DNA of 64,000 nt. It comes from Microterricola viridarii. Lineage in GTDB: Bacteria > Actinomycetota > Actinomycetes > Actinomycetales > Microbacteriaceae. The position numbers and the translations under genes were made by a program. Shown here piece by piece: positions 1 to 64,000 of the stretch. The notes below the pieces were generated by a model, which did not search any database, was not told the origin of the DNA, and worked only from the letters and a program-made list of their open reading frames with translations. Within the stretch, counting starts at the first letter, position 1; every line of letters starts with the position of its first letter. The stretch lies in assembly GCF_001542775.1 (NCBI RefSeq), contig NZ_CP014145.1, forward strand, positions 1 through 64,000. The letters run 5' to 3'.

Positions 1-1089
1 AAGTTGCCGTTGGACTCCACCCGGCCGTCCAGCGTGAGCACGGGGTTGTCGACGGCGCTGGCCAGCTCGGCGTACGCGACGTTCGTCGCATGGGCGACGG
101 TGTCGCGGGCGGCGCCGTGCACGATCGGCGCGCAGCGCAGCGAGTAGGCGTCTTGCACGCGCGTGCACTCCGGCCCCTTGTGGCTGGCAACGATCGGCGA
201 GCCGGCCAGGAGCGCGCGGAAGTTCGCGGCCGAGACCGCCTGCCCGGCCTGCGGCCGGAGTTTGTGCAGGTCGGCGGCGAAGACGGCATCCGTGCCCATC
301 AGACCCTCGACGCTCATCGAGGCGGCGATGTCGGCAGTCTGCAGCAGGGCGGTCAGATCGTGGATGGCGAGGGAGAGCATGCCGAGCATGCCGTCGGTGC
401 CGTTGATGAGGGCGAGGCCCTCCTTCTCGCCGAGCTGCAGCGGGGTGATGCCGGCGGCGGCGAGGGCGGATGCCGCGCTCATCAGTTCGCCGGCTTCGCT
501 GCTTGAGCCGGCCCCGCTGGTTGAGACGGCCCGGCCCCCCGGTTGAGCCGGCCCCGCTGGTTGAGCTTGTCGAAACCCGCACCTCGCCCTCGCCCATGCT
601 CACCAGTGCACAGTGCGCCAACGGCGCGAGGTCGCCCGAGCAGCCGAGCGAGCCGTATTCGCGCACGATGGGGGTGATGCCGGCGTTCAGGATGGCGGCG
701 TAGGTCTCGGCGGTCGCCCGGCACGCCCGTGCGGCCTGTCATCAGCGTGCTGAGGCGCAGCAGCATGGGGCGCGCACGACTCGCGCTCGACCTCGGCGCC
801 GGAACCGGCGGCGTGCGAGCGCACGAGGCTGACCTGCAGCTGGGCGCGGCGGTCCGCCTCGATGTAGGTGGTCGCGAGGGCCCGAAGCCGGTCGAGATGC
901 CGTAGTGGGCGGCCGGGTCGGCGGCGAGGTCGTCGATGATGCTGCGGCGGCGACGGCATCCCAGCGCGGCAGGGTCGAGCAGAATGGCGGCGTCGTGCCG
1001 GGCGACGGCGACAACCTCAGCGTCTCAGCGGCCCCTGTCCGACGGTCACACTGGAGATGCTGGGGGCTGCGGTATCTACTGGTGCTCAT
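1..1089 (-). pseudogene. hutH: Histidine ammonia-lyase (HutH), partial and multiply frameshifted
   Basis: HutH deaminates histidine to urocanate, the first step of histidine degradation. Stretches in different minus-strand frames match the family in order: STGFG near 890; ALATTYIEADRR and VSLVRSHAAGSG (860-790); [15 protein letters not shown] (765-725); then [16 protein letters not shown] at 665-620. CSG is the self-cyclising MIO triad in the Cys form I recall from actinobacterial enzymes. [14 protein letters not shown] (about 420-380) and [16 protein letters not shown] (about 160-115) follow. The gene runs off the left edge. I count at least six small indels (near 960, 945, 888, 775, 762, 720) plus a repeat insertion at about 483-580 that also changes frame. 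The proposed start is the ATG at 1087-1089 after GGAAAG. Substitutions look few, so this is either a very young pseudogene or poor sequence; no single reading frame gives a functional enzyme as written. Confidence 0.85.
503..577. repeat. Dispersed repeat inserted in hutH
   Basis: A 23-bp unit starting TTGAGCCGGCCCCGC and ending TGGTTGAG occurs twice, at 503-525 and 543-565. It is followed by GGTTGAGCTTGTCGAAACC at 559-577. The last string is a repeat I associate with Microbacteriaceae intergenic DNA. Here it sits inside hutH, between the codons for MGEGEVR and those for [12 protein letters not shown], where the family normally has only a few residues. Confidence 0.7.
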
Positions 1090-1135
1090 CTTTCCAGCAG
1101 ACATCACGCCGCGGGCTCGGGCAACGCGGTTCGCG

Positions 1136-1763
1136 TCACACCCGTCTGGTAACCCAGACGCGCCTGCCGTGCGGCGTCGCAGCCGCCGCCCGACGGCGCG
1201 AGACGAGAGCCGAGATGCGGTCGATCGCGATGCCGACGACCAGAGCGATGGCCGCCCGATCACGGCGCCGAGCACGGGCTGGTCCGCGGCCCAGCTCCGG
1301 CGATGACGCCGATCAGCACGGTTAGACCGCCCAACAGGCGCCGGCCACCAGGGTGAGCGGCCAGAGCGGCGGTACGAGATCGGGTCGCGCCGGCCGTCAT
1401 GTTCACCGCGATGCGCCCGACCGGATGTACGGGCCACGGAGCATGCCGCGGCCCGCGGGCGAGCCGCGTTCGGCCGCCGCGAAGGCCGCAGACCCGGGCC
1501 TGCGAGACCAGGCCGTGCGCTGCGTGCCGATGCTTCGGCCATGTAATAGGCGATGTGTCACCGACGGCCGCGCCAGCGCCGCGAGGGCAACGATCACATC
1601 GGGTTCGGGCGCCGGTGCTGACACCGATCGCGGCCGCGACCGTCACGACGATCTCGCTCGGCACCGGCGGGAAGAAGCCGTCGACCACCACGGCCACGAA
1701 GATGACGAGGTAGACCCAGGGTGAGCTCACCGCTGAGATGAGGAAGTCTGTGAGGGGTTCCAT
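1136..1763 (-). pseudogene. DedA-family membrane protein, frameshifted
   Basis: DedA proteins are small inner-membrane proteins linked to lipid translocation and membrane homeostasis. The first 50 residues from the ATG at 1763 are clean: MEPLTDFLISAVSSPWVYLV followed by VDGFFPPVPSE, the re-entrant loop typical of the family. After about 1610 the DedA pattern continues only by hopping frames (GRSIGTQR, PVGRIAVNMTAGATG, TVLIGVIAG, QPVLGAVIG). With frames repaired the protein would be about 209 residues and stop at the TGA at 1136-1138, the normal family length. The same class of small indels affects neighbouring hutH. Decay or sequencing error are both possible. Confidence 0.8.
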
Positions 1764-1823
1764 ATGCGCGATCCGATTCGTTTCGTCTGTAGTGTTCGTG
1801 CGTTCCTGAAGTCTGTTTTCAGG

Positions 1824-3221
1824 TTAGGAAACGGGGAGCGCGCTGTCGTCGGCCGGGAGGCCCTGCTGCGTCATCCAGGCGGATGACTCTGTGCGCTTCC
1901 GCCGTATGACACCGGCAGCACGGGCGACTCGGGCCGTTCCGATCAGCGCCCAGCCGAGCAGCAGCAGGCCGATGGATGCCGGCAGCACGCCGAATCCGGC
2001 CACGAGCACGGTCGCGACGCCGCCGGCGCCGAGCACCGTGTCGACGGCGACCGATGCACTAGGGGCGGCGCCCTGCGGCGTGCGCTTGCCTCGTTCGAAC
2101 CGTGCAAGCACGGCGACGACGGGGGTGACCGCGACGGCGACGAGGAACAGCCAGGCGGGCCGCGTCGCCCACCAGGCCGCGCTCAGCGGGTCCGGCAGCG
2201 GCAGGCCTGCCACGGCGTTCAGCGCCAGGAGCACGGCGGCGAGCGCGATCAGCACGGGCATGTGCCAGATGTAGACGGTCATGCTGCGTTGGCCGAGCGC
2301 CTGAACCACCCGGTGCACCACTGGACGCTCGGCGGCGTGCGCGATGCGGCCGCGCAGCAGCGAGAACACCATGAGCTGGGCGACGCCGAGCAGCACGAGA
2401 GCGACCGTCGGCGGGTTGAGGTTGACGTACATGTCGGGGGAGTAGGGCCCGGCGGAGCAGAGCACGACCAGCGTCGCGAGCGAGGCGGGGATCAGGGCGA
2501 TGCGGGTGCGCCGGGGCAGCGCCTCGACCGCGCCGTCTGCGAGCCAGAATCCGAGCTGCTGCACCAGCAGCCAGACGAAGAGGAGGTTGAGGAATCCGAC
2601 GGCGTCGCTGCCGGTGGCGAAACGGACGGCATCGACGGCGATGACTGCCGTAGCGAGCACCGCCGGCGTCGTGCGGCGGGCCCGCTCGTGGGCGGCGACC
2701 ATCAGAGGTACGAGGGCCGAGCAGAGAATGTAGACGGCGAGGAACCACAGCGGCTGTCCGATGCGAAAGCTTGCCGTGGCCACGAGTTCGGCCGGAACGC
2801 CGACGGCGAGCATGCCGAGCAGCACGGCCCCGACCACAGCGACGAGCACGATGGCCGGCCTCACCAGGCGGTCGATGCGCCCGCGCACATAGGCGGGTGC
2901 CGAGACACCGGTGGCGCGCAGCCTGCGCCACTGGGTCACACTCGCGAAGCCGCCGATGACGAAGAACAGCGGCATGACCTGCAGCACCCAGCTCACCGGG
3001 GCGAACCAGGCCTGCTCCTCGAGCGCGTTCTGCAACACGGGGCCGGCGGCGCCGACGCTGACGCCGACCATCGTGGAGTGCAGCGCGACCACGACCAGCA
3101 GAAGCAGGGTGCGCACGGCGTCGATGCTGCGATCACGAGGTGCGGCGGCGGGTGTCGCCGCAGCCGGCGCTCGCCGGGGAGCGGGGTGAACGGTGCGTGC
3201 ACGCGCGGGTGCGAGAGTCAC
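1824..3221 (-). CDS. Acyltransferase family 3 membrane protein
   Basis: A 465-residue polytopic protein, probably of the acyltransferase-3 family (OafA/YrhL type), which moves acyl groups onto sugars or lipids at the membrane. RDRSIDAVRTLLLLVVVALHS at about residues 28-48 is the characteristic first segment with the conserved Arg and His, and PLFFVIGGFASV follows near residue 88. About ten hydrophobic segments extend to residue 430. The N-terminal 28 residues are Ala/Pro/Arg rich. The GTG start at 3219-3221 is supported by AAGGAG eight bases upstream. A palindrome CTACTCGGGTAG at 3319-3330 lies about 100 bp upstream and resembles those before the adjacent kinase gene, so this gene is a candidate target of the neighbouring two-component system. 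The substrate cannot be told from sequence. Confidence 0.8.
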   Translation of the reverse strand: MTLAPARARTVHPAPRRAPAAATPAAAPRDRSIDAVRTLLLLVVVALHSTMVGVSVGAAGPVLQNALEEQAWFAPVSWVLQVMPLFFVIGGFASVTQWRRLRATGVSAPAYVRGRIDRLVRPAIVLVAVVGAVLLGMLAVGVPAELVATASFRIGQPLWFLAVYILCSALVPLMVAAHERARRTTPAVLATAVIAVDAVRFATGSDAVGFLNLLFVWLLVQQLGFWLADGAVEALPRRTRIALIPASLATLVVLCSAGPYSPDMYVNLNPPTVALVLLGVAQLMVFSLLRGRIAHAAERPVVHRVVQALGQRSMTVYIWHMPVLIALAAVLLALNAVAGLPLPDPLSAAWWATRPAWLFLVAVAVTPVVAVLARFERGKRTPQGAAPSASVAVDTVLGAGGVATVLVAGFGVLPASIGLLLLGWALIGTARVARAAGVIRRKRTESSAWMTQQGLPADDSALPVS

Positions 3222-3318
3222 GGTCTTCTCCTTGCCGCAGGCGGTGGATCCGCCGGCGGGCTCAGGTTAAGAAGACGGTGTGCGGCGGGGCATCACCCGG
3301 CGGAGCCGTTCATCACCC

Positions 3319-3330
3319 CTACTCGGGTAG
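3319..3330. promoter_or_regulatory. Candidate response-regulator site (CTAC-N4-GTAG)
   Basis: CTACTCGGGTAG lies in the larger symmetric context CACCCCTAC...GTAGGGGGTG. It is upstream of the acyltransferase and just past the end of the response regulator gene. It matches the two palindromes before the kinase gene in the outer CTAC/GTAG arms and in the CCCC/GGGG flanks. Binding is inference. Confidence 0.5.
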
Positions 3331-3341
3331 GGGGTGCAGGC

Positions 3342-4055
3342 TCAGCGGCGCGCGCCGGGTGACTCCTGGCCGCCGCCCGGCTGCACGAGCGCCACGTCAT
3401 AGGCGAACACCACGGCCTGCACGCGATCGCGCAGGCCCAGCTTGCCGAGAACCTTGCTGACGTGGGTCTTGACGGTCTGCTCGGCGATGAAGAGCGCCGC
3501 AGCGATCTCGTTGTTGGAGAGACCTCGGCCCACGAGCGTGAGCACCTCGATCTCGCGCTCGGTCAGGTCTGAGAGGCGCGCGGTGTCTGTGCGGGGAGGC
3601 GGGCCGGAGCGCGCGAAATCCTCGATGAGGCGTTTTGTCACCCCGGGCGCGAGCAGCGCGTCGCCGCCGGCGACGATGCGCACGGCGGCGATGAGGTCTT
3701 CCGGCAGGGCGTCCTTGAGGAGGAAACCGCTGGCGCCGGCGCGCAGCGCCTCGTACACGTAGTCGTCGATGTCGAACGTTGTCAGCATCAAGACGTGAGG
3801 AACGTAGTCGCTGCTGCGCGGCGGGGTCTGCAGCGCGCGGGTGGCCTCGAGCCCGTTCATCAGCGGCATCCGCACGTCCATCACGACGACGTCGGGGCGC
3901 AGCGCGTGCGCGAGCTCGACGGCCTCCTGCCCGTTCGTGGCCTGGCCGAGCACGGTGATGCCCGGCTGGGCGGCGAGCACGGCGGCGAAGCCGGCCCGCA
4001 CCATGGCCTGGTCGTCGGCGATGAGCACGGAGATCGTGTCGGCGGGATTCGTCAC
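3342..4055 (-). CDS. NarL/FixJ-type response regulator
   Basis: A 237-residue two-component response regulator. The receiver domain covers residues 8-130 with acidic pair DD at 14-15, phospho-acceptor Asp60 in VVVMDVRMP and the conserved LLKDALPEDL near 120. A LuxR-type helix-turn-helix follows at about 165-225 (LTEREIEVLTLVGRGLSNNEIA, TVKTHVSKVLGKLGLRDR). The GTG start at 4053-4055 overlaps the repaired stop of the histidine kinase (GTGA), so the two are translationally coupled. Likely targets are the CTAC-N4-GTAG palindromes at 5445-5473 and 3319-3330. The inducing signal is unknown. Confidence 0.93.
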   Translation of the reverse strand: MTNPADTISVLIADDQAMVRAGFAAVLAAQPGITVLGQATNGQEAVELAHALRPDVVVMDVRMPLMNGLEATRALQTPPRSSDYVPHVLMLTTFDIDDYVYEALRAGASGFLLKDALPEDLIAAVRIVAGGDALLAPGVTKRLIEDFARSGPPPRTDTARLSDLTEREIEVLTLVGRGLSNNEIAAALFIAEQTVKTHVSKVLGKLGLRDRVQAVVFAYDVALVQPGGGQESPGARR

Positions 4056-5382
4056 GGCTGGCTGGGTTCCTTGCTGTTGTCTGTCACGAGAAGGCTACGC
4101 GGCCGAACCCGCGGGGAGGGAGCGGATGCCGCGAGCGGCAGCGTGGCCAGCACGCGGAATCCGCCCTCGGGGTGGGCGCCGCGTGCATGGTGCCGCCAAG
4201 CATGGAGCAGCGCTCGCGCATGCCGACGAGGCCGTGGCCGCCTCCCGCCGCCGGTGCCGACGGGGTTCCGCCCGGAGGCGCATCGTTCTCGACGCACAAC
4301 ACGATGGCATTGTTGACGAGCTCCGCCAGCACGCGAGCGTGCGAGTCGGGGGCATGGCGCACCACGTTGCTCAGCGACTCCTGGGCGATCCGATAGGCCG
4401 CGGTGCTGGCGATGCCCTCGCCGGGTAGCTCCGGCGCAATGTCGACGGTCACGGTGACCCCGGCCCGCTCGACCGCGGGAACGAGGTCGACGATCTGCGG
4501 CAGTCCCGGCTGCGGCATCGCCTCGCCGGCCGCGTCCTCGCTGCGCAGCACGCCGAGCAGGCGGCGCATCTCGTGCATCGCCGAGCGCGCGGAGGCCGCG
4601 ATCTCGGCGAACTCACCGCGGGTGGCGTCGTCGAGCTGCGGCAGCCGGTAGGGCGCGCTCGAGGCCTGCACTTGGATGACGGACATGCTGTGCGCGACGA
4701 CGTCGTGCAGTTCGCGGGCGATACGGGTGCGCTCCTCGACGAGCACACGGCGCTGCTGCTCTGCCGCACTCTGCTGGCGCTCGGCGACGAGCTCGCCGCG
4801 CATGTCCTCGCGCTGGGCGAGGAGGTAGGCGAGCAGGAGCGCGACGGCCGAGACCGCGGTGGAGGTGACGAGGTTGGCGACGATGCCGTCAACGGTCGCG
4901 ATCTTGGCCGCGCCGAATCCGGCGTAGAGCAAGACCTGGAGCGAGGCGACGGCCGCGAGCGCCCATGCCGCGATACCGACGACGATCGGCTGGCGCAGCC
5001 CCAGCAGAATCAGCAGTGCGCACAGGCCGAGCAGGCCGGGAACGGCGAGTGGCCACGGTGCGCCGGGCGCCGCGGTTCCGAAGGCGATGAAGGCGCTGGT
5101 GCCGGCAATCCAGCTGGCGGTCGCCCAGCGTGGGGCGATGATCGACAGCGGCAGGCTGCCGCACTGCAGGATCCCGACGCCGAAGGCCGCGAGTACGGGC
5201 AGCCGATAGATCGTCGCCGAGAGCGGGACGCTCACACAGAACAGCACGATGGCAACTCCGGATGCCGCGGCCCACCACGCGAACTGCTCCTGTTGCGCCG
5301 TGAGTGGTCGTCGAGGCGCCCGCGGTGCGGATGGTGCCGTCGCCTGTGCCGGAGCGTGTGAACGTCGTACTCGGAGCTTCAT
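4052..5382 (-). CDS. Sensor histidine kinase (HisKA_3 type), one-base frameshift near the 3' end
   Basis: Membrane histidine kinase partner of the downstream regulator. From the ATG at 5382 there are about five to six hydrophobic segments (residues 35-190), a coiled stretch, then the dimerisation/phospho-acceptor helix RIARELHDVVAHSMSVIQ with His226, and an ATP-binding domain with N-box AYRIAQESLSNVVRHA and G-box GGGHGLVGMRER. After MHAAPTP the frame is lost: a run of four C on the coding strand (4169-4172) needs a fifth to give EGGFRVLATLPLA and a stop at 4052-4054 that overlaps the regulator start. Repaired length is 443 residues. As written the protein would read on about 26 residues out of frame to 4084. 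The core ATPase motifs are before the lesion. Confidence 0.88.
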
Positions 5383-5444
5383 GGTGTTGCCACTCTGGCA
5401 CGGCGGCGACGCGGCGGCATCACACCGTGGAGCGGTTTCACCCC

Positions 5445-5473
5445 CTACCGCGGTAGTGGGCCTACCGCGGTAG
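5445..5473. promoter_or_regulatory. Tandem CTACCGCGGTAG palindromes before the kinase operon
   Basis: The perfect 12-bp palindrome CTACCGCGGTAG occurs twice, at 5445-5456 and 5462-5473, as part of a 17-bp direct repeat (CTACCGCGGTAGTGGGC). It lies 63-91 bp upstream of the kinase start at 5382. Two dimer sites at fixed spacing are what a NarL-type regulator would use for autoregulation; a degenerate third copy lies before the acyltransferase. Confidence 0.65.
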
Positions 5474-5507
5474 TGGGCGTGAGCGGCCGGGTCGCGAGCC
5501 GGAGCCG

Positions 5508-6080
5508 CTAGCGGGCGGGAGCCAGCCAGCGGCGCAGCGCCCGGGTGATCGCCGGCAGCAAGAAGTAGGTCATGATCGGCGTGAGGCAGAGGGTGGTGAT
5601 GAGCACGCGCGGCAGTATCGCCAGCGCGTCCCAGCCGGGCACGAGCCAGGTGACCAGGTAGGTGAACACCAGGTTCAGCGGGAAGAAGCCGAGCCAGATC
5701 GTGGTGGCCTGCTTCCAGCGCGGCGGTGCCTCTGACACGGCTCCGGCGAACTCGACCATGACCTCGGTCGGCTCGTCGAACCAGCCCTCGATCCCAGTGC
5801 GGCGTTCGGTCTTCTGCTCGCTGACGAACCCGCTCCCGCTTTCGAGCCACCAGGAGCGCTCCGGCGACTGCTCCCACTCAAGCAGCGCGGCGGCATCCGA
5901 GAACCGGTACAACATGTGCCACGTCGTGGAGTCGGCTCCGGCTCGAACCCAGCCGGAGCCGAGGAAGCCGGGGTAGTGAGTGGCGAGGTTGATGCCGGTC
6001 TGCATCCACGCCGTTGCCTCTGCGATGCGCGCCGGGTCGACGGTGCGCTCGATCGAGACGGTGATGGGAGTTGTGCTCAT
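5508..6080 (-). CDS. Antibiotic-biosynthesis-monooxygenase (ABM) domain protein with membrane tail
   Basis: A 190-residue protein. Residues 5-100 have the ABM ferredoxin-like pattern: ITVSIERTVDPARIAEATAWM, then PGFLGSGWVRAG and TWHMLYRFSDAAALLEWEQSPER. Residues 125-180 contain two hydrophobic segments (WLGFFPLNLVFTYLVTWLVP and VLITTLCLTPIMTYFLLPAI), so the domain is tethered to the membrane. ABM domains occur in small oxygenases and heme-degrading enzymes, but this membrane-anchored architecture is usually annotated without known substrate. It stands alone between the kinase gene and marR. Confidence 0.75.
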   Translation of the reverse strand: MSTTPITVSIERTVDPARIAEATAWMQTGINLATHYPGFLGSGWVRAGADSTTWHMLYRFSDAAALLEWEQSPERSWWLESGSGFVSEQKTERRTGIEGWFDEPTEVMVEFAGAVSEAPPRWKQATTIWLGFFPLNLVFTYLVTWLVPGWDALAILPRVLITTLCLTPIMTYFLLPAITRALRRWLAPAR

Positions 6081-6134
6081 GCTCCTAGCTCAACACATGA
6101 ACATTTCGACCTCATGTCAGCGGGGCGCGCGACC

Positions 6135-6596
6135 TCAGGCAGCGGCGACCTCTGCCGGGTAGAGCGCGTCGAGCGCGTCGACCAACGGGGCCAGCTCCGG
6201 AACCTGCTTGGCCTGCTCGATCGCCTCGTGCAGCGTCGCCTCGTGAGTGGGGCGGGCGCGGTTGAGCAGGGCTTCGCCGGCCGCCGTGAGCTCGGTGTAG
6301 ATGCCGCGGCGGTCGTCGGCGCAGAGGATGCGGGTGAGGAGCCCGCGGTCTTCGAGGCGGGTGACGAGCCGGGTGGTGGCGCTGCTGGAGAGCGCGGTCG
6401 CCCGGGCAAGCTGCTGCATGCGCATGTGCCAGCCGTCCTGCCGGCTCAGGGCGTCGAGCACGGTGAACTCGACGACCGAGAGTTCGTGCTCAGCCTGCAG
6501 GGCCTTCTCAAGCGCGGATTCGATGATTCCGTGCACGGCGGCGAGCGCGCGCCAGCCCTGCGCTCGGATCTCGACAGCGTCGTCGGCGATTCCCAT
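6135..6596 (-). CDS. MarR-family transcriptional regulator
   Basis: A 153-residue winged-helix dimer-type regulator. The HTH and wing lie at about residues 35-100 (SVVEFTVLDALSRQDGWHMRMQQLARATALSSSATTRLV, then RLEDRGLLTRILCADDRRG, the wing with the conserved DxR). The start at 6594-6596 is preceded by GAGGAG. It is divergent from the MFS exporter, and the gap holds a 13-bp inverted repeat. The usual arrangement is a repressor of itself and of the exporter, released by a ligand or oxidant. Confidence 0.9.
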   Translation of the reverse strand: MGIADDAVEIRAQGWRALAAVHGIIESALEKALQAEHELSVVEFTVLDALSRQDGWHMRMQQLARATALSSSATTRLVTRLEDRGLLTRILCADDRRGIYTELTAAGEALLNRARPTHEATLHEAIEQAKQVPELAPLVDALDALYPAEVAAA

Positions 6597-6662
6597 CGAA
6601 TGCTCCTCTCGTGGCGCGACTTGCGCGTCTGAGGACACTATACCAGCTTGCGCGGATATAGC

Positions 6663-6722
6663 GCGTGTGCAACTATTTATAGCGCGTCTGCAACTACTGC
6701 GCACGCAGCTAGTTGCAGACGC
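6663..6722. promoter_or_regulatory. MarR operator: perfect 13-bp inverted repeat plus a third half-site
   Basis: GCGTCTGCAACTA at 6684-6696 and its exact reverse complement TAGTTGCAGACGC at 6710-6722 flank a 13-bp centre. A one-base variant, GCGTGTGCAACTA, lies at 6663-6675. All are between marR and the exporter and would cover the promoter region of both. Confidence 0.65.
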
Positions 6723-6746
6723 ATCAATCCAAAAAGGAGAATCACA

Positions 6747-7973
6747 GTGCCGCTCGCGCTCTACGCACTCGCCATCGGCGGGTTCGCCATTGGCCTCACC
6801 GAGTTCGTCATCATGGGACTGCTGCCCGAGGTGGCTGCCGACTTTGCCGTCAGCGAGACCGCCGCCGGCTACTTCATCTCCGGCTACGCGCTGAGCGTGG
6901 CCCTCGGCGCCATCGTGCTGACCGCGGCGCTCACCAGAGTCGACCGCAAGAAGGCCCTCCTCGGGCTGATGATCCTGTTCATCATCGGCAACCTGCTCTC
7001 GGCGCTCGCGCCCGACTACACCTCGATGATGATCGGGCGCATCGTTGCCGCGCTCTGCCATGGCGCGTTCTTCGGCATCGGTGCGGTCGTCGCCTCCCAG
7101 CTCGTCGCCCCCACCAAGAAGGCAGCGGCCATCTCGATCATGTTCGCCGGCCTCACCATCGCCAACGTGATGGGTGTTCCGCTCGGAACGCTGCTCGGCC
7201 AGGCGGCCGGCTGGCGCTCCACCTTCTGGGCCATCACCATCATGGGCGTGCTCTCCTTCGCCGCCATCGCGCTGCTGGTGCCCGCACGGATCGGGGCCGA
7301 TGTCGCACGCCACCCCGACGGCCTGCGAGGCGAGTTCCGCATCTTCCGCAACCCGCAGGTGTGGCTCTCCATCGGAATCACCGTGCTCGGTTACGGAGGG
7401 ATGTTCGGCGGTTTCACCTACATCGCCTTCACCCTCACCGAGGTGAGCGGCTTCGCCGCGGCATCCGTGCCGTGGCTGCTGATGGTCTTCGGCGCCGGGC
7501 TCTTCGTCGGCAACATCCTCGGCGGCCGCGCGGCCGACAAAAACCTGGGCCTCACCCTGCTGGTGCTGCTCGGTGGGCTCAGCGCGGTGCTCGCCGTCTT
7601 CGCGCTGACGGCGGGCAACCAGACTATGACGATCGTGAGCCTCCTGCTGATGGGCGGCCTCGGCTTCGCCACCGTGCCCGGGCTGCAGATGCGGGTCATG
7701 GCGCATGCCGAACAAGCGCCGACACTGGCCTCCGCCGCCAACATCGCCGCCTTCAACGGGGGTAACGCGTTCGGTGCCTGGATCGGCGGGCTCACCCTCG
7801 CGGCCGGGCTCGGCTTCACGGCGCCGCTCTGGGCCGGCGCCGTCGTGACCGTCGCGGGCCTGGTCGTGCTGCTCGTCGCGGTGTTCGCACCCGGCGGCGA
7901 GTTCCGCCGGCGCGCTCGGGTGAGCGCCGGCACCGGCACGACCACCACTCCCGTCCTCCTCCCATCCCACTAG
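6747..7973 (+). CDS. MFS transporter, DHA1-type drug or arabinose efflux family
   Basis: A 408-residue protein with about twelve hydrophobic segments. Family signs are GLTEFVIMGLLPEVAADF in helix 1-2, SVALGAIVLTAALTRVDRKKALL (motif A-like loop) and RIVAALCHGAFFGIGAVVASQL. This resembles AraJ/YdhP-type efflux permeases. The GTG start at 6747 follows AAAAAGGAG; the frame is open upstream but has no good ribosome site. It is divergent from marR and followed 36 bp later by an aldo-keto reductase, suggesting a shared transcript for export and reduction of a toxic compound. Confidence 0.85.
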   Translation: MPLALYALAIGGFAIGLTEFVIMGLLPEVAADFAVSETAAGYFISGYALSVALGAIVLTAALTRVDRKKALLGLMILFIIGNLLSALAPDYTSMMIGRIVAALCHGAFFGIGAVVASQLVAPTKKAAAISIMFAGLTIANVMGVPLGTLLGQAAGWRSTFWAITIMGVLSFAAIALLVPARIGADVARHPDGLRGEFRIFRNPQVWLSIGITVLGYGGMFGGFTYIAFTLTEVSGFAAASVPWLLMVFGAGLFVGNILGGRAADKNLGLTLLVLLGGLSAVLAVFALTAGNQTMTIVSLLLMGGLGFATVPGLQMRVMAHAEQAPTLASAANIAAFNGGNAFGAWIGGLTLAAGLGFTAPLWAGAVVTVAGLVVLLVAVFAPGGEFRRRARVSAGTGTTTTPVLLPSH

Positions 7974-8009
7974 ACCGAAACCACAAAACCGAAACCAGTA
8001 GGAGACAAC

Positions 8010-8861
8010 ATGTCCGCAACACAGGCAACACTCGTTCCCCGCATCACGCTGAACAACGGCGCCTTGATCCCGCAGCTCGGCTTCGGCGTCTTCCAGGTGC
8101 CAAACGTTGAGACAGAGGCAGCCGTCAGCGCCGCGCTCGAAGCTGGCTACCGCAGCATCGACACGGCCGCCATCTACGGCAACGAGGAGGGGGTGGGCCG
8201 GGCGCTCGCGGCATCCGGCATCGCCCGCGACGAGCTCTTCATCACGAGCAAGCTCTGGAACAGCGACCAGGGAACAGCAACGACGGCGGCCGCATTCGAG
8301 CTGAGCCTGGAGAAGCTCGGCCTGGAGGCGCTCGACCTGTACCTCATCCACTGGCCGGCCCCGGCGACCGACCTCTACCTCGAGAGCTGGGAGGCCCTCG
8401 AGGGGATCGCGGCAAGCGGCCGCAGCCGGGCGATCGGCGTCTCGAACTTCCTGCCGACGCAGCTCGAGCGCATCATCGCCCTCGGCGGCACCGTGCCCGC
8501 CGTCAACCAGGTCGAGCTGCACCCCGCGCTGCAGCAGGCCGAGACCGTGGCATTCAACCGCGCGCACGGCATCGCCACCGAGGCATGGAGCCCCCTCGCG
8601 CAGGGTGCCATGCTGAGCAACCCCGTGATTGCCCGGCTCGCCGAAGAGATCGGGCGCACCCCGGCCCAGGTCATTCTGCGCTGGCACCTGCAGCAGGGGC
8701 GCATCGTCATCCCCAAGTCGGTCACCCCGGCGCGCATCGCCGAGAACCTGGCTGTGTTCGACTTCGAGCTGCCCGCCGCGGCGCTCGCCGAGGTCGATGC
8801 GCTGGACGTCGCCGCCGGCGCCGGCCGGGTCGGGCCGCACCCGGCCGAGTTCAACGGCTAA
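8010..8861 (+). CDS. Aldo-keto reductase (AKR5-like)
   Basis: A 283-residue NADPH-dependent oxidoreductase with the full catalytic tetrad: Asp51 and Tyr56 (GYRSIDTAAIYGNE), Lys81 (FITSKLW) and His114 (LYLIHWP). The cofactor-binding end reads IPKSVTPARIAENLAVFDFEL. Length and motifs fit the 2,5-diketo-gluconate reductase-like AKR5 group common in actinobacteria. It probably belongs to the MarR-controlled unit with the upstream exporter (gap 36 bp, AGGAGA ribosome site). The substrate is not predictable. Confidence 0.9.
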   Translation: MSATQATLVPRITLNNGALIPQLGFGVFQVPNVETEAAVSAALEAGYRSIDTAAIYGNEEGVGRALAASGIARDELFITSKLWNSDQGTATTAAAFELSLEKLGLEALDLYLIHWPAPATDLYLESWEALEGIAASGRSRAIGVSNFLPTQLERIIALGGTVPAVNQVELHPALQQAETVAFNRAHGIATEAWSPLAQGAMLSNPVIARLAEEIGRTPAQVILRWHLQQGRIVIPKSVTPARIAENLAVFDFELPAAALAEVDALDVAAGAGRVGPHPAEFNG

Positions 8862-9892
8862 GCCAGGGGAACAGCCGGATTCGCGAGCGCGTCGTGGAGG
8901 AACCCCGCGACGCGCTCGCGCATCCCGGCGTCGAGGATGCCGATGGAGTGGTCGTCGCCCGGCACAACCGCCAGCTCGACGGCGACGCCTGCGGCATCGA
9001 GGGCGGCCGCGAAGCTCTGCGACTGGGCCAGCGGGATGAACTCGGCCTCGGCGTGGCCGACGAAGAACGGCGGGTCGCTCTGGTCGATGAAGGTGGAAGG
9101 GGAGGCGTCCTCCGCCTCCGCGCAGAGCGCCCACTCGGCACAACCGAGGTAGCGGCCGATGATGTCTTGCACGAGCACGTTGGCGCCGTCCCGCACCACG
9201 GAGCCGCGGCGCAGGTCGATCGGTGCCGAGAGCTCGGCGACGGCGGCGACCCGGCTGCCGCGGTCGAGCGGCCCGGTGCCGCGGGTGCCGAGCAGTGCCG
9301 CGAGGTTGCCGCCGGCCGAGCCGCCGAAGGCGCCGATGCGGGCCGGGTCGATGCCGAACCGCTCCGCGTTCTCGGGGGAGCGCACCCACCGTGCGGCCAG
9401 CTCGACGTCATCGATCGCGGCCGGGAACGTGTGATCCGGCACCAGCCGGTAGTTCACCGAGTAGGCGACGAATCCCTCGCTGGCCAGCCACAGGCAGACC
9501 GCGCGCCAGTCGGGGTTGGCCTTGTCGCCGCGTGCCCAGCTGCCGCCGTGAATCGAGAGCACGGCCGGGCGCTCGCTGCTAGAGACCTGCGGCTCACAGA
9601 CATCGAGGGTGAGCAGGGTGCCGTCCTCGCGGGTGCCATACGCGACGTCCTCGGTGACGCGAATGCCGGCCGGCGCCGTGAAGGTGCGGATGCCGATGAT
9701 CTCGGGGGTGACGAGCTCTGACGTCGCCGTGGCCGAGTCCGGGCCGATCTCGCGCACCCCGACATGGAAACCACTGAGCAGGGCCGTGGCGAGGAGGCCG
9801 GTGCAGGCGGCGGCGAGCACGGTGAACACCCGTGTGCGGCGCGAGCGGCCGACGCCGACGGGCTTGGAATTCGCTGCGGGTCTCGAGTTCAT
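8858..9892 (-). CDS. Alpha/beta-hydrolase esterase (HSL/BD-FAE type), membrane-anchored or secreted
   Basis: A 344-residue hydrolase. A hydrophobic helix at residues 22-44 after several Arg acts as signal anchor. The oxyanion motif HGGSWARGD is at 115-123, the nucleophile Ser192 lies in GGSAGGN, and the catalytic His is in GDDHSIGI near 317. These are hallmarks of carboxylesterases acting on short acyl esters. It is convergent with the aldo-keto reductase; the two coding ends overlap by four bases. Confidence 0.85.
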   Translation of the reverse strand: MNSRPAANSKPVGVGRSRRTRVFTVLAAACTGLLATALLSGFHVGVREIGPDSATATSELVTPEIIGIRTFTAPAGIRVTEDVAYGTREDGTLLTLDVCEPQVSSSERPAVLSIHGGSWARGDKANPDWRAVCLWLASEGFVAYSVNYRLVPDHTFPAAIDDVELAARWVRSPENAERFGIDPARIGAFGGSAGGNLAALLGTRGTGPLDRGSRVAAVAELSAPIDLRRGSVVRDGANVLVQDIIGRYLGCAEWALCAEAEDASPSTFIDQSDPPFFVGHAEAEFIPLAQSQSFAAALDAAGVAVELAVVPGDDHSIGILDAGMRERVAGFLHDALANPAVPLA

Positions 9893-9997
9893 TGCTGCTC
9901 CGGGTGCGCAACGGTGCGACGGGTGGTGGTGCGAGTGAGTCGAGCGTAGGGCACCGGAACGGACGGCGCGAATCGGCCGCGCCGCTCGCCGCTCGCT

Positions 9998-10543
9998 CTA
10001 TTCTTCGGCAAGCGGCTTCGCCATGCAGATGCTGTGCTTCTCGCCGATGTACTGCCCGAACTGGTCGATCTCGCGGTAGCCGTGCTTGCCGTAGAGGGCG
10101 AGCGCTGAATCGTGCAGATCGCCCGTCTCCAGCAGCAGGCGGCGGATGCCGTGCGCCGCCGCATCCGCCTCGATCCGGCCGAGCAGGGCGCCGGCCACGC
10201 CGCGCCCGCGTGCAGCTGCGCTCACGAACATGCGCTTCAGCTCGGCGTCGCCAGGCCGGCCGCCGTCGGTGTCGGGGTCCAGCGCGACCAGGGCCGCGAG
10301 TCCCAGGGCACGGCCGCCCTCATCACGGGCGACGTAGACGCGCACACCGGGGCGTTCGAGCGCGTCGACGTCGAGCAGGAAGTTGCTCTCCGGAGGGTAG
10401 CCGAGGCTTCGCGCGTAGGCCGTGCTCTGCTCGAGCAACGCCACCAGCTCGCTCTGACGCGGTGCCTCGACCGCGATGTTCAAGGCGGGGTCAATTCTCA
10501 GGGTGTGTGCGGCCGCGCCCGGCCGCAGTTCTGCGCTCGTCAT
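9998..10543 (-). CDS. GNAT-family N-acetyltransferase
   Basis: A 181-residue acetyltransferase. The acetyl-CoA pyrophosphate loop is AAARGRGVAGALLGRIEADA near residues 112-131, preceded by AELKRMFVSA and followed by LLLETGDLHDSALALYGKHGYREI, the typical GNAT end. It is a single-gene unit. The acceptor is unknown. Confidence 0.87.
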   Translation of the reverse strand: MTSAELRPGAAAHTLRIDPALNIAVEAPRQSELVALLEQSTAYARSLGYPPESNFLLDVDALERPGVRVYVARDEGGRALGLAALVALDPDTDGGRPGDAELKRMFVSAAARGRGVAGALLGRIEADAAAHGIRRLLLETGDLHDSALALYGKHGYREIDQFGQYIGEKHSICMAKPLAEE

Positions 10544-10739
10544 GGCGCGAGCCTAGGCCGCCGACGTTTCGGCGCGGTTACGGGGCGCCACCGACGCGGC
10601 GCCGAAGCCAACGCCCCGATCTACCGTCGGCCCCCGCCCGGCCCCCGGCCAACCCCCGCGCGCCGGCGCCCGTGTGCCGCGCCGGGATTGCGCACCGGTT
10701 CAGGGCGACTTCTCAGCCGGCATCCGGTAATGTAGACAA

Positions 10740-10938
10740 GTCGGCTCTAGACACCGCATGTGTAATGCGGATGGGTTTGTAAGTCTGGTGGGCCGGTTTC
10801 GCAACAATTCTGTTGGCGAAAAATCACAATGTATGTGAAACGGCCCCGGTCAAGACTCCCCGGGTTCTCAGTTGCGATGCGCTCATTGAGGCGCAGCGTT
10901 GTTCTGCCATGTACTCGAACAAAACCCAGGAAATCTTT
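10740..10938 (+). promoter_or_regulatory. Probable long 5' leader of the DEAD-box helicase gene
   Basis: The 395 bp between the GNAT gene and the helicase start contain no supported gene. The last 200 bp hold possible RNA structures: a perfect hairpin CCGCAT-GTGTA-ATGCGG (10754-10770) and an imperfect pairing of GGGCCGGTTTC (about 10790) with GAAACGGCCC (about 10840). Cold-shock helicase mRNAs often carry long structured leaders, so post-transcriptional control is plausible. I could not place a convincing promoter. Upstream, 10550-10700 is unusually GC-rich with nothing recognisable. Confidence 0.4.
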
Positions 10939-13251
10939 ATGTCGAATAACCACAATTCTGCTGGCCGCACGGCCAAGAACTACGACCCGGCCTACGCCAA
11001 GGGCGGCGCCAAGGGCGGCCCCAAGTCGGCTGGCTCTCGCGCACCCGGCCACCGCGGCCACCGTCCCGAAGAGGGCGGCCCGAAGAAGGCCCGCTGGAAC
11101 GCCGACGAGCGCGCAGCCCGCGCCACCGGTGGCAGCGACCGCCCCGCCTACGGCAACGACCGTCCGGCCCGCAGCAACGACCGCCCGTCCTACGGCAGCG
11201 ACCGTGGTGCGCGCAGCGAGCGTCCCGCCTACAACAACGACCGTGGCGACCGCCCGGCCCGCGGCAACGACCGCCCGTCCTACGGCAGCGACCGTGGTGC
11301 GCGCAGCGACCGCCCCGCTTACAACAACGACCGCGGTGCGCGCAGCGAGCGCCCCGCCTACAACAACGACCGCGGCAACGACCGCGGTGAGCGTCCCGCC
11401 TACGGCCAGCGCAGCGAGCGTCCCTCCTACGGTGACCGCCCGCAGCGCGGCAACGACCGCCCGTCCTACGGCGACCGCGGTGCACGTACCGAGCGCCCCG
11501 CCTACAACAACGACCGCGGCAACGACCGCGGTGGCCGCCCGGCCTACGGCCAGGGCAGCGAGCGTCCCTCCTACGGTGACCGCCCGCAGCGTGGCAACGA
11601 CCGCCCGTCCTACGGCGACCGCGGTGCACGCAGCGAGCGCCCCGCCTACAACAATGACCGGGGCAACGACCGCGGCGGCCGCCCGGCCTACGGCCAGGGC
11701 AGCGAGCGCCCCGCATACGACGCCAACCGCAACGACCGTGGCGACCGCCCGGCCTACGGCCAGCGCCCCTCGTACAACGACCGCCCGCAGCGTCCGGAGC
11801 GCACCGAGCGCCCCGCGTACAACGCCGCCGACCGCGCACCGCGCAAGGACTTCGCCGACCGCGCCGACCGCCCGCGTCGCAACTTCGACGAGCGCCCCCC
11901 GCGCCGCGACAACTTCGACCGCCCCGGCTTCCAGAAGTCTGAGCGCAGCGACTCCAGCTTCTACCCGAAGCGCGACTTCTCTGGCACGGCTGGCAAGGGC
12001 CACTTCACCCCGCAGGATGACGTCGTTCTCGAGCGCCTCGAGGCCGAGGCCATTCAGGCCTCCGACGTCGTCGGCATGAGCTTTGGCGACCTGGGCCTCG
12101 GCGGCAACATCGTTGCAGCTCTGGCCGAGCTCGGCGCCCCGAGCCCGTTCCCGATCCAGGCAGCGACCATCCCCGACGTTCTCGCCGGCAAGGATGTCCT
12201 CGGCCGCGGCAAGACCGGCTCCGGCAAGACCATCGCCTTCGGCGCTCCGCTCGTCGAGAAGCTGATGGAGAACGGTGGAGGCAAGAAGCGCGCCATGAGC
12301 CGCAAGCCCCGCGCCCTGATCCTCGCCCCGACCCGTGAGCTCGCCCTGCAGATCGACCGCACCGTGCAGCCCATCGCCCGCTCGGTCGGCCTGTTCACCA
12401 CGCAGATCTACGGCGGAGTGCCGCAGCACCGCCAGGTGGGCGCGCTGCAGCGCGGCGTCGACATCATCGTCGGCACCCCCGGCCGCATCGAGGACCTGAT
12501 CAACCAGGGCCGCCTCGACCTCAGCCAGGTCACCATCACCGTCCTCGACGAGGCCGACCACATGTGCGACCTCGGCTTCCTCGAGCCGGTGCAGCGCATC
12601 CTGCGCGAGACCGCAGACGGTGGCCAGAAGCTGCTGTTCTCGGCCACGCTCGACAAGGGTGTCGCCGCCCTCGTCAAGGAGTTCCTGCCCTCGCCCGCAG
12701 TGCACGAGGTTGCCGGCGAAGACCAGGCGTCTTCGACGATCGACCACCGCGTTCTGCTGATCGAGCAGCGCGACAAGACCCGCATCATCGAGCAGCTGGC
12801 CGACCGCGACGGCAAGACCCTGGTCTTCGCCCGCACCCGTGCCTTCGCCGAGCAGCTCGCTGAGCAGCTCGACGACGCCGGCATCCCGGCCGTCTCGCTG
12901 CACGGTGACCTGAACCAGGCCCGCCGCACCCGCAACCTGGCGCAGCTGACCAGCGGCCGCGTCAGCGTGCTGGTGGCCACGGATGTCGCAGCGCGCGGCA
13001 TCCACGTCGACGACATCGACCTGGTGATCCAGGCCGACGCCCCCGACGAGTACAAGACGTACCTGCACCGCGCCGGCCGCACCGGCCGCGCTGGCAAGCA
13101 GGGCACCGTCGTGACGCTCATCCCCAAGCAGCGCCAGCGCCGCATGGCCGAGCTGCTCGAGCGCGCCGAGATCGAGGCTGACTTCGTTCAGGCCTTCCCC
13201 GGCGACGCACTCGTGTCGCAGATCGCCGGCCACACGCCGGTCAACGCGTAG
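10939..13251 (+). CDS. DEAD-box RNA helicase with long Asn/Asp/Arg-repeat N-terminus
   Basis: A 770-residue ATP-dependent RNA helicase. The core begins near residue 355: Q-motif region (SFGDLGLGG...PFPIQAATIP), Walker A GRGKTGSGKT (about 424), PTRELA, VLDEADHM (about 535), FSATLD (about 567), then HGDLNQARR, VATDVAARGIH and HRAGRTGRAG (about 710). These are the CshA/RhlE-group motifs used in ribosome assembly and RNA decay. Residues about 60-340 are low-complexity: RPAYNNDRG, RPSYGDRG and RPAYGQGSE units repeated, at the DNA level as a 144-bp tandem repeat. Helicases of this type normally carry such tails at the C-terminus, so the N-terminal position is notable. The start at 10939 was chosen for AGGAA seven bases upstream; the frame is open further 5'. 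Confidence 0.93.
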   Translation: MSNNHNSAGRTAKNYDPAYAKGGAKGGPKSAGSRAPGHRGHRPEEGGPKKARWNADERAARATGGSDRPAYGNDRPARSNDRPSYGSDRGARSERPAYNNDRGDRPARGNDRPSYGSDRGARSDRPAYNNDRGARSERPAYNNDRGNDRGERPAYGQRSERPSYGDRPQRGNDRPSYGDRGARTERPAYNNDRGNDRGGRPAYGQGSERPSYGDRPQRGNDRPSYGDRGARSERPAYNNDRGNDRGGRPAYGQGSERPAYDANRNDRGDRPAYGQRPSYNDRPQRPERTERPAYNAADRAPRKDFADRADRPRRNFDERPPRRDNFDRPGFQKSERSDSSFYPKRDFSGTAGKGHFTPQDDVVLERLEAEAIQASDVVGMSFGDLGLGGNIVAALAELGAPSPFPIQAATIPDVLAGKDVLGRGKTGSGKTIAFGAPLVEKLMENGGGKKRAMSRKPRALILAPTRELALQIDRTVQPIARSVGLFTTQIYGGVPQHRQVGALQRGVDIIVGTPGRIEDLINQGRLDLSQVTITVLDEADHMCDLGFLEPVQRILRETADGGQKLLFSATLDKGVAALVKEFLPSPAVHEVAGEDQASSTIDHRVLLIEQRDKTRIIEQLADRDGKTLVFARTRAFAEQLAEQLDDAGIPAVSLHGDLNQARRTRNLAQLTSGRVSVLVATDVAARGIHVDDIDLVIQADAPDEYKTYLHRAGRTGRAGKQGTVVTLIPKQRQRRMAELLERAEIEADFVQAFPGDALVSQIAGHTPVNA
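11392..11720 (+). repeat. 144-bp in-frame tandem repeat in the helicase gene
   Basis: Two full copies (11392-11535 and 11536-11679) and a partial third encode a 48-residue unit that starts RPAYGQ and ends NNDRGNDRG. Phase is kept (144 is divisible by three), and third-codon changes between copies show selection on the protein. Looser copies of the same 9-15 residue motifs extend from about 11130 to 11830. Confidence 0.85.
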
Positions 13252-13268
13252 TCACACGCAGCAGATCA

Positions 13269-13304
13269 GGGCCCGCTCGACCTTCCGGTCGGGCGGGCCC
13301 TTCT
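13269..13304 (+). terminator. Rho-independent-type terminator after the helicase
   Basis: GGGCCCGCTCGACC (13269-13282), loop TTCC, then GGTCGGGCGGGCCC (13287-13300) pair with one mismatch, followed by TTCT. It begins 18 bp after the helicase stop codon. Confidence 0.75.
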
Positions 13305-13409
13305 GCATGCCGGCCGGCGGCATGCGCCAGCCTCACCCAGATTGCCTCTCGCCATCAGGGGCGCCGCGCCGCTATGCTCGCCGCCAACCGCGCTGCGAAG
13401 GAGCCCACC

Positions 13410-14114
13410 GTGACCGAAGCAAACGATCGCCCCGAACCCGCCTCGGATCCCGTGCCCGGCGACACGCCGCAACCGGCTCCAGGCGGCACGCCCGCCGCGG
13501 CTGTGACGCGGGGCACGCTGCTCTGGGTCGGTGCCGGCGTCGTGCTCCTGGCCTTCGTGGCCTCGTTCCTCGGCTCCAGCATGGCGAAGGCGACGGCCGA
13601 ACCCGCCCCCGCGCCCACTGTCTATGTCACCCAGGAGCCCGAGGCGCCGGCAGACCCGGCAGCGATCAAGGCGAAGATCACCGAGCTGATGCCCACCGGC
13701 TCGCTGGTGAGGGTCGGCGTGGGAGCGCCGTCCGTCGATGCCGGCGTCGACGGCGACCTCTACATCGACGTCAGCACCTCGAACGTCTACCTGCGCAGCG
13801 ACGGCGTCTGGAGCTTCGTCGGCAATCTCAAGGAGGACGTCGTCGAGAACCTCGCCGGCGAGGATGGCGCGCAGGGCGCGACCGGCGCCCAGGGCGAGGC
13901 GGGTGCGCCGGGCAAGCCCGGTGAGCCGGGCGTCGCCGGCACGCAGGTGACACTCGGCACGGCCGCCCCGGAACCCACGAGCGCGTGCGGCGTGGACGGC
14001 GACATCTACCTCGACACTGTCGCGATGGCGTTCTACACCTGCGCGGCAGGGGCCTGGGTCCCGCAGGAGACGCAGTCAACGCCGGCCCCGAAGCAGACGC
14101 CCGCCTCGCAGTAG
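13410..14114 (+). CDS. Single-pass membrane protein with collagen-like Gly-X-Y segment
   Basis: A 234-residue protein. Residues 1-33 are Pro/Ala/Asp rich, a hydrophobic helix lies at about 36-58 (LLWVGAGVVLLAFVASFLG), and the exported part contains two similar 30-residue blocks ending in DGDLYIDVSTSNVYLRSDGVW and DGDIYLDTVAMAFYTCAAGAW. Between them is a short collagen-like Gly-X-Y run of about nine triplets (GEDGAQGATGAQGEAG and GAPGKPGEPGVAG). The same pair of repeats (DGDxYxD...xxxGxW) brackets collagen segments in other bacterial surface proteins. Function is unknown; surface display or adhesion is only a guess. The GTG start at 13410 follows AAGGAG. Confidence 0.75.
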   Translation: MTEANDRPEPASDPVPGDTPQPAPGGTPAAAVTRGTLLWVGAGVVLLAFVASFLGSSMAKATAEPAPAPTVYVTQEPEAPADPAAIKAKITELMPTGSLVRVGVGAPSVDAGVDGDLYIDVSTSNVYLRSDGVWSFVGNLKEDVVENLAGEDGAQGATGAQGEAGAPGKPGEPGVAGTQVTLGTAAPEPTSACGVDGDIYLDTVAMAFYTCAAGAWVPQETQSTPAPKQTPASQ

Positions 14115-14334
14115 GGGCTGCACGGGTTGGCAGCATTGCCCGGGAATTCCCGCGGCATCCGCTGCGTTATGTCAACAGTCGGTTCGGAACAGTCACGGCG
14201 CAGGCGCAGCGAACACGCAGGCCGCACGCAGCGGCGGGTGTTCTGATCACAGAAGAGATGCCAACGATGTCGAGCTACGCGAGCTGACTCGTGCGCGGCC
14301 CGGCACCGATCCGGTGGAGCAGAGAGGGGCCGTG

Positions 14335-14760
14335 ATGAGTACCAACTACGTGGACATTGAAGACAGCGCCGGCGTGCTGCGCCGTTACCGCCACCACGCG
14401 AACGGGCGCGGCTTCGTTTCGGCCGAGGCCACGGTGCACCGCACCGCGTTCATCGCCAGGGGCAGCTACGTTGACCCCGGCGCCGAGGTGCATGCCGAGG
14501 CGCAGATCGGTCCGGACAGCTGGATCGAGCCGGGCGCGATCGTCGGAGCGCAGGCGCTGCTCGGTGCGCGGGCCCACCTCGGCCCGCACGCCGTCGTCGG
14601 GGTTCGCGCGCGCCTCGGCAACAGGGTTACCGTCGGCAGCGGCGCGAAGATCGGCGAGGGTGCCCGCATCGGCGACGATGAGACGATCCCGGCGGGGACA
14701 GTGGTGCCCGGCATCCGCCCCTTCGCGCCGAGCCACTCGCACCTGGGCCTCGCCGCCTAG
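14335..14760 (+). CDS. Left-handed beta-helix (hexapeptide-repeat) protein
   Basis: A 141-residue protein. Hexapeptide repeats (I/V-x-x-G-A-x) fill residues 40-125: AFIARGSYVDPGAEVHAEAQ, IEPGAIVGAQALLGARAHLG, VGSGAKIGEGARIGDDETIP. It lacks an acyltransferase N-terminal domain and the three metal His of gamma-carbonic anhydrase are not evident, so it may be a small scaffold or an enzyme of unknown activity. The ATG at 14335 has GAGAGGGG upstream. The preceding 220 bp contain nothing I can assign. Confidence 0.65.
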   Translation: MSTNYVDIEDSAGVLRRYRHHANGRGFVSAEATVHRTAFIARGSYVDPGAEVHAEAQIGPDSWIEPGAIVGAQALLGARAHLGPHAVVGVRARLGNRVTVGSGAKIGEGARIGDDETIPAGTVVPGIRPFAPSHSHLGLAA

Positions 14761-14834
14761 CCCCTCCACGGGCCTGCGGCGGTCTCTTCGTCAGGTCGGG
14801 GAAGAGCGGGGAGCGGGAACGTGGGGCGACGCCG

Positions 14835-15587
14835 CTAGCGAATGCCGAGGTAGAAACGCGCCTCGTCCGTGCGATGCAGCGCGCGGTAATACTCGAATGG
14901 GATCTCGTCCGCGCCCCAGGCGATCGACTCAATGTGTAGAACAGGAGAGCCGGCCGGCAACTCCAGGAGCGCGGTCTCTTCGTCCGAGGGGATGACCGCC
15001 TGAATCCACCGGTCAGCGCCGACCGGAGCGACCCCATAATGGCGTCGCAGGTGCTCGTAGAGGGAGCGGTTCTCCAGATTGCTCTTCAGCAGGCCGCTGA
15101 ACGGCTCCTTGGGGAGGGTCGTCTGCACGAGAAGCGCCGGCGTGCCGTCAACGGAACGCAGCCGTCGGATGCGGATCACGGGTGCGCCTTCCGGGATGCG
15201 GAGCGCACCTGCCTCGGCGCTGTCTGCCTGACCCTCGCCGAGGCTGAGGACACGCGTAGCGGAGCTGCGCCCCGCGGCCAACAGGTCATCGGAGGAGCCG
15301 AGCGTGGAGCCGATGAAGCCGAGATCGCGGCGCGTTGGAGCCACAAAGGAGCCTTTGGCGCGGATCTTGTAGATCAAGCCTCGCTGGACGAGGTCGGCCA
15401 AGGCCTCGCGCACCACCGTGCGGGAGACCCCGAAGCGATCAATGAGCTCAGCCTCGGACGGCAAGGCCTGGTCCGCGCTGAGCTTCCCGCTCTGGATTGC
15501 CCCGCGGATGACGCCGGAAAGCTGTACCCACAGTGGGTCCCTCGACGCGCGATCGAGCTGCAGATCGCGCAGAGATGCGCCGCTCAT
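14835..15587 (-). CDS. GntR/HutC-family transcriptional regulator of the sugar locus
   Basis: A 250-residue regulator: winged HTH at residues 18-85 (WVQLSGVIRGAIQSGKLSAD, LPSEAELIDRFGVSRTVVRE, then LADLVQRGLIYKIRAKGSFV) and a UTRA ligand-binding domain to the end (PVIRIRRLRSVDGTPALLVQT, SLYEHLRRHYG, PVLHIESIAW). The ATG at 15587 is preceded by AGGGGG. It is divergent from the ABC-importer operon and very likely represses it through the palindrome at 15689-15710. UTRA regulators respond to sugar phosphates or amino-sugars, which would suit a pathway intermediate as inducer. Confidence 0.9.
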   Translation of the reverse strand: MSGASLRDLQLDRASRDPLWVQLSGVIRGAIQSGKLSADQALPSEAELIDRFGVSRTVVREALADLVQRGLIYKIRAKGSFVAPTRRDLGFIGSTLGSSDDLLAAGRSSATRVLSLGEGQADSAEAGALRIPEGAPVIRIRRLRSVDGTPALLVQTTLPKEPFSGLLKSNLENRSLYEHLRRHYGVAPVGADRWIQAVIPSDEETALLELPAGSPVLHIESIAWGADEIPFEYYRALHRTDEARFYLGIR

Positions 15588-15649
15588 GAGTCCCCCTTCA
15601 TGCGAGACGCCCATCTATGACGATCCCGAGACTACCGTTCGCCGCCTGT

Positions 15650-15678
15650 TTGACAGCGACGGTGTGTATGCCTATATT
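15650..15678 (+). promoter_or_regulatory. Sigma-70-type promoter of the sugar-import locus
   Basis: TTGACA (15650-15655), 17 bp, TATATT (15673-15678): close to the vegetative consensus and unusually AT-rich for this genome. The expected start of transcription is about 15685, about 130 bases before the binding-protein gene. Confidence 0.7.
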
Positions 15679-15688
15679 CATATCACTA

Positions 15689-15710
15689 CTAACTTGTCAT
15701 GACGAGTTAG
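15689..15710. promoter_or_regulatory. Candidate GntR operator
   Basis: A 22-bp palindrome centred on TCATGA: left arm CTAACTTGTCA, right arm TGACGAGTTAG, symmetric at 10 of 11 positions. It begins about four bases after the predicted transcription start, a classic roadblock position for a repressor. Confidence 0.65.
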
Positions 15711-15817
15711 GGACTACAAGTAGGTACACGATCACCACAGTCTCGTGCCGTTCACGAGGTATCCCTGCAGTCAACGCACCAAGCGCAAAGACGCGAATCC
15801 CTTTATGGAGGACAACA

Positions 15818-16894
15818 ATGTCGTTTAGATCCCTTCGGCGAGTCAGCATCGCTGCCGCGGCCATCGCCGCACTCACTCTCACCGGATGCGCCGCAGGCGC
15901 CGAAACCGGATCGGCTCCAGCCGGCGATGGAGACGGCATCTCAATCGCCCTCAGCAACGGCTTCGTCAACGGATGGCGCCTCACCCTCATCAACAAGTTC
16001 GAGGAGGAGGCGACCAAGCTCAAGGCCGACGGCATCGTCTCCGACTTCTCGACCGTGAACGCGCCCGGCGAGAACAGCGCCACGGAGCAGGCCTCACAGA
16101 TCCGTAGCCTCGTGCTGCAGAACCCGGATGTGCTCCTGGTCATTCCGGCCTCCTCCACCGCGCTGATCCCCGCAGTGGAAGAAGCCTGCGACGCGGGCAT
16201 CACGGTCGTCGTTCTCGACGCCGACATGGACGCCCCCTGCGCTCACGTCGTGCGCAACGCCTACGACATGTGGGGCGAGGTCTCGCTCCTGCCCGCACTC
16301 GACGCAATCGGCGGCGAGGGCAACATCGTCATCAACCGTGGCGTCATCGGCTCGCAGCCCGAAGAAGCGTTCCACGCCCGTCAGCTGGAGATCCTCAAGG
16401 ACTACCCGAAGGTGAAGGTCGCAGCCGAGATCAACGGCTTCTGCGACAGCAGCACTGCCCAGAAGGAGATCGTCTCTGTTCTCGGCTCGCTGCCGGAGAT
16501 CGCCGCGACTCCCGGCTGCATCGGCGGCATGGGCATTGTCCAGGCGTTTGAGTCGGCGGGCCGGGAGGCCCCCGTCGTTGTGTTCGACACCGACGGCAAG
16601 TCGCTGAACTTCTGGAAGGACAAGGGCATCAGCAACGGTTCCTTTGCCGCGCTGACCGACCCCGGCCAGGTTATCGCCGCGATCTACGTCGCCCTGGCGG
16701 TACGGGATGGCCAGGACGTCCCGCGTGAGGTTGTGCTGCCGCTGCTCGAGATCTCCCAGAGCGACCTCGGCTATTGGGCCGACAAGCTCGCCTCGGACGA
16801 GTACGCCGCGAACCAGTGGGACAAGGAAAGCGTCGACGCCGCTCTGGCTGCCATCGCTGCGGGCGAAGAAGTCCTCGCCCCCGCCATCAAGTAA
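15818..16894 (+). CDS. Sugar ABC transporter substrate-binding lipoprotein (LsrB/RbsB-type)
   Basis: A 358-residue periplasmic-binding-protein-like lipoprotein. The lipobox LTGC places the acylated Cys at residue 24. The mature part has the type-I (Peripla_BP_4) pattern: ISIALSNGFVNGWRLTLINK, LVLQNPDVLLVIPASSTALI, ITVVVLDADMD, GNIVINRGVIGSQPEE, VVFDTDGKSLNFWKDKGI. This family binds ribose, xylose, rhamnose, polyols or AI-2. The start at 15818 follows GGAGG. It is the first gene of the operon and presumably the specificity component. Confidence 0.88.
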   Translation: MSFRSLRRVSIAAAAIAALTLTGCAAGAETGSAPAGDGDGISIALSNGFVNGWRLTLINKFEEEATKLKADGIVSDFSTVNAPGENSATEQASQIRSLVLQNPDVLLVIPASSTALIPAVEEACDAGITVVVLDADMDAPCAHVVRNAYDMWGEVSLLPALDAIGGEGNIVINRGVIGSQPEEAFHARQLEILKDYPKVKVAAEINGFCDSSTAQKEIVSVLGSLPEIAATPGCIGGMGIVQAFESAGREAPVVVFDTDGKSLNFWKDKGISNGSFAALTDPGQVIAAIYVALAVRDGQDVPREVVLPLLEISQSDLGYWADKLASDEYAANQWDKESVDAALAAIAAGEEVLAPAIK

Positions 16895-16926
16895 CCCCGT
16901 GTGAACGGCGAGTCCGAGGAATAACC

Positions 16927-18465
16927 ATGTCACTTACAGAACTCAGCGAATCGCTCGGTGCGGCGCCCAGCGCCGCCCCGACTGCGCCGACCATCGTCGC
17001 GCGCGGCGTAACGAGGAGCTACGGCAAGACCCGTGCTCTGCGGGGCGTCGATCTGCACCTCGAGCATGGTGAGATTCTCGGACTCGTCGGCCACAACGGC
17101 GCGGGCAAGAGCACGCTCATGCGAATGCTCGCCGGCATCGAGCAACCCGATTCCGGCGAGGTCATCGCCAGAGAGCGCCGGGCGGGCCACGCCTGGAACG
17201 CCACCGCCGCCGCCAAGTCCGGTGTGCGCATGGTCTATCAGGAACTCGCGCTGTGCGACGACTTGACCGTCGCCGAGAACGCCGCACTCTCTGACCCCCG
17301 CCCGACCGGAGTCTGGGGATGGCGCGGTCGCGCGGAGCGCCGCATCGGCGAAGCGCTCGACACCGTTTTTCCCGGCCACGGCATCTCGGTGCTGCGCCGA
17401 ACAGGGGAGCTGGCCATGGCCGAGCGCCAGATGGTCGAGATCGCCCGCGCCCTCTGCACCGACAGGCTCACCATGCTCATCCTCGACGAGCCGACCGAGT
17501 CGCTCGGCGTGGACGCCACCGCCCAGCTCTACACACACCTCCGCAGCCTGACCGGCCGTGGCGTGAGCATTCTGCTCATCTCGCACCGGATGCAGGAAGT
17601 GCTCGCGAACAGCGACCGCATTGCCGTGATGAAGGACGGCACGGTCGTCGAGACGTTCGCCGCCTCTGCGACATCCGAGAGCGAACTGCTCGTCGCGATG
17701 GGGGGCGAGGTGCGTGCGGCGGATGCCGAGACCGGCCCTGCCGGGTCCGACGACACCGGCATCGCCGCTGCCGGGCGCGCCAGCCGTCGTGGCGACGTCG
17801 TCGCCGCGGTGCGCGCCCCATCGGGGATCAGCTTTGAGGCCCGCGCCGGCGAGCTCATCGGTCTGGCTGGCCTCGCAGGCCAGGGGCAGGAACAGCTGTT
17901 GAACAAGCTCTGGAACGCCGGCGCGCTCAGCCGCGGCCTCACCGTTCCGAAGCGCCGGGCGTATGTGCCGGGCGACCGCCAAACCTCGGGGATCCTGCCG
18001 CTCTGGAGCGTTGCGGAAAACCTCACCGTCTCTGCACTGCGAGGCCTCGGCCGCTTCGGCGTCATCGATGGCCGTGCCAAGCGGGCATTGGCCGCCAGAT
18101 GGATCGCAGCCCTCAAGGTGCGCGGCGATGCCGCGACACCGATCACCTCACTCAGCGGTGGCAACCAGCAGAAGGTTCTCGTGGCCAGAGCATTCGCCGC
18201 CGACGCTGAGCTTGTGCTCCTCGACGACCCGTTCCGCGGCGTCGATGTCGCCACCAAGAACGAGCTCTACGCCCTCATGAAGGCCGAAGCCGCCGCCGGG
18301 CGATCGATCGTCTGGTACTCGACGGAGAACAGCGAGATGGCACACTGCGACCGCGTCTACGTCTTCCGCGCGAACCGGCTCGTCTCCGAACTCAGCGGCG
18401 AATCCAACACCGAGGAGCGGATCATCGCCGACTCCTTCGACGAGACCTCCGGAGAACTGCGATGA
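16927..18465 (+). CDS. Sugar ABC transporter ATP-binding protein, two nucleotide-binding domains
   Basis: A 512-residue fused ATPase of the RbsA/MglA/LsrA family. The first domain is canonical: Walker A GHNGAGKST (55-63), signature LAMAERQMVEIARAL, Walker B LTMLILDEPTESLG, switch His in LISHRM. The second is degenerate as usual at Walker A (GLAGQGQEQLLN lacks the Lys/Thr pair) but keeps LSGGNQQKVLVARAF. Its Walker B reads LLDDPFRGVDV, with Asp in place of the catalytic Glu. The downstream permease overlaps by four bases (ATGA). Confidence 0.92.
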   Translation: MSLTELSESLGAAPSAAPTAPTIVARGVTRSYGKTRALRGVDLHLEHGEILGLVGHNGAGKSTLMRMLAGIEQPDSGEVIARERRAGHAWNATAAAKSGVRMVYQELALCDDLTVAENAALSDPRPTGVWGWRGRAERRIGEALDTVFPGHGISVLRRTGELAMAERQMVEIARALCTDRLTMLILDEPTESLGVDATAQLYTHLRSLTGRGVSILLISHRMQEVLANSDRIAVMKDGTVVETFAASATSESELLVAMGGEVRAADAETGPAGSDDTGIAAAGRASRRGDVVAAVRAPSGISFEARAGELIGLAGLAGQGQEQLLNKLWNAGALSRGLTVPKRRAYVPGDRQTSGILPLWSVAENLTVSALRGLGRFGVIDGRAKRALAARWIAALKVRGDAATPITSLSGGNQQKVLVARAFAADAELVLLDDPFRGVDVATKNELYALMKAEAAAGRSIVWYSTENSEMAHCDRVYVFRANRLVSELSGESNTEERIIADSFDETSGELR

Positions 18466-19439
18466 CCACAACACTCCCGGCCACCGGCCGGCCCGGCCTG
18501 GCCAACCGGGCCCGGGTGGGCGCAACCCACGGGTTCCCCGCACTGCTCTCCCTCGTCGCGCTTGTCGTGATCTTCGGCATCTCCGTTGCCAACCAGCCCG
18601 GCATCCTGAGCGTTTCCGGCCTCACCTTGATGCTCATGTCGGCGGTGCCATTGGTCTTCGCCGCGCAAGCGCAGATGCTCATCATGTCCGTCGGCGACAT
18701 TGATCTCGGCATCGGAGCCCTCATCGGACTCGTGACGGTCATCGCCGCCACGCTCCTGACCGAGAGCCCGATCCTCGGCGTCGCCCTGCTCGTGGCGATT
18801 GTGTTCGTCTACGCCCTGCTGGGGCTCATCGTGCAGAAGCGCGGCGTCCCCTCCATCATCATCACGCTGGGCATGTCCTTCGTCTGGATCGGTCTCGGAT
18901 TGCAAATCCTGCCCACGCCAGGCGGTGCAACGCCGGAATGGCTCACCGCCGTCGGCCGGTGGCGCCCGGACGCCATCCCCGCTCCGCTCGTCTTCATCGT
19001 GGCCGCCACCCTCATCGGCTGGTATCTCGCACGACAGAGCCGCATTGGGTCCCGGATGCGTGCGCTCGGCAGCAGCGCGGCCACCTTGCAGAAAGCGGGT
19101 TGGTCGCTCGCCGGCACCCGCGTCATGGCCTACGTGCTCGCCGCCGTGCTCATCATCGTCTCCGGTCTGTTGCTGGCGTCGCAGACGCGCTCCGGGGACA
19201 TCAACTCTGCGAGCAACTTCACGCTCATGACGATCGCCGCAGTGATCCTGGGCGGTGGCACCTTCTCGGGCGGGCGCGCTCTGCCCATCGGCGCCACGCT
19301 CGGCGCCGTCACCCTGGGGCTCATCACCGTGCTGCTCAGCCTGATGAACCTGTCGTCCAGCCTGCAGTCCGCGGCGCAGGGAATCATCGTGCTCGCCGTT
19401 TTGGCCGGCCGCATCATTACAGAGAGGTTCACCCGATGA
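18462..19439 (+). CDS. Sugar ABC transporter permease (first)
   Basis: A 325-residue BPD_transp_2 permease (RbsC/LsrC family) with about nine hydrophobic helices. Typical segments are QAQMLIMSVGDIDLGIGALIGL (the conserved GxIDLS-like site after helix 2), VQKRGVPSIIITLGMSFVWIGLG and FTLMTIAAVILGGGTFSGGR. The start overlaps the ATPase stop and its own stop overlaps the next start. It forms the membrane channel with the second permease. Confidence 0.9.
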   Translation: MTTTLPATGRPGLANRARVGATHGFPALLSLVALVVIFGISVANQPGILSVSGLTLMLMSAVPLVFAAQAQMLIMSVGDIDLGIGALIGLVTVIAATLLTESPILGVALLVAIVFVYALLGLIVQKRGVPSIIITLGMSFVWIGLGLQILPTPGGATPEWLTAVGRWRPDAIPAPLVFIVAATLIGWYLARQSRIGSRMRALGSSAATLQKAGWSLAGTRVMAYVLAAVLIIVSGLLLASQTRSGDINSASNFTLMTIAAVILGGGTFSGGRALPIGATLGAVTLGLITVLLSLMNLSSSLQSAAQGIIVLAVLAGRIITERFTR

Positions 19440-20485
19440 GCGCCACGCTCTCCTCACCCACTCTGACCGCCTCGGACGACGTCCTCGGGCGTCGCCGGCT
19501 CAGCTGGCCCGCGTGGGGTTGGTCGTTCATCGGCGTGCTCGCCGTGTGGGCCCTGATCATCATCGTGCGCCCCGGTGCTCCGTTCGATCCCGTCGCACAG
19601 GCGCTCACGCTGGCACCGTTCCTGGTTCTCGTCGCGCTCGGCCAGATGCTCGTCATCACGCTCGGCCCGGGCAACATCGACGTATCCGTCGGCACCATCA
19701 TCTCGATGGCGTCGTACGTGTCGGTGGCCGTCGGCGCCAGCCTCGGGCCGCTCGCCGGAATCCTCGCTGCAGTCGGTGTTGGCATTGCCGCCGCTGTGTG
19801 CAGCGTCATCGCCATTCTGCTGCTCAAGGTGCCTCCAATCATCGCCACCCTGGCGACGAGCCTGATCGTCTCCTCGGCGACCTTGCTCCTGGCCGACGCC
19901 AGCCGGCATTCCGCGGATGCCGCGCTCCGGGCGTTCGTGAACGCGAAGATCCTCGGCATCCCGGTGATCGCAGTGCTCGTGCTCGCCATCACCGTCGTCA
20001 TTGCCCTCATGCTTCGGCACACGCGCTTCGGCCTCTCGGTGCTCGCCGTCGGCCAGAGTGCTCGCGCCGCCGAGCGCGCCGGCATCAACGTGCGGGCGAT
20101 CACGGCCATGGCCTACCTCGCCTGCGGCGCATTCGCCGGCCTCGCCGGCGGCCTGCTTGCCGCCTTCATCTCTCCGAGCACGGTGCTCGGCACCTCCTAC
20201 ATGCTCGACTCGATCGCCGTCGTCGTGATTGGCGGAACGCTGATCTCCGGGGGCAGGGCCGTCGCGACGGGGGCCTGGACCGGCGCGCTCTTCTTTGTGC
20301 TGCTCTCCGGCCTGCTCAACCTCGTCGGCTGGAGCATTGGCGCCCAGAACATCCTCAAGGGCGTCTTGGTTGTCGCCGTGGTCGTCGTCTCGGCGGCCGC
20401 CAGCGGAACCGGAGGATCCTCTCTCGCGCGACTGCGCGAATCCCTCCACATCGGAAACAGAAACAAGGAGACTACACATGGCTGA
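19436..20485 (+). CDS. Sugar ABC transporter permease (second)
   Basis: A 349-residue paralogue of the preceding permease (LsrD/RbsC family). It carries [68 protein letters not shown] and [19 protein letters not shown]. Two different permeases in one operon, as in LsrCD or RhaPQ, imply a heterodimer. The gene overlaps the previous one by four bases and the lsrF-like gene by eight. Confidence 0.9.
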
Positions 20486-21353
20486 CCTCGACGACCTCCG
20501 CGAAGGAACCAACTTCGGCGGCGCGCCCGTTGGCGCCCAGGGTGCCTTCCACCTGAAGGGTCTGGGCGGGCAGGACTGGGGTATGCGCGCCCGCCTGTCG
20601 CGCATCTTCGACCCGGCCGACGGCAAGACCGTGATGCTCGCATTCGACCACGGCTACTTCCAGGGCCCGACATCCGGTCTTGAGCGTCTCGACCAGTCCA
20701 TCGTGCCCCTGATCCCGCAAGCGGACGCCCTCATGCTCACTCGCGGCGCGCTGCGCACCACTATCCCCGCCGAGAACGGCAAGGGCATCGTGCTGCGCGC
20801 CAGCGGCGGGCCGAGCGTGCTCACCGACCTCTCCAACGAGGAGATCGCCGTCAGCATCGACGACGCCGTGCGCGTTGACGCCGCTGCGCTGGCCGTGCAG
20901 GTGTTCGTCGGGAGCGAGAACGAGACCAAGTCCATCAAGAACCTGACCACGCTGGTCGACCAAGGCCAGAATGTCGGAATCCCCGTGCTCGCTGTCACCG
21001 CCGTCGGCAAGGACATGGTGCGCGACGCCCGCTACTTCCGCCTCGCGACCCGGATGTCGGCCGAGCTCGGCGCGGCCTTCGTGAAGACGTACTACGTCGA
21101 AGACGGCTTCGAGACGATCACTGCCGCCTGCCCCGTTCCGATCGTCATCGCCGGAGGCAAGAAGGTCGAGGAGAAAGCGGCCCTCACCATTGCGTATCGG
21201 GCGATGCAGGAGGGTGCCGCAGGCGTCGACATGGGTCGCAACGTCTTCCAGTCCGCTCACCCGTCCGCGATGCTCGCTGCCGTGCGCGCCGTCGTGCACG
21301 AGAACCTGACGCCCGCTGAGGCCTTCGCCCTCTACGAGGAACTCTCCCACTGA
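20478..21353 (+). CDS. LsrF-type aldolase/thiolase (DeoC/FbaB class I fold)
   Basis: A 291-residue protein, exactly the length of E. coli LsrF, the thiolase that transfers an acetyl group from phospho-3-hydroxy-2,4-pentanedione to CoA at the end of AI-2 degradation. The start reads [22 protein letters not shown], continuing with [20 protein letters not shown]. The Schiff-base Lys is at 203 in [13 protein letters not shown], the same residue number I recall for LsrF. The phosphate-binding end is PIVIAGGKK...[14 protein letters not shown]. The assignment to the subfamily is good; the true substrate depends on the locus, which lacks other clear AI-2 signatures. AAGGAG precedes the ATG at 20478. 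Confidence 0.85.
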
Positions 21354-21358
21354 TCGGA

Positions 21359-21387
21359 GGGCGCGGGATGGAACTCGTCCCGCGCCC
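21359..21387 (+). terminator. Intra-operon hairpin between the lsrF-like and FAD dehydrogenase genes
   Basis: GGGCGCGGGA (21359-21368) and TCCCGCGCCC (21378-21387) form a perfect 10-bp stem followed by CCTTTGTT. It starts six bases after a stop codon and ends 20 bases before the next start. It could be a partial terminator that lowers expression of the catabolic genes relative to the importer, or an mRNA-stability element. Confidence 0.6.
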
Positions 21388-21407
21388 CCTTTGTTATAAG
21401 GAACACC

Positions 21408-23054
21408 ATGCCCGCTCTGTCGAGCTATGCAAGCAATGTGGCCCCCGTCGATGTCGCCGTGATCGGCGCAGGAATCAACGGCCTCGCGGTCGCCCGCGAG
21501 GCGGCGCGCCGCGGACTCAGCGTCGTTCTCGTCGACCAAGACGACATCGGAGCGCGCACCTCCGCCATCTCGACCCGCCTCATCCACGGCGGGCTCAAAT
21601 ACCTTGAGCGCCTCGAACTTCACCTGGTCTACGAGTCGATTAGGGAGCGCAACATTCTTCTCAAGCGTGCTCCGCACCTGGTCCACCACTACCCGATGCT
21701 GGTGCCATTCGTGAAAGGTCAAAGCAGGCCGGGCTGGCTGGTTGCCTGTGGGCTCATGCTTCACGACGTGCTCGCCATCGGCAAGCCGCTTCCGTTCAAC
21801 CGGATCGTCTTCGGCGGCAGGATGCGCCGGGACTGGCCGGAACTGGCCGAGGGCGGCGTCCGATGGGGTGGCCTCTTCCACGACGCCCACGTTCCTCTCA
21901 CCGAGCGGCTGAGCCTGGAACTCGCCGTTGACGCGCACGCACACGGTGCCACCCTGCTGACCCATTCCAAGGTTGAGTCGCTCCTGCGCACCGGGGGCCG
22001 AATCACCGGCATCCAGTACCGGGACCGGATGGACGGTGGACTCAAGCAGATCGACGCCCAGCTCGTCGTCAATGCTGCAGGCCCCTGGGTCGACGAGGTG
22101 CTCGCACTGGTCGGCGGTCACGACCGCAAGATGGGACCGACCAAGGGCAGCCACCTGGTTGTGGACCCCTTCGACGGTGCTCCGGAAAGCTGCATCTTCT
22201 TCGAGTCACCGGATGACGCACGGCCTATGTTCGTGCTGCCGTGGAACGGTCGCTACATGATCGGCACGACCGACATCCCCTACAACGACTCGATCGACTC
22301 GATTGTCATCGACAGCGACGAGAGCGCTTACCTGCTCAATGCCGTCAACCGACTGATCCCCCGGGCGAAGCTGAGCACAGAGGACGTGTTGTGGTCGTAC
22401 TCCGGCGTGCGCCCCTTGCCCTATGTGGGCGAACTGGACGATCCCTCCAAGGTCAGCCGTGACCATGAGATCCTCGTGCACCGTGGATCGAGTGCCGGCT
22501 TGATCACTCTCATCGGCGGGAAGCTCACCACTCACAGAGCGCTCGGCGAACTCGTCGCCAAGAAGATCGAACGCGCCCTCGGCCGTAAGCCGGGCGCCTC
22601 GCCCACCCGCGACGCCGCGCTCCCGGGTGCCCCGACCGGCGACTGGTCTGAGTACCGTGCGCGCTTCATCGGGCGCAGCTCGCTGCCCACAGCCGCCGCC
22701 ACACGCATCGTCGACACATACGGCGTTGCCGCCGAGTCCATCTCTCGACTGGTCGACGGGACACCCGAGCTGGCCGAGGTCGTCGACCCGGACAGCGGTG
22801 CGATCGCAGCCGAGGCGGTGCACGCCGTCGTCAACGAGGGCGCGTTCACGCTGGAGGACGTTGTGCTGCGCCGCATGGTCGTCGCACTGAACGGAGATGT
22901 CGGCCTCGCGGCCGCCCCCGCGATTGCCGCCGTCCTGGTCAAGCACGCGGGCTGGAGCAGCGAACGCGCCGACGCTGAGCTCGCCCGGTATCGTCAGTCG
23001 ATGCGCCGTTTCATGCCGCGGGTCGTCCGCGCTGAAAACGCGGCCGGCAACTAG
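21408..23054 (+). CDS. FAD-dependent polyol-phosphate dehydrogenase (GlpD/EryB family)
   Basis: A 548-residue flavoprotein. FAD Rossmann motif VAVIGAGINGLAVAREAARRG is near residue 17, the GlpD signature STRLIHGGLKYLE follows near 57, then LVVNAAGPWVDEV, MIGTTDIPYNDSID, YSGVRPLPYVGE and GLITLIGGKLTTHRALGE; a DAO C-terminal domain ends it. GlpD oxidises glycerol-3-phosphate; the erythritol enzyme EryB is the same family. Beside a LyxK/EryA-like kinase and aldolases, oxidation of a phosphorylated polyol to a ketose phosphate is the natural reading. TAAGGA precedes the ATG. Glycerol-3-phosphate itself remains possible. Confidence 0.85.
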   Translation: MPALSSYASNVAPVDVAVIGAGINGLAVAREAARRGLSVVLVDQDDIGARTSAISTRLIHGGLKYLERLELHLVYESIRERNILLKRAPHLVHHYPMLVPFVKGQSRPGWLVACGLMLHDVLAIGKPLPFNRIVFGGRMRRDWPELAEGGVRWGGLFHDAHVPLTERLSLELAVDAHAHGATLLTHSKVESLLRTGGRITGIQYRDRMDGGLKQIDAQLVVNAAGPWVDEVLALVGGHDRKMGPTKGSHLVVDPFDGAPESCIFFESPDDARPMFVLPWNGRYMIGTTDIPYNDSIDSIVIDSDESAYLLNAVNRLIPRAKLSTEDVLWSYSGVRPLPYVGELDDPSKVSRDHEILVHRGSSAGLITLIGGKLTTHRALGELVAKKIERALGRKPGASPTRDAALPGAPTGDWSEYRARFIGRSSLPTAAATRIVDTYGVAAESISRLVDGTPELAEVVDPDSGAIAAEAVHAVVNEGAFTLEDVVLRRMVVALNGDVGLAAAPAIAAVLVKHAGWSSERADAELARYRQSMRRFMPRVVRAENAAGN

Positions 23055-23067
23055 CAAGGAAGCAACA

Positions 23068-24567
23068 GTGTCAGTCAACCAGTGCTACATCGGGATCGAC
23101 GTCGGTCTCACCTCGGCCAAGGCCGCCGCGTTCGATGCCGACGGCCGTGAACTCCGCTGCTATTCGGCCCCGAACCCCCGGGTCGCCGTCTCCTCCGACC
23201 GCCAAGAGATCAACATGACCGCCCTCTGGGAGGTCGTGGCCGATGTGCTGGGGCTGCTCACCGGCTGGCTCGACGCCAACGGCTGGACGGTGCGGGCGCT
23301 TGGCGCAACGGGCCACGGAAACGGGCTGTACCTCGTCGATGAACAGCTCGCGCCCGTGCGCAGCGCATTCGCCTCGACCGACACCCGGAGTGAGAACATT
23401 GTCGCCGGCCTCGACCCGTCGGAGGTGGAGCGGGTTCGAACCGTCACCGGCTCAATGCCGTGGGCCGGGCAACCCGGGGTGCTGCTGCGCTGGATGCACG
23501 ACAACGAGCCGGAGACCCTCGCACGGGCACGGTGGGCGCTGACCTGCAAGGACTGGATCACCGCGTGCCTCACGGGGCAGGCGAACGCCGACTACTCCGA
23601 CGCCTCCGGCTGCGGGCTGGTCAACTTGGCGGATCGCCGCTACGAACCTGAGGTGTTCGACATGCTCGGAGTTCCGCGTGAGCTCATGCGGCTGCTGCCG
23701 CCTCTCGCGAACTCTGATGCCGTCGTCGGCGAGGTGTCGGTCGAGGCGGCCGCACGCACGGGGCTCCGGGTCGGGGTTCCGGTCGTGGCCGGGTGCATGG
23801 ACTGCGTCGCGAGCCCCATTGGCGCCGGTTCGACCGAGCTCGGAGACGTCACGGTGATCGTCGGAACCTGGGCGATCAATTCCGTTGTGGTCCCCGTCAG
23901 CGACGCCCCGCCCCGTGTCACTCTCAACGCGCTCCTTCCTGACCCTGAGCTCATGCTCGCGCAGGAGGTTGCGCCCACATCCGCCGCGAGTATCGAGTGG
24001 TACTCGTCGCTCATGTCTACGCTGTCCGCCGATACCGTCTCGCCCCAGCAGCTCCTGGCGGCGGCGGAGTCCGTGCCGGCGGGAGCCGACGGCCTGCTCT
24101 TCTTGCCGTTTGTGCATGGCGCCCCCGAACACCTTGGAGCCACCGGCACCCTGATCGGTGCCAAGGGGAGCCACGGCCACCGCGAGATCGCCCGCGCCGT
24201 CGCGGAGGGCATCACGCAGTACCACCGCGTGCAGCTTGAGAAGTTGCGGGCGAGCGGTGCGCGGGTCTCGTCTGACCCCTGGACGTTGGCGGGAGGCGGG
24301 GCGAAGAACCCGCTCTGGGCGCAGATCTTCGCCGATGTGATCGGCCACCCTGTGCGTAGGCAACTTGGCACAGAGTTGGGCGCTCGAGGGGCGGCCTCAC
24401 TGGCCGCGAACGGGATCGGCGGCGACACGAGCAGCTGGCGAGTCAGCCCAGACCCCGCCCTCGTGGTCGCCCCAGGGGCCGACCGCGAGAGCTATCAACG
24501 ACAGGGCGCGCGCTTCGACAGGGTGCTCGCCGCAATGGCACAGGTATGGACGGAGGCCGCGCGATGA
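23068..24567 (+). CDS. FGGY-family carbohydrate kinase (LyxK/EryA-like)
   Basis: A 499-residue sugar or polyol kinase. The N-terminal phosphate loop is YIGIDVGLTSAKAAAFDADG. Next come GATGHGNGLYLVDE, TWALTCKDWITACLTG-type middle motifs and DASGCGLVNLADRRYEPEVFDMLGV. The second ATP site is VIVGTWAINSVV, followed by EVAPTSAASIEWYSS, LLFLPFVHG and LAGGGAKNPLWAQIFADVIG. The VGTWA and APTSAASIEW blocks resemble L-xylulose kinase and erythritol kinase more than glycerol kinase or E. coli LsrK. The GTG start at 23068 follows AAGGAAG. The stop overlaps the aldolase gene (ATGA). Confidence 0.87.
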   Translation: MSVNQCYIGIDVGLTSAKAAAFDADGRELRCYSAPNPRVAVSSDRQEINMTALWEVVADVLGLLTGWLDANGWTVRALGATGHGNGLYLVDEQLAPVRSAFASTDTRSENIVAGLDPSEVERVRTVTGSMPWAGQPGVLLRWMHDNEPETLARARWALTCKDWITACLTGQANADYSDASGCGLVNLADRRYEPEVFDMLGVPRELMRLLPPLANSDAVVGEVSVEAAARTGLRVGVPVVAGCMDCVASPIGAGSTELGDVTVIVGTWAINSVVVPVSDAPPRVTLNALLPDPELMLAQEVAPTSAASIEWYSSLMSTLSADTVSPQQLLAAAESVPAGADGLLFLPFVHGAPEHLGATGTLIGAKGSHGHREIARAVAEGITQYHRVQLEKLRASGARVSSDPWTLAGGGAKNPLWAQIFADVIGHPVRRQLGTELGARGAASLAANGIGGDTSSWRVSPDPALVVAPGADRESYQRQGARFDRVLAAMAQVWTEAAR

Positions 24568-26491
24568 CGGCTGTGAAAAACGCGCTCCAGGGTGCACTCG
24601 AAGAGATCGTGCGCGTGTCGAGGGAACTCGGCAGCGACCCAGCCCTCGTGCTGCACGGCGGTGGCAACACCTCGATCAAGGCGATGGGGGAAGACGTGAC
24701 GGGCGAGCAAATTGAGCTCGTCCTGGTCAAGGGCAGCGGCTGGGATCTCGGCACGATCGAGTCGCAGGGCTTCGCCCCACTGCGACGCGCGCGGCTGCTC
24801 CAACTGTTGCGGCTCGAGAAGCTGAGCGACTCCAGCATGGTCAACGAGTTGCGGCAGGCCTCTCTCTCCGCCTCGGCCCCGACGGCGTCGATCGAGGCGC
24901 TGCTGCACGCTCACCTGCCTGCGCGGGTCGTGTTGCACTCGCACGCCGACGCGATCGTCGCCCTCACCGACCAGCCGGACGGCCTGCGCCGGGCTGCCGA
25001 GGTTCTGGGCGAGCGGGTCGCAGTATTGCCCTACATCATGCCGGGCTTCGACCTCGCCCGCATGGTTGCTTCGACAGAGCTGGCCGACGCCGACGCCATC
25101 GTGCTGGCCAACCATGGCCTGTTCACCTTCGCCGATGACGCGGATGCCGCACTCGACCGGCACCGGGCACTCGTGGCAGCCGCATCCGCCGCGCTCGGTA
25201 TGGAGCATTGGGGCGTCGAGGGTGAAATCGTGCAGCGGGCGGGTACCCCGATAGAGCTCGCCACCCTGCGCCGTGACATTGCGCGCACGGCCGGCCGGCC
25301 TCTGCTGCTGCGGCAGTCAGCCTCCGAGCGGGCATTGCGATTCGCAGGACGAGATGATCTGGCCGCTGTCACGTCGCGCGGAACGGCGACGCCGGAGCAC
25401 GTCATCCGCACCAAGCGGGTGCCTCTGCTCGGCGTCGACGTCGACGACTACTCCGAGCGTTACCTCCGCTACGTCGCAGAGAACAGGGGCGACGGCGAGT
25501 ACACGGTTCTCGACCCGGCCCCCGCGTCGTCCTCGACGCCGAGCTCGGCCTGCTGACGGTCGGGGCGACACCGGCCGCTGCCGATGCGGTGCACGATATC
25601 TACCTGCACACGATGGACATCATCGATGCCGCAGATCGGGATGGCGGCTACTCCTCGCTCGACGAAGCGCAGAGCTTCGAGACCGAGTATTGGGAGCTGG
25701 AGCAGGCCCGCATCCGCTCGTCCGACGGTGGGCGCGACCTGGAGGGAGAGGTCGCACTTGTAACCGGTGCGGCCTCGGGAATCGGGCGTGCCTGCGCTGC
25801 GGCGCTGCTCGCACGGGGAGCGGCCGTCGTCGGCATCGATCTCAACGACGCCGTGTTGTCGAGCTTCGCCGGGCGCGCATGGCGTGGCGTTGTCGGGGAC
25901 GTGAGCGACATTGCGGTGCTGGACGCGGCGATCGACGTGGCCGCACGCGAATTCGGGGGAGTCGACATGCTCGTCGTTGCAGCGGGGATCTTCCCGGAGA
26001 GCGCGCCGCTCTCCACGCTCGATGACGCACTCTGGGACCGCTCGCTCCGGGTGAACGCGACCGCGGTCGCCCGGGTGCTGCGCGCATCCCACCCGATGCT
26101 CGCCCTCTCGCCGCGCGGCGGGCGGGTCGTTCTGGTGTCGACCAAGAACGTGGCAGCTCCCGGCCCCGGTGCTGCGGCGTACTCAGCGAGCAAGACCGCT
26201 GCGGCCCAACTGGCCAGGGTCGCTGCGCTGGAATGGGCGCCCGATCGAATCCGCGTGAACCACGTCGAACCCGATGCGGTGTTCGACACCGCGATCTGGA
26301 CACCCGAGCTACTCGCGGAGCGCGCCTCACGATACGGCCTGACCGTTGACGAGTACCGCACCCGAAACCTGCTGGGCATCGAGGTGACGAGCGCCATGGT
26401 CGCAGACGCCGTGGTCGCACTCTGCGCCGGGTTCCCGGCGACCACCGGCGCCCACATCACCGTCGACGGCGGCAACGACCGCGTCATCTAG
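24564..26491 (+). CDS. Bifunctional class II aldolase / short-chain dehydrogenase, one-base frameshift at the fusion region
   Basis: Two halves are seen. Residues 1-320 (start ATG 24564) are a class II aldolase: LVLHGGGNTSIKA, zinc ligands in VLHSHADAIVALTD and ANHGLFTFADD. After YTVLDPAP the frame is lost at a run of five C (25519-25523). Adding one C restores RVVLDAELGLLTVGATPAAA and joins DIYLHTMDIIDAADR and an SDR domain (VALVTGAASGIGRACAAALLARG, VAAGIFPES, YSASKTAAAQL, end HITVDGGNDRVI). Repaired length is 642 residues, close to the RhaD/RhaE fusion that cleaves rhamnulose-1-phosphate and oxidises lactaldehyde. Here it would cleave a ketose phosphate and oxidise the released aldehyde. 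The SDR half also has its own possible starts, so split genes cannot be fully excluded. Confidence 0.82.
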
Positions 26492-26543
26492 CCGCCATTG
26501 CCCCGCCCATCCGCGCACCTGCGCCACCAGTCCAAGGAACACC

Positions 26544-26846
26544 GTGTCAGACAGCTTCTTCCAAGTCATCGCCCGTCACCAGCCGAAGGAGGGGCAGCTT
26601 GAGACCGTGCTTGAGTTGCTCGCCGAGCTGACAGCGGCCACGCGCACCGAGCCGGGCTGCCTCAGCTTCGAGTACTTCCGCAACGTTGAGAACCCCGACG
26701 AGATCGTCATCGTCGAGTGCTTCGTTGATGCCGCCGGGTTCGCCGCACACCGGGAGGCAGAACACTTCACCCGGATCGGGGTGGAGCAGATTGCGCCGCT
26801 TCTGCAGGCACGCTCCTCGAGCAAGGCTGTGGCCACGGTCGTGTAG
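26544..26846 (+). CDS. Small ABM-domain protein (LsrG/YgiN-like)
   Basis: A 100-residue antibiotic-biosynthesis-monooxygenase fold protein: FFQVIARHQPKEGQLETVLE, LTAATRTEPGCLSFEYFRN, EIVIVECFVDAAGFAAHREAEHF. Two functional types share the fold and size: LsrG, an isomerase of phospho-AI-2, and YgiN-type quinol monooxygenase. Being last gene of a locus with an LsrF homologue favours an LsrG-like role, but key residues cannot be aligned by eye with certainty. The GTG start at 26544 follows AAGGAAC. Confidence 0.75.
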   Translation: MSDSFFQVIARHQPKEGQLETVLELLAELTAATRTEPGCLSFEYFRNVENPDEIVIVECFVDAAGFAAHREAEHFTRIGVEQIAPLLQARSSSKAVATVV

Positions 26847-26890
26847 CCGCAGCACCGCCCCGGCCTCAACGGAAGGCGGCGGGGCAGCGG

Positions 26891-29881
26891 CTAGGCCGAC
26901 TGGCTGATCGTGCTCCAGCCCTGCTCGCTGACGCTGACCTGCAGCGACGCGTGAATCTGCTCCTTCATCGCCTCGACGTGGCTGATCAGCCCGATCGTGC
27001 GGCCGCCGGTGCGCAGGCCGTCGAGCGTTGACATCGCGATCTCGAGCGTCTCGGCATCCAGCGAGCCGAAGCCCTCGTCAATGAACAGCGTGTCCAGCGT
27101 GATGCCGCCGGCCCGGCCGGTGACGACCTCGGCGAGGCCGAGCGCCAGGGCGAGCGAGGCGAGGAACGTCTCGCCGCCGGAGAGCGAGTGCGTCGGCCGC
27201 TGCGCCCCGGTGTGGCTGTCGAGGATCGCCAGCCCGAGGCCGGACTGCGTGCCGCGATAGCCGATCGAATCGTCGTGCTCGAGCAGGTACCGGCCGCCGC
27301 TCATCTGGTGCAGCCGTGCATTCGCCGCCGCCACGATCTCCTCCAGCTCTGCGGCGAGCACGAAGCTCTCCAACCGCATCCTGCGTTCGTTCGGGGCGTC
27401 GCCCTTCACCGTCGCGGCCAGCCGCGCCACAATCTCGTGCCGCGCGATCAGATCCGCGGATGCCGCCAGCTCGGCCTCGACGGTGCCGACGAGCTCGCGC
27501 AGGCTGGCCGCATGCGCGCCGAGCGTCGCGCGCCGGGTGAGCGCCTCGTCCCGCTCCGTGCGGGCCAGTTGGAGTGCGGCCTCGGATTCCCAGAGCGCGA
27601 CCTCCTCGACCGGAAGCCCGGCAAGTTCCGGCTCGGCCAGGATCGCGGACGTCGCGGCGATCGCGTCATCGTGCGCCCGGAGCCGTCGTTCCAGGGCGGC
27701 GCGCTGCTCCGCGTCCAGGTGCGCGGCCGAGACCGCGTCCGCGCTGTCGAAGCCCTGTTGCTCCAGCCGCTCGCCCAGCTCGGCATTGGCGCCGGCCGCA
27801 GCGGTGCCGGCGACGGCGACGGCGCCCTGGGCGTCGGCCAGCGTGTGCGCCGCCGCCAGGGTGCGGGCGAGGGCCTCGCCGCGGGCGGCGATCGTCGGGT
27901 AGCCGGCGCGCTGCTCCGCCACGCGCTGCTCGCCCTCTTCGATGCGCGTGCGTGCGGCGGTGTGCGCGGTGACGGCCAGCGTCAGGGCCTCGCGGCATGC
28001 CGCCACCGCTGCCGCCAACTCGCGGAGCTCGGTGGTGTGCTCGCCGAGCCGCACGGCCAGTTCGTCGGATTCGGCCGCCGCGGCGGCGGCCGACGCGATG
28101 GATTCCTCCGCACGCAGGATCTTCGCCTCGAGCAGCCGTGCCGGCAGCGTGCCGGCCAGCGCGGTCTCCGCCGCGAGCTCCGAGTCGATCTGGTGTGCAG
28201 CCTCGCGGGCCGTTTCGGCGACGGCACGGCACTCGGCGAGCTCGGCCTCGGCTGCGGCGATGTCCTCGGCCCCCACCGCGTCCGTGGAGACCTCGGCCGG
28301 GTGCGGGTGTTCCCGGCCGCCGCAGACGGCGCACGGCTCGCCGTCGCGCAGCTCAAGCGCGAGCTCCGCGGCGTGTCCGTTCAGGCGTCGGGCGCGCAAC
28401 CGGTCGAGCCGGGCGGATGCCGCCGTGCTCTTCAGTCCGGCATTGAACTCGGCCTCGCGGGCCGCCGCGAGCTCCGGTTGCATGGTGACGACGCGCTGGG
28501 CGTGGGCGAGTGTCGCCGCCAGGCGGTCACGCTCGGCCGACTCGGGGTCCAGCCGGGCCGCCGTCAGCCGCAGCTCGGCCAGCCGCGCCGTGTCGGCCGC
28601 AATGAGCGCCGGCAGCGCGGTAGACCGCTCGACGACCTCTGCCAGTGCCGACTCCGCCGCGGCGTGCTGTCGTGCGTGCTGCTCCACGGCGTCGTGCAAC
28701 GCGGGAAGACTGGTCTCCAGGGCCAGCGTCTCATTGAGGGCGCCCTGCTCCTGTGTCGACGTCTCGATGAGCAGGGCCAACTCCGCGGGCGAACCGCCGT
28801 TGCCCTCGGTGGTGGGCAGCGCCACGAACGCCGACAGCGCCCGTTCCCGCGCGCCCTCTGCCGCCTGCAGCGCCGTGCGGGCGCGGGCGGCGGTCGTCAC
28901 CGCCCCGAGCGCGACCTCGGCGCGGGCGGCGGCGGCCAGCGCGGCGCGCTCGGCGTCGATCGTCTCTATCGCGGCACGCAGTTCGGCCAGACGCGCCTCG
29001 GCCGCGGCCCGACGCTGCTGGGCGGCGCGCAGCGCGACGCGGGAGTCGTGTGCGGCGTCGGCGGCCGCGAATCGGGCGTCGGCGGTCTCGGCCGCGTCGA
29101 GCGCCTGCAGCACGAGCTGCCGGGCGGCATCCGTCAGCCCGGCCAGCCACGGGGTGAGCGCCTCGGCGGTGCGCGACTCGGGCACGGCGGCGGCTTGCTC
29201 GGTGAGCCCGAGGGCGCGCGCCACCGTGCCGGCCTGCTCGACCATCTGCTTGAGCGTGGCCCTGCGGCTGCCGAGCTCGGCGTCGAGCTGTTTGCGCTGT
29301 TCGGTGAGTGTCGCCTCGTAATCCTGGAACCGCCGGGTGCCGAACAGTGAGCGCAGCACCTCCTGGCGCGCCTCGCTCTTGGCCAGCAAGAACTGCTGGA
29401 ACCGGTTCTGGGCGAGCAGGATCACCTGCAGGAACTGGTCCTTGTTCAGCCCGACCAGCTCGGCGATGCGCGGCCCGACCTCGCGCGGTTGCGCCTCGAT
29501 GCCGTGCCACTCGGTGCCGCGCAGCTCGAACAGCTCCGCGGTCGCCTTCTGCTTCGTTGTACCGGTTCCGCGTGCCTTCTGCCGCTCGAACTCGGGCGCC
29601 CGCTCCACCCGGTAACGGGTGTCGCCGGCGGTGAACTCCAGGGTGACGAGGCTCGCGTCCTCTGGCCCGGCGTGGTCGCTGCGCAGCCGCGCCTTCGTGC
29701 CGTCGTAGCGCGGCACGCTGTCGTAGAGCGCGAAACAGATCGCGTCGAGAATGCTCGACTTGCCGGCGCCCGTCTTGCCGCCCATCAGGAAGATTCCGTC
29801 GTCGGCGAAGGCGTCGAAGTCCACATGCTGCGCCGTCTTGTACGGCCCGAAGCCCTGCACGCTCAGCTTGTTGATCCTCAT
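26891..29881 (-). CDS. sbcC: SbcC exonuclease subunit (Rad50-like ATPase)
   Basis: A 996-residue SMC-like ATPase that works with SbcD to cleave DNA hairpins and protein-blocked ends. N-terminal LSVQGFGPYKTAQHVDFDAF and Walker A GGKTGAGKSSILDAI at about 34-48 come first. Long Ala/Glu-rich coiled coils (180-850) are interrupted by the zinc hook CAVCGGREHPHP near residue 517. The C-terminal end has signature SLSGGETFLASLALALGLAEV and Walker B TLFIDEGFGSLD. The ATG overlaps the SbcD stop by four bases. Confidence 0.95.
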   Translation of the reverse strand: MRINKLSVQGFGPYKTAQHVDFDAFADDGIFLMGGKTGAGKSSILDAICFALYDSVPRYDGTKARLRSDHAGPEDASLVTLEFTAGDTRYRVERAPEFERQKARGTGTTKQKATAELFELRGTEWHGIEAQPREVGPRIAELVGLNKDQFLQVILLAQNRFQQFLLAKSEARQEVLRSLFGTRRFQDYEATLTEQRKQLDAELGSRRATLKQMVEQAGTVARALGLTEQAAAVPESRTAEALTPWLAGLTDAARQLVLQALDAAETADARFAAADAAHDSRVALRAAQQRRAAAEARLAELRAAIETIDAERAALAAAARAEVALGAVTTAARARTALQAAEGARERALSAFVALPTTEGNGGSPAELALLIETSTQEQGALNETLALETSLPALHDAVEQHARQHAAAESALAEVVERSTALPALIAADTARLAELRLTAARLDPESAERDRLAATLAHAQRVVTMQPELAAAREAEFNAGLKSTAASARLDRLRARRLNGHAAELALELRDGEPCAVCGGREHPHPAEVSTDAVGAEDIAAAEAELAECRAVAETAREAAHQIDSELAAETALAGTLPARLLEAKILRAEESIASAAAAAAESDELAVRLGEHTTELRELAAAVAACREALTLAVTAHTAARTRIEEGEQRVAEQRAGYPTIAARGEALARTLAAAHTLADAQGAVAVAGTAAAGANAELGERLEQQGFDSADAVSAAHLDAEQRAALERRLRAHDDAIAATSAILAEPELAGLPVEEVALWESEAALQLARTERDEALTRRATLGAHAASLRELVGTVEAELAASADLIARHEIVARLAATVKGDAPNERRMRLESFVLAAELEEIVAAANARLHQMSGGRYLLEHDDSIGYRGTQSGLGLAILDSHTGAQRPTHSLSGGETFLASLALALGLAEVVTGRAGGITLDTLFIDEGFGSLDAETLEIAMSTLDGLRTGGRTIGLISHVEAMKEQIHASLQVSVSEQGWSTISQSA

Positions 29882-31101
29882 GCCGCACCCCCGTTGGCTG
29901 CGGCCAGCTCGCCCGATCTGGCCGCTTCATTCGTCGCGATGACCTCGGTCAGGATCTCCAGTTCGGCGTCGCTGGCCCCGTCGCCGTTCCGCACATGCTC
30001 CAGGAACCCGGCGACGATCTCGGCGTCGCTCTTGGTCTTGATCCGCTCCGCATAGCTGGCCCCGGATGCCGCGGCCACCTCGCTGGGCTGGTGGGCGAGG
30101 TCCGCGCACCAGCGGAAACGCTGCTGCAGTTTGCGCATGGCGTCCAGCGGCCGGGACCGGTCGGTGAGCACCGCGCGCACCCAGTCCGCCTCGGCGGGCG
30201 CGTAGGCGGCATCCGTCAGCAGCTCGTCGAGCGTGCCGGTGAGCACGCTGAGGCCGCGGGGCACCGGCAGCGGCAGCCACTCCACCTGCTCGAGGCCGTC
30301 GGCACCGAGCTCGACCAGCCAGCCGCCGCGCGGCTTGCCCGCCTCGTTGAAGGAGTAGTGCACCGGGGCGCCCGAATACCGGGCCCGCTCGGTCAGCACC
30401 GAGCGGCCGTGGATGTGTCCGAGGGCGACATAGTCGGGCCCGTCGAACGTGGCGAGCGGCACCAGGTCGAGCCCGCCGGCGGTGATGTCGCGCACGACGT
30501 CGTCAGAGAAGGCGGTCTCGGCCGGCTCGGAGTCGGCTAGCTGGGTGTCGCCGCCCACGTTCACGGCGAAGCAGTGCGAGAGCACGACGCTGCGCCCGCC
30601 GCGCTCGGCCAGGTCGGCGCGCACGTTGTCCATGGCGAAACCCAGCGTCTGTGCGTGCGTGCGCAGCACGGCGTCCGGGTAGCGGCCGCGCAGCAGCGCC
30701 GGCTCCAGGTAGGGGATCCCGTAGAAGTGCACGGGCCCGTGCTCGTCGCCAAGCGTCACCGGCTTGTCGTGCTGTTCTGGCCTGGCGATCACGTGCACCC
30801 CGCCGAACGCGGCGAACTCGGACTGGAAACCGAGCCGAGTCGCCGAGTCGTGATTGCCGCTGGTCAGGATGACGGACGCCCCGGCCGCCCGGATCGCGCC
30901 GAGCGCGCGCGCCAACAGCTCGTAGCTGTCGCGCGATGGCACCGCGGAGTCGAAGATGTCACCCGCCACGACGACCACGTCGATCGCCCGTTCCCGCACC
31001 TCCACCGCGAGCGCGCCGAGCACCTCGTCGAGTGCCGCGAGCGTGGAGTGCCCGTGGAATGTGCGCCCGACGTGCCAATCAGAGGTGTGCAGTATAAGCA
31101 T
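29878..31101 (-). CDS. sbcD: SbcD exonuclease subunit (Mre11-like nuclease)
   Basis: A 407-residue metallophosphoesterase. The metal-binding motifs are in order: LHTSDWHVGR (9-18 region), VVVAGDIFDS, LTSGNHDSATRLGF, LSHCFAVNVGG, and ALGHIHGRS. It precedes sbcC in a coupled pair. In a genome rich in palindromic repeats (two 54-bp and three 99-bp elements in this window alone) a hairpin nuclease is relevant to their stability. Confidence 0.95.
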   Translation of the reverse strand: MLILHTSDWHVGRTFHGHSTLAALDEVLGALAVEVRERAIDVVVVAGDIFDSAVPSRDSYELLARALGAIRAAGASVILTSGNHDSATRLGFQSEFAAFGGVHVIARPEQHDKPVTLGDEHGPVHFYGIPYLEPALLRGRYPDAVLRTHAQTLGFAMDNVRADLAERGGRSVVLSHCFAVNVGGDTQLADSEPAETAFSDDVVRDITAGGLDLVPLATFDGPDYVALGHIHGRSVLTERARYSGAPVHYSFNEAGKPRGGWLVELGADGLEQVEWLPLPVPRGLSVLTGTLDELLTDAAYAPAEADWVRAVLTDRSRPLDAMRKLQQRFRWCADLAHQPSEVAAASGASYAERIKTKSDAEIVAGFLEHVRNGDGASDAELEILTEVIATNEAARSGELAAANGGAA

Positions 31102-31146
31102 GCGTCCACGCTAGCGGTGGCCGCTGACAGGCTCGCCCGACGGGCC

Positions 31147-32226
31147 TCAGCCGGCCAGCAGGCGCAGCGTCTGCTCGCGGCCCGGCGTGCGGTCCAGCGG
31201 CTCGCCGGCGAAGCTGCCGCCGATGGCCGACACCATCACCTCGTCAACACCGTGCGCCGCGGCAAACGCCGCGAGCTGCTCGCGTGCGTCGGAAGGCGTG
31301 CCGATCAGCCAGCGCGACTCGGCCGCCGCGATGAACGCCGCGCGGGCGGCATCCGGGGCATCGCGCTCGGCCGCCTGGGCCTGCTCCACCGTCTCCAGTG
31401 CGATCAGCTTCTGGCCGGAGCGGAGCCTGGCCATCATGCGCAGCTGTGGCAGCGCGCGGGCCCGCGCCTCCTCGAGCGTCGGCGCCACTGAGGCGTTCAT
31501 CGTGAGGAAGCTCTGCGGCAGCGGGTGCGCCTCGCTCGGCTGGTACTCGCCGCGGTACAGCCGCATCGCGGTGTCGAGCCCCTCGCCGCTGAAGTGGTTC
31601 GCAAAGACATAGGGGAGCCCGAGGCGGGCGGCCAGCCGGGCCGAGTACTCGCTGGAGCCGAGCAGCCAGATCGTCGGGGCACCGGATGCCGCTGGTGTCG
31701 CGTGCACGACGTACTCCTGGCCGCTGGTCAGCGTGAACGCTGCCCCACCCGGCTGCAGCAGCGCCTGGATCTCGGCGATGTTCTCGGGGAAGCGCGACAC
31801 CTCGCTGGTCGCGCCGCTCTGGTTCAGCAGCGCGGTGATCACCGGGTCGCTGCCCGGCGCGCGGCCGAGGCCCAGGTCGATGCGCCCCGGCGCGATCGCC
31901 TCGAGGGCGGCGAACTGCTCCGCCACGACGAGCGGGGCGTGGTTCGGCAGCATCACGCCGCCGGAGCCGACGCGGATCCTCTCGGTGCGCGCGGCAATCG
32001 CGGCGATCAGCACCGGGGGAGTCGTCGAGGCGACGGCCGGCATGTTGTGGTGCTCGGCCAGCCAGTAGCGCTCGAAGCCAAGTTCGTCGGCGGTCTGGGC
32101 GAGGGCGACGGATGCCGCGACGGCCTGCGCGCTGCTCTGACCGGTGCGCACCGGCACCAGGTCGAGCACCGAGAGGCGGGGCAGAGCGGGCTGGGCGGGC
32201 GCGGGGGTGTGTGCTGCGGTAGTCAT
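31147..32226 (-). CDS. LLM-class flavin-dependent oxidoreductase (MsnO8-like)
   Basis: A 359-residue luciferase-like monooxygenase. RLSVLDLVPVRTGQSSAQAV at the start, ADELGFERYWLAEHHNMPAVASTTPPVLI (the conserved WLAEHH block), IRVGSGGVMLPNHAPLVVAEQF, GRIDLGLGRAPGSDP and APTIWLLGSSEYSARLAA are typical of the alkanal-monooxygenase-like group that uses FMN. The substrate is unknown. The ATG at 32226 begins right after a short Met-free stretch; the open frame further upstream has no family similarity. Confidence 0.87.
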   Translation of the reverse strand: MTTAAHTPAPAQPALPRLSVLDLVPVRTGQSSAQAVAASVALAQTADELGFERYWLAEHHNMPAVASTTPPVLIAAIAARTERIRVGSGGVMLPNHAPLVVAEQFAALEAIAPGRIDLGLGRAPGSDPVITALLNQSGATSEVSRFPENIAEIQALLQPGGAAFTLTSGQEYVVHATPAASGAPTIWLLGSSEYSARLAARLGLPYVFANHFSGEGLDTAMRLYRGEYQPSEAHPLPQSFLTMNASVAPTLEEARARALPQLRMMARLRSGQKLIALETVEQAQAAERDAPDAARAAFIAAAESRWLIGTPSDAREQLAAFAAAHGVDEVMVSAIGGSFAGEPLDRTPGREQTLRLLAG

Positions 32227-32407
32227 CACTGAGTCGAACCGGCGCGGCCGTGAGGCTATTCCATCCGGCCCGCGCCCGTCGATTTTCAGGCAAGACCAAG
32301 TTCGAGGTGGCAGACTCGTTCCGGCCCTTGAGTGGAATACGCCGAGCAGCCACCACTGCGGCACGACCCTACAGCCGCTCCCAACGCGAATAGAGAACCT
32401 CATCAGT

Positions 32408-33382
32408 ATGAAAAAGAACTCACCGCTCGCCCGCCTGGCGCCGCTGGCGCTCCTGGCGGCTTCCGCCCTCATCCTCACCGGCTGCGCGGCCGGCAACGGC
32501 TCCACCGATGGCTCGTCGGCCTCCACCGCCGCCGGCCAGTGTGGCGAGTACAAATCGGGTTCCGAGAGCAAGTCGGTCAAGGTCAGCGGTGACCACGGCA
32601 GCGAGGTCACCGCCGAGTTCAAGACCCCGTTCACCGCCTCCGAACTGCAGCGCACGATCGTCGACAAGGGCGACGGCGAGGTGACCGCCGCCGGCCAGAC
32701 CGTCGAGCTGCACATCAACGTCTTCGCCGGCAACACCGGCAAGGTCGCCATCTCCGAGAACTCCGAGTTCGTCTCCGGCGACCCGCAGATCTTCCCGGCC
32801 TTCATCGCCGGAATCGACTGCGTCCCGGTCGGTTCGCGCGTCGTCACCACGGTTCCCGCGTCTGAGCTGTTCGGCGATGCCGGCAGCGAGGGCCTCGGCA
32901 TCGCCGGCGGCGAGAGCGTCGTCATCGTCACCGACGTGCTCAACATCGTCCCGCCGCTGACTCCCGCCGAGTGGACCGAGAACCCGCCGACGGTTCAGTT
33001 CAACGGCGACCAGCCGCCCGTGCTCACGCTCCCGGCCGGCGAGCCGAGCCCCGACCTGCTCCTCGACGTCATCGAAGAAGGCGACGGCGAGACCGTCAAG
33101 GCCGGCGACTCTGTCACCGTGAACTACCAGGGCACCAACTGGGGCACCGGTGAGATCTTCGACCAGAGCTACGGCAAGCAGCCGGCCACGTTCGCCACCA
33201 CCGGCGTCGTGAAGGGCTTCGGCGCCGCGCTTGTCGGCCAGAAGGTCGGCACCAAGCTCGTCGTCTCGATCCCGCCGGAGTACGGCTACGGTGTCGCCGG
33301 CAGCAGCTCGCATGAGCTGGCCGGGCAGACCCTCGTCTTCGTGATCGAGATCCTCGACGTGGCCTCGACGCCAGCACAGTAA
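32408..33382 (+). CDS. FKBP-type peptidyl-prolyl isomerase lipoprotein
   Basis: A 324-residue exported lipoprotein: lipobox LTGC with Cys26, then a Ser/Thr-rich linker. The C-terminal 100 residues are a complete FKBP domain (VKAGDSVTVNYQGTNWGTGEIFDQSY, GVVKGFGAALVGQKVGTKLVVSIPPEYGYG, LVFVIEILDV). Residues 70-200 look like a second, diverged FKBP-like domain (GDGEVTAAGQTVELHINVFAGNTG and GIDCVPVGSRVVTTVPASELFGD). It probably assists folding of secreted proteins on the outer face of the membrane. Confidence 0.9.
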   Translation: MKKNSPLARLAPLALLAASALILTGCAAGNGSTDGSSASTAAGQCGEYKSGSESKSVKVSGDHGSEVTAEFKTPFTASELQRTIVDKGDGEVTAAGQTVELHINVFAGNTGKVAISENSEFVSGDPQIFPAFIAGIDCVPVGSRVVTTVPASELFGDAGSEGLGIAGGESVVIVTDVLNIVPPLTPAEWTENPPTVQFNGDQPPVLTLPAGEPSPDLLLDVIEEGDGETVKAGDSVTVNYQGTNWGTGEIFDQSYGKQPATFATTGVVKGFGAALVGQKVGTKLVVSIPPEYGYGVAGSSSHELAGQTLVFVIEILDVASTPAQ

Positions 33383-33399
33383 GCAGAACTGCAACGCAC

Positions 33400-33431
33400 A
33401 GAAGGCCCGCTCCCTGAGGAGCGGGCCTTCT
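33400..33431. terminator. Bidirectional terminator between the FKBP gene and the mycoredoxin gene
   Basis: AGAAGGCCCGCTCC (33400-33413), loop CTGA, GGAGCGGGCCTTCT (33418-33431): a perfect 14-bp stem flanked by A/T on both sides, placed between two converging genes. Confidence 0.8.
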
Positions 33432-33446
33432 GCATGTGAGCGCGCG

Positions 33447-33733
33447 TTAGATCGCGGCGAGCTCGGTGAGCTTGGCGTGCAGGTCGGAGTCGCGCGGCTC
33501 GACCATGTGCGTGGCATCCGGGAACACAATCACCGGGATGTTGGTGCGCCCGCTGATGGCCTTGGCGCGGTCTGCGCCCTCGATCTCGACCTCGAGGTCG
33601 ACGTAGTCGTAGTCGACGTTGAGGGTGTCGAGCAGCGCCTTGGAGCGGCGGCAGTCGCTGCACCAGGTTGCACCGAACAGAGTGATGCGGTCGAAAGTCT
33701 CGGCGGGGCAGAAGAATCAGTCATGGGCATCAT
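33447..33733 (-). CDS. Mycoredoxin/glutaredoxin-like protein, one-base frameshift near the 5' end
   Basis: A small thiol-disulfide reductase. From about 33697 downward one frame reads FDRITLFGATWCSDCRRSKALLD, continuing with YDYVDLEVEIEGADRAKAI and TNIPVIVFPDATHMVEP, and stops at 33447-33449. The C-S-D-C pair is a redox motif of the mycoredoxin-like group. The only plausible starts (ATGs at 33731-33733, 33728-33730 and 33722-33724) are in another frame: MTDSSAP is followed by a run of four C (33705-33708) that needs five. With the base restored the protein is about 90-95 residues. As written it could not be made from an ATG. Confidence 0.75.
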
Positions 33734-33813
33734 GCTAAGGGGTCGTACCTGAGCGATACTCTGGAGGGGGCCGCAGGCGCGGCCGTTACTGGGTTCGAAC
33801 ACGGCAGGCACAG

Positions 33814-34416
33814 ATGGCGCGTCGCAGGCGGAGGGACTTCACTCCGTTCAACGATGATGCGTTGCCGCAGCGCGAGGAGGCCAGCCTCGCCGAGCAGGTC
33901 GACGAGGGCGTGATGCTGGCGGAGTTCGGCGCCCGCATGGCCCTGAAGAATCAGATCATCGTCGGGATGCTCACCGAGCCGGATGGCTTCGACGCGGAGC
34001 GAATGCGGGCCGCCGCGCGGGCTGCGCTCTATGAAGAGGTACAGCAGGAGGACGAGTCGGCGTCGATCGCCGAAGAGGAGCGCGACACGGCAGCCAACCG
34101 GGCCGGCAAGGCGCTGCACCACCACGACTACCGAACCGAAGACGTGGCCAACCTGCGCCGCCGCGAGAAGATGCACGCGGCCGTCGCGGAACGACTCTGG
34201 CGGCACCGGGAGGACCCGGAATACCTCGACGCCTTCGTCGCCAGGGCGCAGGCCGACGCGTGGAGCGAGATCTCGGCGGTGATCGAGTCGAAGCTCGACG
34301 CGGTGTGGCCCAAGCTGGTGGTCGAAGACAGGGCGGGCGGCAGCACAGAGAAGCGCCTCAAGGAGCTGCGCCGGCAGCTCCGCCGCGAGGCGCGCATCGC
34401 CCGGCGCGGCTGGTAG
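33814..34416 (+). CDS. Conserved hypothetical charged protein
   Basis: A 200-residue soluble protein I do not recognise. It is rich in Arg, Glu and Ala, largely helical by composition (for example MALKNQIIVGMLTEPDGFDAERMRAAARAALYEEVQQ), with basic ends (MARRRRRDFTPF; LRRQLRREARIARRGW). There is no membrane segment or Cys. Good codon bias and a clean frame make it a real gene. It is a single-gene unit divergent from the mycoredoxin gene. Confidence 0.75.
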   Translation: MARRRRRDFTPFNDDALPQREEASLAEQVDEGVMLAEFGARMALKNQIIVGMLTEPDGFDAERMRAAARAALYEEVQQEDESASIAEEERDTAANRAGKALHHHDYRTEDVANLRRREKMHAAVAERLWRHREDPEYLDAFVARAQADAWSEISAVIESKLDAVWPKLVVEDRAGGSTEKRLKELRRQLRREARIARRGW

Positions 34417-34438
34417 CCCGCCGGTCCCGTTCTGCGGT

Positions 34439-34561
34439 CTACGAGACGAAGCCCGTCATCGAGTCGTAGGTGGCGACCGTTGCGAACTGGCCGAGGCCAT
34501 CGACCAGCGTCACATCGGCTGCCCTCGTGGCGACGAATCCCAGAGTGTGGCGCAGCGGCAT
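34439..34561 (-). CDS. Possible 40-residue peptide or remnant of a gene end
   Basis: From ATG 34561 the minus strand reads MPLRHTLGFVATRAADVTLV, then DGLGQFATVATYDSMTGFVS and a TAG at 34439-34441. The composition looks coding, but there is no good ribosome site and it starts just beyond the stop of the upstream membrane-protein gene. It may be a small protein, the tail of a deleted gene, or chance. Confidence 0.3.
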   Translation of the reverse strand: MPLRHTLGFVATRAADVTLVDGLGQFATVATYDSMTGFVS

Positions 34562-34577
34562 CCGCCGCGCCGGGCCC

Positions 34578-35036
34578 CTAGGCGGCAGCCGCCACGCCCC
34601 GCGCCTTCGTCAGCGTGCTGCCCACCCAGCCGAGCAGAACCGAGACGACGCCGACGCCGACCGCGAACAGCGCGATGCCGAAGGAGATGACCGAGGTGAA
34701 CAGCGACGCGCGCAGGAACGAGGCGTTCATCACGACGGCGCGCCGCGGGTCGTCCTGGGCCAGCTGCGCATACGTCTGCCCGTCGCTGATGGCAAGGGCG
34801 TGCGTGTTGATGATGTCGGCCTGGGCATACGCGGTCAACGGCCCGGCGACCGGCCACCCTTGGAGGAATGCGGCGTCGTCGCTCACCGTGATCCCCTCCG
34901 CGCGGAGCTTCATGCTCACCGCGATCCAGGCGATGATGCCGACCACGATGAAGACGATGCCGAGGACGACGACGGCGATGCTCGCTGTGTGCGCCAGGCG
35001 CAGCCTCTGGTCAAGGGTGCTGGTGGTTCCGGACAT
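34578..35036 (-). CDS. Two-helix membrane protein of unknown function
   Basis: A 152-residue protein with hydrophobic helices at about residues 18-42 (IAVVVLGIVFIVVGIIAWIAVSM) and 115-140 (SLFTSVISFGIALFAVGVGVVSVLLGW), and an external loop between. Related actinobacterial proteins are often labelled 'aromatic ring-opening dioxygenase LigA', which I regard as a misannotation because there is no catalytic domain. ATG 35036 has GGGGAGG upstream. Confidence 0.7.
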   Translation of the reverse strand: MSGTTSTLDQRLRLAHTASIAVVVLGIVFIVVGIIAWIAVSMKLRAEGITVSDDAAFLQGWPVAGPLTAYAQADIINTHALAISDGQTYAQLAQDDPRRAVVMNASFLRASLFTSVISFGIALFAVGVGVVSVLLGWVGSTLTKARGVAAAA

Positions 35037-35198
35037 CTGTGATCCTCCCCGAATCGAATGATGCTCGCAGCGTATCGGCCTTGGCCGCCCGAGCAACAGG
35101 GGCTGTGCGATCGACGCCTCCGGGTGGACTGCCACGAACGCTACGCATTTGGTCGTCCGAGCCGCGTTGGCGCCCGTGGTTGTGCCAGATTGGCAGAC

Positions 35199-35921
35199 AT
35201 GACCGACACTGATGCCGACACCACCGCGCCCCGTCCCGAAGCCGTCGCCGCGCCACTGCCCGCCGCGCTCGCCGCAGTTCTCGACCATCTCGTGCTGGCC
35301 GGCCCCGATCTCGGAGCCGCCGTCGCGCACGTCGCCCGGCTCACCGGCGTCACCGCCGCGCCGGGCGGTCGACACGCTCTCGGCACCGCGAACGCCCTCA
35401 TCGCCTTCACCGTCGCCGGCGCCCGCGGCACCCACTACCTCGAGATCATCGGCCCCGACCCCGAGGGGGAGCGGCCGGCATCCGCAATCGCCACCTTCGG
35501 CATCGACACTCTGCGGGCGCCGACCCTCAGCAGCTACGCCGTGCATGCGGATGCCGCCGCACCCGAGGGCATCGCAGAGCGGGCGGCGCGCGGCTCCGAG
35601 GCCGGCCTGCCGCTCGGCGAGGTCGCCGCGCAGTCGCGCACGAAGCCCGACGGCAGCGTGCTCGCGTGGAGCTATACGGCCCCGCCGAGCCGGGTGTCGC
35701 CGATCGTGCCCTTTCTGATCGACTGGGGCAGCACCGCCCACCCCGGGCTGAGCGAGCTGCCCACGCTCGAGCTCGTCGCGCTGCGCGGCGAGCACCCTGC
35801 GGCGGAGCGGCTGCGCGCGCAGCTCGACGCGCTCGGCGTTCCGCTCGACCTCGTGCCCGGTGCTGTTCCGGCGCTGGTTGCCACGGTGCGCGGGCCGCTC
35901 GGGGAGGCCGAGCTGCGCTGA
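35199..35921 (+). CDS. VOC-family (glyoxalase-like) protein
   Basis: A 240-residue protein. ALAAVLDHLVLAGPDLGAAV at the start and THYLEIIGPDPE near residue 90 give the beta-alpha-beta pattern and a likely metal-site Glu of the large glyoxalase-like domain. The C-terminal half contains a second, weaker module (GLSELPTLELVALRGEHPAA). Such proteins are usually of unknown substrate. It lies divergent from the membrane protein gene. Confidence 0.75.
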   Translation: MTDTDADTTAPRPEAVAAPLPAALAAVLDHLVLAGPDLGAAVAHVARLTGVTAAPGGRHALGTANALIAFTVAGARGTHYLEIIGPDPEGERPASAIATFGIDTLRAPTLSSYAVHADAAAPEGIAERAARGSEAGLPLGEVAAQSRTKPDGSVLAWSYTAPPSRVSPIVPFLIDWGSTAHPGLSELPTLELVALRGEHPAAERLRAQLDALGVPLDLVPGAVPALVATVRGPLGEAELR

Positions 35922-36035
35922 TCGCGGCCCCGGCATTCGCCCCAGCAGCGGCCGTGCCGGCACTCGAACCCGAAGCGCTAGGTTTCATTCGGGGCCTGGA
36001 GTCGGCCGCCGACCCCGAATGAGGAGCACAACCGC

Positions 36036-36968
36036 ATGAATGCAGACGTCGGCGGCGTCGCTACCGGCTTCGCCGTGATTGCACTGCCGATCCTGCTCGG
36101 CTACCTCCTCGGTCGCACCGGGGTGCTCGGTGCGGGCGCACGCCCGGTGCTGAGCAAGATCGTGTTTTACGTGCTCTCGCCGCTGCTGCTGTTCTCCGTG
36201 CTCTCCGGGGCGGATGTCGCCACCCTCTTCTCCGCGCTGCTGCCCGTCTCGGCGGTCGCCGCAGGGCTCATGATGCTCGTCTTCGCCGCACTTTCGCTGC
36301 TCGTCTGGCGGCGCCCGCTCTCGGAGACGGTGATCGGCTCGCTCAGCTCCGGCTATGTCAACGCCAACAACGTGGGAATCCCGCTGGCGCTGTACATGCT
36401 GGGCAGTGCGGCCTACGCGGCGCCCATCGTGCTGCTGCAGCTGCTGTTCTTCGCGCCGATTGGGCTCGCGATCCTCGATGCGCGCAGCACGGGCACCACC
36501 TCGCTGCCGCGCATCATCGGCCGCACCCTGCGCAATCCGATCATCGTCGGCTCCCTCTCCGGTCTGTTGGTCTCGCTGGCCGGGATCACCTTGCCCCCGA
36601 TCGTGCACGACCCCATCGCCCGCGTCGGCGAGGCCGCGATTCCGCTGATGCTGATCAGCTTCGGCCTGTCGATGGCGGGGCAGCGGATGCTGAGCCCGGG
36701 CAGTGGGCGCGCACTCGTCGTGCTGGCATCCGCCCTCAAGCTCCTGGTCATGCCGGCCACCGCCTGGCTGTTGGCCTCCTTCGTGTTCGGCCTGGACGGC
36801 GAGGCGCTGTACGCGGTCGTGGTGTTGGCCGCGCTGCCCACGGCGCAGAACGTGTTCAACTACGCGCAGCGCTATGAGACGGCCGAGATCATGGCGCGCG
36901 ACACCGTCTTCGTCACGACAATCGGCTGCATTCCGGTGCTGTTCGGCATCTCGTTGCTGTTCGCCTGA
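36036..36968 (+). CDS. AEC (auxin efflux carrier) family transporter
   Basis: A 310-residue permease with ten hydrophobic helices. VIALPILLGYLLGRTGVLG, LSKIVFYVLSPLLLFSVLSG, SGYVNANNVGIPLALYMLG (with the conserved Asn pair in the unwound helix) and PTAQNVFNYAQRYETAE are family signatures. Bacterial members export malate and other carboxylates or related compounds. No operon partner is evident. Confidence 0.88.
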   Translation: MNADVGGVATGFAVIALPILLGYLLGRTGVLGAGARPVLSKIVFYVLSPLLLFSVLSGADVATLFSALLPVSAVAAGLMMLVFAALSLLVWRRPLSETVIGSLSSGYVNANNVGIPLALYMLGSAAYAAPIVLLQLLFFAPIGLAILDARSTGTTSLPRIIGRTLRNPIIVGSLSGLLVSLAGITLPPIVHDPIARVGEAAIPLMLISFGLSMAGQRMLSPGSGRALVVLASALKLLVMPATAWLLASFVFGLDGEALYAVVVLAALPTAQNVFNYAQRYETAEIMARDTVFVTTIGCIPVLFGISLLFA

Positions 36969-36986
36969 TTCGGCGCGAGCTAATCC

Positions 36987-37036
36987 TTGACAGGGTGAAA
37001 TGTGCGGCGTAGCTTGTAATCAACTAAATAGTTGAT
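36987..37036 (+). promoter_or_regulatory. Promoter and ArsR-type operator
   Basis: TTGACA (36987-36992), 17 bp, TAGCTT (37010-37015). The palindrome ATCAACTA-AA-TAGTTGAT (37019-37036) is perfect and begins just after the -10 box. This is the size and style of ArsR/SmtB operators, so autorepression of the following three-gene unit is likely. Confidence 0.7.
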
Positions 37037-37068
37037 CAAGCAAAGGGTTGAGTAAACGAGGTATGAGC

Positions 37069-37419
37069 ATGATCGATGAGACCCCCGCCGATGCGAGCCT
37101 CGACCGGGCCTTCATGGCCCTGGCCGATCCCGTGCGGCGGGCGATCATTGCCACGCTCAGCCGCGGACCGGCCACGGTGAACGAACTCGCCGAGCCGTTC
37201 GACATCAGCAAGCAGGCGGTGTCGAAGCACATCCAGGTGCTCGAGCACGCGGGGCTGGTCACGCGCAGTCGTGACGCCCAGCGGCGCCCGGTGCACCTTG
37301 ACGCCGCGGCCCTCGAACGCCTCACCGCCTGGATCGACGGATACCGCCTCATCCACGAACAACAGTTCCGCCGACTCGACACCGTGCTTGCTTCGCTGAC
37401 GAACACCACCGAATCATGA
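37069..37419 (+). CDS. ArsR-family winged-helix regulator
   Basis: A 116-residue regulator: ALADPVRRAIIATLSRGPATVNELAE, the recognition helix FDISKQAVSKHIQVLEHAGLV, then a wing SRDAQRRPVHLD. It has no Cys metal site, so it belongs to the metal-independent group usually paired with SRPBCC (AHSA1) proteins, exactly as here. I prefer ATG 37069 (GAGG seven bases upstream) over ATG 37063, whose ribosome site would be too close. Confidence 0.9.
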   Translation: MIDETPADASLDRAFMALADPVRRAIIATLSRGPATVNELAEPFDISKQAVSKHIQVLEHAGLVTRSRDAQRRPVHLDAAALERLTAWIDGYRLIHEQQFRRLDTVLASLTNTTES

Positions 37420-37431
37420 GGAGAAAGAACA

Positions 37432-37917
37432 ATGAGTACCACCACCAACGCTCTCACCGTCACCGCTCCGGACGGTGTGCAGTACGTCGACTTCGAGCGT
37501 GAGTTCGACGCCCCCGTTGAGGCTGTCTTCCGGGCCCACTCCGACCCCGAGCTGATCAAGCAGTGGCTCGGACCGCGCGGCTACGAGATGCGCGTCGAGC
37601 ACTACGACTTCGTCACGGGCGGAGGCTACCGCTACATCCACATCGGCCCCGACGGCCAGGAGTACGCATTCAACGGCGTCTTCCACGTGGTGCGCCCCAA
37701 CGACTTCGCCATCCAGACCTTCGAGTACGAGGGCTACCCTGACACGGTCAGCATCGAGGCGCTCCGCTTCGAAGACCTGGGCAACGGGCGCAGCCGGCTC
37801 TCCGGCCACTCCGTCTACCCCAACCTGGAGGCCCGCGACGGAATGGTCGCGAGCGACATGGAGATGGGCATGCGCGAGGGCTATGAGCGCCTCGACGACC
37901 TGCTTCCCACCCTCTAG
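37432..37917 (+). CDS. SRPBCC (AHSA1/START-like) domain protein
   Basis: A 161-residue lipid or small-ligand binding fold. YVDFEREFDAPVEAVFRAHSDPELIKQWLGPRGY is the AHSA1 entry helix, followed by GGGYRYIHIGPDGQEYAFNGVFH and GNGRSRLSGHSVYPNLEARDGMV. It starts 12 bp after the ArsR gene and is co-regulated with it. Its ligand is unknown; such pairs are often induced by solvents or oxidants. Confidence 0.9.
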   Translation: MSTTTNALTVTAPDGVQYVDFEREFDAPVEAVFRAHSDPELIKQWLGPRGYEMRVEHYDFVTGGGYRYIHIGPDGQEYAFNGVFHVVRPNDFAIQTFEYEGYPDTVSIEALRFEDLGNGRSRLSGHSVYPNLEARDGMVASDMEMGMREGYERLDDLLPTL

Positions 37918-37998
37918 AGCGCCGAGTGGATGCCGCGGGCGGACGCCCGCGGCATCCGACCCCTGTCCGCACGCATCGAACACCGCAAGGAGAGCATC

Positions 37999-38433
37999 AT
38001 GGATTGGACACTCGAAGTCGTCATCCTTCCGGTCAGCGACATCGACCGCGCGATCGAGTTCTACCGCGACAAGGTCGGATTCCACCTGGATCACAACACG
38101 CAGAACGAGCAGATGCACGTCGTGCAGCTGACGCCGCAGGGCTCCGGCTGCTCGATCGTGTTCGGCAACCTGCCCTCGCAGAACGAGATGGCGCCCGGCT
38201 CGCTGCGCGGCCTGCAGCTCGTCGTCGCCGACGCGCAGGCCGCCCGGGCCGAGCTGGTCGGGCGTGGGGTGGAGGCCAGCGAGATCATGGTCATCGACCC
38301 TCGCGATGGCGGCACGTTCTTTGGTTTCTCTGACCCGGACGGCAACAGTTGGGCGGTGCAGGAACTGAGGGTGCGGGCAGAGAAGCCGCTGATCCCGGTG
38401 GAGGCGCGCGGACGCTTCGGCGCCGACGACTGA
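37999..38433 (+). CDS. VOC-family protein (glyoxalase/bleomycin-resistance fold)
   Basis: A 144-residue protein. VVILPVSDIDRAIEFYRDKVGFHLDHN opens the domain and FFGFSDPDGNSWAVQEL closes it, the standard VOC hallmarks. The third gene of the ArsR unit (82 bp after the SRPBCC stop, AAGGAG upstream). Activity is unassigned. Confidence 0.88.
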   Translation: MDWTLEVVILPVSDIDRAIEFYRDKVGFHLDHNTQNEQMHVVQLTPQGSGCSIVFGNLPSQNEMAPGSLRGLQLVVADAQAARAELVGRGVEASEIMVIDPRDGGTFFGFSDPDGNSWAVQELRVRAEKPLIPVEARGRFGADD

Positions 38434-38495
38434 GCCAGCCCCTGGAGGCGACGCCCGTGCCCACGCCACGGCGGGCGAGCGCCTAGAGTGCAGAG

Positions 38496-39314
38496 GTGCC
38501 GATCCTCAACAAAGACATGACGCTGTGCATCTCGCTCTCCGGGAGGCCGAGCAACATCGGCACGCGCTTCCACAACTACCTCTACGACGCCCTCGGGTTG
38601 AACTACATCTACAAGGCGTTCAGCACCGACGACCTGCCCGCGGCCATCGCCGGCGTGCGCGGGCTCGGCATCCGTGGCTGCGCCGTCTCGATGCCGTTCA
38701 AGGAGGCGGTGATCCCGCTCGTCGACACGCTGGATGCCTCGGCGGCCGCGATCGAATCGATCAACACCATCGTCAACACCGACGGCCACCTGACGGCCTA
38801 CAACACCGACTACCTGGCGATCCAGCGGCTGGTGGAGCGGCACGGCGTCGCCCCCTGCAGCGTGGTCGTGCGCGGCAGCGGCGGCATGGCCAAGGCGGTC
38901 GTGGCGGCGCTGCACGGCGCCGGCTTCCACGACGGCACGGTGCTGGCCCGCAACGTCGCGGCCGGGCAGGCGCTGGCCGCGCAGTACGGCTGGCAGGTGA
39001 CGGATGACGCCTCCACCGTGTCGGCGGACCTGATCGTCAACGTCACACCGCTCGGCATGGCCGGCGGGCCGGAGGCGGGGGAGCGGTCGTTCTCTGACGC
39101 GGCCATCGCCGCGGCATCCGTCGTCTGGGATGTGGTCGCCCTGCCCAGCGAGACGCCGCTGATCCGGGCCGCCCGCGCCGCCGGCAAGCCGGTGATCACG
39201 GGCGCAGAGGTGATCGCGATCCAGGCCGAGGAACAGTTCGTGCTGTACACCGGCGTGCGCCCGAGCGCCGAGCTCGTCGCCGAGGCCTCTGCCTTCTCGC
39301 TCGCCCAGCCCTAG
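38496..39314 (+). CDS. Shikimate dehydrogenase-like enzyme, HI0607 (SdhL) type
   Basis: A 272-residue NAD(P)-dependent dehydrogenase. The opening KDMTLCISLSGRPSNIGTRF, then FHNYLYDALGLNYIYKAF, and the strings GIRGCAVSMPFKEAV and AYNTDYLAI closely follow the Haemophilus HI0607 family as I remember it. Catalytic Lys69 and Asp105 are present. The Rossmann motif VVRGSGGMAKAVVAAL follows. HI0607-type enzymes turn over shikimate very slowly and their true substrate is debated, so this should not be called aroE without support. GTG start at 38496. Confidence 0.85.
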   Translation: MPILNKDMTLCISLSGRPSNIGTRFHNYLYDALGLNYIYKAFSTDDLPAAIAGVRGLGIRGCAVSMPFKEAVIPLVDTLDASAAAIESINTIVNTDGHLTAYNTDYLAIQRLVERHGVAPCSVVVRGSGGMAKAVVAALHGAGFHDGTVLARNVAAGQALAAQYGWQVTDDASTVSADLIVNVTPLGMAGGPEAGERSFSDAAIAAASVVWDVVALPSETPLIRAARAAGKPVITGAEVIAIQAEEQFVLYTGVRPSAELVAEASAFSLAQP

Positions 39315-39337
39315 CCTGCGCCCGCCTCAACGCGGCC

Positions 39338-39391
39338 GAGTGCGCAGTTTGACGCCTTCCCGGCGGCCGGAAGGCGCCAAACTGCGCACTC
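39338..39391. repeat. 54-bp palindromic element, copy 1
   Basis: Arms of 23 bp (39338-39360 and 39369-39391, starting GAGTGCGCAGTTTG) pair with one mismatch around the centre CGGCGGCC. It follows the SdhL-type gene by 23 bp and precedes the endonuclease-like gene by 68 bp. It could act as terminator. An almost identical element closes the next gene. Confidence 0.85.
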
Positions 39392-39459
39392 GCCTCCGTT
39401 GTTGAGCGGGGGTGTGGATAACTTTCACGCCGATCTGCTGAGCCGGGCAGGCTTGCGGC

Positions 39460-40392
39460 ATGAAAGCACGCGTGGCCATTCCTGCACGTCTCGCCGGGCG
39501 CGCATTCTCGCGATCGGATGCCGCGGCCGCCGGCCTCGGCCGAGACCGGTTCAACGGCCCCGACCTGCAGCGCTCCTTCCGTGGGGTGCGCTCGACGGGT
39601 CTCGACCTCACCCGCACACTGGACCGAGCGCGGGCCTATTCCGCGAGGATGTCGCCGCACCACGCATTCAGTCACCTGACCGCCGCCGAGCTGCTGGGGA
39701 TCCCGCTTCCGTGGGCAACACGTCAGCACACCGAGTTGCATGTCAGCGCGCCGCTCGGGCAGCCGGCGCCGCGTGTGCGCGGTGTCGCTGGGCACCGAGG
39801 CGATGCGGTGGCAGCGGCCGTGGTGATGTCCGACGGTCTGCGGGTGTTGCCGCCGATCACGGTGTGGTGCCAACTGGCCACCGTGCTGAACCACACGTCG
39901 ATGGTCATCGCCGGTGACCATCTCCTGGGCGGCGCGTTCCCGCTGGCGACGCCAGAGGACCTCGCCCACGCGGTGCGCGAATGGGCGCCCCGCCGCGGGA
40001 GCGCACTGTTGCGTGCAGCGTTGCCGATGCTGCGCGTCGGAGTCGACTCGCCCAAAGAGACCGAGCTGAGACTGCTGCTGGTTCATTTCGGACTGCCGGA
40101 GCCAGTCGTGAACCGACGCTACTTCGACAGCGACGGCAACTACCTGGGGCGAGCGGACCTGTCTTGGCCCGAGCTCTGGATCGTGCTCGAGTACGAGGGA
40201 GACCTGCACCGCACAAACCGCAGTGTGTTCAGGCGCGATGTGGGCAGGCGGGAACGATTCGAGTCGGCGGGCTGGAGCGTCATCCGCGTCACGGATGACG
40301 ACCTCGGCCCCGAGCGAGCGCGATTCGAGCACACGGTGCGCTCCCGCATCCGTCGCCAGGCCCGGCTTCACGGAATCGAGTGCGCAGTTTGA
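39460..40392 (+). CDS. AbiEi-like / endonuclease-fold (DUF559-type) protein
   Basis: A 310-residue protein. The N-terminal half resembles the AbiEi-like winged-helix plus DUF559-associated proteins common in actinobacteria (HHAFSHLTAAELLGIPLP, then ELHVSAPLGQPAPRVRGVAGHR and VWCQLATVLN). The C-terminal 100 residues look like a very-short-patch/PD-(D/E)XK fold: LGRADLSWPELWIVLEYEGDLH, with Asp and the later Glu as putative metal ligands, then RRERFESAGWSVIRVTDDDL. Its last four codons and stop (TGA 40390-40392) lie inside the second palindrome. Many genomes of this family carry several divergent copies. Function is unknown. Confidence 0.7.
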   Translation: MKARVAIPARLAGRAFSRSDAAAAGLGRDRFNGPDLQRSFRGVRSTGLDLTRTLDRARAYSARMSPHHAFSHLTAAELLGIPLPWATRQHTELHVSAPLGQPAPRVRGVAGHRGDAVAAAVVMSDGLRVLPPITVWCQLATVLNHTSMVIAGDHLLGGAFPLATPEDLAHAVREWAPRRGSALLRAALPMLRVGVDSPKETELRLLLVHFGLPEPVVNRRYFDSDGNYLGRADLSWPELWIVLEYEGDLHRTNRSVFRRDVGRRERFESAGWSVIRVTDDDLGPERARFEHTVRSRIRRQARLHGIECAV

Positions 40393-40431
40393 TGCCTTCC
40401 CGGCGGCCGGAAGGCGTCAAACTGCGCACTC
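40378..40431. repeat. 54-bp palindromic element, copy 2
   Basis: Arms 40378-40400 and 40409-40431 with the same sequence as copy 1 apart from single changes (T for C at 40393, T for C on the other arm), centre CGGCGGCC. It supplies the stop codon of the endonuclease-like gene and lies 38 bp from the end of the converging permease gene. Confidence 0.85.
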
Positions 40432-40468
40432 ACCGCAGGCCCAACAGGCGGGCACCCGGGCCGGGCGG

Positions 40469-41392
40469 CTAGCCCAGCGCGAGCAAGCCGGCGGCGACCA
40501 GCGCCAGCGCCAGGCCGAGCCACTGCACAGGGGCGATGCGCTCGCGCAGAACCAGTGCGGCAAGCAGAATCGTGCCCGCCGGGTACATGGCCACCAGCAC
40601 GCTCATCACGCTGAGCTCGCCGAGCCGCAGCCCGATCAGGATCAGCACGTTCGCGCAGGCGTCGCAGAAGCCGCCGAGCATCGCGAGCAGCACCCCGGTG
40701 CGCACGGCCGGCGACAGCGTCCGGGGGTGGGCGGCGACGGACCCAGCGCCGCCGTCGGACATGGTCCGGCCGACCCACTTCCCGCCGGCACGGCGCACCC
40801 CGATCCGCCAGATCAGCACCGCGGCGGCGGCCATGATCGCCGCGTTTACCGCGCGACCGACGATCAGCGGGTTGACTCCGCTGTCTTCCGGGGTGAGGTC
40901 GATCAGGATGAGGAATACCCCGATTGCGGCGCCGCTACCGATCGCCATCAGGATGCCGCGCAGGCTCGGCCGCACCGCACCCTTCTCTGGCACGAAACCC
41001 ACGAGCACCACGGCGATGAGCGCGAGGCCGAGTGCCCCGTAGCCGATGGGCGAGAGTGACTCGCCCCGGGCCAGTCCGACCGTCATCGGCACCAGGGCAG
41101 AGACCACCGCCGTCAGCGGCGACAGGATGCTCATCGGGCCGAGCGCCAGCGAGGCGTAGAGCAGGGGCAGCGCGACCGCCCCGGCGAGGCCCGCGAGCAC
41201 CCCCAGGCCGACAGCCGATGCCGACCACTCCCCGCCCAACCAAGGCAGTGTCAGCGCGAGCGCGGTCAGGCCCGCCGCGGCCGCGATCGCCGAGGTCGGC
41301 ATCGCCGTGATACGCCGGGAGGCGAGGCCGCCGAAGAAGTCGGCCGTGCCGTACGCCAGTGCGCCGGCCAGGCCGAGGATCGAGAGCAGCAT
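40469..41392 (-). CDS. EamA/DMT-superfamily permease
   Basis: A 307-residue transporter with ten hydrophobic helices in two EamA halves (LGLAGALAYGTADFFGGLAS; ALGPMSILSPLTAVVSALVP; then LAMLGGFCDACANVLILIGLRLG and MSVLVAMYPAGTILLAALVLRERI). A loop of about 35 residues near residue 205 separates the halves. Members export amino acids, nucleosides or drugs. I chose ATG 41392 for GGAG upstream rather than the more distal start. Confidence 0.85.
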   Translation of the reverse strand: MLLSILGLAGALAYGTADFFGGLASRRITAMPTSAIAAAAGLTALALTLPWLGGEWSASAVGLGVLAGLAGAVALPLLYASLALGPMSILSPLTAVVSALVPMTVGLARGESLSPIGYGALGLALIAVVLVGFVPEKGAVRPSLRGILMAIGSGAAIGVFLILIDLTPEDSGVNPLIVGRAVNAAIMAAAAVLIWRIGVRRAGGKWVGRTMSDGGAGSVAAHPRTLSPAVRTGVLLAMLGGFCDACANVLILIGLRLGELSVMSVLVAMYPAGTILLAALVLRERIAPVQWLGLALALVAAGLLALG

Positions 41393-41422
41393 GAGAACTC
41401 CAGAATAGCGGCGCACGGGCGC

Positions 41423-41438
41423 CTGCTCAGATGAGCAG
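41423..41438. promoter_or_regulatory. Short inverted repeat in the divergent promoter region
   Basis: CTGCTC-AGAT-GAGCAG lies between the EamA gene and the secreted nuclease gene (gap 234 bp) and is followed by AT-richer DNA. It may be an operator. Nothing else in this gap is recognisable. Confidence 0.3.
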
Positions 41439-41626
41439 GAAAAGTAACTATCTGCTTAAGTGCACGAGAAAACTCTGGGCGACCTCTTGGCATGACTCAC
41501 AGGGAACCCTAAGCTGCCGATGACCCCTACAAGAGGGCCAGTCTGCCGCCCCAGTCGGCACGCCTACGCGGAAACACCGCGGTATTCGGCGCGCCAGAAC
41601 GCGGCAACACTAGGACAGGAGATCTC

Positions 41627-44600
41627 GTGCACCAGAAACACAGCTCCCGGGCGCGGAGGCTCGGAGCGCTCGCCGTCACCACGACGGCGGCGCTCGCCCT
41701 CTCGACCTTCGGCGCGGCTCCGGCCTTCGCGGCCGACCCCGTCGTGACGGCCGCCACCCACACCATCGCCGAGGTTCAGGGAACCGGCGCAGCCAGCCCG
41801 CTCCCGGCCGGAACGATCGTCACTGTCGACGGCATCGTCACCGCTGACCACCGCGCGGGCGGCTACCGCGGAATCTACGTGCAGACCCCCGGCGTCGGCG
41901 GCACCGTCGACCCGACCCCCGGGGCATCCGACGGCATCTTCGTGTTCCTCGGCAGCAACGCGGCGGCCGGCATCGCCATCGGCGACCAGATCACCGTGAC
42001 CGGAGTGCCCAGCGAGTTCAACAGCGTCACCCAGATCTCCGCGACCACGCCCAACTCGGTGGCGCTCGTGACCGCCGGCGTCGGCCTGCCCGCACCTGTC
42101 GCCCTGCCGGACAGCGTGCGCGGCGACGCGCGCGAGGCCTACGAGGGCATGCTGGTCGCCCCGACCGGCACCTACACGCTGACATCCACGCACAGCCTGT
42201 TCTCCTTCGGCGAGCTCTGGCTGAACGCCGGTGCAGACCCCGCGATCAAGAACACCGAGGTCACCGCGCCCGGTGCAGAGGCCGCCGCCATCGCCGCGGC
42301 CAACAAGGCCGCACGCCTGCTGGTCGACGACGGCTACAGCATCCGCGTCGACGCCGTTGCCCACGTCGGCGAGCAGCCCTACCTCACCAAGGACACCGTC
42401 GTCAGGAACGGCGACACCGCCGTCTTCCCGAGCGCCGGCATGGTGCTCAGCTACGCGTTCAACGAGTGGCGGCTGCAGCCCCAGCTCCCGTTGATCGACA
42501 GCAGCGACCCCGCCCTCAAGGTCTCGTTCACGCCCGTGAACCTCCGCCAGGACGCCCCGCCCGCTGTCGGCGGCGACGTGAAGCTCGCCTCGTTCAACGT
42601 GTTCAACTACTTCACGACTCTCTCCTCGGTGAACTCCGGGGCCCGCGGGGCCGCGACACAGGCCGAGTTCGACATCCAGAAGTCCAAGATCGTCGCGGCG
42701 ATCAACGGCCTGGACGCCGACGTCGTCGCCCTGATGGAGATCGAGAACTCGGTCAAGCTCGGCACCCCGGCCGACATCGACCACGCCCTGAACGACCTGG
42801 TCGCCGGCCTCAATGCCGATGCCGGTTCCGAGGTGTGGGCCGCCGTTCCGACGCCGACCGCACTGAACGATGCGGCCATCACCGACTTCATCACGAGCGC
42901 CCTCATCTATAAGAAGGATGCCGTGGCAACCGTCGGCGACAGCAAGACCGTCATCGACGAGACGGTGTGGGACATCGCGCGCGAGCCGATCGCCCAGACG
43001 TTCAGCATCGGCGCCCGCACGGTCACCGTCGTGGCCAACCACTTCAAGTCGAAGTCCCCGGCCAGCGGCAACACGGCGCCGGAGCCGGCCGACGGCCAGG
43101 GCTTCTTCAACGCCGAACGCACCGAACAGGCGCAGTCCCTGCTCAAGTTCAGCACGGACCTGCAGACGGCGTCCGGCAGCGACGACGTGTTCCTGATCGG
43201 CGATTTCAACGCCTACGCGCACGAAGACCCGATCAACGTGTTCACGGCCGCAGGCTGGAGCGACCTGGTTCCGGCGAAGGCAGCCGGCCAGTACACCTAC
43301 AGCTTCAACGGCGAGCTCGGCTCGCTCGACCATGTGCTCGCCTCGCCATCCGTGGCCCCGCGGGTGACCGGTGCCGGTGTCTGGAACATCAACTCGCCCG
43401 AGTGGGGCGACCGCGGCTACGAGTTCGGCGCGACCGAGGCGGGCACGCCGTTCCGCTCCAGCGACCACGACCCGATCGTGGTCGGCCTCAACAGCGAGGC
43501 CGTCCCGGTCGACATCAGCCTGGTCACCGTGAACGACTTCCACGGCCGGATCGAGCAGTTGGCGCCCTCCGGTGGCGCGGCGGTGCTGGCCGGCGCGGTC
43601 AAGCAGGTGCGCGACGCGAACCCGAACACGGTCTTCGCCGCGGCGGGCGACCTGATCGGTGCCTCCACCTTCACCTCGTTCATCCAGCAGGACAACCCGA
43701 CGATCGACGCGTTGAACGCGGCAGGGCTCGACGTGAGCTCCGTCGGCAACCATGAGTTCGACCAGGGCTTCGCCGACCTCACCGACCGGGTGATCCCGCG
43801 TGCGAACTGGGAGTACCTCGTGGCCAACGTCTACGACAAGACCACGGGCAAGCCGGCGCTGGACGAGTACTACACCGAGACGTTCCAGGGCGTCACGATC
43901 GGTTTCATCGGCGCCGTCACCGAGGAACTGCCCTCGCTGGTCAGCCCGGCCGGCATCGCCGACCTCGAGGTGCGCGACACGGTCACCGAGGTGAACCGCG
44001 TGGCCGCCCAGCTGCGCGACGGCGACCAGAGCAACGGCGAGGCGGATGTCATCGTCCTGCTCATCCACGAGGGAGCGACGACCACGGCGAAGGCCTCGGC
44101 CGAGGACACCAGCACGGCGTTCGGCAAGATCGTCGCCGGCGTCGACTCCGACGTCAACGCGATCGTCTCCGGGCACACACACCTCGCCTACAACCACGTG
44201 ATCAACGGGCGCCCGGTGATCTCAAGCGGCCAGTACGGCGAGAAGTTCGGCCTGATGGACATCAAGGTGAACCCGCAGACCAAAGAGATCCTCTCCATGG
44301 TCAACGAGACGCTCCCGCTGATGACCGACGCGATCCCAGCGACGCCGACGACGCCGATGGTGCCGGCCAAGCCGCTCTACTCGGCGGTGCCGGAGGTGCA
44401 GTCGATCGTCGGCGAGGCGGTGGCCACGGCGGCCGTGCTCGGCGCGAAGAAGCTCGGTGACATCACCGGCCCGTTCAACCGTTCCAAGCTCGCCAACGGC
44501 ACAACCGAGAACCGCGGCGGCGAGTCGACGCTCGGCAGCTTCGTGGCCGACGTGCAGCTCTGGGCGACGCAGAACGCCGGTGCGCAGATCGCGTTCATGA

Positions 44601-45694
44601 ACCCGGGCGGCCTGCGCACCGACATGCCGTATGCCAGCTCGGGGCCGACCGACCCCGACGGCAACGTCACATACAAGGAGGCCGCCGTCGTCCAGCCGTT
44701 CGCCAACACTCTGGTGGCGATGGACCTGACCGGTGCCCAGCTGCGCGAGGCGCTCGAACAGCAGTGGCAGCCGGCCTCCGCGAGCCGACCGTTCCTCAAG
44801 CTCGGCGTCTCGAAGGGTCTGGTCTACGACTACAACCCCTCCGGCGCCGCCGGGTCCCGAGTCGGCACGATCACGCTGAACGGTGTGGCCATCGATCCGA
44901 AAGCCAGCTACAAGGTCACGGTGAACTCGTTCCTGTCCTCCGGCGGTGACAACTTCACGGCGTTTGCGGGGGGCACCAACAAGGCAGACACGGGCAAGGT
45001 CGATCTGGCCGCCATGGTCGACTACCTCGCCGCCAACTCGCCGGTCTCGCCCGACTTCGCCCAGCGCGCTGTCGGTGCGGTGCTGACGCCGCCGGCCGCG
45101 GCCGCCGGGTACGTCGCGGGGGAGAGCGTGACGGTCACGCTCAGCTCGCTGGCGTTCGGCGACGCGTCGACGCCCGCCCCCGGAACCGTCGACATCGCGC
45201 TCGGCGGCACGGTGCTGGCATCCGCCCCCGTCGACAACATCGTGAGCAACGAGGTGTTCGACGAGAATGGAAAGGCCACGGCGACGTTCACGATCCCGGC
45301 CGGTATCGACGGGGTGCAGCAGCTCGCGATCACCGTCGCCGCCACCGGCACCGCGGTCAAGGTGCCGATCTCCATCCAGAAGGCCGTCGTGCCGGTGACG
45401 GTATCCAGCGTCACGGTCGGAGCACCGAACAAGCTGCTGGCCAACGCCAGCTCCACGGTGCGCTACTCGGTCGTGGTCGCGGCAGCCAAGGGGCAGCAGG
45501 TGACGGGAACCGTCGAGGTGCTGGACGGCAACAAGGTCGTCGCGACCATGCAGCTCACCGCGAAGGACAAGGGCAAGGCAAGCGTGAACCTGCCGAAGCT
45601 CAGCCGCGGTGTGCACCTGCTGAAGGCGCGCTTCCTTGGCTCCGCCACGGTGAAGGCCTCCACCAGCCTGCCCGTGCCGCTGATCCTCTGGTAA
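41627..45694 (+). CDS. Secreted ExeM/NucH-type nuclease fused to 5'-nucleotidase
   Basis: A 1355-residue exported protein. The signal peptide ends at AFA-ADP (cleavage about residue 35). An OB-fold-like segment (AGTIVTVDGIVTADHRAGGYRGIYVQTPG) comes first. Next is an endonuclease/exonuclease/phosphatase domain at about 320-620 (KLASFNVFNYF, VVALMEIENS, NHFKSKSP, IGDFNAYAHEDPI, SSDHDPIVVGL). A calcineurin-type 5'-nucleotidase follows at about 628-880 (LVTVNDFHGRIE, GDLIGAST, GNHEFDQGF, SGHTHLAYNH) with its C-terminal specificity domain (FMNPGGLRTD) and one or two Ig-like domains. There is no sortase motif. Such a chain could degrade extracellular DNA and dephosphorylate the nucleotides for phosphate or nucleoside uptake. 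GTG start with AGGAG upstream. Confidence 0.92.
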   Translation: MHQKHSSRARRLGALAVTTTAALALSTFGAAPAFAADPVVTAATHTIAEVQGTGAASPLPAGTIVTVDGIVTADHRAGGYRGIYVQTPGVGGTVDPTPGASDGIFVFLGSNAAAGIAIGDQITVTGVPSEFNSVTQISATTPNSVALVTAGVGLPAPVALPDSVRGDAREAYEGMLVAPTGTYTLTSTHSLFSFGELWLNAGADPAIKNTEVTAPGAEAAAIAAANKAARLLVDDGYSIRVDAVAHVGEQPYLTKDTVVRNGDTAVFPSAGMVLSYAFNEWRLQPQLPLIDSSDPALKVSFTPVNLRQDAPPAVGGDVKLASFNVFNYFTTLSSVNSGARGAATQAEFDIQKSKIVAAINGLDADVVALMEIENSVKLGTPADIDHALNDLVAGLNADAGSEVWAAVPTPTALNDAAITDFITSALIYKKDAVATVGDSKTVIDETVWDIAREPIAQTFSIGARTVTVVANHFKSKSPASGNTAPEPADGQGFFNAERTEQAQSLLKFSTDLQTASGSDDVFLIGDFNAYAHEDPINVFTAAGWSDLVPAKAAGQYTYSFNGELGSLDHVLASPSVAPRVTGAGVWNINSPEWGDRGYEFGATEAGTPFRSSDHDPIVVGLNSEAVPVDISLVTVNDFHGRIEQLAPSGGAAVLAGAVKQVRDANPNTVFAAAGDLIGASTFTSFIQQDNPTIDALNAAGLDVSSVGNHEFDQGFADLTDRVIPRANWEYLVANVYDKTTGKPALDEYYTETFQGVTIGFIGAVTEELPSLVSPAGIADLEVRDTVTEVNRVAAQLRDGDQSNGEADVIVLLIHEGATTTAKASAEDTSTAFGKIVAGVDSDVNAIVSGHTHLAYNHVINGRPVISSGQYGEKFGLMDIKVNPQTKEILSMVNETLPLMTDAIPATPTTPMVPAKPLYSAVPEVQSIVGEAVATAAVLGAKKLGDITGPFNRSKLANGTTENRGGESTLGSFVADVQLWATQNAGAQIAFMNPGGLRTDMPYASSGPTDPDGNVTYKEAAVVQPFANTLVAMDLTGAQLREALEQQWQPASASRPFLKLGVSKGLVYDYNPSGAAGSRVGTITLNGVAIDPKASYKVTVNSFLSSGGDNFTAFAGGTNKADTGKVDLAAMVDYLAANSPVSPDFAQRAVGAVLTPPAAAAGYVAGESVTVTLSSLAFGDASTPAPGTVDIALGGTVLASAPVDNIVSNEVFDENGKATATFTIPAGIDGVQQLAITVAATGTAVKVPISIQKAVVPVTVSSVTVGAPNKLLANASSTVRYSVVVAAAKGQQVTGTVEVLDGNKVVATMQLTAKDKGKASVNLPKLSRGVHLLKARFLGSATVKASTSLPVPLILW

Positions 45695-45710
45695 CGCAGG
45701 CCTGAGCGCC

Positions 45711-45747
45711 GGAGGCCCCTCTCGATCCTGGATCGGGAGGGGCCTCC
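45711..45747 (+). terminator. Terminator after the secreted nuclease
   Basis: GGAGGCCCCTCTCGATC (45711-45727), loop CTG, and GATCGGGAGGGGCCTCC (45731-45747) pair with one mismatch, followed by TCGTC. It begins 16 bp after the stop codon. Confidence 0.7.
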
Positions 45748-45791
45748 TCGTCCCCTGGCGCGCGTCCTGCGCGCGATAGAGTTGGAGCATG

Positions 45792-46460
45792 ATGAGCACA
45801 CGCTGGGCGCGCTTCACGCGCGGGTGGCTCATCGCCGTGTTCTCGGTCTTCGTCGCGGCGCTCTCGCACAGCTTCGCCGGCGGTGTCACACCCGGCTGGC
45901 TGGCCATCGTGCTGTCGCTGGCCTTCGCCTCGATGCTCAGCATCGGGTTGTCCGGTCCGCGGCGCCCCGCGTCCGGCCGCAGCACGGCTGCGCCATGGCG
46001 GGTCGTGCTCTCCGTCGCCGGCAGCCAGCTCGTCTTCCACGGACTGTTCAGCCTGTTCGGCGCGCAGCTCGCCGCCACCCAGCCGGCAGGCGCTGGCGTG
46101 CACGCCGGCCACCACCTCAGCTCAGCCGACATCGCGGCTCAGCTGGCAGCGGCCACACCCCTCGCGCCTTCGCCGCTGGCCGGCGCCCACCACGACGTGT
46201 GGATGCTGTTCGGCCACACCATCGCCGGCCTCCTCAGCGTGGCCGCGATCCTGCGCGGAGAGCAGGCCCTGCGCGGGCTGCTGCGCACCGCCGGCCTCGC
46301 TCTGAAGGCCCTGGCCGCGCGCCCGATCGCTCTCTCCCCGATCCCGGATGCCGCGCCGGCCCGCCCGGGCGCCGCCGCCGCGGTGTGGATCCCGCGCCCG
46401 CTCGATGTCGTGCACGCTGCGCTGCGGCACCGCGGGCCGCCGGTGCTCGCGCGCGCCTAA
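45792..46460 (+). CDS. Hypothetical membrane protein linked to copper genes
   Basis: A 222-residue polytopic protein with about four hydrophobic helices (GWLIAVFSVFVAALSHSFAGG; PGWLAIVLSLAFASMLSIGL; VVLSVAGSQLVFHGLFSLFGAQL; VWMLFGHTIAGLLSVAAIL). Loops are His-rich (HAGHHL; GAHHDVWMLFGH), which could bind metal. It precedes ycnI and copC on the same strand, suggesting a role in copper handling, perhaps as a CopD substitute; that is inference. I chose the second ATG (GGAG four bases upstream). Confidence 0.65.
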   Translation: MSTRWARFTRGWLIAVFSVFVAALSHSFAGGVTPGWLAIVLSLAFASMLSIGLSGPRRPASGRSTAAPWRVVLSVAGSQLVFHGLFSLFGAQLAATQPAGAGVHAGHHLSSADIAAQLAAATPLAPSPLAGAHHDVWMLFGHTIAGLLSVAAILRGEQALRGLLRTAGLALKALAARPIALSPIPDAAPARPGAAAAVWIPRPLDVVHAALRHRGPPVLARA

Positions 46461-46565
46461 CGCGCCCCACCGCGTCATCCACACACTTTCGCCGAACTCA
46501 GACCGGCCGCCCAGCCCACGGTGTTCACCGCGCAGCGGCTCCTCGGCACCACAGCAAGGATTCTC

Positions 46566-47282
46566 ATGACCAGTCGTACCCGCTCCACCCGCACCCTCGC
46601 CTTCGCCGGCCTCGCCGCCGGTGCGCTGCTCGCCGTCGGAGCGCCGCTGGCGGCATCCGCCCACGTCAGCGTCACACCGAGCGACACCGCCGCCGGCTCC
46701 TACGCACTGCTGACCTTCTCGGTCGGCCACGGCTGCGAGGGCGCAGCCACCACCCGCATCGCCATCGACATCCCCGAGAGCATCGTCAGCGTCACCCCGA
46801 CGGTCAACCCCAACTGGACGATCGAGAAGGTGAAGACCGGCGAGGGGGATGCCGCCCGCGTCTCGCAGGTCGTCTACACGGCCATCACGCCGCTGGAAGA
46901 CGGGCTGCGCGACACGTTCGTGCTCTCGGCCAAGCTGCCAGCGGAGGCCGCCGGTGACACGCTCGAGTTCCCGGTGTTGCAGAACTGCACCGTCGGCGAG
47001 ACCAACTGGAACGAGACCGCCGTCGCCGGTGAGGACGAGCCGAATGCACCCGCGCCCGCCTTCACGCTGACCGCGGCCTCTGCGGAGGGCGACGGCCACG
47101 GCCACGCCGCGTCCGGCGACGCTCTCGCGTCCACCGATGAGTCGGCCGGCGAGAGCTCGGTCGCCCCGGCCGAGCCGAGCTCCGACATCGTTGCCCGCGT
47201 GCTGGGTGTCGTCGGGCTCGTCGTCGGTGCCATCGGCATCGCGCTGGCCGTCATGACCCGCCGCTCAGCGGCGTCGAAGTAG
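46566..47282 (+). CDS. YcnI-type copper-binding membrane-anchored protein (DUF1775)
   Basis: A 238-residue exported protein. Signal cleavage after ASA leaves His33 as the mature N-terminus (HVSVTPSDTAAGSYALLTFSVGHGCEG), the feature used by YcnI for Cu(II) binding. Conserved Trp in VNPNWTIEKV and TNWNE follow. A C-terminal helix (VLGVVGLVVGAIGIALAVM) anchors it. It is followed 12 bp later by copC. It is likely a copper chaperone or scavenger at the outer membrane face. Confidence 0.88.
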   Translation: MTSRTRSTRTLAFAGLAAGALLAVGAPLAASAHVSVTPSDTAAGSYALLTFSVGHGCEGAATTRIAIDIPESIVSVTPTVNPNWTIEKVKTGEGDAARVSQVVYTAITPLEDGLRDTFVLSAKLPAEAAGDTLEFPVLQNCTVGETNWNETAVAGEDEPNAPAPAFTLTAASAEGDGHGHAASGDALASTDESAGESSVAPAEPSSDIVARVLGVVGLVVGAIGIALAVMTRRSAASK

Positions 47283-47293
47283 GCGGTGGCACG

Positions 47294-47893
47294 ATGCCCA
47301 GTCTGAAGATCCGTCGGCACCGCGCCCCGCTCGTCGTGGCCATCGCTCTGGGCGTCGTGCTGTTCGGTGCCGCCGGGCCGGCCTCCGCGCACAATCAGGT
47401 GACCGGCACCGTCCCCGCCGACGGCAGCGTGGTGACCGAGCAGCCCGGCACCTTCTCGGTGAGCACGAGCGACGCCCTGCTGCAAGCTGAGACCGGCAAT
47501 GCCATGGTCGTCAGCGGGCCGGCATCCGACCCGCGCTACTACGGCGAGGGCTGCGGCGTCGTCACCGGCGGAACGCTCGCGCTCGACGCCCAGCTCGGCC
47601 AGCCCGGCACGTACACGGTGACCTGGCGGGCCATCTCGGTCGACTCGCACGTCATCTCGGACAGCTACGAGTTCGAGTGGGCGCCGAGCGCCGGGGTGCC
47701 GTTGGCCGAGGGCACCGTGGAGCCGAGCTGCGCAGCGGCCGGTTCCGGCACGAACACGCCGGCCCCGGATGCCGGCAGCTCCGGTACCGAGCCGGCCGCC
47801 GCACTCGGCGACGTGCTCTGGATCGGCGGCGGCGTGCTCGCAGCCCTGGTCGCCGTGCTGCTGACCGTGGTGCTGCTGCGCCGCAAGTCCTAG
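47294..47893 (+). CDS. CopC-domain copper protein, membrane anchored
   Basis: A 199-residue protein. Signal cleavage after ASA exposes His33 (HNQVTGTVPADGSVV), the N-terminal ligand of CopC. GTYTVTWRAISVDSHVISDSYEFEW provides the second-site Asp/His near the domain end. An Ala/Pro linker and C-terminal helix (LWIGGGVLAALVAVLLTVVLL) with RRKS anchor it. It probably works with the adjacent YcnI; no CopD is seen. Confidence 0.9.
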   Translation: MPSLKIRRHRAPLVVAIALGVVLFGAAGPASAHNQVTGTVPADGSVVTEQPGTFSVSTSDALLQAETGNAMVVSGPASDPRYYGEGCGVVTGGTLALDAQLGQPGTYTVTWRAISVDSHVISDSYEFEWAPSAGVPLAEGTVEPSCAAAGSGTNTPAPDAGSSGTEPAAALGDVLWIGGGVLAALVAVLLTVVLLRRKS

Positions 47894-47905
47894 CGCGGCA
47901 CAGCG

Positions 47906-47938
47906 AAGCGGCCCGGGTTCCTCGAACCCGGGCCGCTT
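47906..47938. terminator. Bidirectional terminator between copC and the fasciclin gene
   Basis: AAGCGGCCCGGGTTC (47906-47920), loop CTC, GAACCCGGGCCGCTT (47924-47938): a perfect 15-bp stem with T after it, between converging genes. Confidence 0.85.
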
Positions 47939-47968
47939 TCGCGTCTGCCCGCCGCAGGCGGAGCAGCG

Positions 47969-48634
47969 TTAGTTGCTCGGCATCAGCACCGAGTCGATCA
48001 GGTACACCGTCGCGTTGGCGGTGTGCACTCCACCGCAGATGACCTTGGCACCGTTGACCATCAGGTTGTCTCCGCTCCCGGTGACTTCCACAGTGCCGCC
48101 CTCAACCGTGGTGTGGGTGCCGACGATGGCATCCGGGGCGATCTGACCGGGCACCACGTGGTAGGTCAGGATCTTGGTGAGCAGGGCCGAATCGGTCTTC
48201 AGGGTGTCGATCGTCGCCGGGTCGATGGCCGCGAAGGCGCTGTCAACAGGGGCGAACACGGTGAACTCGGATCCGTTGAGCGTTCCGACGAGGTTGACGT
48301 CCGGGTTCAGCTGTCCGGAGACCGCGGCGGTCAACGTGGTCAGCATCGGGTTGTTCGATGCGGCCACGGCGACCGGGTCAGCCGACATGCCCATGATCGA
48401 CCCGTCGCCGGTGGGAACGGCGTCGGCGTAGGCGGAGCAGCCGGGGCCGACGAGGTCGGCGGCCGGGTCGGCCGTCATGGCCTGCGGCGAGCTGCTCGGC
48501 GAGGTCTCCGCGCTGCTCGAGCTGGAACTGCCGGAGCCGGTCGTTGACGTGTCCATGGAACAGCCGGCCAGGGCGAGCGCCGCGACGGCCGCGATCGAGA
48601 GGGTGGTGAGCGTGCTGCGAGTGAGGTGACGCAT
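47969..48634 (-). CDS. Fasciclin (FAS1) domain lipoprotein, MPT70/MPT83-like
   Basis: A 221-residue lipoprotein. Lipobox LAGC with Cys25, a Ser/Thr linker, then [18 protein letters not shown] and a FAS1 domain from about residue 88 ([62 protein letters not shown]). This layout matches mycobacterial MPT83/MPT70 surface antigens. It is divergent from dipZ, as the mycobacterial genes also cluster with dipZ. Confidence 0.9.
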
Positions 48635-48830
48635 GGAATTTCTCCTTCGATAATTCGGCGGATGCCGGGGCCCACGCGCTGTGAGGGCTCAACAGGGCGT
48701 TCGGGGGCATCCGCGGATCGGATTGGTCTGCTGCCCAGAAAATTCCGAATCAATCCCGCACCAATCGGTTGGGGGCACGGCACCGAACCATTCGCAGCCG
48801 AATCTTCGGCCATCGTTTCGAGAGGACATC

Positions 48831-50558
48831 GTGCTCACCCTCGCTCTCATCGGCTTCGCCGGAGGCCTCATAACCGGCATCTCGCCGTGCATCCTGCCCG
48901 TGCTGCCCGTCATCTTCCTCTCGGGCGGCGTGCAGAGTGCCCGCACCCAGTCAGGCGACGTTGCGGCACCGACCGCGCCGTCGCGGTGGCGGCCCTACTT
49001 CGTGATCCTCGGCCTCGTTGTGAGCTTCAGCGTGTTCACGCTGATCGGCTCGCTGATTCTGGCCGTGCTCGGCCTGCCCCAGGATGTGCTGCGCTGGGCC
49101 GGACTCGTCGTGCTGGTGCTGATCGGCGTTGGCCTGATCGTGCCCCAGTTCGAGGCGATCTTGGAGAAGCCGTTCGCGTGGATCCCCAAGAAGGATGTCG
49201 GCACCGAGCGCGGCGGCTTCGTGCTCGGCATCGCGCTCGGCGCGGTGTACGTGCCCTGCGCCGGGCCGGTGCTTGCCGCCATCACCGTCGCCGGCTCGAC
49301 AGGGCGCATCGGCCTCGAAACCGTCGTCCTCACCGCAACGTTCGCGGTCGGGGCTGCGCTGCCGCTGCTGATCTTCGCACTGGCCGGCCGCCGCGTTGCC
49401 GAGCGGGTGCGCAGCTTCCGCAAGCACCAGCGCGGCATCCGCATCACCGGCGGCATCGTCATGATCGCGTTGGCCATCGGTCTGGTCTTCAACGTGCCCC
49501 AGCTGCTGCAGCGCCTCGTGCCCGACTACACGAGCGCACTGCAGGGCCAATTCGGCAACTCAGAGCAGGTAAGCAAGGCCCTGGCACTCGGCGGGCTGGT
49601 CAATGATCAGAACAAGGATCTCGACAAGTGCACAGACGGGGCAAGTGTGCTTGAGAGCTGCGGCACGGCGCCGGACATCCAGGGCATCCAGGAGTGGTTC
49701 AACACCCCGGGCAACGCGCCGATCGCACTCGACCAGCTGCACGGCAAGGTCGTGCTCGTCGACTTCTGGGCCTACTCCTGCATCAACTGCCAGCGGTCGG
49801 TGCCGCACGTCGTCGCCTGGGACAAGGCATACCGTGCCGCCGGCCTCGAGGTGATCGGGGTGCACTCGCCCGAGTACGCCTTCGAGAAGGTCCCCGGCAA
49901 CGTGCAGGCCGGCGCCGCCGCACTCGGCATCGACTACCCGGTAGCGCTCGACAACAGCCTGTCGACGTGGACCAACTACCGCAACCGGTACTGGCCGGCG
50001 CACTACCTGATCGATGCGAAGGGCGTGGTTCGCCACATCAAGTTCGGCGAAGGCGGCTACGCCGACACCGAGAAGCTCATCCGCGAGCTGCTCGTCGCGG
50101 CAAACCCCGATGTGGTGCTGCCGCCCGCCACCGAGGTGGCCGATGCGACGCCCAGCGCTGGAGCGATCACCCCCGAGAGCTACCTCGGCACCACCAAGGC
50201 CGTGAACTTCGCCGGCGCTGAGAAGTACTCGGCGGCCACGAGCGCATTCGCGCTGCCAGCAGAGCAGCCTGCGAACAGCTTCGCCCTGGAGGGGGAGTGG
50301 ACGCTCGGCACCCAGTCGATCGAGCCGGCCGCGCCGCGTGACGCGATCCGCCTCAACTACACCGGCAGCGAGGTGCGCATGGTGCTGTCGGGCAGCGGCA
50401 CGATCACCGTCGCGGTCAACGGTGGTGCGCCGCAGAGCATCGACGTGAACGGGGTGCCGCGCTCCTACGAGCTGGTGAAGGCGGATGCCGCGGCATCCGG
50501 CACCCTCACGGTGACGATGGGCCCGGGCGTGCAGGCCTTCTCCTTCACCTTCGGATAA
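48831..50558 (+). CDS. dipZ: DipZ-type fusion: CcdA membrane domain and thioredoxin domain
   Basis: A 575-residue protein. The N-terminal 230 residues are CcdA/DsbD-like with six helices, including ISPCILPVLPVIFLSGG and AVYVPCAGPVLAAITVAGS, the Cys pair that passes electrons through the membrane. A thioredoxin-like domain at about 280-430 holds WAYSCINCQRS (CxxC). A C-terminal beta-sandwich of about 130 residues has SYLGTTKAVNFAGAEKY. It delivers reducing equivalents outside the membrane, for secreted or cytochrome thiols. GTG 48831 has AGAGGA upstream. The 196-bp gap to the fasciclin gene contains CCGAATC twice (about 48747 and 48799) but I could not place a matching -35 box. Confidence 0.9.
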   Translation: MLTLALIGFAGGLITGISPCILPVLPVIFLSGGVQSARTQSGDVAAPTAPSRWRPYFVILGLVVSFSVFTLIGSLILAVLGLPQDVLRWAGLVVLVLIGVGLIVPQFEAILEKPFAWIPKKDVGTERGGFVLGIALGAVYVPCAGPVLAAITVAGSTGRIGLETVVLTATFAVGAALPLLIFALAGRRVAERVRSFRKHQRGIRITGGIVMIALAIGLVFNVPQLLQRLVPDYTSALQGQFGNSEQVSKALALGGLVNDQNKDLDKCTDGASVLESCGTAPDIQGIQEWFNTPGNAPIALDQLHGKVVLVDFWAYSCINCQRSVPHVVAWDKAYRAAGLEVIGVHSPEYAFEKVPGNVQAGAAALGIDYPVALDNSLSTWTNYRNRYWPAHYLIDAKGVVRHIKFGEGGYADTEKLIRELLVAANPDVVLPPATEVADATPSAGAITPESYLGTTKAVNFAGAEKYSAATSAFALPAEQPANSFALEGEWTLGTQSIEPAAPRDAIRLNYTGSEVRMVLSGSGTITVAVNGGAPQSIDVNGVPRSYELVKADAAASGTLTVTMGPGVQAFSFTFG

Positions 50559-50590
50559 CCCAAGGCACCCCGCCCGCCGGTCGGGTGGGA

Positions 50591-50807
50591 GCGCCGGCTC
50601 TCCTTCCCGCTGGTCGACGACGCGCCAGGGCTCCTTCCCGCTGGTCGACGAGGCGCCAGCGCTCCTTCCCGCTGGACAGGGACGCGCCAGGGCTCTTTCC
50701 CGCTGGTCGACGAGGCGCCAGCTCTCCTTCCCGCCGGACAGGGAGGTGCCAGCTCTCTTGCCCGCTGGTCGAATAGACGCCAGTGCTCTTTCCCGCTGGT
50801 CGAGTAG
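50591..50807. repeat. Tandem array of seven 31-bp units
   Basis: Seven units of exactly 31 bp start at 50591, 50622, 50653, 50684, 50715, 50746 and 50777; an eighth is broken at 50808. Consensus begins GCGCCAGCGCTC and continues CTTCCCGCTGGTCGACGAG. Some units have GGACAGGGAC in place of GGTCGACGAG. The last merges into a GTATCGAGACC-type repeat. Period 31 is not a multiple of three and no unit is a spacer, so it is neither coding nor CRISPR. It fills most of the 360-bp gap between dipZ and recQ. Confidence 0.85.
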
Positions 50808-50918
50808 GCGCGCCAGCGCCGTATCGAGACCCGGTTTCCATCGAGAAACCGAGCATCGCGCCAGGCGGCCCTGATACCCCTCGCCGGAGCTGTCAGAGCC
50901 GCCGGTTACACTCAAAGC

Positions 50919-52934
<2,016 letters not shown>

Positions 52935-52960
52935 TCCACACCGCCACCCGCGGGAGGGGT

Positions 52961-52995
52961 GTTGGCTTCGGTCGCTGGCGCTCCCTCGAGCCAAC
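52961..52995. repeat. GTTGGCT/AGCCAAC element
   Basis: A 35-bp copy of a repeat whose forward form starts GTTGGCTCGAGGGAGC and ends CGACCGAAGCCAAC, here on the minus strand. Further copies are at 53364-53394 (end altered), 53553-53585, 61384-61418 and 61443-61475; a decayed one lies near 53007. The ends GTTGGCT and AGCCAAC are inverted repeats. Confidence 0.75.
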
Positions 52996-53071
52996 GGAAT
53001 TCCCCCGTCGGCTCGAGGGAGCTTCCGCCCGAGGCCAGCGCCGCCCCCGCCGCGCCGCGCCCCCTCCCGCT

Positions 53072-53170
53072 GGACGAGTAGCGAGGAACGAGCGTATCGA
53101 GACCTCTCACGGGGCTCGGTTTCTCGCCGGAAGCCGGGTCTCGATACGGCCCTGGCGGGCCTACTCGACC
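53072..53170. repeat. 99-bp palindromic element, copy A
   Basis: Begins GGACGAGTAGCGAGGAACG and ends GGGCCTACTCGACC. The inner arms GTATCGAGACC and GGTCTCGATAC pair, and the ends pair, giving a nested hairpin. Two sister copies follow at equal length. Together these repeats occupy the 700-bp gap between recQ and the GNAT gene, which has no protein gene. Confidence 0.8.
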
Positions 53171-53240
53171 AGCGAGTAGTGGTGCGTAGAGCCCGGCCGC
53201 CAGTCCCGTTGGCTCGAGCGAGCTTGCGCCCCCTCCCGCT

Positions 53241-53339
53241 GGTCGAGTAGCGAGGAACGAGCGTATCGAGACCTCGCACAAGATCCGGTTTCCCGCCGGA
53301 AGCCGGGTCTCGATACGGCCCTGACGGGCCTACTCGACC
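53241..53339. repeat. 99-bp palindromic element, copy B
   Basis: Same design and length as copy A: GGTCGAGTAG at the left end, CTACTCGACC at the right, inner GTATCGAGACC and GGTCTCGATAC. The central part differs from A at several bases (CGCACAAGATCC in place of CTCACGGGGCTC). Confidence 0.8.
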
Positions 53340-53429
53340 AACGGGAGTCTCGCCACACTCCCCGTTGGCTCGAGGGAGCTTGCGACCGAAGCCAGCCCCG
53401 CTCCCGCCTCCGCCGCGCCCCCTCCCGCT

Positions 53430-53528
53430 GGTCGAGTAGCGAGGAACGAGCGTATCGAGACCTCGCACGAGGCCCGGTTTCCCGTCGGAAGCCGGGTCTC
53501 GATACGGCCCTGGCGGGCCTACTCGACC
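53430..53528. repeat. 99-bp palindromic element, copy C
   Basis: Same design and length as copies A and B. The flank CCAACGGGAGTCTCGCCAC that follows it also follows copy B, so B and C and their right flanks look like a segmental duplication of about 189 bp. Confidence 0.8.
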
Positions 53529-53634
53529 AACGGGAGTCTCGCCACACTCCCCGTTGGCTCGAGGGAACTTGCGACCGAAGCCAACACTGCCCCACGACCT
53601 TGCCCGTGTCAGTGCCCGGTCTTAGCCTCGTCTC

Positions 53635-54156
53635 ATGGATGAGACGATCACGCTCCGCCCGTGGCACGACCGGGACCTCCCCGTGCTGGAACGCAGCAAC
53701 ACCCCCGAGATGACGACCTTCCTCGGCGGACCGGAGTCCGACGAGGCGCTGCGAAACCGGCACGCCCGGTTCCTGCGGTTGTGGCAGGAGGGTGAGGCGC
53801 GCATGTTCGTCGTGGAGTCCTCGCGCGAGAACGAGCCGATCGGCTCTATCGGCTACTGGAAGAAGGAGTGGCAGGGCGAGGACGCCTACGAGACGGGGTG
53901 GAGCATCGCGACTGCCTATCAGGGGCGCGGGCTTGCCTCACGGGCGCTCGCAGCCTGCGTGGCCGATGCCGCGTCGCAGGGCGATCGCCGCCACCTCTTC
54001 GCGTTCCCGCGCACCGACAACGCCGCGTCGAACGCGCTGTGCCGCACGTCGGGGTTCACCTTGCGCGGCGAGGCTGACTTCGAGTATCCGAAGGGCAACC
54101 CGATCCGCTCGAACGTCTGGGTCTACGACCTCGCGGCCGGTGCGCCGACGCGCTGA
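53635..54156 (+). CDS. GNAT-family acetyltransferase (RimJ/RimL-like)
   Basis: A 173-residue enzyme. It opens ETITLRPWHDRDLPVLERSN, has PIGSIGYWKKEWQGEDAYETGW and the acetyl-CoA loop AYQGRGLASRALAACVADAA, then FPRTDNAASNALCRTSGFTLRGE. The acceptor could be a protein N-terminus or a small molecule. It converges with another GNAT gene three bases away. Confidence 0.87.
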   Translation: MDETITLRPWHDRDLPVLERSNTPEMTTFLGGPESDEALRNRHARFLRLWQEGEARMFVVESSRENEPIGSIGYWKKEWQGEDAYETGWSIATAYQGRGLASRALAACVADAASQGDRRHLFAFPRTDNAASNALCRTSGFTLRGEADFEYPKGNPIRSNVWVYDLAAGAPTR

Positions 54157-54159
54157 GCC

Positions 54160-54633
54160 CTAGTCGAGCTTCTTGCTCATGTTGACCGCGGCGACGCCGT
54201 AGCCGAGTGACTCATAGAGTGCCTGCGCGCCCGTGTTGTAGCCGAAGACGTTCAGCCCGATCGACTGAGCCCCGAGCAGCCGCGCCTCGGCCTCACCGAG
54301 CTGCAGCGCCTCACGGGCGTAGCCGCGGCGCCGGTGCGCCTCGGCGATCTCGACATCCCACACCCACCAGTCCGTCTCGCTGCCGAACTGCGGGCCGATC
54401 CACAGGTAGCCGACTACGGTGCTCTCGGCGTCCGGCAGCACCACGTCGAACACCTGGTGCAGCGGCAGGGGAGCGCCGCTGCCGAAGAACCGCTCGGTCG
54501 ACTCGGCGGCGCGCAGGCCGGCGAGTTCCTCTGATTCGCCCGCCGCGATGCGCGAGAGCCGGTAGTCCTCCTGTGAGGATGTGATCCACTCCGCGAGTCG
54601 CTGCTCCGGCATCGGTTTCAACTGCACGTTCAT
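54160..54633 (-). CDS. GNAT-family acetyltransferase
   Basis: A 157-residue acetyltransferase: WWVWDVEIAEAHRRRGYAREALQLGEAEARLLG is the acetyl-CoA site and LNVFGYNTGAQALYESLGYGV the end. The first 60 residues (EQRLAEWITSSQEDYRLSRI) match the group fused or adjacent to mycothiol-like acetyltransferases only weakly. Acceptor unknown. Confidence 0.85.
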   Translation of the reverse strand: MNVQLKPMPEQRLAEWITSSQEDYRLSRIAAGESEELAGLRAAESTERFFGSGAPLPLHQVFDVVLPDAESTVVGYLWIGPQFGSETDWWVWDVEIAEAHRRRGYAREALQLGEAEARLLGAQSIGLNVFGYNTGAQALYESLGYGVAAVNMSKKLD

Positions 54634-54781
54634 GCCTCGATGATCCCACGCCGGCGCGGGGTGCCGCTGGCTGCCAGTTTCCCGGGTCCACTCGAAAACC
54701 GAATGCCATTCGGGTTATGCTGCGTTGAGTGCAGCGTTGCGCGCCCGATCGACTTCTCGCGAAGTCGCAAGAGAGGACACC

Positions 54782-56599
54782 ATGACAGAGTCGTCTGAGA
54801 CGAAGACCACGGATGCCACGGCATCCGCCCCCATCGACCCGAGCTTCCGCGATGCGAGCCTGCCCATCGACGAGCGGGTGGAGCGCCTGCTCGCGCAGAT
54901 GACGCTGGAGGAGAAGGCCGGCCTGTTCTTCCAGACCATGATCACCATGGGCGAGAACGGCCAGCTGGCGGAGGCCGACCCCGCTTTCGACCTGCCGTCG
55001 ACCGACGAATACGTCAACGGTCTGCAGATGACCCACTTCAACCTGCTCGGGGCCGCGCCGACCGCCGAGGTGATGGCCGAGTGGCACAACCGCCTGCAGG
55101 AGCTCGCGGCGAAGACCCGCCTCGGCATCCCCGTCACGCTCTCCACCGACCCGCGCCACTCCTTCAGCGACAACCCCGGCGCCTCGATGATGGCCGGGCC
55201 GTTCTCCGAGTGGCCGGAGACCCTCGGCCTCGCCGCCATCGGCGACACCGAGCTGGTCGAGCGCTTCGGCGACATCGCCCGCCAGGAGTACGTCGCCGTC
55301 GGCCTGCGCGTCGCGCTGCACCCGCAGATCGACCTCGCCACCGAGCCGCGCTGGTCGCGCCAGGTGAACACCTTCGGTGAGAGCGCCGAGCTGAGCGGCG
55401 CCCTCGGCGCCGCCTACATCCGCGGCTTCCAGGGCGCGGAGATCGGCCCGGAGTCGGTCTCCACCATGACCAAGCACTTCCCGGGCGGCGGCCCGCAGAA
55501 GGACGGCGAGGACCCGCACTTCCCGCATGGCCGCGAGCAGGTCTACCCCGGCGACAACTTCGAGCACCACCTCAAGCCGTTCGAGGACGCCTTCGAGGCC
55601 GGCACCAGCCAGATCATGCCCTACTACGGCATGCCCGTCGGCACCGAGTACGAAGAGGTCGGCTTCGGCTTCAACAAGAGCGTCATCACCGGTCTGCTGC
55701 GCGAGCGCTACAAGTTCGACGGCATCGTCTGCACCGACTGGGGCCTGATCAATGACTCCGAGTTCATGGGCCAGCCGTTCCCGGCCCGTGCCTGGGGCGT
55801 CGAGCACCTCAGCCCGCGCGAGCGCATGGTCAAGGTGCTGGAGGCCGGCGCCGACCAGTTCGGCGGCGAGGACGTGCCGGGCATGCTCGTCGAGATCGTG
55901 CGCTCCGGCGAGGTCAGCGAGGCGCGCATCGACGAGTCCGCCCGTCGCCTGCTGCGCGAGAAGTTCCGTCTCGGCCTGTTCGACGCGCCCCTCGTCGACG
56001 TCGCCCGCGCGGCAAGCATCGTCGGCAACGAGGAGTTCCGCGCCGCCGGCGCTGCGGCCCAGCGTGCGGCCATCACGGTTCTGACCAACACGGTTTCGGA
56101 TGCCGGCACGGCCACGCTCCCGCTGGCCCGCGGCATCCGCGTCTACGTCGAGGGCGTCGACGCCGAGGTCGCGGCGGGCTACGGCACCGTCGTCGCCACG
56201 CCGGCCGAGGCCGACGTCGCGATCGTGCGCCTGCAGGCCCCGTTCACCCCGCGCGACAACCACTTCGAGAACTTCTTCCACCAGGGCTCGCTCGACTTCG
56301 ACGCCGAGACCATCGCCCACGTGCAGGAGCTCGCCGCGGTCGTCCCGACCGTCATCGACGTGTTCCTCGACCGCCCGGCGATCCTCACGCCGATCGTCGG
56401 GGACGTCGCGGCAATCGTCGGCAACTTCGGCGCCAGCAGCGCCGCACTGCTCGACGTGCTGTTCGGCGAGTTCACCCCGCAGGGCAAGCTGCCGATGGAA
56501 CTGCCGAGCAGCATGGCCGCCGTCGAGGCGAACCGCCCCGACGTGCCCTTCGACACGAAGGACCCGCTGTTCCGTTTCGGCCACGGCCTGAGCTACTAG
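54782..56599 (+). CDS. Glycoside hydrolase family 3 protein
   Basis: A 605-residue beta-glycosidase-type enzyme without signal peptide. It has DERVERLLAQMTLEEKAGLFFQ at the start, IPVTLSTDPRHSF, STMTKHFPGGGPQKDGEDPH (the conserved KHF and following His) and nucleophile Asp in FDGIVCTDWGLIND near residue 318. The C-terminal (alpha/beta)6 sandwich contains LPLARGIRVYVEG and ends FRFGHGLSY. It lacks the fibronectin-type third domain of many GH3 beta-glucosidases. Cytoplasmic cleavage of an imported oligosaccharide is likely; specificity is open. Confidence 0.92.
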   Translation: MTESSETKTTDATASAPIDPSFRDASLPIDERVERLLAQMTLEEKAGLFFQTMITMGENGQLAEADPAFDLPSTDEYVNGLQMTHFNLLGAAPTAEVMAEWHNRLQELAAKTRLGIPVTLSTDPRHSFSDNPGASMMAGPFSEWPETLGLAAIGDTELVERFGDIARQEYVAVGLRVALHPQIDLATEPRWSRQVNTFGESAELSGALGAAYIRGFQGAEIGPESVSTMTKHFPGGGPQKDGEDPHFPHGREQVYPGDNFEHHLKPFEDAFEAGTSQIMPYYGMPVGTEYEEVGFGFNKSVITGLLRERYKFDGIVCTDWGLINDSEFMGQPFPARAWGVEHLSPRERMVKVLEAGADQFGGEDVPGMLVEIVRSGEVSEARIDESARRLLREKFRLGLFDAPLVDVARAASIVGNEEFRAAGAAAQRAAITVLTNTVSDAGTATLPLARGIRVYVEGVDAEVAAGYGTVVATPAEADVAIVRLQAPFTPRDNHFENFFHQGSLDFDAETIAHVQELAAVVPTVIDVFLDRPAILTPIVGDVAAIVGNFGASSAALLDVLFGEFTPQGKLPMELPSSMAAVEANRPDVPFDTKDPLFRFGHGLSY

Positions 56600-56630
56600 G
56601 AGTCGCCGCCTGGAAACGGGCGACAAGCGC

Positions 56631-56667
56631 AGAACGGGCCGCACCCCCACAGGGTGCGGCCCGTTCT
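56631..56667. terminator. Bidirectional terminator after the GH3 gene
   Basis: AGAACGGGCCGCACCC (56631-56646), loop CCACA, GGGTGCGGCCCGTTCT (56652-56667): a perfect 16-bp stem between converging genes. Confidence 0.85.
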
Positions 56668-56678
56668 GTCGTGCGGCC

Positions 56679-57293
56679 CTAAGGCTTCAGCACGCGCACT
56701 CGGCTCAACGCGTACGCCGCGTAGCCGAACAGGATCGTCACCGCCGAGATGATCAGGCAGTACACGGCGACGGAGGCGTAGCCGGTGGCCGGGTCGAGGA
56801 AGGGGTAGGGCACCCAGCCATCGCTCGCGCCGCGGATCAACACGACCACGAGCCAGATGACCGGGTAGATGAGCATCACCCAGAGCTTGTCGAAGGGCAG
56901 CTTCTTCCGGTCGCCGAAGAGCGCCCAGTCCAGCACGGCATAGATCGGGATCCAGATGTGCAGGATGTCGTTGGACCACTGAAGGTTGAACGAGTCGTCG
57001 AGGCCCGCATTGACGAGGATCGTGTTGTAGACGATGCCGACGATCGCCATCACGACCGTTGCCAGCGCACGCAGGTAGATGAGCCAGTCGGGCTGGGCGC
57101 GCTTGCTGAAGATGAAGAGCGCCGAAATGGCGAAGGCCATGGCGGCGATGATGTTGCTCTGGTTGGTGAAGTACCCGAAGAAGTTGAGCGGATAGACCGT
57201 CGTCAACGACGCGGTGTGCAGGAACTGGGCGGTGATCGCCACGACGATCGCGATGGCTGCGATCGCCCGGAGGCTGGCAAACAGAATCTTCAC
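56679..57293 (-). CDS. Pr6Pr-family membrane protein
   Basis: A 204-residue protein with six hydrophobic helices. NFFGYFTNQSNIIAAM, IVYNTILVN, LQWSNDILHIWIPIYAVLDWALFGDRKKL and WVPYPFLDP are the pattern of the FAR-17a/Pr6Pr group. No function is established for bacterial members. The GTG start at 57293 is a best guess; an earlier start in the same frame is not supported by similarity. Confidence 0.75.
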   Translation of the reverse strand: MKILFASLRAIAAIAIVVAITAQFLHTASLTTVYPLNFFGYFTNQSNIIAAMAFAISALFIFSKRAQPDWLIYLRALATVVMAIVGIVYNTILVNAGLDDSFNLQWSNDILHIWIPIYAVLDWALFGDRKKLPFDKLWVMLIYPVIWLVVVLIRGASDGWVPYPFLDPATGYASVAVYCLIISAVTILFGYAAYALSRVRVLKP

Positions 57294-57489
57294 GGACTCA
57301 CTCTCTGGCGCGCCGCCGACGCAACACGCACGTTCGAGCTTGAGCGTAGCGAACCGGCGCCTTTGGCAGACGTGCAGCGCGCAGCGCGCGGCCAGATCAG
57401 TGTGGGAATCGGCCCTGTCGCCACACGGCACGTCAGCACTACGCTGAGCGCAGCGGGACGCTCGTCCACACCGGTCGAAGGAGCAGCTC

Positions 57490-57897
57490 ATGAACAGCGC
57501 AGCCGTGAATCGTCGTCCGGGCGGGGTCACACTCGTCGCGGTGCTGGTGTGGATCTCGGGAGCATTCGACGTCGTTGGCGGGGTGCTTCTGCTCTTCATG
57601 CAGAATGACGCCGGGCTGCAGGATTCCTTCAGCGGGAAGACGGGCCTGGTCACGACGGCGGTCGTGGACATCGTGCTCGGAATCATCGTGGTCGTCGTTG
57701 CGAACGGGCTGCTGCGGGGTCGGAACGGCGCACGCCTGATCATCACGGTGGTGGAGGTGTTCTCCATCACGGCGGGCATCTTCACGTCCATCGCGGCACC
57801 CACGCTGCTCTCCACCGAGCTCCTCGGGGTGCTGCTCTCGGTGGTCGTGCTGGCGCTGCTCTGGTCGCGATCCGCGAGCGCGTACTTCCTGCCCTAG
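57490..57897 (+). CDS. Small four-helix membrane protein
   Basis: A 135-residue protein with four hydrophobic helices (GGVTLVAVLVWISGAFDVVGGVLLL; GLVTTAVVDIVLGIIVVVVA; ARLIITVVEVFSITAGIF; LLGVLLSVVVLALLW). Resembles unnamed actinobacterial membrane proteins. The ATG follows GAAGGAG. A single-gene unit divergent from the Pr6Pr gene. Confidence 0.7.
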   Translation: MNSAAVNRRPGGVTLVAVLVWISGAFDVVGGVLLLFMQNDAGLQDSFSGKTGLVTTAVVDIVLGIIVVVVANGLLRGRNGARLIITVVEVFSITAGIFTSIAAPTLLSTELLGVLLSVVVLALLWSRSASAYFLP

Positions 57898-58091
57898 CCG
57901 GCCTGCCGGAGCCCGACGCGCGCTTGTGGACACCCTCCGGGTCTGACCCCCGTTGATTGTGGGATTCACACAGCGCCCCGGCATCCTCTCGGCGCCATCT
58001 TTGTAGCACCCGGCCGCATCATTGGCCTCTGCAAGCCACGGCTCCTAGCGTGGGATCAGATTCGTTCCGACGCGAAGAATGAGGACCAACG

Positions 58092-60290
58092 ATGGTTGAC
58101 ACAGCTCGCAGCACCGCCCACGTACAGGACGCCCCCGCAGAGGATGCCGCTGCCCCGGCGCCCGCGGCCGTGCCGGACACCGCGCCGGTCCAGATCACCG
58201 GCACCCCCGGCGCCCCGCGGGTCGACGTCGCCAAGCTCAGCCGTCAGATGCTCGGTAGCTGGCCGGAGGACCGCCTCGCCTCGCGCGAGCTGGCCGGCCG
58301 CCCGGAGATGCAGCGCATCGAGGGCCAGACCATGGAGGAGCACCGGGAGCGCGTGCTCGGCCAGCTCAAGCTGCTGGTCGAGAACGGTCAGGTACACCGC
58401 GGGTTCCCCAAGGCGCAGGGCGGTCGCGACGACCACGGTGGCAACATCGCCGGCTTCGAAGAGCTCGTTCTGGCCGACCCGAGCCTGCAGATCAAGTCCG
58501 GGGTTCAGTGGGGCCTGTTCGCGTCGGCGATCCTGCACCTGGGGACCCAGTACCACCACGAGACCTTCCTGCCCGACGCCATGAGCCTGGCCGTGCCGGG
58601 CGCCTACGCCATGACCGAGATCGGTCACGGCTCCGACGTGGCCAGCGTCGCCACCACGGCCACGTATGACGAGGCGACGCAGGAGTTCGTCATCAACACG
58701 CCTTTCCGTGCCGCCTGGAAGGAGTTCCTCGGCAACGCGGCCCTGCACGGCACCGCCGCCACCGTGTTCGCCCAGCTCATCACGAAGGGCGTCAACCACG
58801 GTGTGCACGCCTTCTACACGCCGATCCGCGGCGAGGACGGCGAGTTCCTCCCGGGCGTCGGCGGTGAGGATGACGGCCTCAAGGGCGGCTTGAACGGCAT
58901 CGACAACGGCCGGCTGCACTTCACGAACGTGCGTGTGCCCCGCGTCAACCTGCTCAACCGCTACGGCGACGTCGCCGAGGACGGCACGTACACGAGCCCG
59001 ATCGCGAGCCCGGGGCGCCGCTTCTTCACGATGCTCTCCACGCTCGTGCAGGGGCGTGTCTCGCTCGACGGGGCGGCCGCCACCGCATCCGCAATGGGGC
59101 TGGCCATCGCCATCAAATACGGGGCAGAGCGCCGCCAGTTCACCGCGGGCAGCGACACCGACGAAGAGGTGATCCTCGACTACCAGCGGCACCAGCGCCG
59201 ACTGTTGCCGCGCCTGGCCACGACCTACGCCGCGCTGTTCGCGCACGACGAGTTCCTGGTGAAGTTCGATGCCGTGTTCAGCGGCAAGGCCGACAGCGAT
59301 GCGGACCGCGAAGACCTCGAGACTCTGGCCGCCGCACTCAAGCCGTTGAGCACCTGGCACGCGCTGGACACGCTGCAGGAGGCCCGCGAGGCCTGCGGCG
59401 GCGCCGGCTTCATGGCCAGCAACCGACTCGTCGGGCTGCGCCAAGACCTCGACGTCTACGTCACGTTCGAGGGTGACAACAACGTGCTGCTGCAGTTGGT
59501 GGCCAAGCGCCTGCTGACCGACTACTCCAAGAAGTTCGCCAAGGCGCCAGCCGCCACGGTCGCCCGCCTCGTCGCCAGCCAGGCCGCGGACCGGGCCTAC
59601 CACGGCAGCGGCCTGCGCAGCCTGGCCCAGACCGTCGCCGACTTCGGCTCGACAGCCCGCTCTGTCGACCACCTGCGCGACGCAAACGCGCAGCGGGAGT
59701 TCCTCACCGACCGCGTCGAGACCATGATCGCCGGTGTCGCGGGAGTGCTGCGCGAGGCCAAAGGCATGAGCAAGGCGGATGCCGCCGAGCTGTTCAACTC
59801 GCAGCAAAACGAGCTGATCGAGGCGGCCCGCGCCCACGGCGAGTTGCTGCAGTGGGAGGCATTCACCCGCGCACTCGACACGTGGAACGCCACCACCGAC
59901 CCGGGCACAACCCAGGTGCTCACCTGGCTGCGCGACCTGTTCGGCCTCGGACTGATCGAGAAGCACGCCGCCTGGTACCTGATCAACGGGCGCCTCTCGC
60001 CGCAGCGCGCGCAGTCCGTCAGCGCGTACATCGACCGTCTGCTCGGCCGACTGCGCCCGCACGCCGTCGACCTCGTCGACGCCTTCGGTTACGGCCCGGA
60101 GCACCTGCGCGCCACGATCGCCACCGGCATCGAGCAGGAGCGCCAGGAGGAGGCGCGCGCCTACTACGCCGAACAGCGGGCATCCGGAACGGCGCCGCTG
60201 GACGAGAAGGTGCTCGCCAAGGCGGCCGCGAAGGCCGCCAAGGCCGCGGCCAAGGTCGACGCCAAGCCCGCCGCCCAAGCAAAACGGTAG
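58092..60290 (+). CDS. Acyl-CoA oxidase / acyl-CoA dehydrogenase family protein
   Basis: A 732-residue flavoprotein of acyl-CoA oxidase size, doing the first oxidation of fatty-acid beta-oxidation. A disordered Ala/Pro N-terminus (1-50) is followed by SLQIKSGVQWGLFASAILHLG, the FAD motif YAMTEIGHGSDVASVATTATYD, FTMLSTLVQGRVSLDGAA, YGAERRQF, ACGGAGFMASNRL and the catalytic Glu in YVTFEGDNNVLLQLVAK (about 460). The C-terminal end is an Ala/Lys tail (KAAAKAAKAAAKVDAKPA). Ten bases separate it from the next gene, so the two are probably one operon. Confidence 0.92.
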   Translation: MVDTARSTAHVQDAPAEDAAAPAPAAVPDTAPVQITGTPGAPRVDVAKLSRQMLGSWPEDRLASRELAGRPEMQRIEGQTMEEHRERVLGQLKLLVENGQVHRGFPKAQGGRDDHGGNIAGFEELVLADPSLQIKSGVQWGLFASAILHLGTQYHHETFLPDAMSLAVPGAYAMTEIGHGSDVASVATTATYDEATQEFVINTPFRAAWKEFLGNAALHGTAATVFAQLITKGVNHGVHAFYTPIRGEDGEFLPGVGGEDDGLKGGLNGIDNGRLHFTNVRVPRVNLLNRYGDVAEDGTYTSPIASPGRRFFTMLSTLVQGRVSLDGAAATASAMGLAIAIKYGAERRQFTAGSDTDEEVILDYQRHQRRLLPRLATTYAALFAHDEFLVKFDAVFSGKADSDADREDLETLAAALKPLSTWHALDTLQEAREACGGAGFMASNRLVGLRQDLDVYVTFEGDNNVLLQLVAKRLLTDYSKKFAKAPAATVARLVASQAADRAYHGSGLRSLAQTVADFGSTARSVDHLRDANAQREFLTDRVETMIAGVAGVLREAKGMSKADAAELFNSQQNELIEAARAHGELLQWEAFTRALDTWNATTDPGTTQVLTWLRDLFGLGLIEKHAAWYLINGRLSPQRAQSVSAYIDRLLGRLRPHAVDLVDAFGYGPEHLRATIATGIEQERQEEARAYYAEQRASGTAPLDEKVLAKAAAKAAKAAAKVDAKPAAQAKR

Positions 60291-60299
60291 ACAACCGCC

Positions 60300-61334
60300 A
60301 TGCGATTCGGGTACAACATCGGCTACTGGCGGCAGGGGCCGCCGGCCGGCGCCCTCGAGGCCGTGCGCGAGGCCGAACGGCTCGGCTTCGACTCCGTCTG
60401 GACCAGTGAGGCCTACGGCTCCGACGCGCTGACGCCGCTGGCCTGGTGGGGGTCGCAGACGGAGCGGTTGAAGCTCGGCACCGCCATCATGCAGATGTCG
60501 GCGCGCGCGGCCACGGCCACGGCGATGGCCGCCATCACCCTGGACCACCTGAGCGACGGCCGCTTCATCCTCGGCCTCGGCGCCTCCGGGCCGCAGGTGG
60601 TCGAGGGCTGGTACGGGCAGCCGTACCCGAAGCCGCTGGCGCGCACCCGGGAGTATGTCGACATCGTGCGCCAGGTGCTGGCCCGCGAGGCGCCGGTCAC
60701 CAGCGACGGCCCGTTCTACCCGCTGCCCTACCCGGGCAACGACGGCGCGGGGCTCGGCAAGCCGCTGGTCTCAACGGTGCACCCGCTGCGTCGCGACCTG
60801 CCGATCTTCCTCGCCGCAGAGGGGCCGAAGAACGTGGCACTCGCCGCCGAGATCGCCGACGGCTGGCTGCCGTTCCTGTTCTCGCCGCAGCAGAGCGCAG
60901 AGGCGGCGGCCCAACTGGCCGCAGGTTTCGCGCTCCGCTCGAGCGAGCGCTCGCCGGCATTCGCCTTCGAGGTGGCCGTCACCGTGCCGGTCGTGCTGAA
61001 CGACGACGTCGAGAAGGCGGCGGATGCCGTGCGCCCGATGATCGCGCTGTACGTCGGCGGCATGGGCGCCAAGGGCGCGAACTTCCACCGCGACGTCGTC
61101 GCCCGGATGGGTTACGAGGCCGAGTGCGACACCATTCAGGAGTTGTTCTTGGCCGGGCGCAAGGAGGAGGCCATCGCCGCCGTACCGACCCGGCTGGTCG
61201 AGGAGATCGCGCTGGTCGGCCCTGCCGCGAAGATCCGTGACGAGCTGGCCCGGTGGGAGGAGTCGGTCGTCACCACGATCCTCGTTCAGGGCGATGTGCG
61301 CACAGTGCGCGGCGTGGCCGAGCTGCTCGGCTAG
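60300..61334 (+). CDS. LLM-class F420-dependent oxidoreductase
   Basis: A 344-residue luciferase-like enzyme of the actinobacterial F420 group: MRFGYNIGYWRQGPPAGALE, ERLGFDSVWTSEAYGSDALTPLAWW, LGTAIMQMSARAATATAMAA, ILGLGASGPQVVEGWYGQPY, IFLAAEGPKNVALAAEIADGWLP. The closest pattern is the Rv3520c-like group. Being coupled to an acyl-CoA oxidase gene suggests a role in lipid or sterol-like catabolism, but this is inference. Confidence 0.87.
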   Translation: MRFGYNIGYWRQGPPAGALEAVREAERLGFDSVWTSEAYGSDALTPLAWWGSQTERLKLGTAIMQMSARAATATAMAAITLDHLSDGRFILGLGASGPQVVEGWYGQPYPKPLARTREYVDIVRQVLAREAPVTSDGPFYPLPYPGNDGAGLGKPLVSTVHPLRRDLPIFLAAEGPKNVALAAEIADGWLPFLFSPQQSAEAAAQLAAGFALRSSERSPAFAFEVAVTVPVVLNDDVEKAADAVRPMIALYVGGMGAKGANFHRDVVARMGYEAECDTIQELFLAGRKEEAIAAVPTRLVEEIALVGPAAKIRDELARWEESVVTTILVQGDVRTVRGVAELLG

Positions 61335-61383
61335 GGCGCCCTCCGCGCCCCGTGGCGCACATCCCCGTTGGCTCAAGTTTCCC

Positions 61384-61475
61384 GTTGGCTCGAGGGAGCG
61401 CCAGCGACCGAAGCCAACACCCGCAGGCCCCGCGGGTCTCCCGTTGGCTCGAGGGAGCTTGCGACCGAAGCCAAC
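61384..61475. repeat. Two copies of the GTTGGCT/AGCCAAC element
   Basis: A 35-bp copy (61384-61418) and a 33-bp copy (61443-61475), same orientation, each followed by CCGCAGGCCCCGCGG; a broken GTTGGCTCAAG precedes them. The long variant has GCGCCAGCGACC where the short has GCTTGCGACC. They occupy the 188-bp gap between the converging LLM and HhH-GPD genes. Confidence 0.75.
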
Positions 61476-61522
61476 ATCCGCAGGCCCCGCGGCGTCGCAC
61501 TCGGCGCCGCAGCGCCCGCGCA

Positions 61523-62101
61523 CTACGCCTTCTTGGCCGCCGCCTTCGCCGCCTTCTTCGCCTCGCGCACCTTGGCGAGCGTTTCGGCATCCGTGATGTC
61601 GGCGACCGAATGGCAGGAGCCCTCCTCGCCGTACGGACCGGCCGCCTCCCGCCACCCCGGGGCTTTCAGCCCGCGCTGCTTGCCGAGCAGCGCCAGGAAG
61701 ATGCGGGCCTTCTGCTCGCCGAAGCCGGGCAGCTGCCGCAGCCGCTTCAACACCTCCGCGCCGCTCGGGGCGCTGCCGTCGGCCGTCGGTGCCGTCCAGA
61801 TGGCCTCGGCATCGCCGCCCCAGTCCCGTTCGATGATGCCGCAGAGCTCCTGCATCCTGGCCGCCATCGAGCCGGGGAAGCGGTGCACGGCAGGGGTCTG
61901 CCGGCAGATCTCGACGAATGCCGCCGGCTCGTAGTGCGCGATCGTCGCGGCATCCAGTGTGCCCAGGCGCTGCCGCAGCTTCTCTGGCCCGGCGAACGCT
62001 GTCTCCATGGTCACCTGCTGGTCGAGCTGCATACCGAGCAGCAGCGCGAGCGGGCTGGAATCCAGCAACTCATCGCTCGCCGCATCCCCTGTCAGAAACA
62101 T
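61523..62101 (-). CDS. HhH-GPD-type DNA glycosylase-like protein
   Basis: A 192-residue protein: PLALLLGMQLDQQVTMETAFAGPEKL at the start and VLKRLRQLPGFGEQKARIFLALLGKQRG, a helix-hairpin-helix, in the middle. The Asp expected after the hairpin in glycosylases is not obvious (SCHSVADITD is the best candidate). The C-terminus is Lys/Ala-rich (VREAKKAAKAAAKKA), probably for DNA contact. It is known in actinobacteria as a Fe-S-free HhH-GPD protein of unsettled activity. Confidence 0.8.
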   Translation of the reverse strand: MFLTGDAASDELLDSSPLALLLGMQLDQQVTMETAFAGPEKLRQRLGTLDAATIAHYEPAAFVEICRQTPAVHRFPGSMAARMQELCGIIERDWGGDAEAIWTAPTADGSAPSGAEVLKRLRQLPGFGEQKARIFLALLGKQRGLKAPGWREAAGPYGEEGSCHSVADITDAETLAKVREAKKAAKAAAKKA

Positions 62102-62112
62102 GGCCCCGCCTT

Positions 62113-63961
<1,849 letters not shown>

Positions 63962-63973
63962 TGTCCTGCCCCC

Positions 63974-64000
63974 CTACTTCACGATCGCCGAGAGCTCGAA
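63974..64000 (-). CDS. C-terminal end of an upstream gene (partial)
   Basis: Only the last eight codons (FELSAIVK) and a TAG stop at 63974-63976 are in the window. The GGGGGGCAGGA right after the stop is the ribosome site for the CDP-alcohol phosphatidyltransferase gene, so the two genes are likely an operon. Product unknown. Confidence 0.5.
   Translation of the reverse strand, partial: FELSAIVK

Follow-up and report, generated by a model that had tools for sequence, protein, structure and literature searches.

A divergent GntR/UTRA regulator, a CUT2-type importer and a set of catabolic enzymes were found at positions 14835..26846 of the window (the whole 64,000-nucleotide stretch analysed, from a soil actinobacterium) by profile searches against Pfam and NCBIfam. 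The regulator, binding protein, double ATPase and both permeases were all recovered, as expected from the initial annotation, which had described a GntR-controlled cluster with a two-permease sugar importer and had listed no LsrR, isomerase or RhaA; none of these three occurs among the cluster genes. Rfam and tRNA scans of the 64-kb window gave 0 matches. The ATG starts at 15818 (binding protein) and 16927 (ATPase) are likely. The features are:

14835..15614, minus strand: GntR/UTRA (HutC-type) regulator (PF00392, PF07702), a divergent gene kept in relatives
15650..15678, plus strand: putative sigma-70-like promoter TTGACA-17-TATATT, read from the sequence
15691..15708, no strand: predicted GntR operator AACTTGTCATGACGAGTT, an imperfect palindrome, from pattern conservation
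15818..16894, plus strand: CUT2 sugar/polyol-binding lipoprotein
16927..18465, plus strand: ABC importer double ATPase (two PF00005 stretches)
18462..19439, plus strand: permease 1 (PF02653)
19436..20485, plus strand: permease 2 (NCBIfam CUT2 permease models, below cut-offs)
20478..21353, plus strand: LsrF-family thiolase/aldolase, 291 aa (PRK08227, active-site residues)
21408..23054, plus strand: GlpD-like FAD sugar-alcohol-phosphate dehydrogenase (PF01266, PF16901 (DAO_C))
23068..24567, plus strand: FGGY kinase (PF00370, PF02782), apart from LsrK in the tree
24546..25556, plus strand: class II aldolase half of a fusion, frame broken near the end (NF006196, 343 bits; PF00596)
25589..26491, plus strand: SDR half of the same fusion, in another frame (NF006196, 415 bits; PF00106; TGAASGIG and YSASK motifs)
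26544..26846, plus strand: ABM-domain protein, possibly a helper isomerase (PF03992)

Regulation and spread of the cluster

At 0–2 mismatches, the operator pattern recurred at the corresponding place in all 17 of 17 relatives, the sequences from which the pattern was itself derived. Elements similar to the promoter were seen by eye in relatives. In a genome-wide pattern search the operator was the only site at 0–1 mismatch. When the regulon was searched for missing enzymes, the sole other site carried two mismatches, and a control search with the reversed pattern yielded just as many hits (3 and 3). As the conserved operator is found once in the genome, the induced gene set would be local, and the predicted regulon is one locus.

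Gene order was identical in 10 of the 14 Microbacteriaceae loci fetched (L138 ends at a contig edge) and in four Microbacterium loci (L011–L014, L011 without the regulator end). Because this order recurs, the cluster is a real unit and more than a chance association. The full LsrF, GlpD, FGGY and aldolase/SDR set named in the initial annotation occurs, with an intact fusion, in other Microbacteriaceae, and the core without the fusion in Streptosporangiaceae, where the set consists of importer, LsrF, GlpD-like enzyme and FGGY kinase and a close fusion is absent from the genome. Five loci (L016–L020) hold the core without aldolase/SDR. A close fusion was sought in the six genomes of L015–L020 and none was found (best match 242 bits, 34–36% identity; two genomes without a match), so that kinase, GlpD and LsrF must suffice there. 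What stays constant across Microbacteriaceae, Streptosporangiaceae, Sagittula and Shinella is the trio of LsrF, GlpD-type enzyme and FGGY kinase, while the aldolase/SDR varies between clusters and the ABM gene is rarer still. Judged from gene content in the Streptosporangiaceae, the enzymatic core is kinase, FAD dehydrogenase and LsrF.

LsrF without the rest of the AI-2 system

The 291-residue LsrF homologue with its Schiff-base lysine at 203 was confirmed, scoring 462.5 bits against the equivalog cut-off of 297 of NCBIfam PRK08227. All eight active-site residues checked, taken from excerpts of PMC2728841, are kept (D57, H58, K203, G226, G227, D251, G253 and R254); K203, D57, H58, R254, D251 and the phosphate glycines match E. 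coli LsrF, and Asp251 is specific to LsrF. Such proteins are named AI-2 aldolase or P-HPD thiolase in the source databases, and the lsrF label is also given to records, L005 and L007 among them, whose annotated neighbours include no further AI-2 gene.

The enterobacterial Lsr AI-2 system (lsrKR-ACDBFG) resembles the cluster in its CUT2 importer with two permeases, its FGGY kinase, a small ABM protein and an LsrF of about 60% identity. In contrast, the cluster is GntR-regulated, lacks LsrR, adds a GlpD-like dehydrogenase and an aldolase/SDR, and its proteins stay below the NCBI cut-offs for LsrB (19.8 against 384 bits), LsrK and LsrG, in a genome where LuxS was not found. The ABM protein, at 100 aa, does have the size of LsrG as first reported but reaches only 29.9 of the 135 bits required by the LsrG model; the LsrG structure 2gff matches it at 3e-5, after five other ABM structures. 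A co-occurrence count covered 89 loci at a 6-kb radius with all queries stop-free. No aldolase, SDR, GlpD or MtnA lay near any of 14 LsrG genes, and no LsrG near any of 47 loci bearing one of these. The earlier placement of LsrF and LsrG on a diketone side branch was rejected, since LsrF belongs to the minimal clusters; the ABM protein, moreover, is not LsrG by the cut-off.

Scavenging of AI-2 or related diones from other bacteria, with the kinase standing in for LsrK, the ABM protein for LsrG and LsrF acting last, would fit the presence of LsrF and the ABM fold shared with LsrG. This is very improbable, given the separate position of the kinase in the tree, the scarcity of ABM matches (2 of 10 related clusters in Microbacteriaceae) and the LsrB score, and it leaves GlpD and the fusion unexplained; the lack of LuxS counts less, as scavenging needs none.

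The fold search with the binding protein gave no ligand class. Among the solved binding proteins that rank next after 4pe6, two hold alditols (4rs3, ribitol or xylitol; 4wt7, allitol), which hints at an alditol substrate. No ligand for 4pe6 was found among the open-licence literature matches listed, and the code stands beside cathepsin S in a docking-target table in the excerpt of PMC6429110, which is of no help for its ligand.

Dehydrogenase, kinase and fusion

The initial assignment of a GlpD/EryB-type FAD dehydrogenase holds as far as a GlpD-like FAD dehydrogenase with a DAO_C domain; the protein shares many invariant positions with E. coli GlpD but scores 332 bits against the cut-off of 360 of PRK12266. 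In FastTree trees with few references, its clade was separate from E. coli GlpD and three genomic paralogues, and no erythritol enzyme was among the best 25 of its 45 NCBIfam matches. Similarly, the kinase called LyxK/EryA-type retains its FGGY family but scores well short of the XylB (212/380 bits) and LsrK (132/528) cut-offs, and window-type kinases were grouped with others outside their own clade at support as low as 0.38. In the erythritol pathway an FGGY kinase (EryA) is followed by a GlpD-like dehydrogenase (EryB). The cluster likewise has both types of enzyme; unlike that pathway it lacks EryC/EryD, TpiA2 and RpiB and contains LsrF instead.

Both parts of the aldolase-SDR fusion originally reported are present, but in two frames: that of the aldolase ends at 25556, and for the SDR the first listed start is 25589. 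Two loci of the same genus (L134, L135) have a single 648-aa frame, relative to which the window is one base short, a deletion that may be either an assembly error or a real lesion. The break is present in the window, whereas all 13 further complete fusion genes compared from clusters of this type lack it. Decay of the operon in this strain, with the break inactivating the fusion and perhaps the pathway, would explain this restriction; it appears unlikely, as the remaining genes are open, catalytic motifs are kept in both halves, Streptosporangiaceae do without the fusion and the break may lie in the assembly.

The fusion shares its domain layout with rhamnulose-1-phosphate aldolase/dehydrogenase, and a RhaD/E type had been proposed. 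That identity was rejected: the intact L134 fusion reaches 396 of the 567.75 bits demanded by TIGR02632. A second, distant fusion at 34–36% identity is held by each of three Microbacterium genomes checked; a RhaD/E role is thus unlikely. The cluster also lacks RhaA and RhaB. The best subfamily model was NF006196 (PRK08324.2-4), whose cut-off of 831 bits over one protein is approached by L134 (805), missed by the separate window halves and passed by L045 (838). Window-type, Shinella and MtnA-neighbour fusions formed one clade (support 1.0, 23 tips); in two MAGs (L045, L066) MtnA (TIGR00512) adjoins a fusion of this clade together with LsrF. No MtnA-type isomerase is among the cluster genes, and the genome's best MtnA-like match lies 1.2 Mb away at 191 bits, cut-off 279.

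A possible route from deoxypentoses to acetyl-CoA

The preferred explanation, at a probability of about 0.4 and with substrate, every reaction and electron acceptor all inferred, is a substrate-induced operon for 1-deoxypentitol and/or 1-deoxypentulose (e.g. 1-deoxy-D-xylulose) ending in thiolysis to acetyl-CoA and DHAP. The importer would take up the deoxy sugar alcohol or deoxy ketose, the kinase would phosphorylate its terminal CH2OH and the GlpD-like flavoprotein would oxidise the adjoining OH, passing electrons to the quinone pool. From 1-deoxypentulose 5-phosphate this would give 3-hydroxy-5-phosphooxypentane-2,4-dione (P-HPD), the known LsrF substrate, without LsrG, and LsrF with CoA would convert it to acetyl-CoA and DHAP; with P-HPD already supplied by the GlpD-like enzyme, it would be clear why LsrG can be dispensed with. 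From the 1-deoxypentitol phosphate the GlpD-like enzyme would instead form 5-deoxypentulose 1-phosphate, the MtnA-type product, whose C4-OH the SDR may oxidise to P-HPD, or which the aldolase may cleave to DHAP and acetaldehyde. The proposal is drawn from the LsrF model score with Asp251, the core without aldolase/SDR, the MtnA-associated fusion clade and loci, the single-locus regulon and the separation of LsrG from the other enzymes. The earlier order of import, phosphorylation, oxidation and C–C cleavage is supported and deoxy-alditols stay among the candidates; branched polyols (2-C-methylerythritol, apiitol) were discarded on chemistry, as oxidation beside the phosphate yields no beta-diketone for LsrF.

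Alternatively, the cluster could encode an ordinary pathway for pentitols, tetritols or 6-deoxyhexitols. Kinase and GlpD-like enzyme would then make a ketose 1-phosphate, from which simple aldol cleavage by LsrF (or by the class II aldolase) would release DHAP, and the SDR would oxidise the aldehyde, glycolaldehyde or lactaldehyde. The polyol families of the first two enzymes, the class I aldolase fold and lysine of LsrF (excerpts of PMC2728841), the alditols in some of the nearer solved binding proteins and the aldolase/dehydrogenase names given by NCBI to the fusion families are consistent with such a pathway. Two DHAP aldolases would however be redundant, P-HPD-enzyme residues including Asp251 are kept, the intact fusion fails the rhamnulose model and its relatives adjoin MtnA, which makes this pathway rather improbable.

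The deoxypentose route shares its proposed 5-deoxypentulose 1-phosphate, a class II aldolase and DHAP as product with the DHAP shunt and 5-deoxyribose salvage (mtnK-mtnA-ald2; drdK-drdI-drdA) as described in excerpts of PMC6079011 and PMC12632272. It differs from those accounts in pairing the kinase with an FAD dehydrogenase rather than an isomerase, in the proposed LsrF thiolysis and in the ABC importer. Thiolysis as the last step would also draw a deoxypentulose phosphate onward; the shunt's reversible aldolase does this poorly (excerpt of PMC6079011). In agreement with the initial annotation, no description of such a pathway appeared among the open-licence literature matches listed for LsrF alongside polyol catabolism, deoxy sugars and MtnA.

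More doubtfully, P-HPD may be a metabolic hub in which LsrF is fed by LsrK/LsrG from AI-2, by MtnP/MtnA and SDR from 5'-deoxyadenosine-type nucleosides, and by FGGY kinase and GlpD-like dehydrogenase from deoxypentitols or deoxypentuloses. Thiolytic deoxypentose salvage to acetyl-CoA and DHAP would then be the wider, perhaps older, job of LsrF and AI-2 degradation a special case. If the deoxypentose route is true, a cluster of several actinobacterial families that is echoed in Alphaproteobacteria gains a substrate class, a logic of induction and an assay that addresses it directly. The route would also separate having LsrF from processing AI-2, and it hints at a role of the LsrF family in sugar salvage far beyond signalling. 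E1/E2 complexes were also observed near LsrF or GlpD relatives.

Layout, regulation and distribution of the cluster

The catabolic cluster, located within the first 64 kb of a 3.69 Mb genome assembled as one contig, is coherent, regulated and conserved. Intergenic gaps among its plus-strand genes span -22 to +54 bases.

Gene order of the cluster and its downstream border
Divergent from the plus-strand genes: GntR/UTRA regulator
Plus strand, in this order:
binding protein
double ATPase
permease
permease
LsrF
GlpD-like FAD dehydrogenase
FGGY kinase
class II aldolase
SDR
ABM protein
26891-29881, other strand: next large ORF downstream

A DEAD-box-helicase-like ORF with a long, repetitive, Arg/Asp/Asn-rich N-terminal part was also recognized by eye at 10813-13251.

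The intergenic region between the GntR and binding-protein genes carries TTGACA-17-TATATT followed by AACTTGTCATGACGAGTT. A 16-base operator pattern was drawn by eye from this region and those of 17 relatives with both flanking gene ends noted. It was found with 0-2 mismatches in 18/18 regions, which demonstrates conservation rather than an independent test, as the same 18 sequences defined the pattern. Shuffled copies averaged 5.1-5.6 mismatches and none of 200 shuffles was as good for any region. Scanning the whole genome at up to two mismatches returned the cluster operator, matched exactly on one strand and with 1 mismatch on the other, plus a second site at two mismatches; a reversed control pattern gave 3 and 3 matches. 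The GntR regulon looks like a single locus, and missing steps are therefore unlikely to be co-regulated elsewhere.

LsrF was detected at E <= 1e-60 in 15 of 299 Microbacteriaceae genomes; across the phylum the count is 40 of 396, the source genome being included both times. Of the four other listed genomes of the genus, two carry it and two do not. All 14 non-self Microbacteriaceae loci were retrieved, and for the phylum those from 6 of the 39 non-self genomes. The neighbourhood search that the initial annotation had proposed for the LsrF-GlpD-FGGY-aldolase/SDR set recovered the window's gene order in 10 of these 14 loci (L134-L143, with L138 ending at a contig end inside the fusion); the order is absent from the other four (L144-L147). 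At the cut-off used, ABM lies beside the cluster only in the same-genus L134 and L135 among the ten, and also in Micromonospora (L015).

The aldolase and SDR had been described as one fused protein. Both parts are present, with NF006196 matched by the aldolase half (profile 11-335) and the SDR half (358-657), but the single reading frame did not hold: the halves differ in frame and one base is absent relative to L134 and L135, in a C-rich stretch near 25523, where both relatives have a single 648-aa frame. The other 13 complete fusions from clusters of this type (L011-L014, L134-L137, L139-L143) each form a single open frame, and their alignment spans 643-693 residues. The loss is either an assembly error or a mutation.

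Proposed route through LsrF

The cluster is most economically read, with a probability of roughly 0.4, as a deoxypentitol/deoxypentulose pathway whose terminal thiolase is LsrF. Thiolysis of the LsrF substrate CH3-CO-CHOH-CO-CH2OP (P-HPD) yields acetyl-CoA and DHAP, and the NCBI name of the LsrF family implies this reaction. GlpD oxidizes the carbinol next to CH2OP, and in the AI-2 pathway LsrG moves the carbonyl from C3 to C4. A GlpD-type oxidation of CH3-CO-CHOH-CHOH-CH2OP (a 1-deoxypentulose 5-phosphate, e.g. DXP) would give P-HPD in one step, and LsrG would therefore not be needed. The same type of oxidation acting on a 1-deoxypentitol phosphate would give CH3-CHOH-CHOH-CO-CH2OP, a 5-deoxypentulose 1-phosphate, and its C4 could then be oxidized by the SDR to P-HPD. 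Alternatively, the aldolase could cleave this intermediate to DHAP and acetaldehyde, the products of DrdA cleavage (PMC6079011). Such cleavages typically have equilibrium constants of ~1e-4 that favour the uncleaved sugar phosphate (PMC6079011), and oxidation followed by thiolysis is preferred for this reason.

Each protein family of the cluster is already known. Among the matches listed in searches of open-licence papers, none described this gene combination or the proposed route.

Constant core and enzyme relationships

The constant part is the kinase, the GlpD-type enzyme and LsrF. Five Streptosporangiaceae loci (L016-L020) combine GntR and the importer genes (binding protein, ATPase and two permeases) with LsrF, GlpD and FGGY, and have no aldolase/SDR. 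Whole-genome searches of the six genomes of L015-L020 gave no close fusion: two genomes lacked any match, and the best matches in the others reached 34-36% identity and no more than 242 bits, compared to 778-853 bits in the L012-L014 genomes. In Sagittula (L003), LsrF, GlpD and FGGY occur with a lone class II aldolase, an LsrR-like regulator and importer genes for a binding protein, an ATPase and one permease. In Shinella (L002), the same three are accompanied by the fusion and an importer, under a DeoR regulator. GlpD from L002, L003 and L006 falls outside the window's GlpD clade (L002 and L003 at 31-32% identity). This counts against a claim of strict orthology and slightly lowers confidence in the best explanation.

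That clade unites the actinobacterial cluster homologues with GlpD of a Shinella sp. WSC3-e plasmid (L155; support 0.98), separate from E. coli GlpD and the three other GlpD-type proteins of the genome (at 281540, 370978 and 1817123; 34-35% identity to the cluster's). The window kinase does not group with LsrK; its group, whose inner support is weak, includes LyxK and the kinases of Shinella and Sagittula. LuxS was not found in the source genome, so the cluster does not form a home-made AI-2 loop.

Around the L155 GlpD (locus 5682-21951), the closest non-actinobacterial relative in the tree, lie lipA, a class II FBP aldolase, a sugar-binding regulator, two FGGY kinases and an acetoin-dehydrogenase-like complex with E1 alpha/beta and E2/lipoyl proteins. 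This set may provide a TPP-dependent route for methyl-ketone sugars of a similar kind. Genes for 2-oxoacid or acetoin dehydrogenases of the E1/E2 type were also recognized by eye from translations near LsrF in an Opitutaceae MAG (L059, 6095-9174) and in a Microbacteriaceae genome (L146, 1287-3655).

MtnA and LsrG near LsrF

A separate connection to 5-deoxypentulose phosphate comes from a tree of 40 aldolase/SDR fusions, computed with L134 and L135 in place of the broken window fusion. One clade of 23 tips (support 1.0) contained the two Shinella fusions, all 13 of window type and eight more, including L045 and L066, whose gene orders are MtnA, fusion, LsrF and fusion, MtnA, LsrF, respectively. 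At 838 bits against a cut-off of 831, the L045 fusion passes NF006196, which is also the best model for L134, just under at 805. MtnA of L045, L066 and L043 passes TIGR00512; an 11-kb stretch of the L043 MAG (258-6208 and 10001-10906) carries LsrF and an LsrK-like kinase together with this MtnA and an MtnP (TIGR01694). Of the 7 MAG genomes tested, 6 have MtnA above the cut-off (L043, L045, L057, L059, L066, L079), and that of L052 yields just a 52-bit fragment. Since 8 of 14 control genomes also exceed it, genomic presence alone is weak. Of the source genome and those of the cluster-bearing actinobacteria L012, L013, L016 and L017, only the last has an MtnA that passes.

Neighbours were counted at 89 loci, namely the best 80 of 544 relatives from the genome-contig scan, which is thereby biased to close LsrF, and nine of 19 plasmid records; contig ends hide some neighbours. 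MtnA lies within 6 kb of LsrF in four loci and within 10 kb in five. Near LsrF, LsrG occurs without aldolase, SDR, GlpD or MtnA in 14 loci, at least one of these four without LsrG in 47, and neither in 28, two of which (L004, L034) have LsrK but, at the thresholds used, no LsrG or substitute. A naive hypergeometric calculation puts the chance of this mutual exclusion at 7e-6, a value inflated by relatedness, as 13 of the 14 LsrG loci are from Enterobacterales.

Other arrangements were also observed. The Microbacteriaceae locus L147 is an lsr-like operon (LsrK 47%, LsrR 39% and LsrB 55% identical to Enterobacter) without an LsrG match, where a lone class II aldolase adjoins LsrF and may act as a stand-in for LsrG. 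On two Bacteroidota plasmids (L005, L007), LsrF comes directly after DhaK and DhaL, which encode subunits of dihydroxyacetone kinase; no AI-2 genes are annotated in the vicinity. MAGs of several phyla, among them L023, L028, L033, L065 and L078, repeatedly have a gene resembling ribulose-phosphate 3-epimerase beside LsrF, often with the aldolase/SDR fusion after it.
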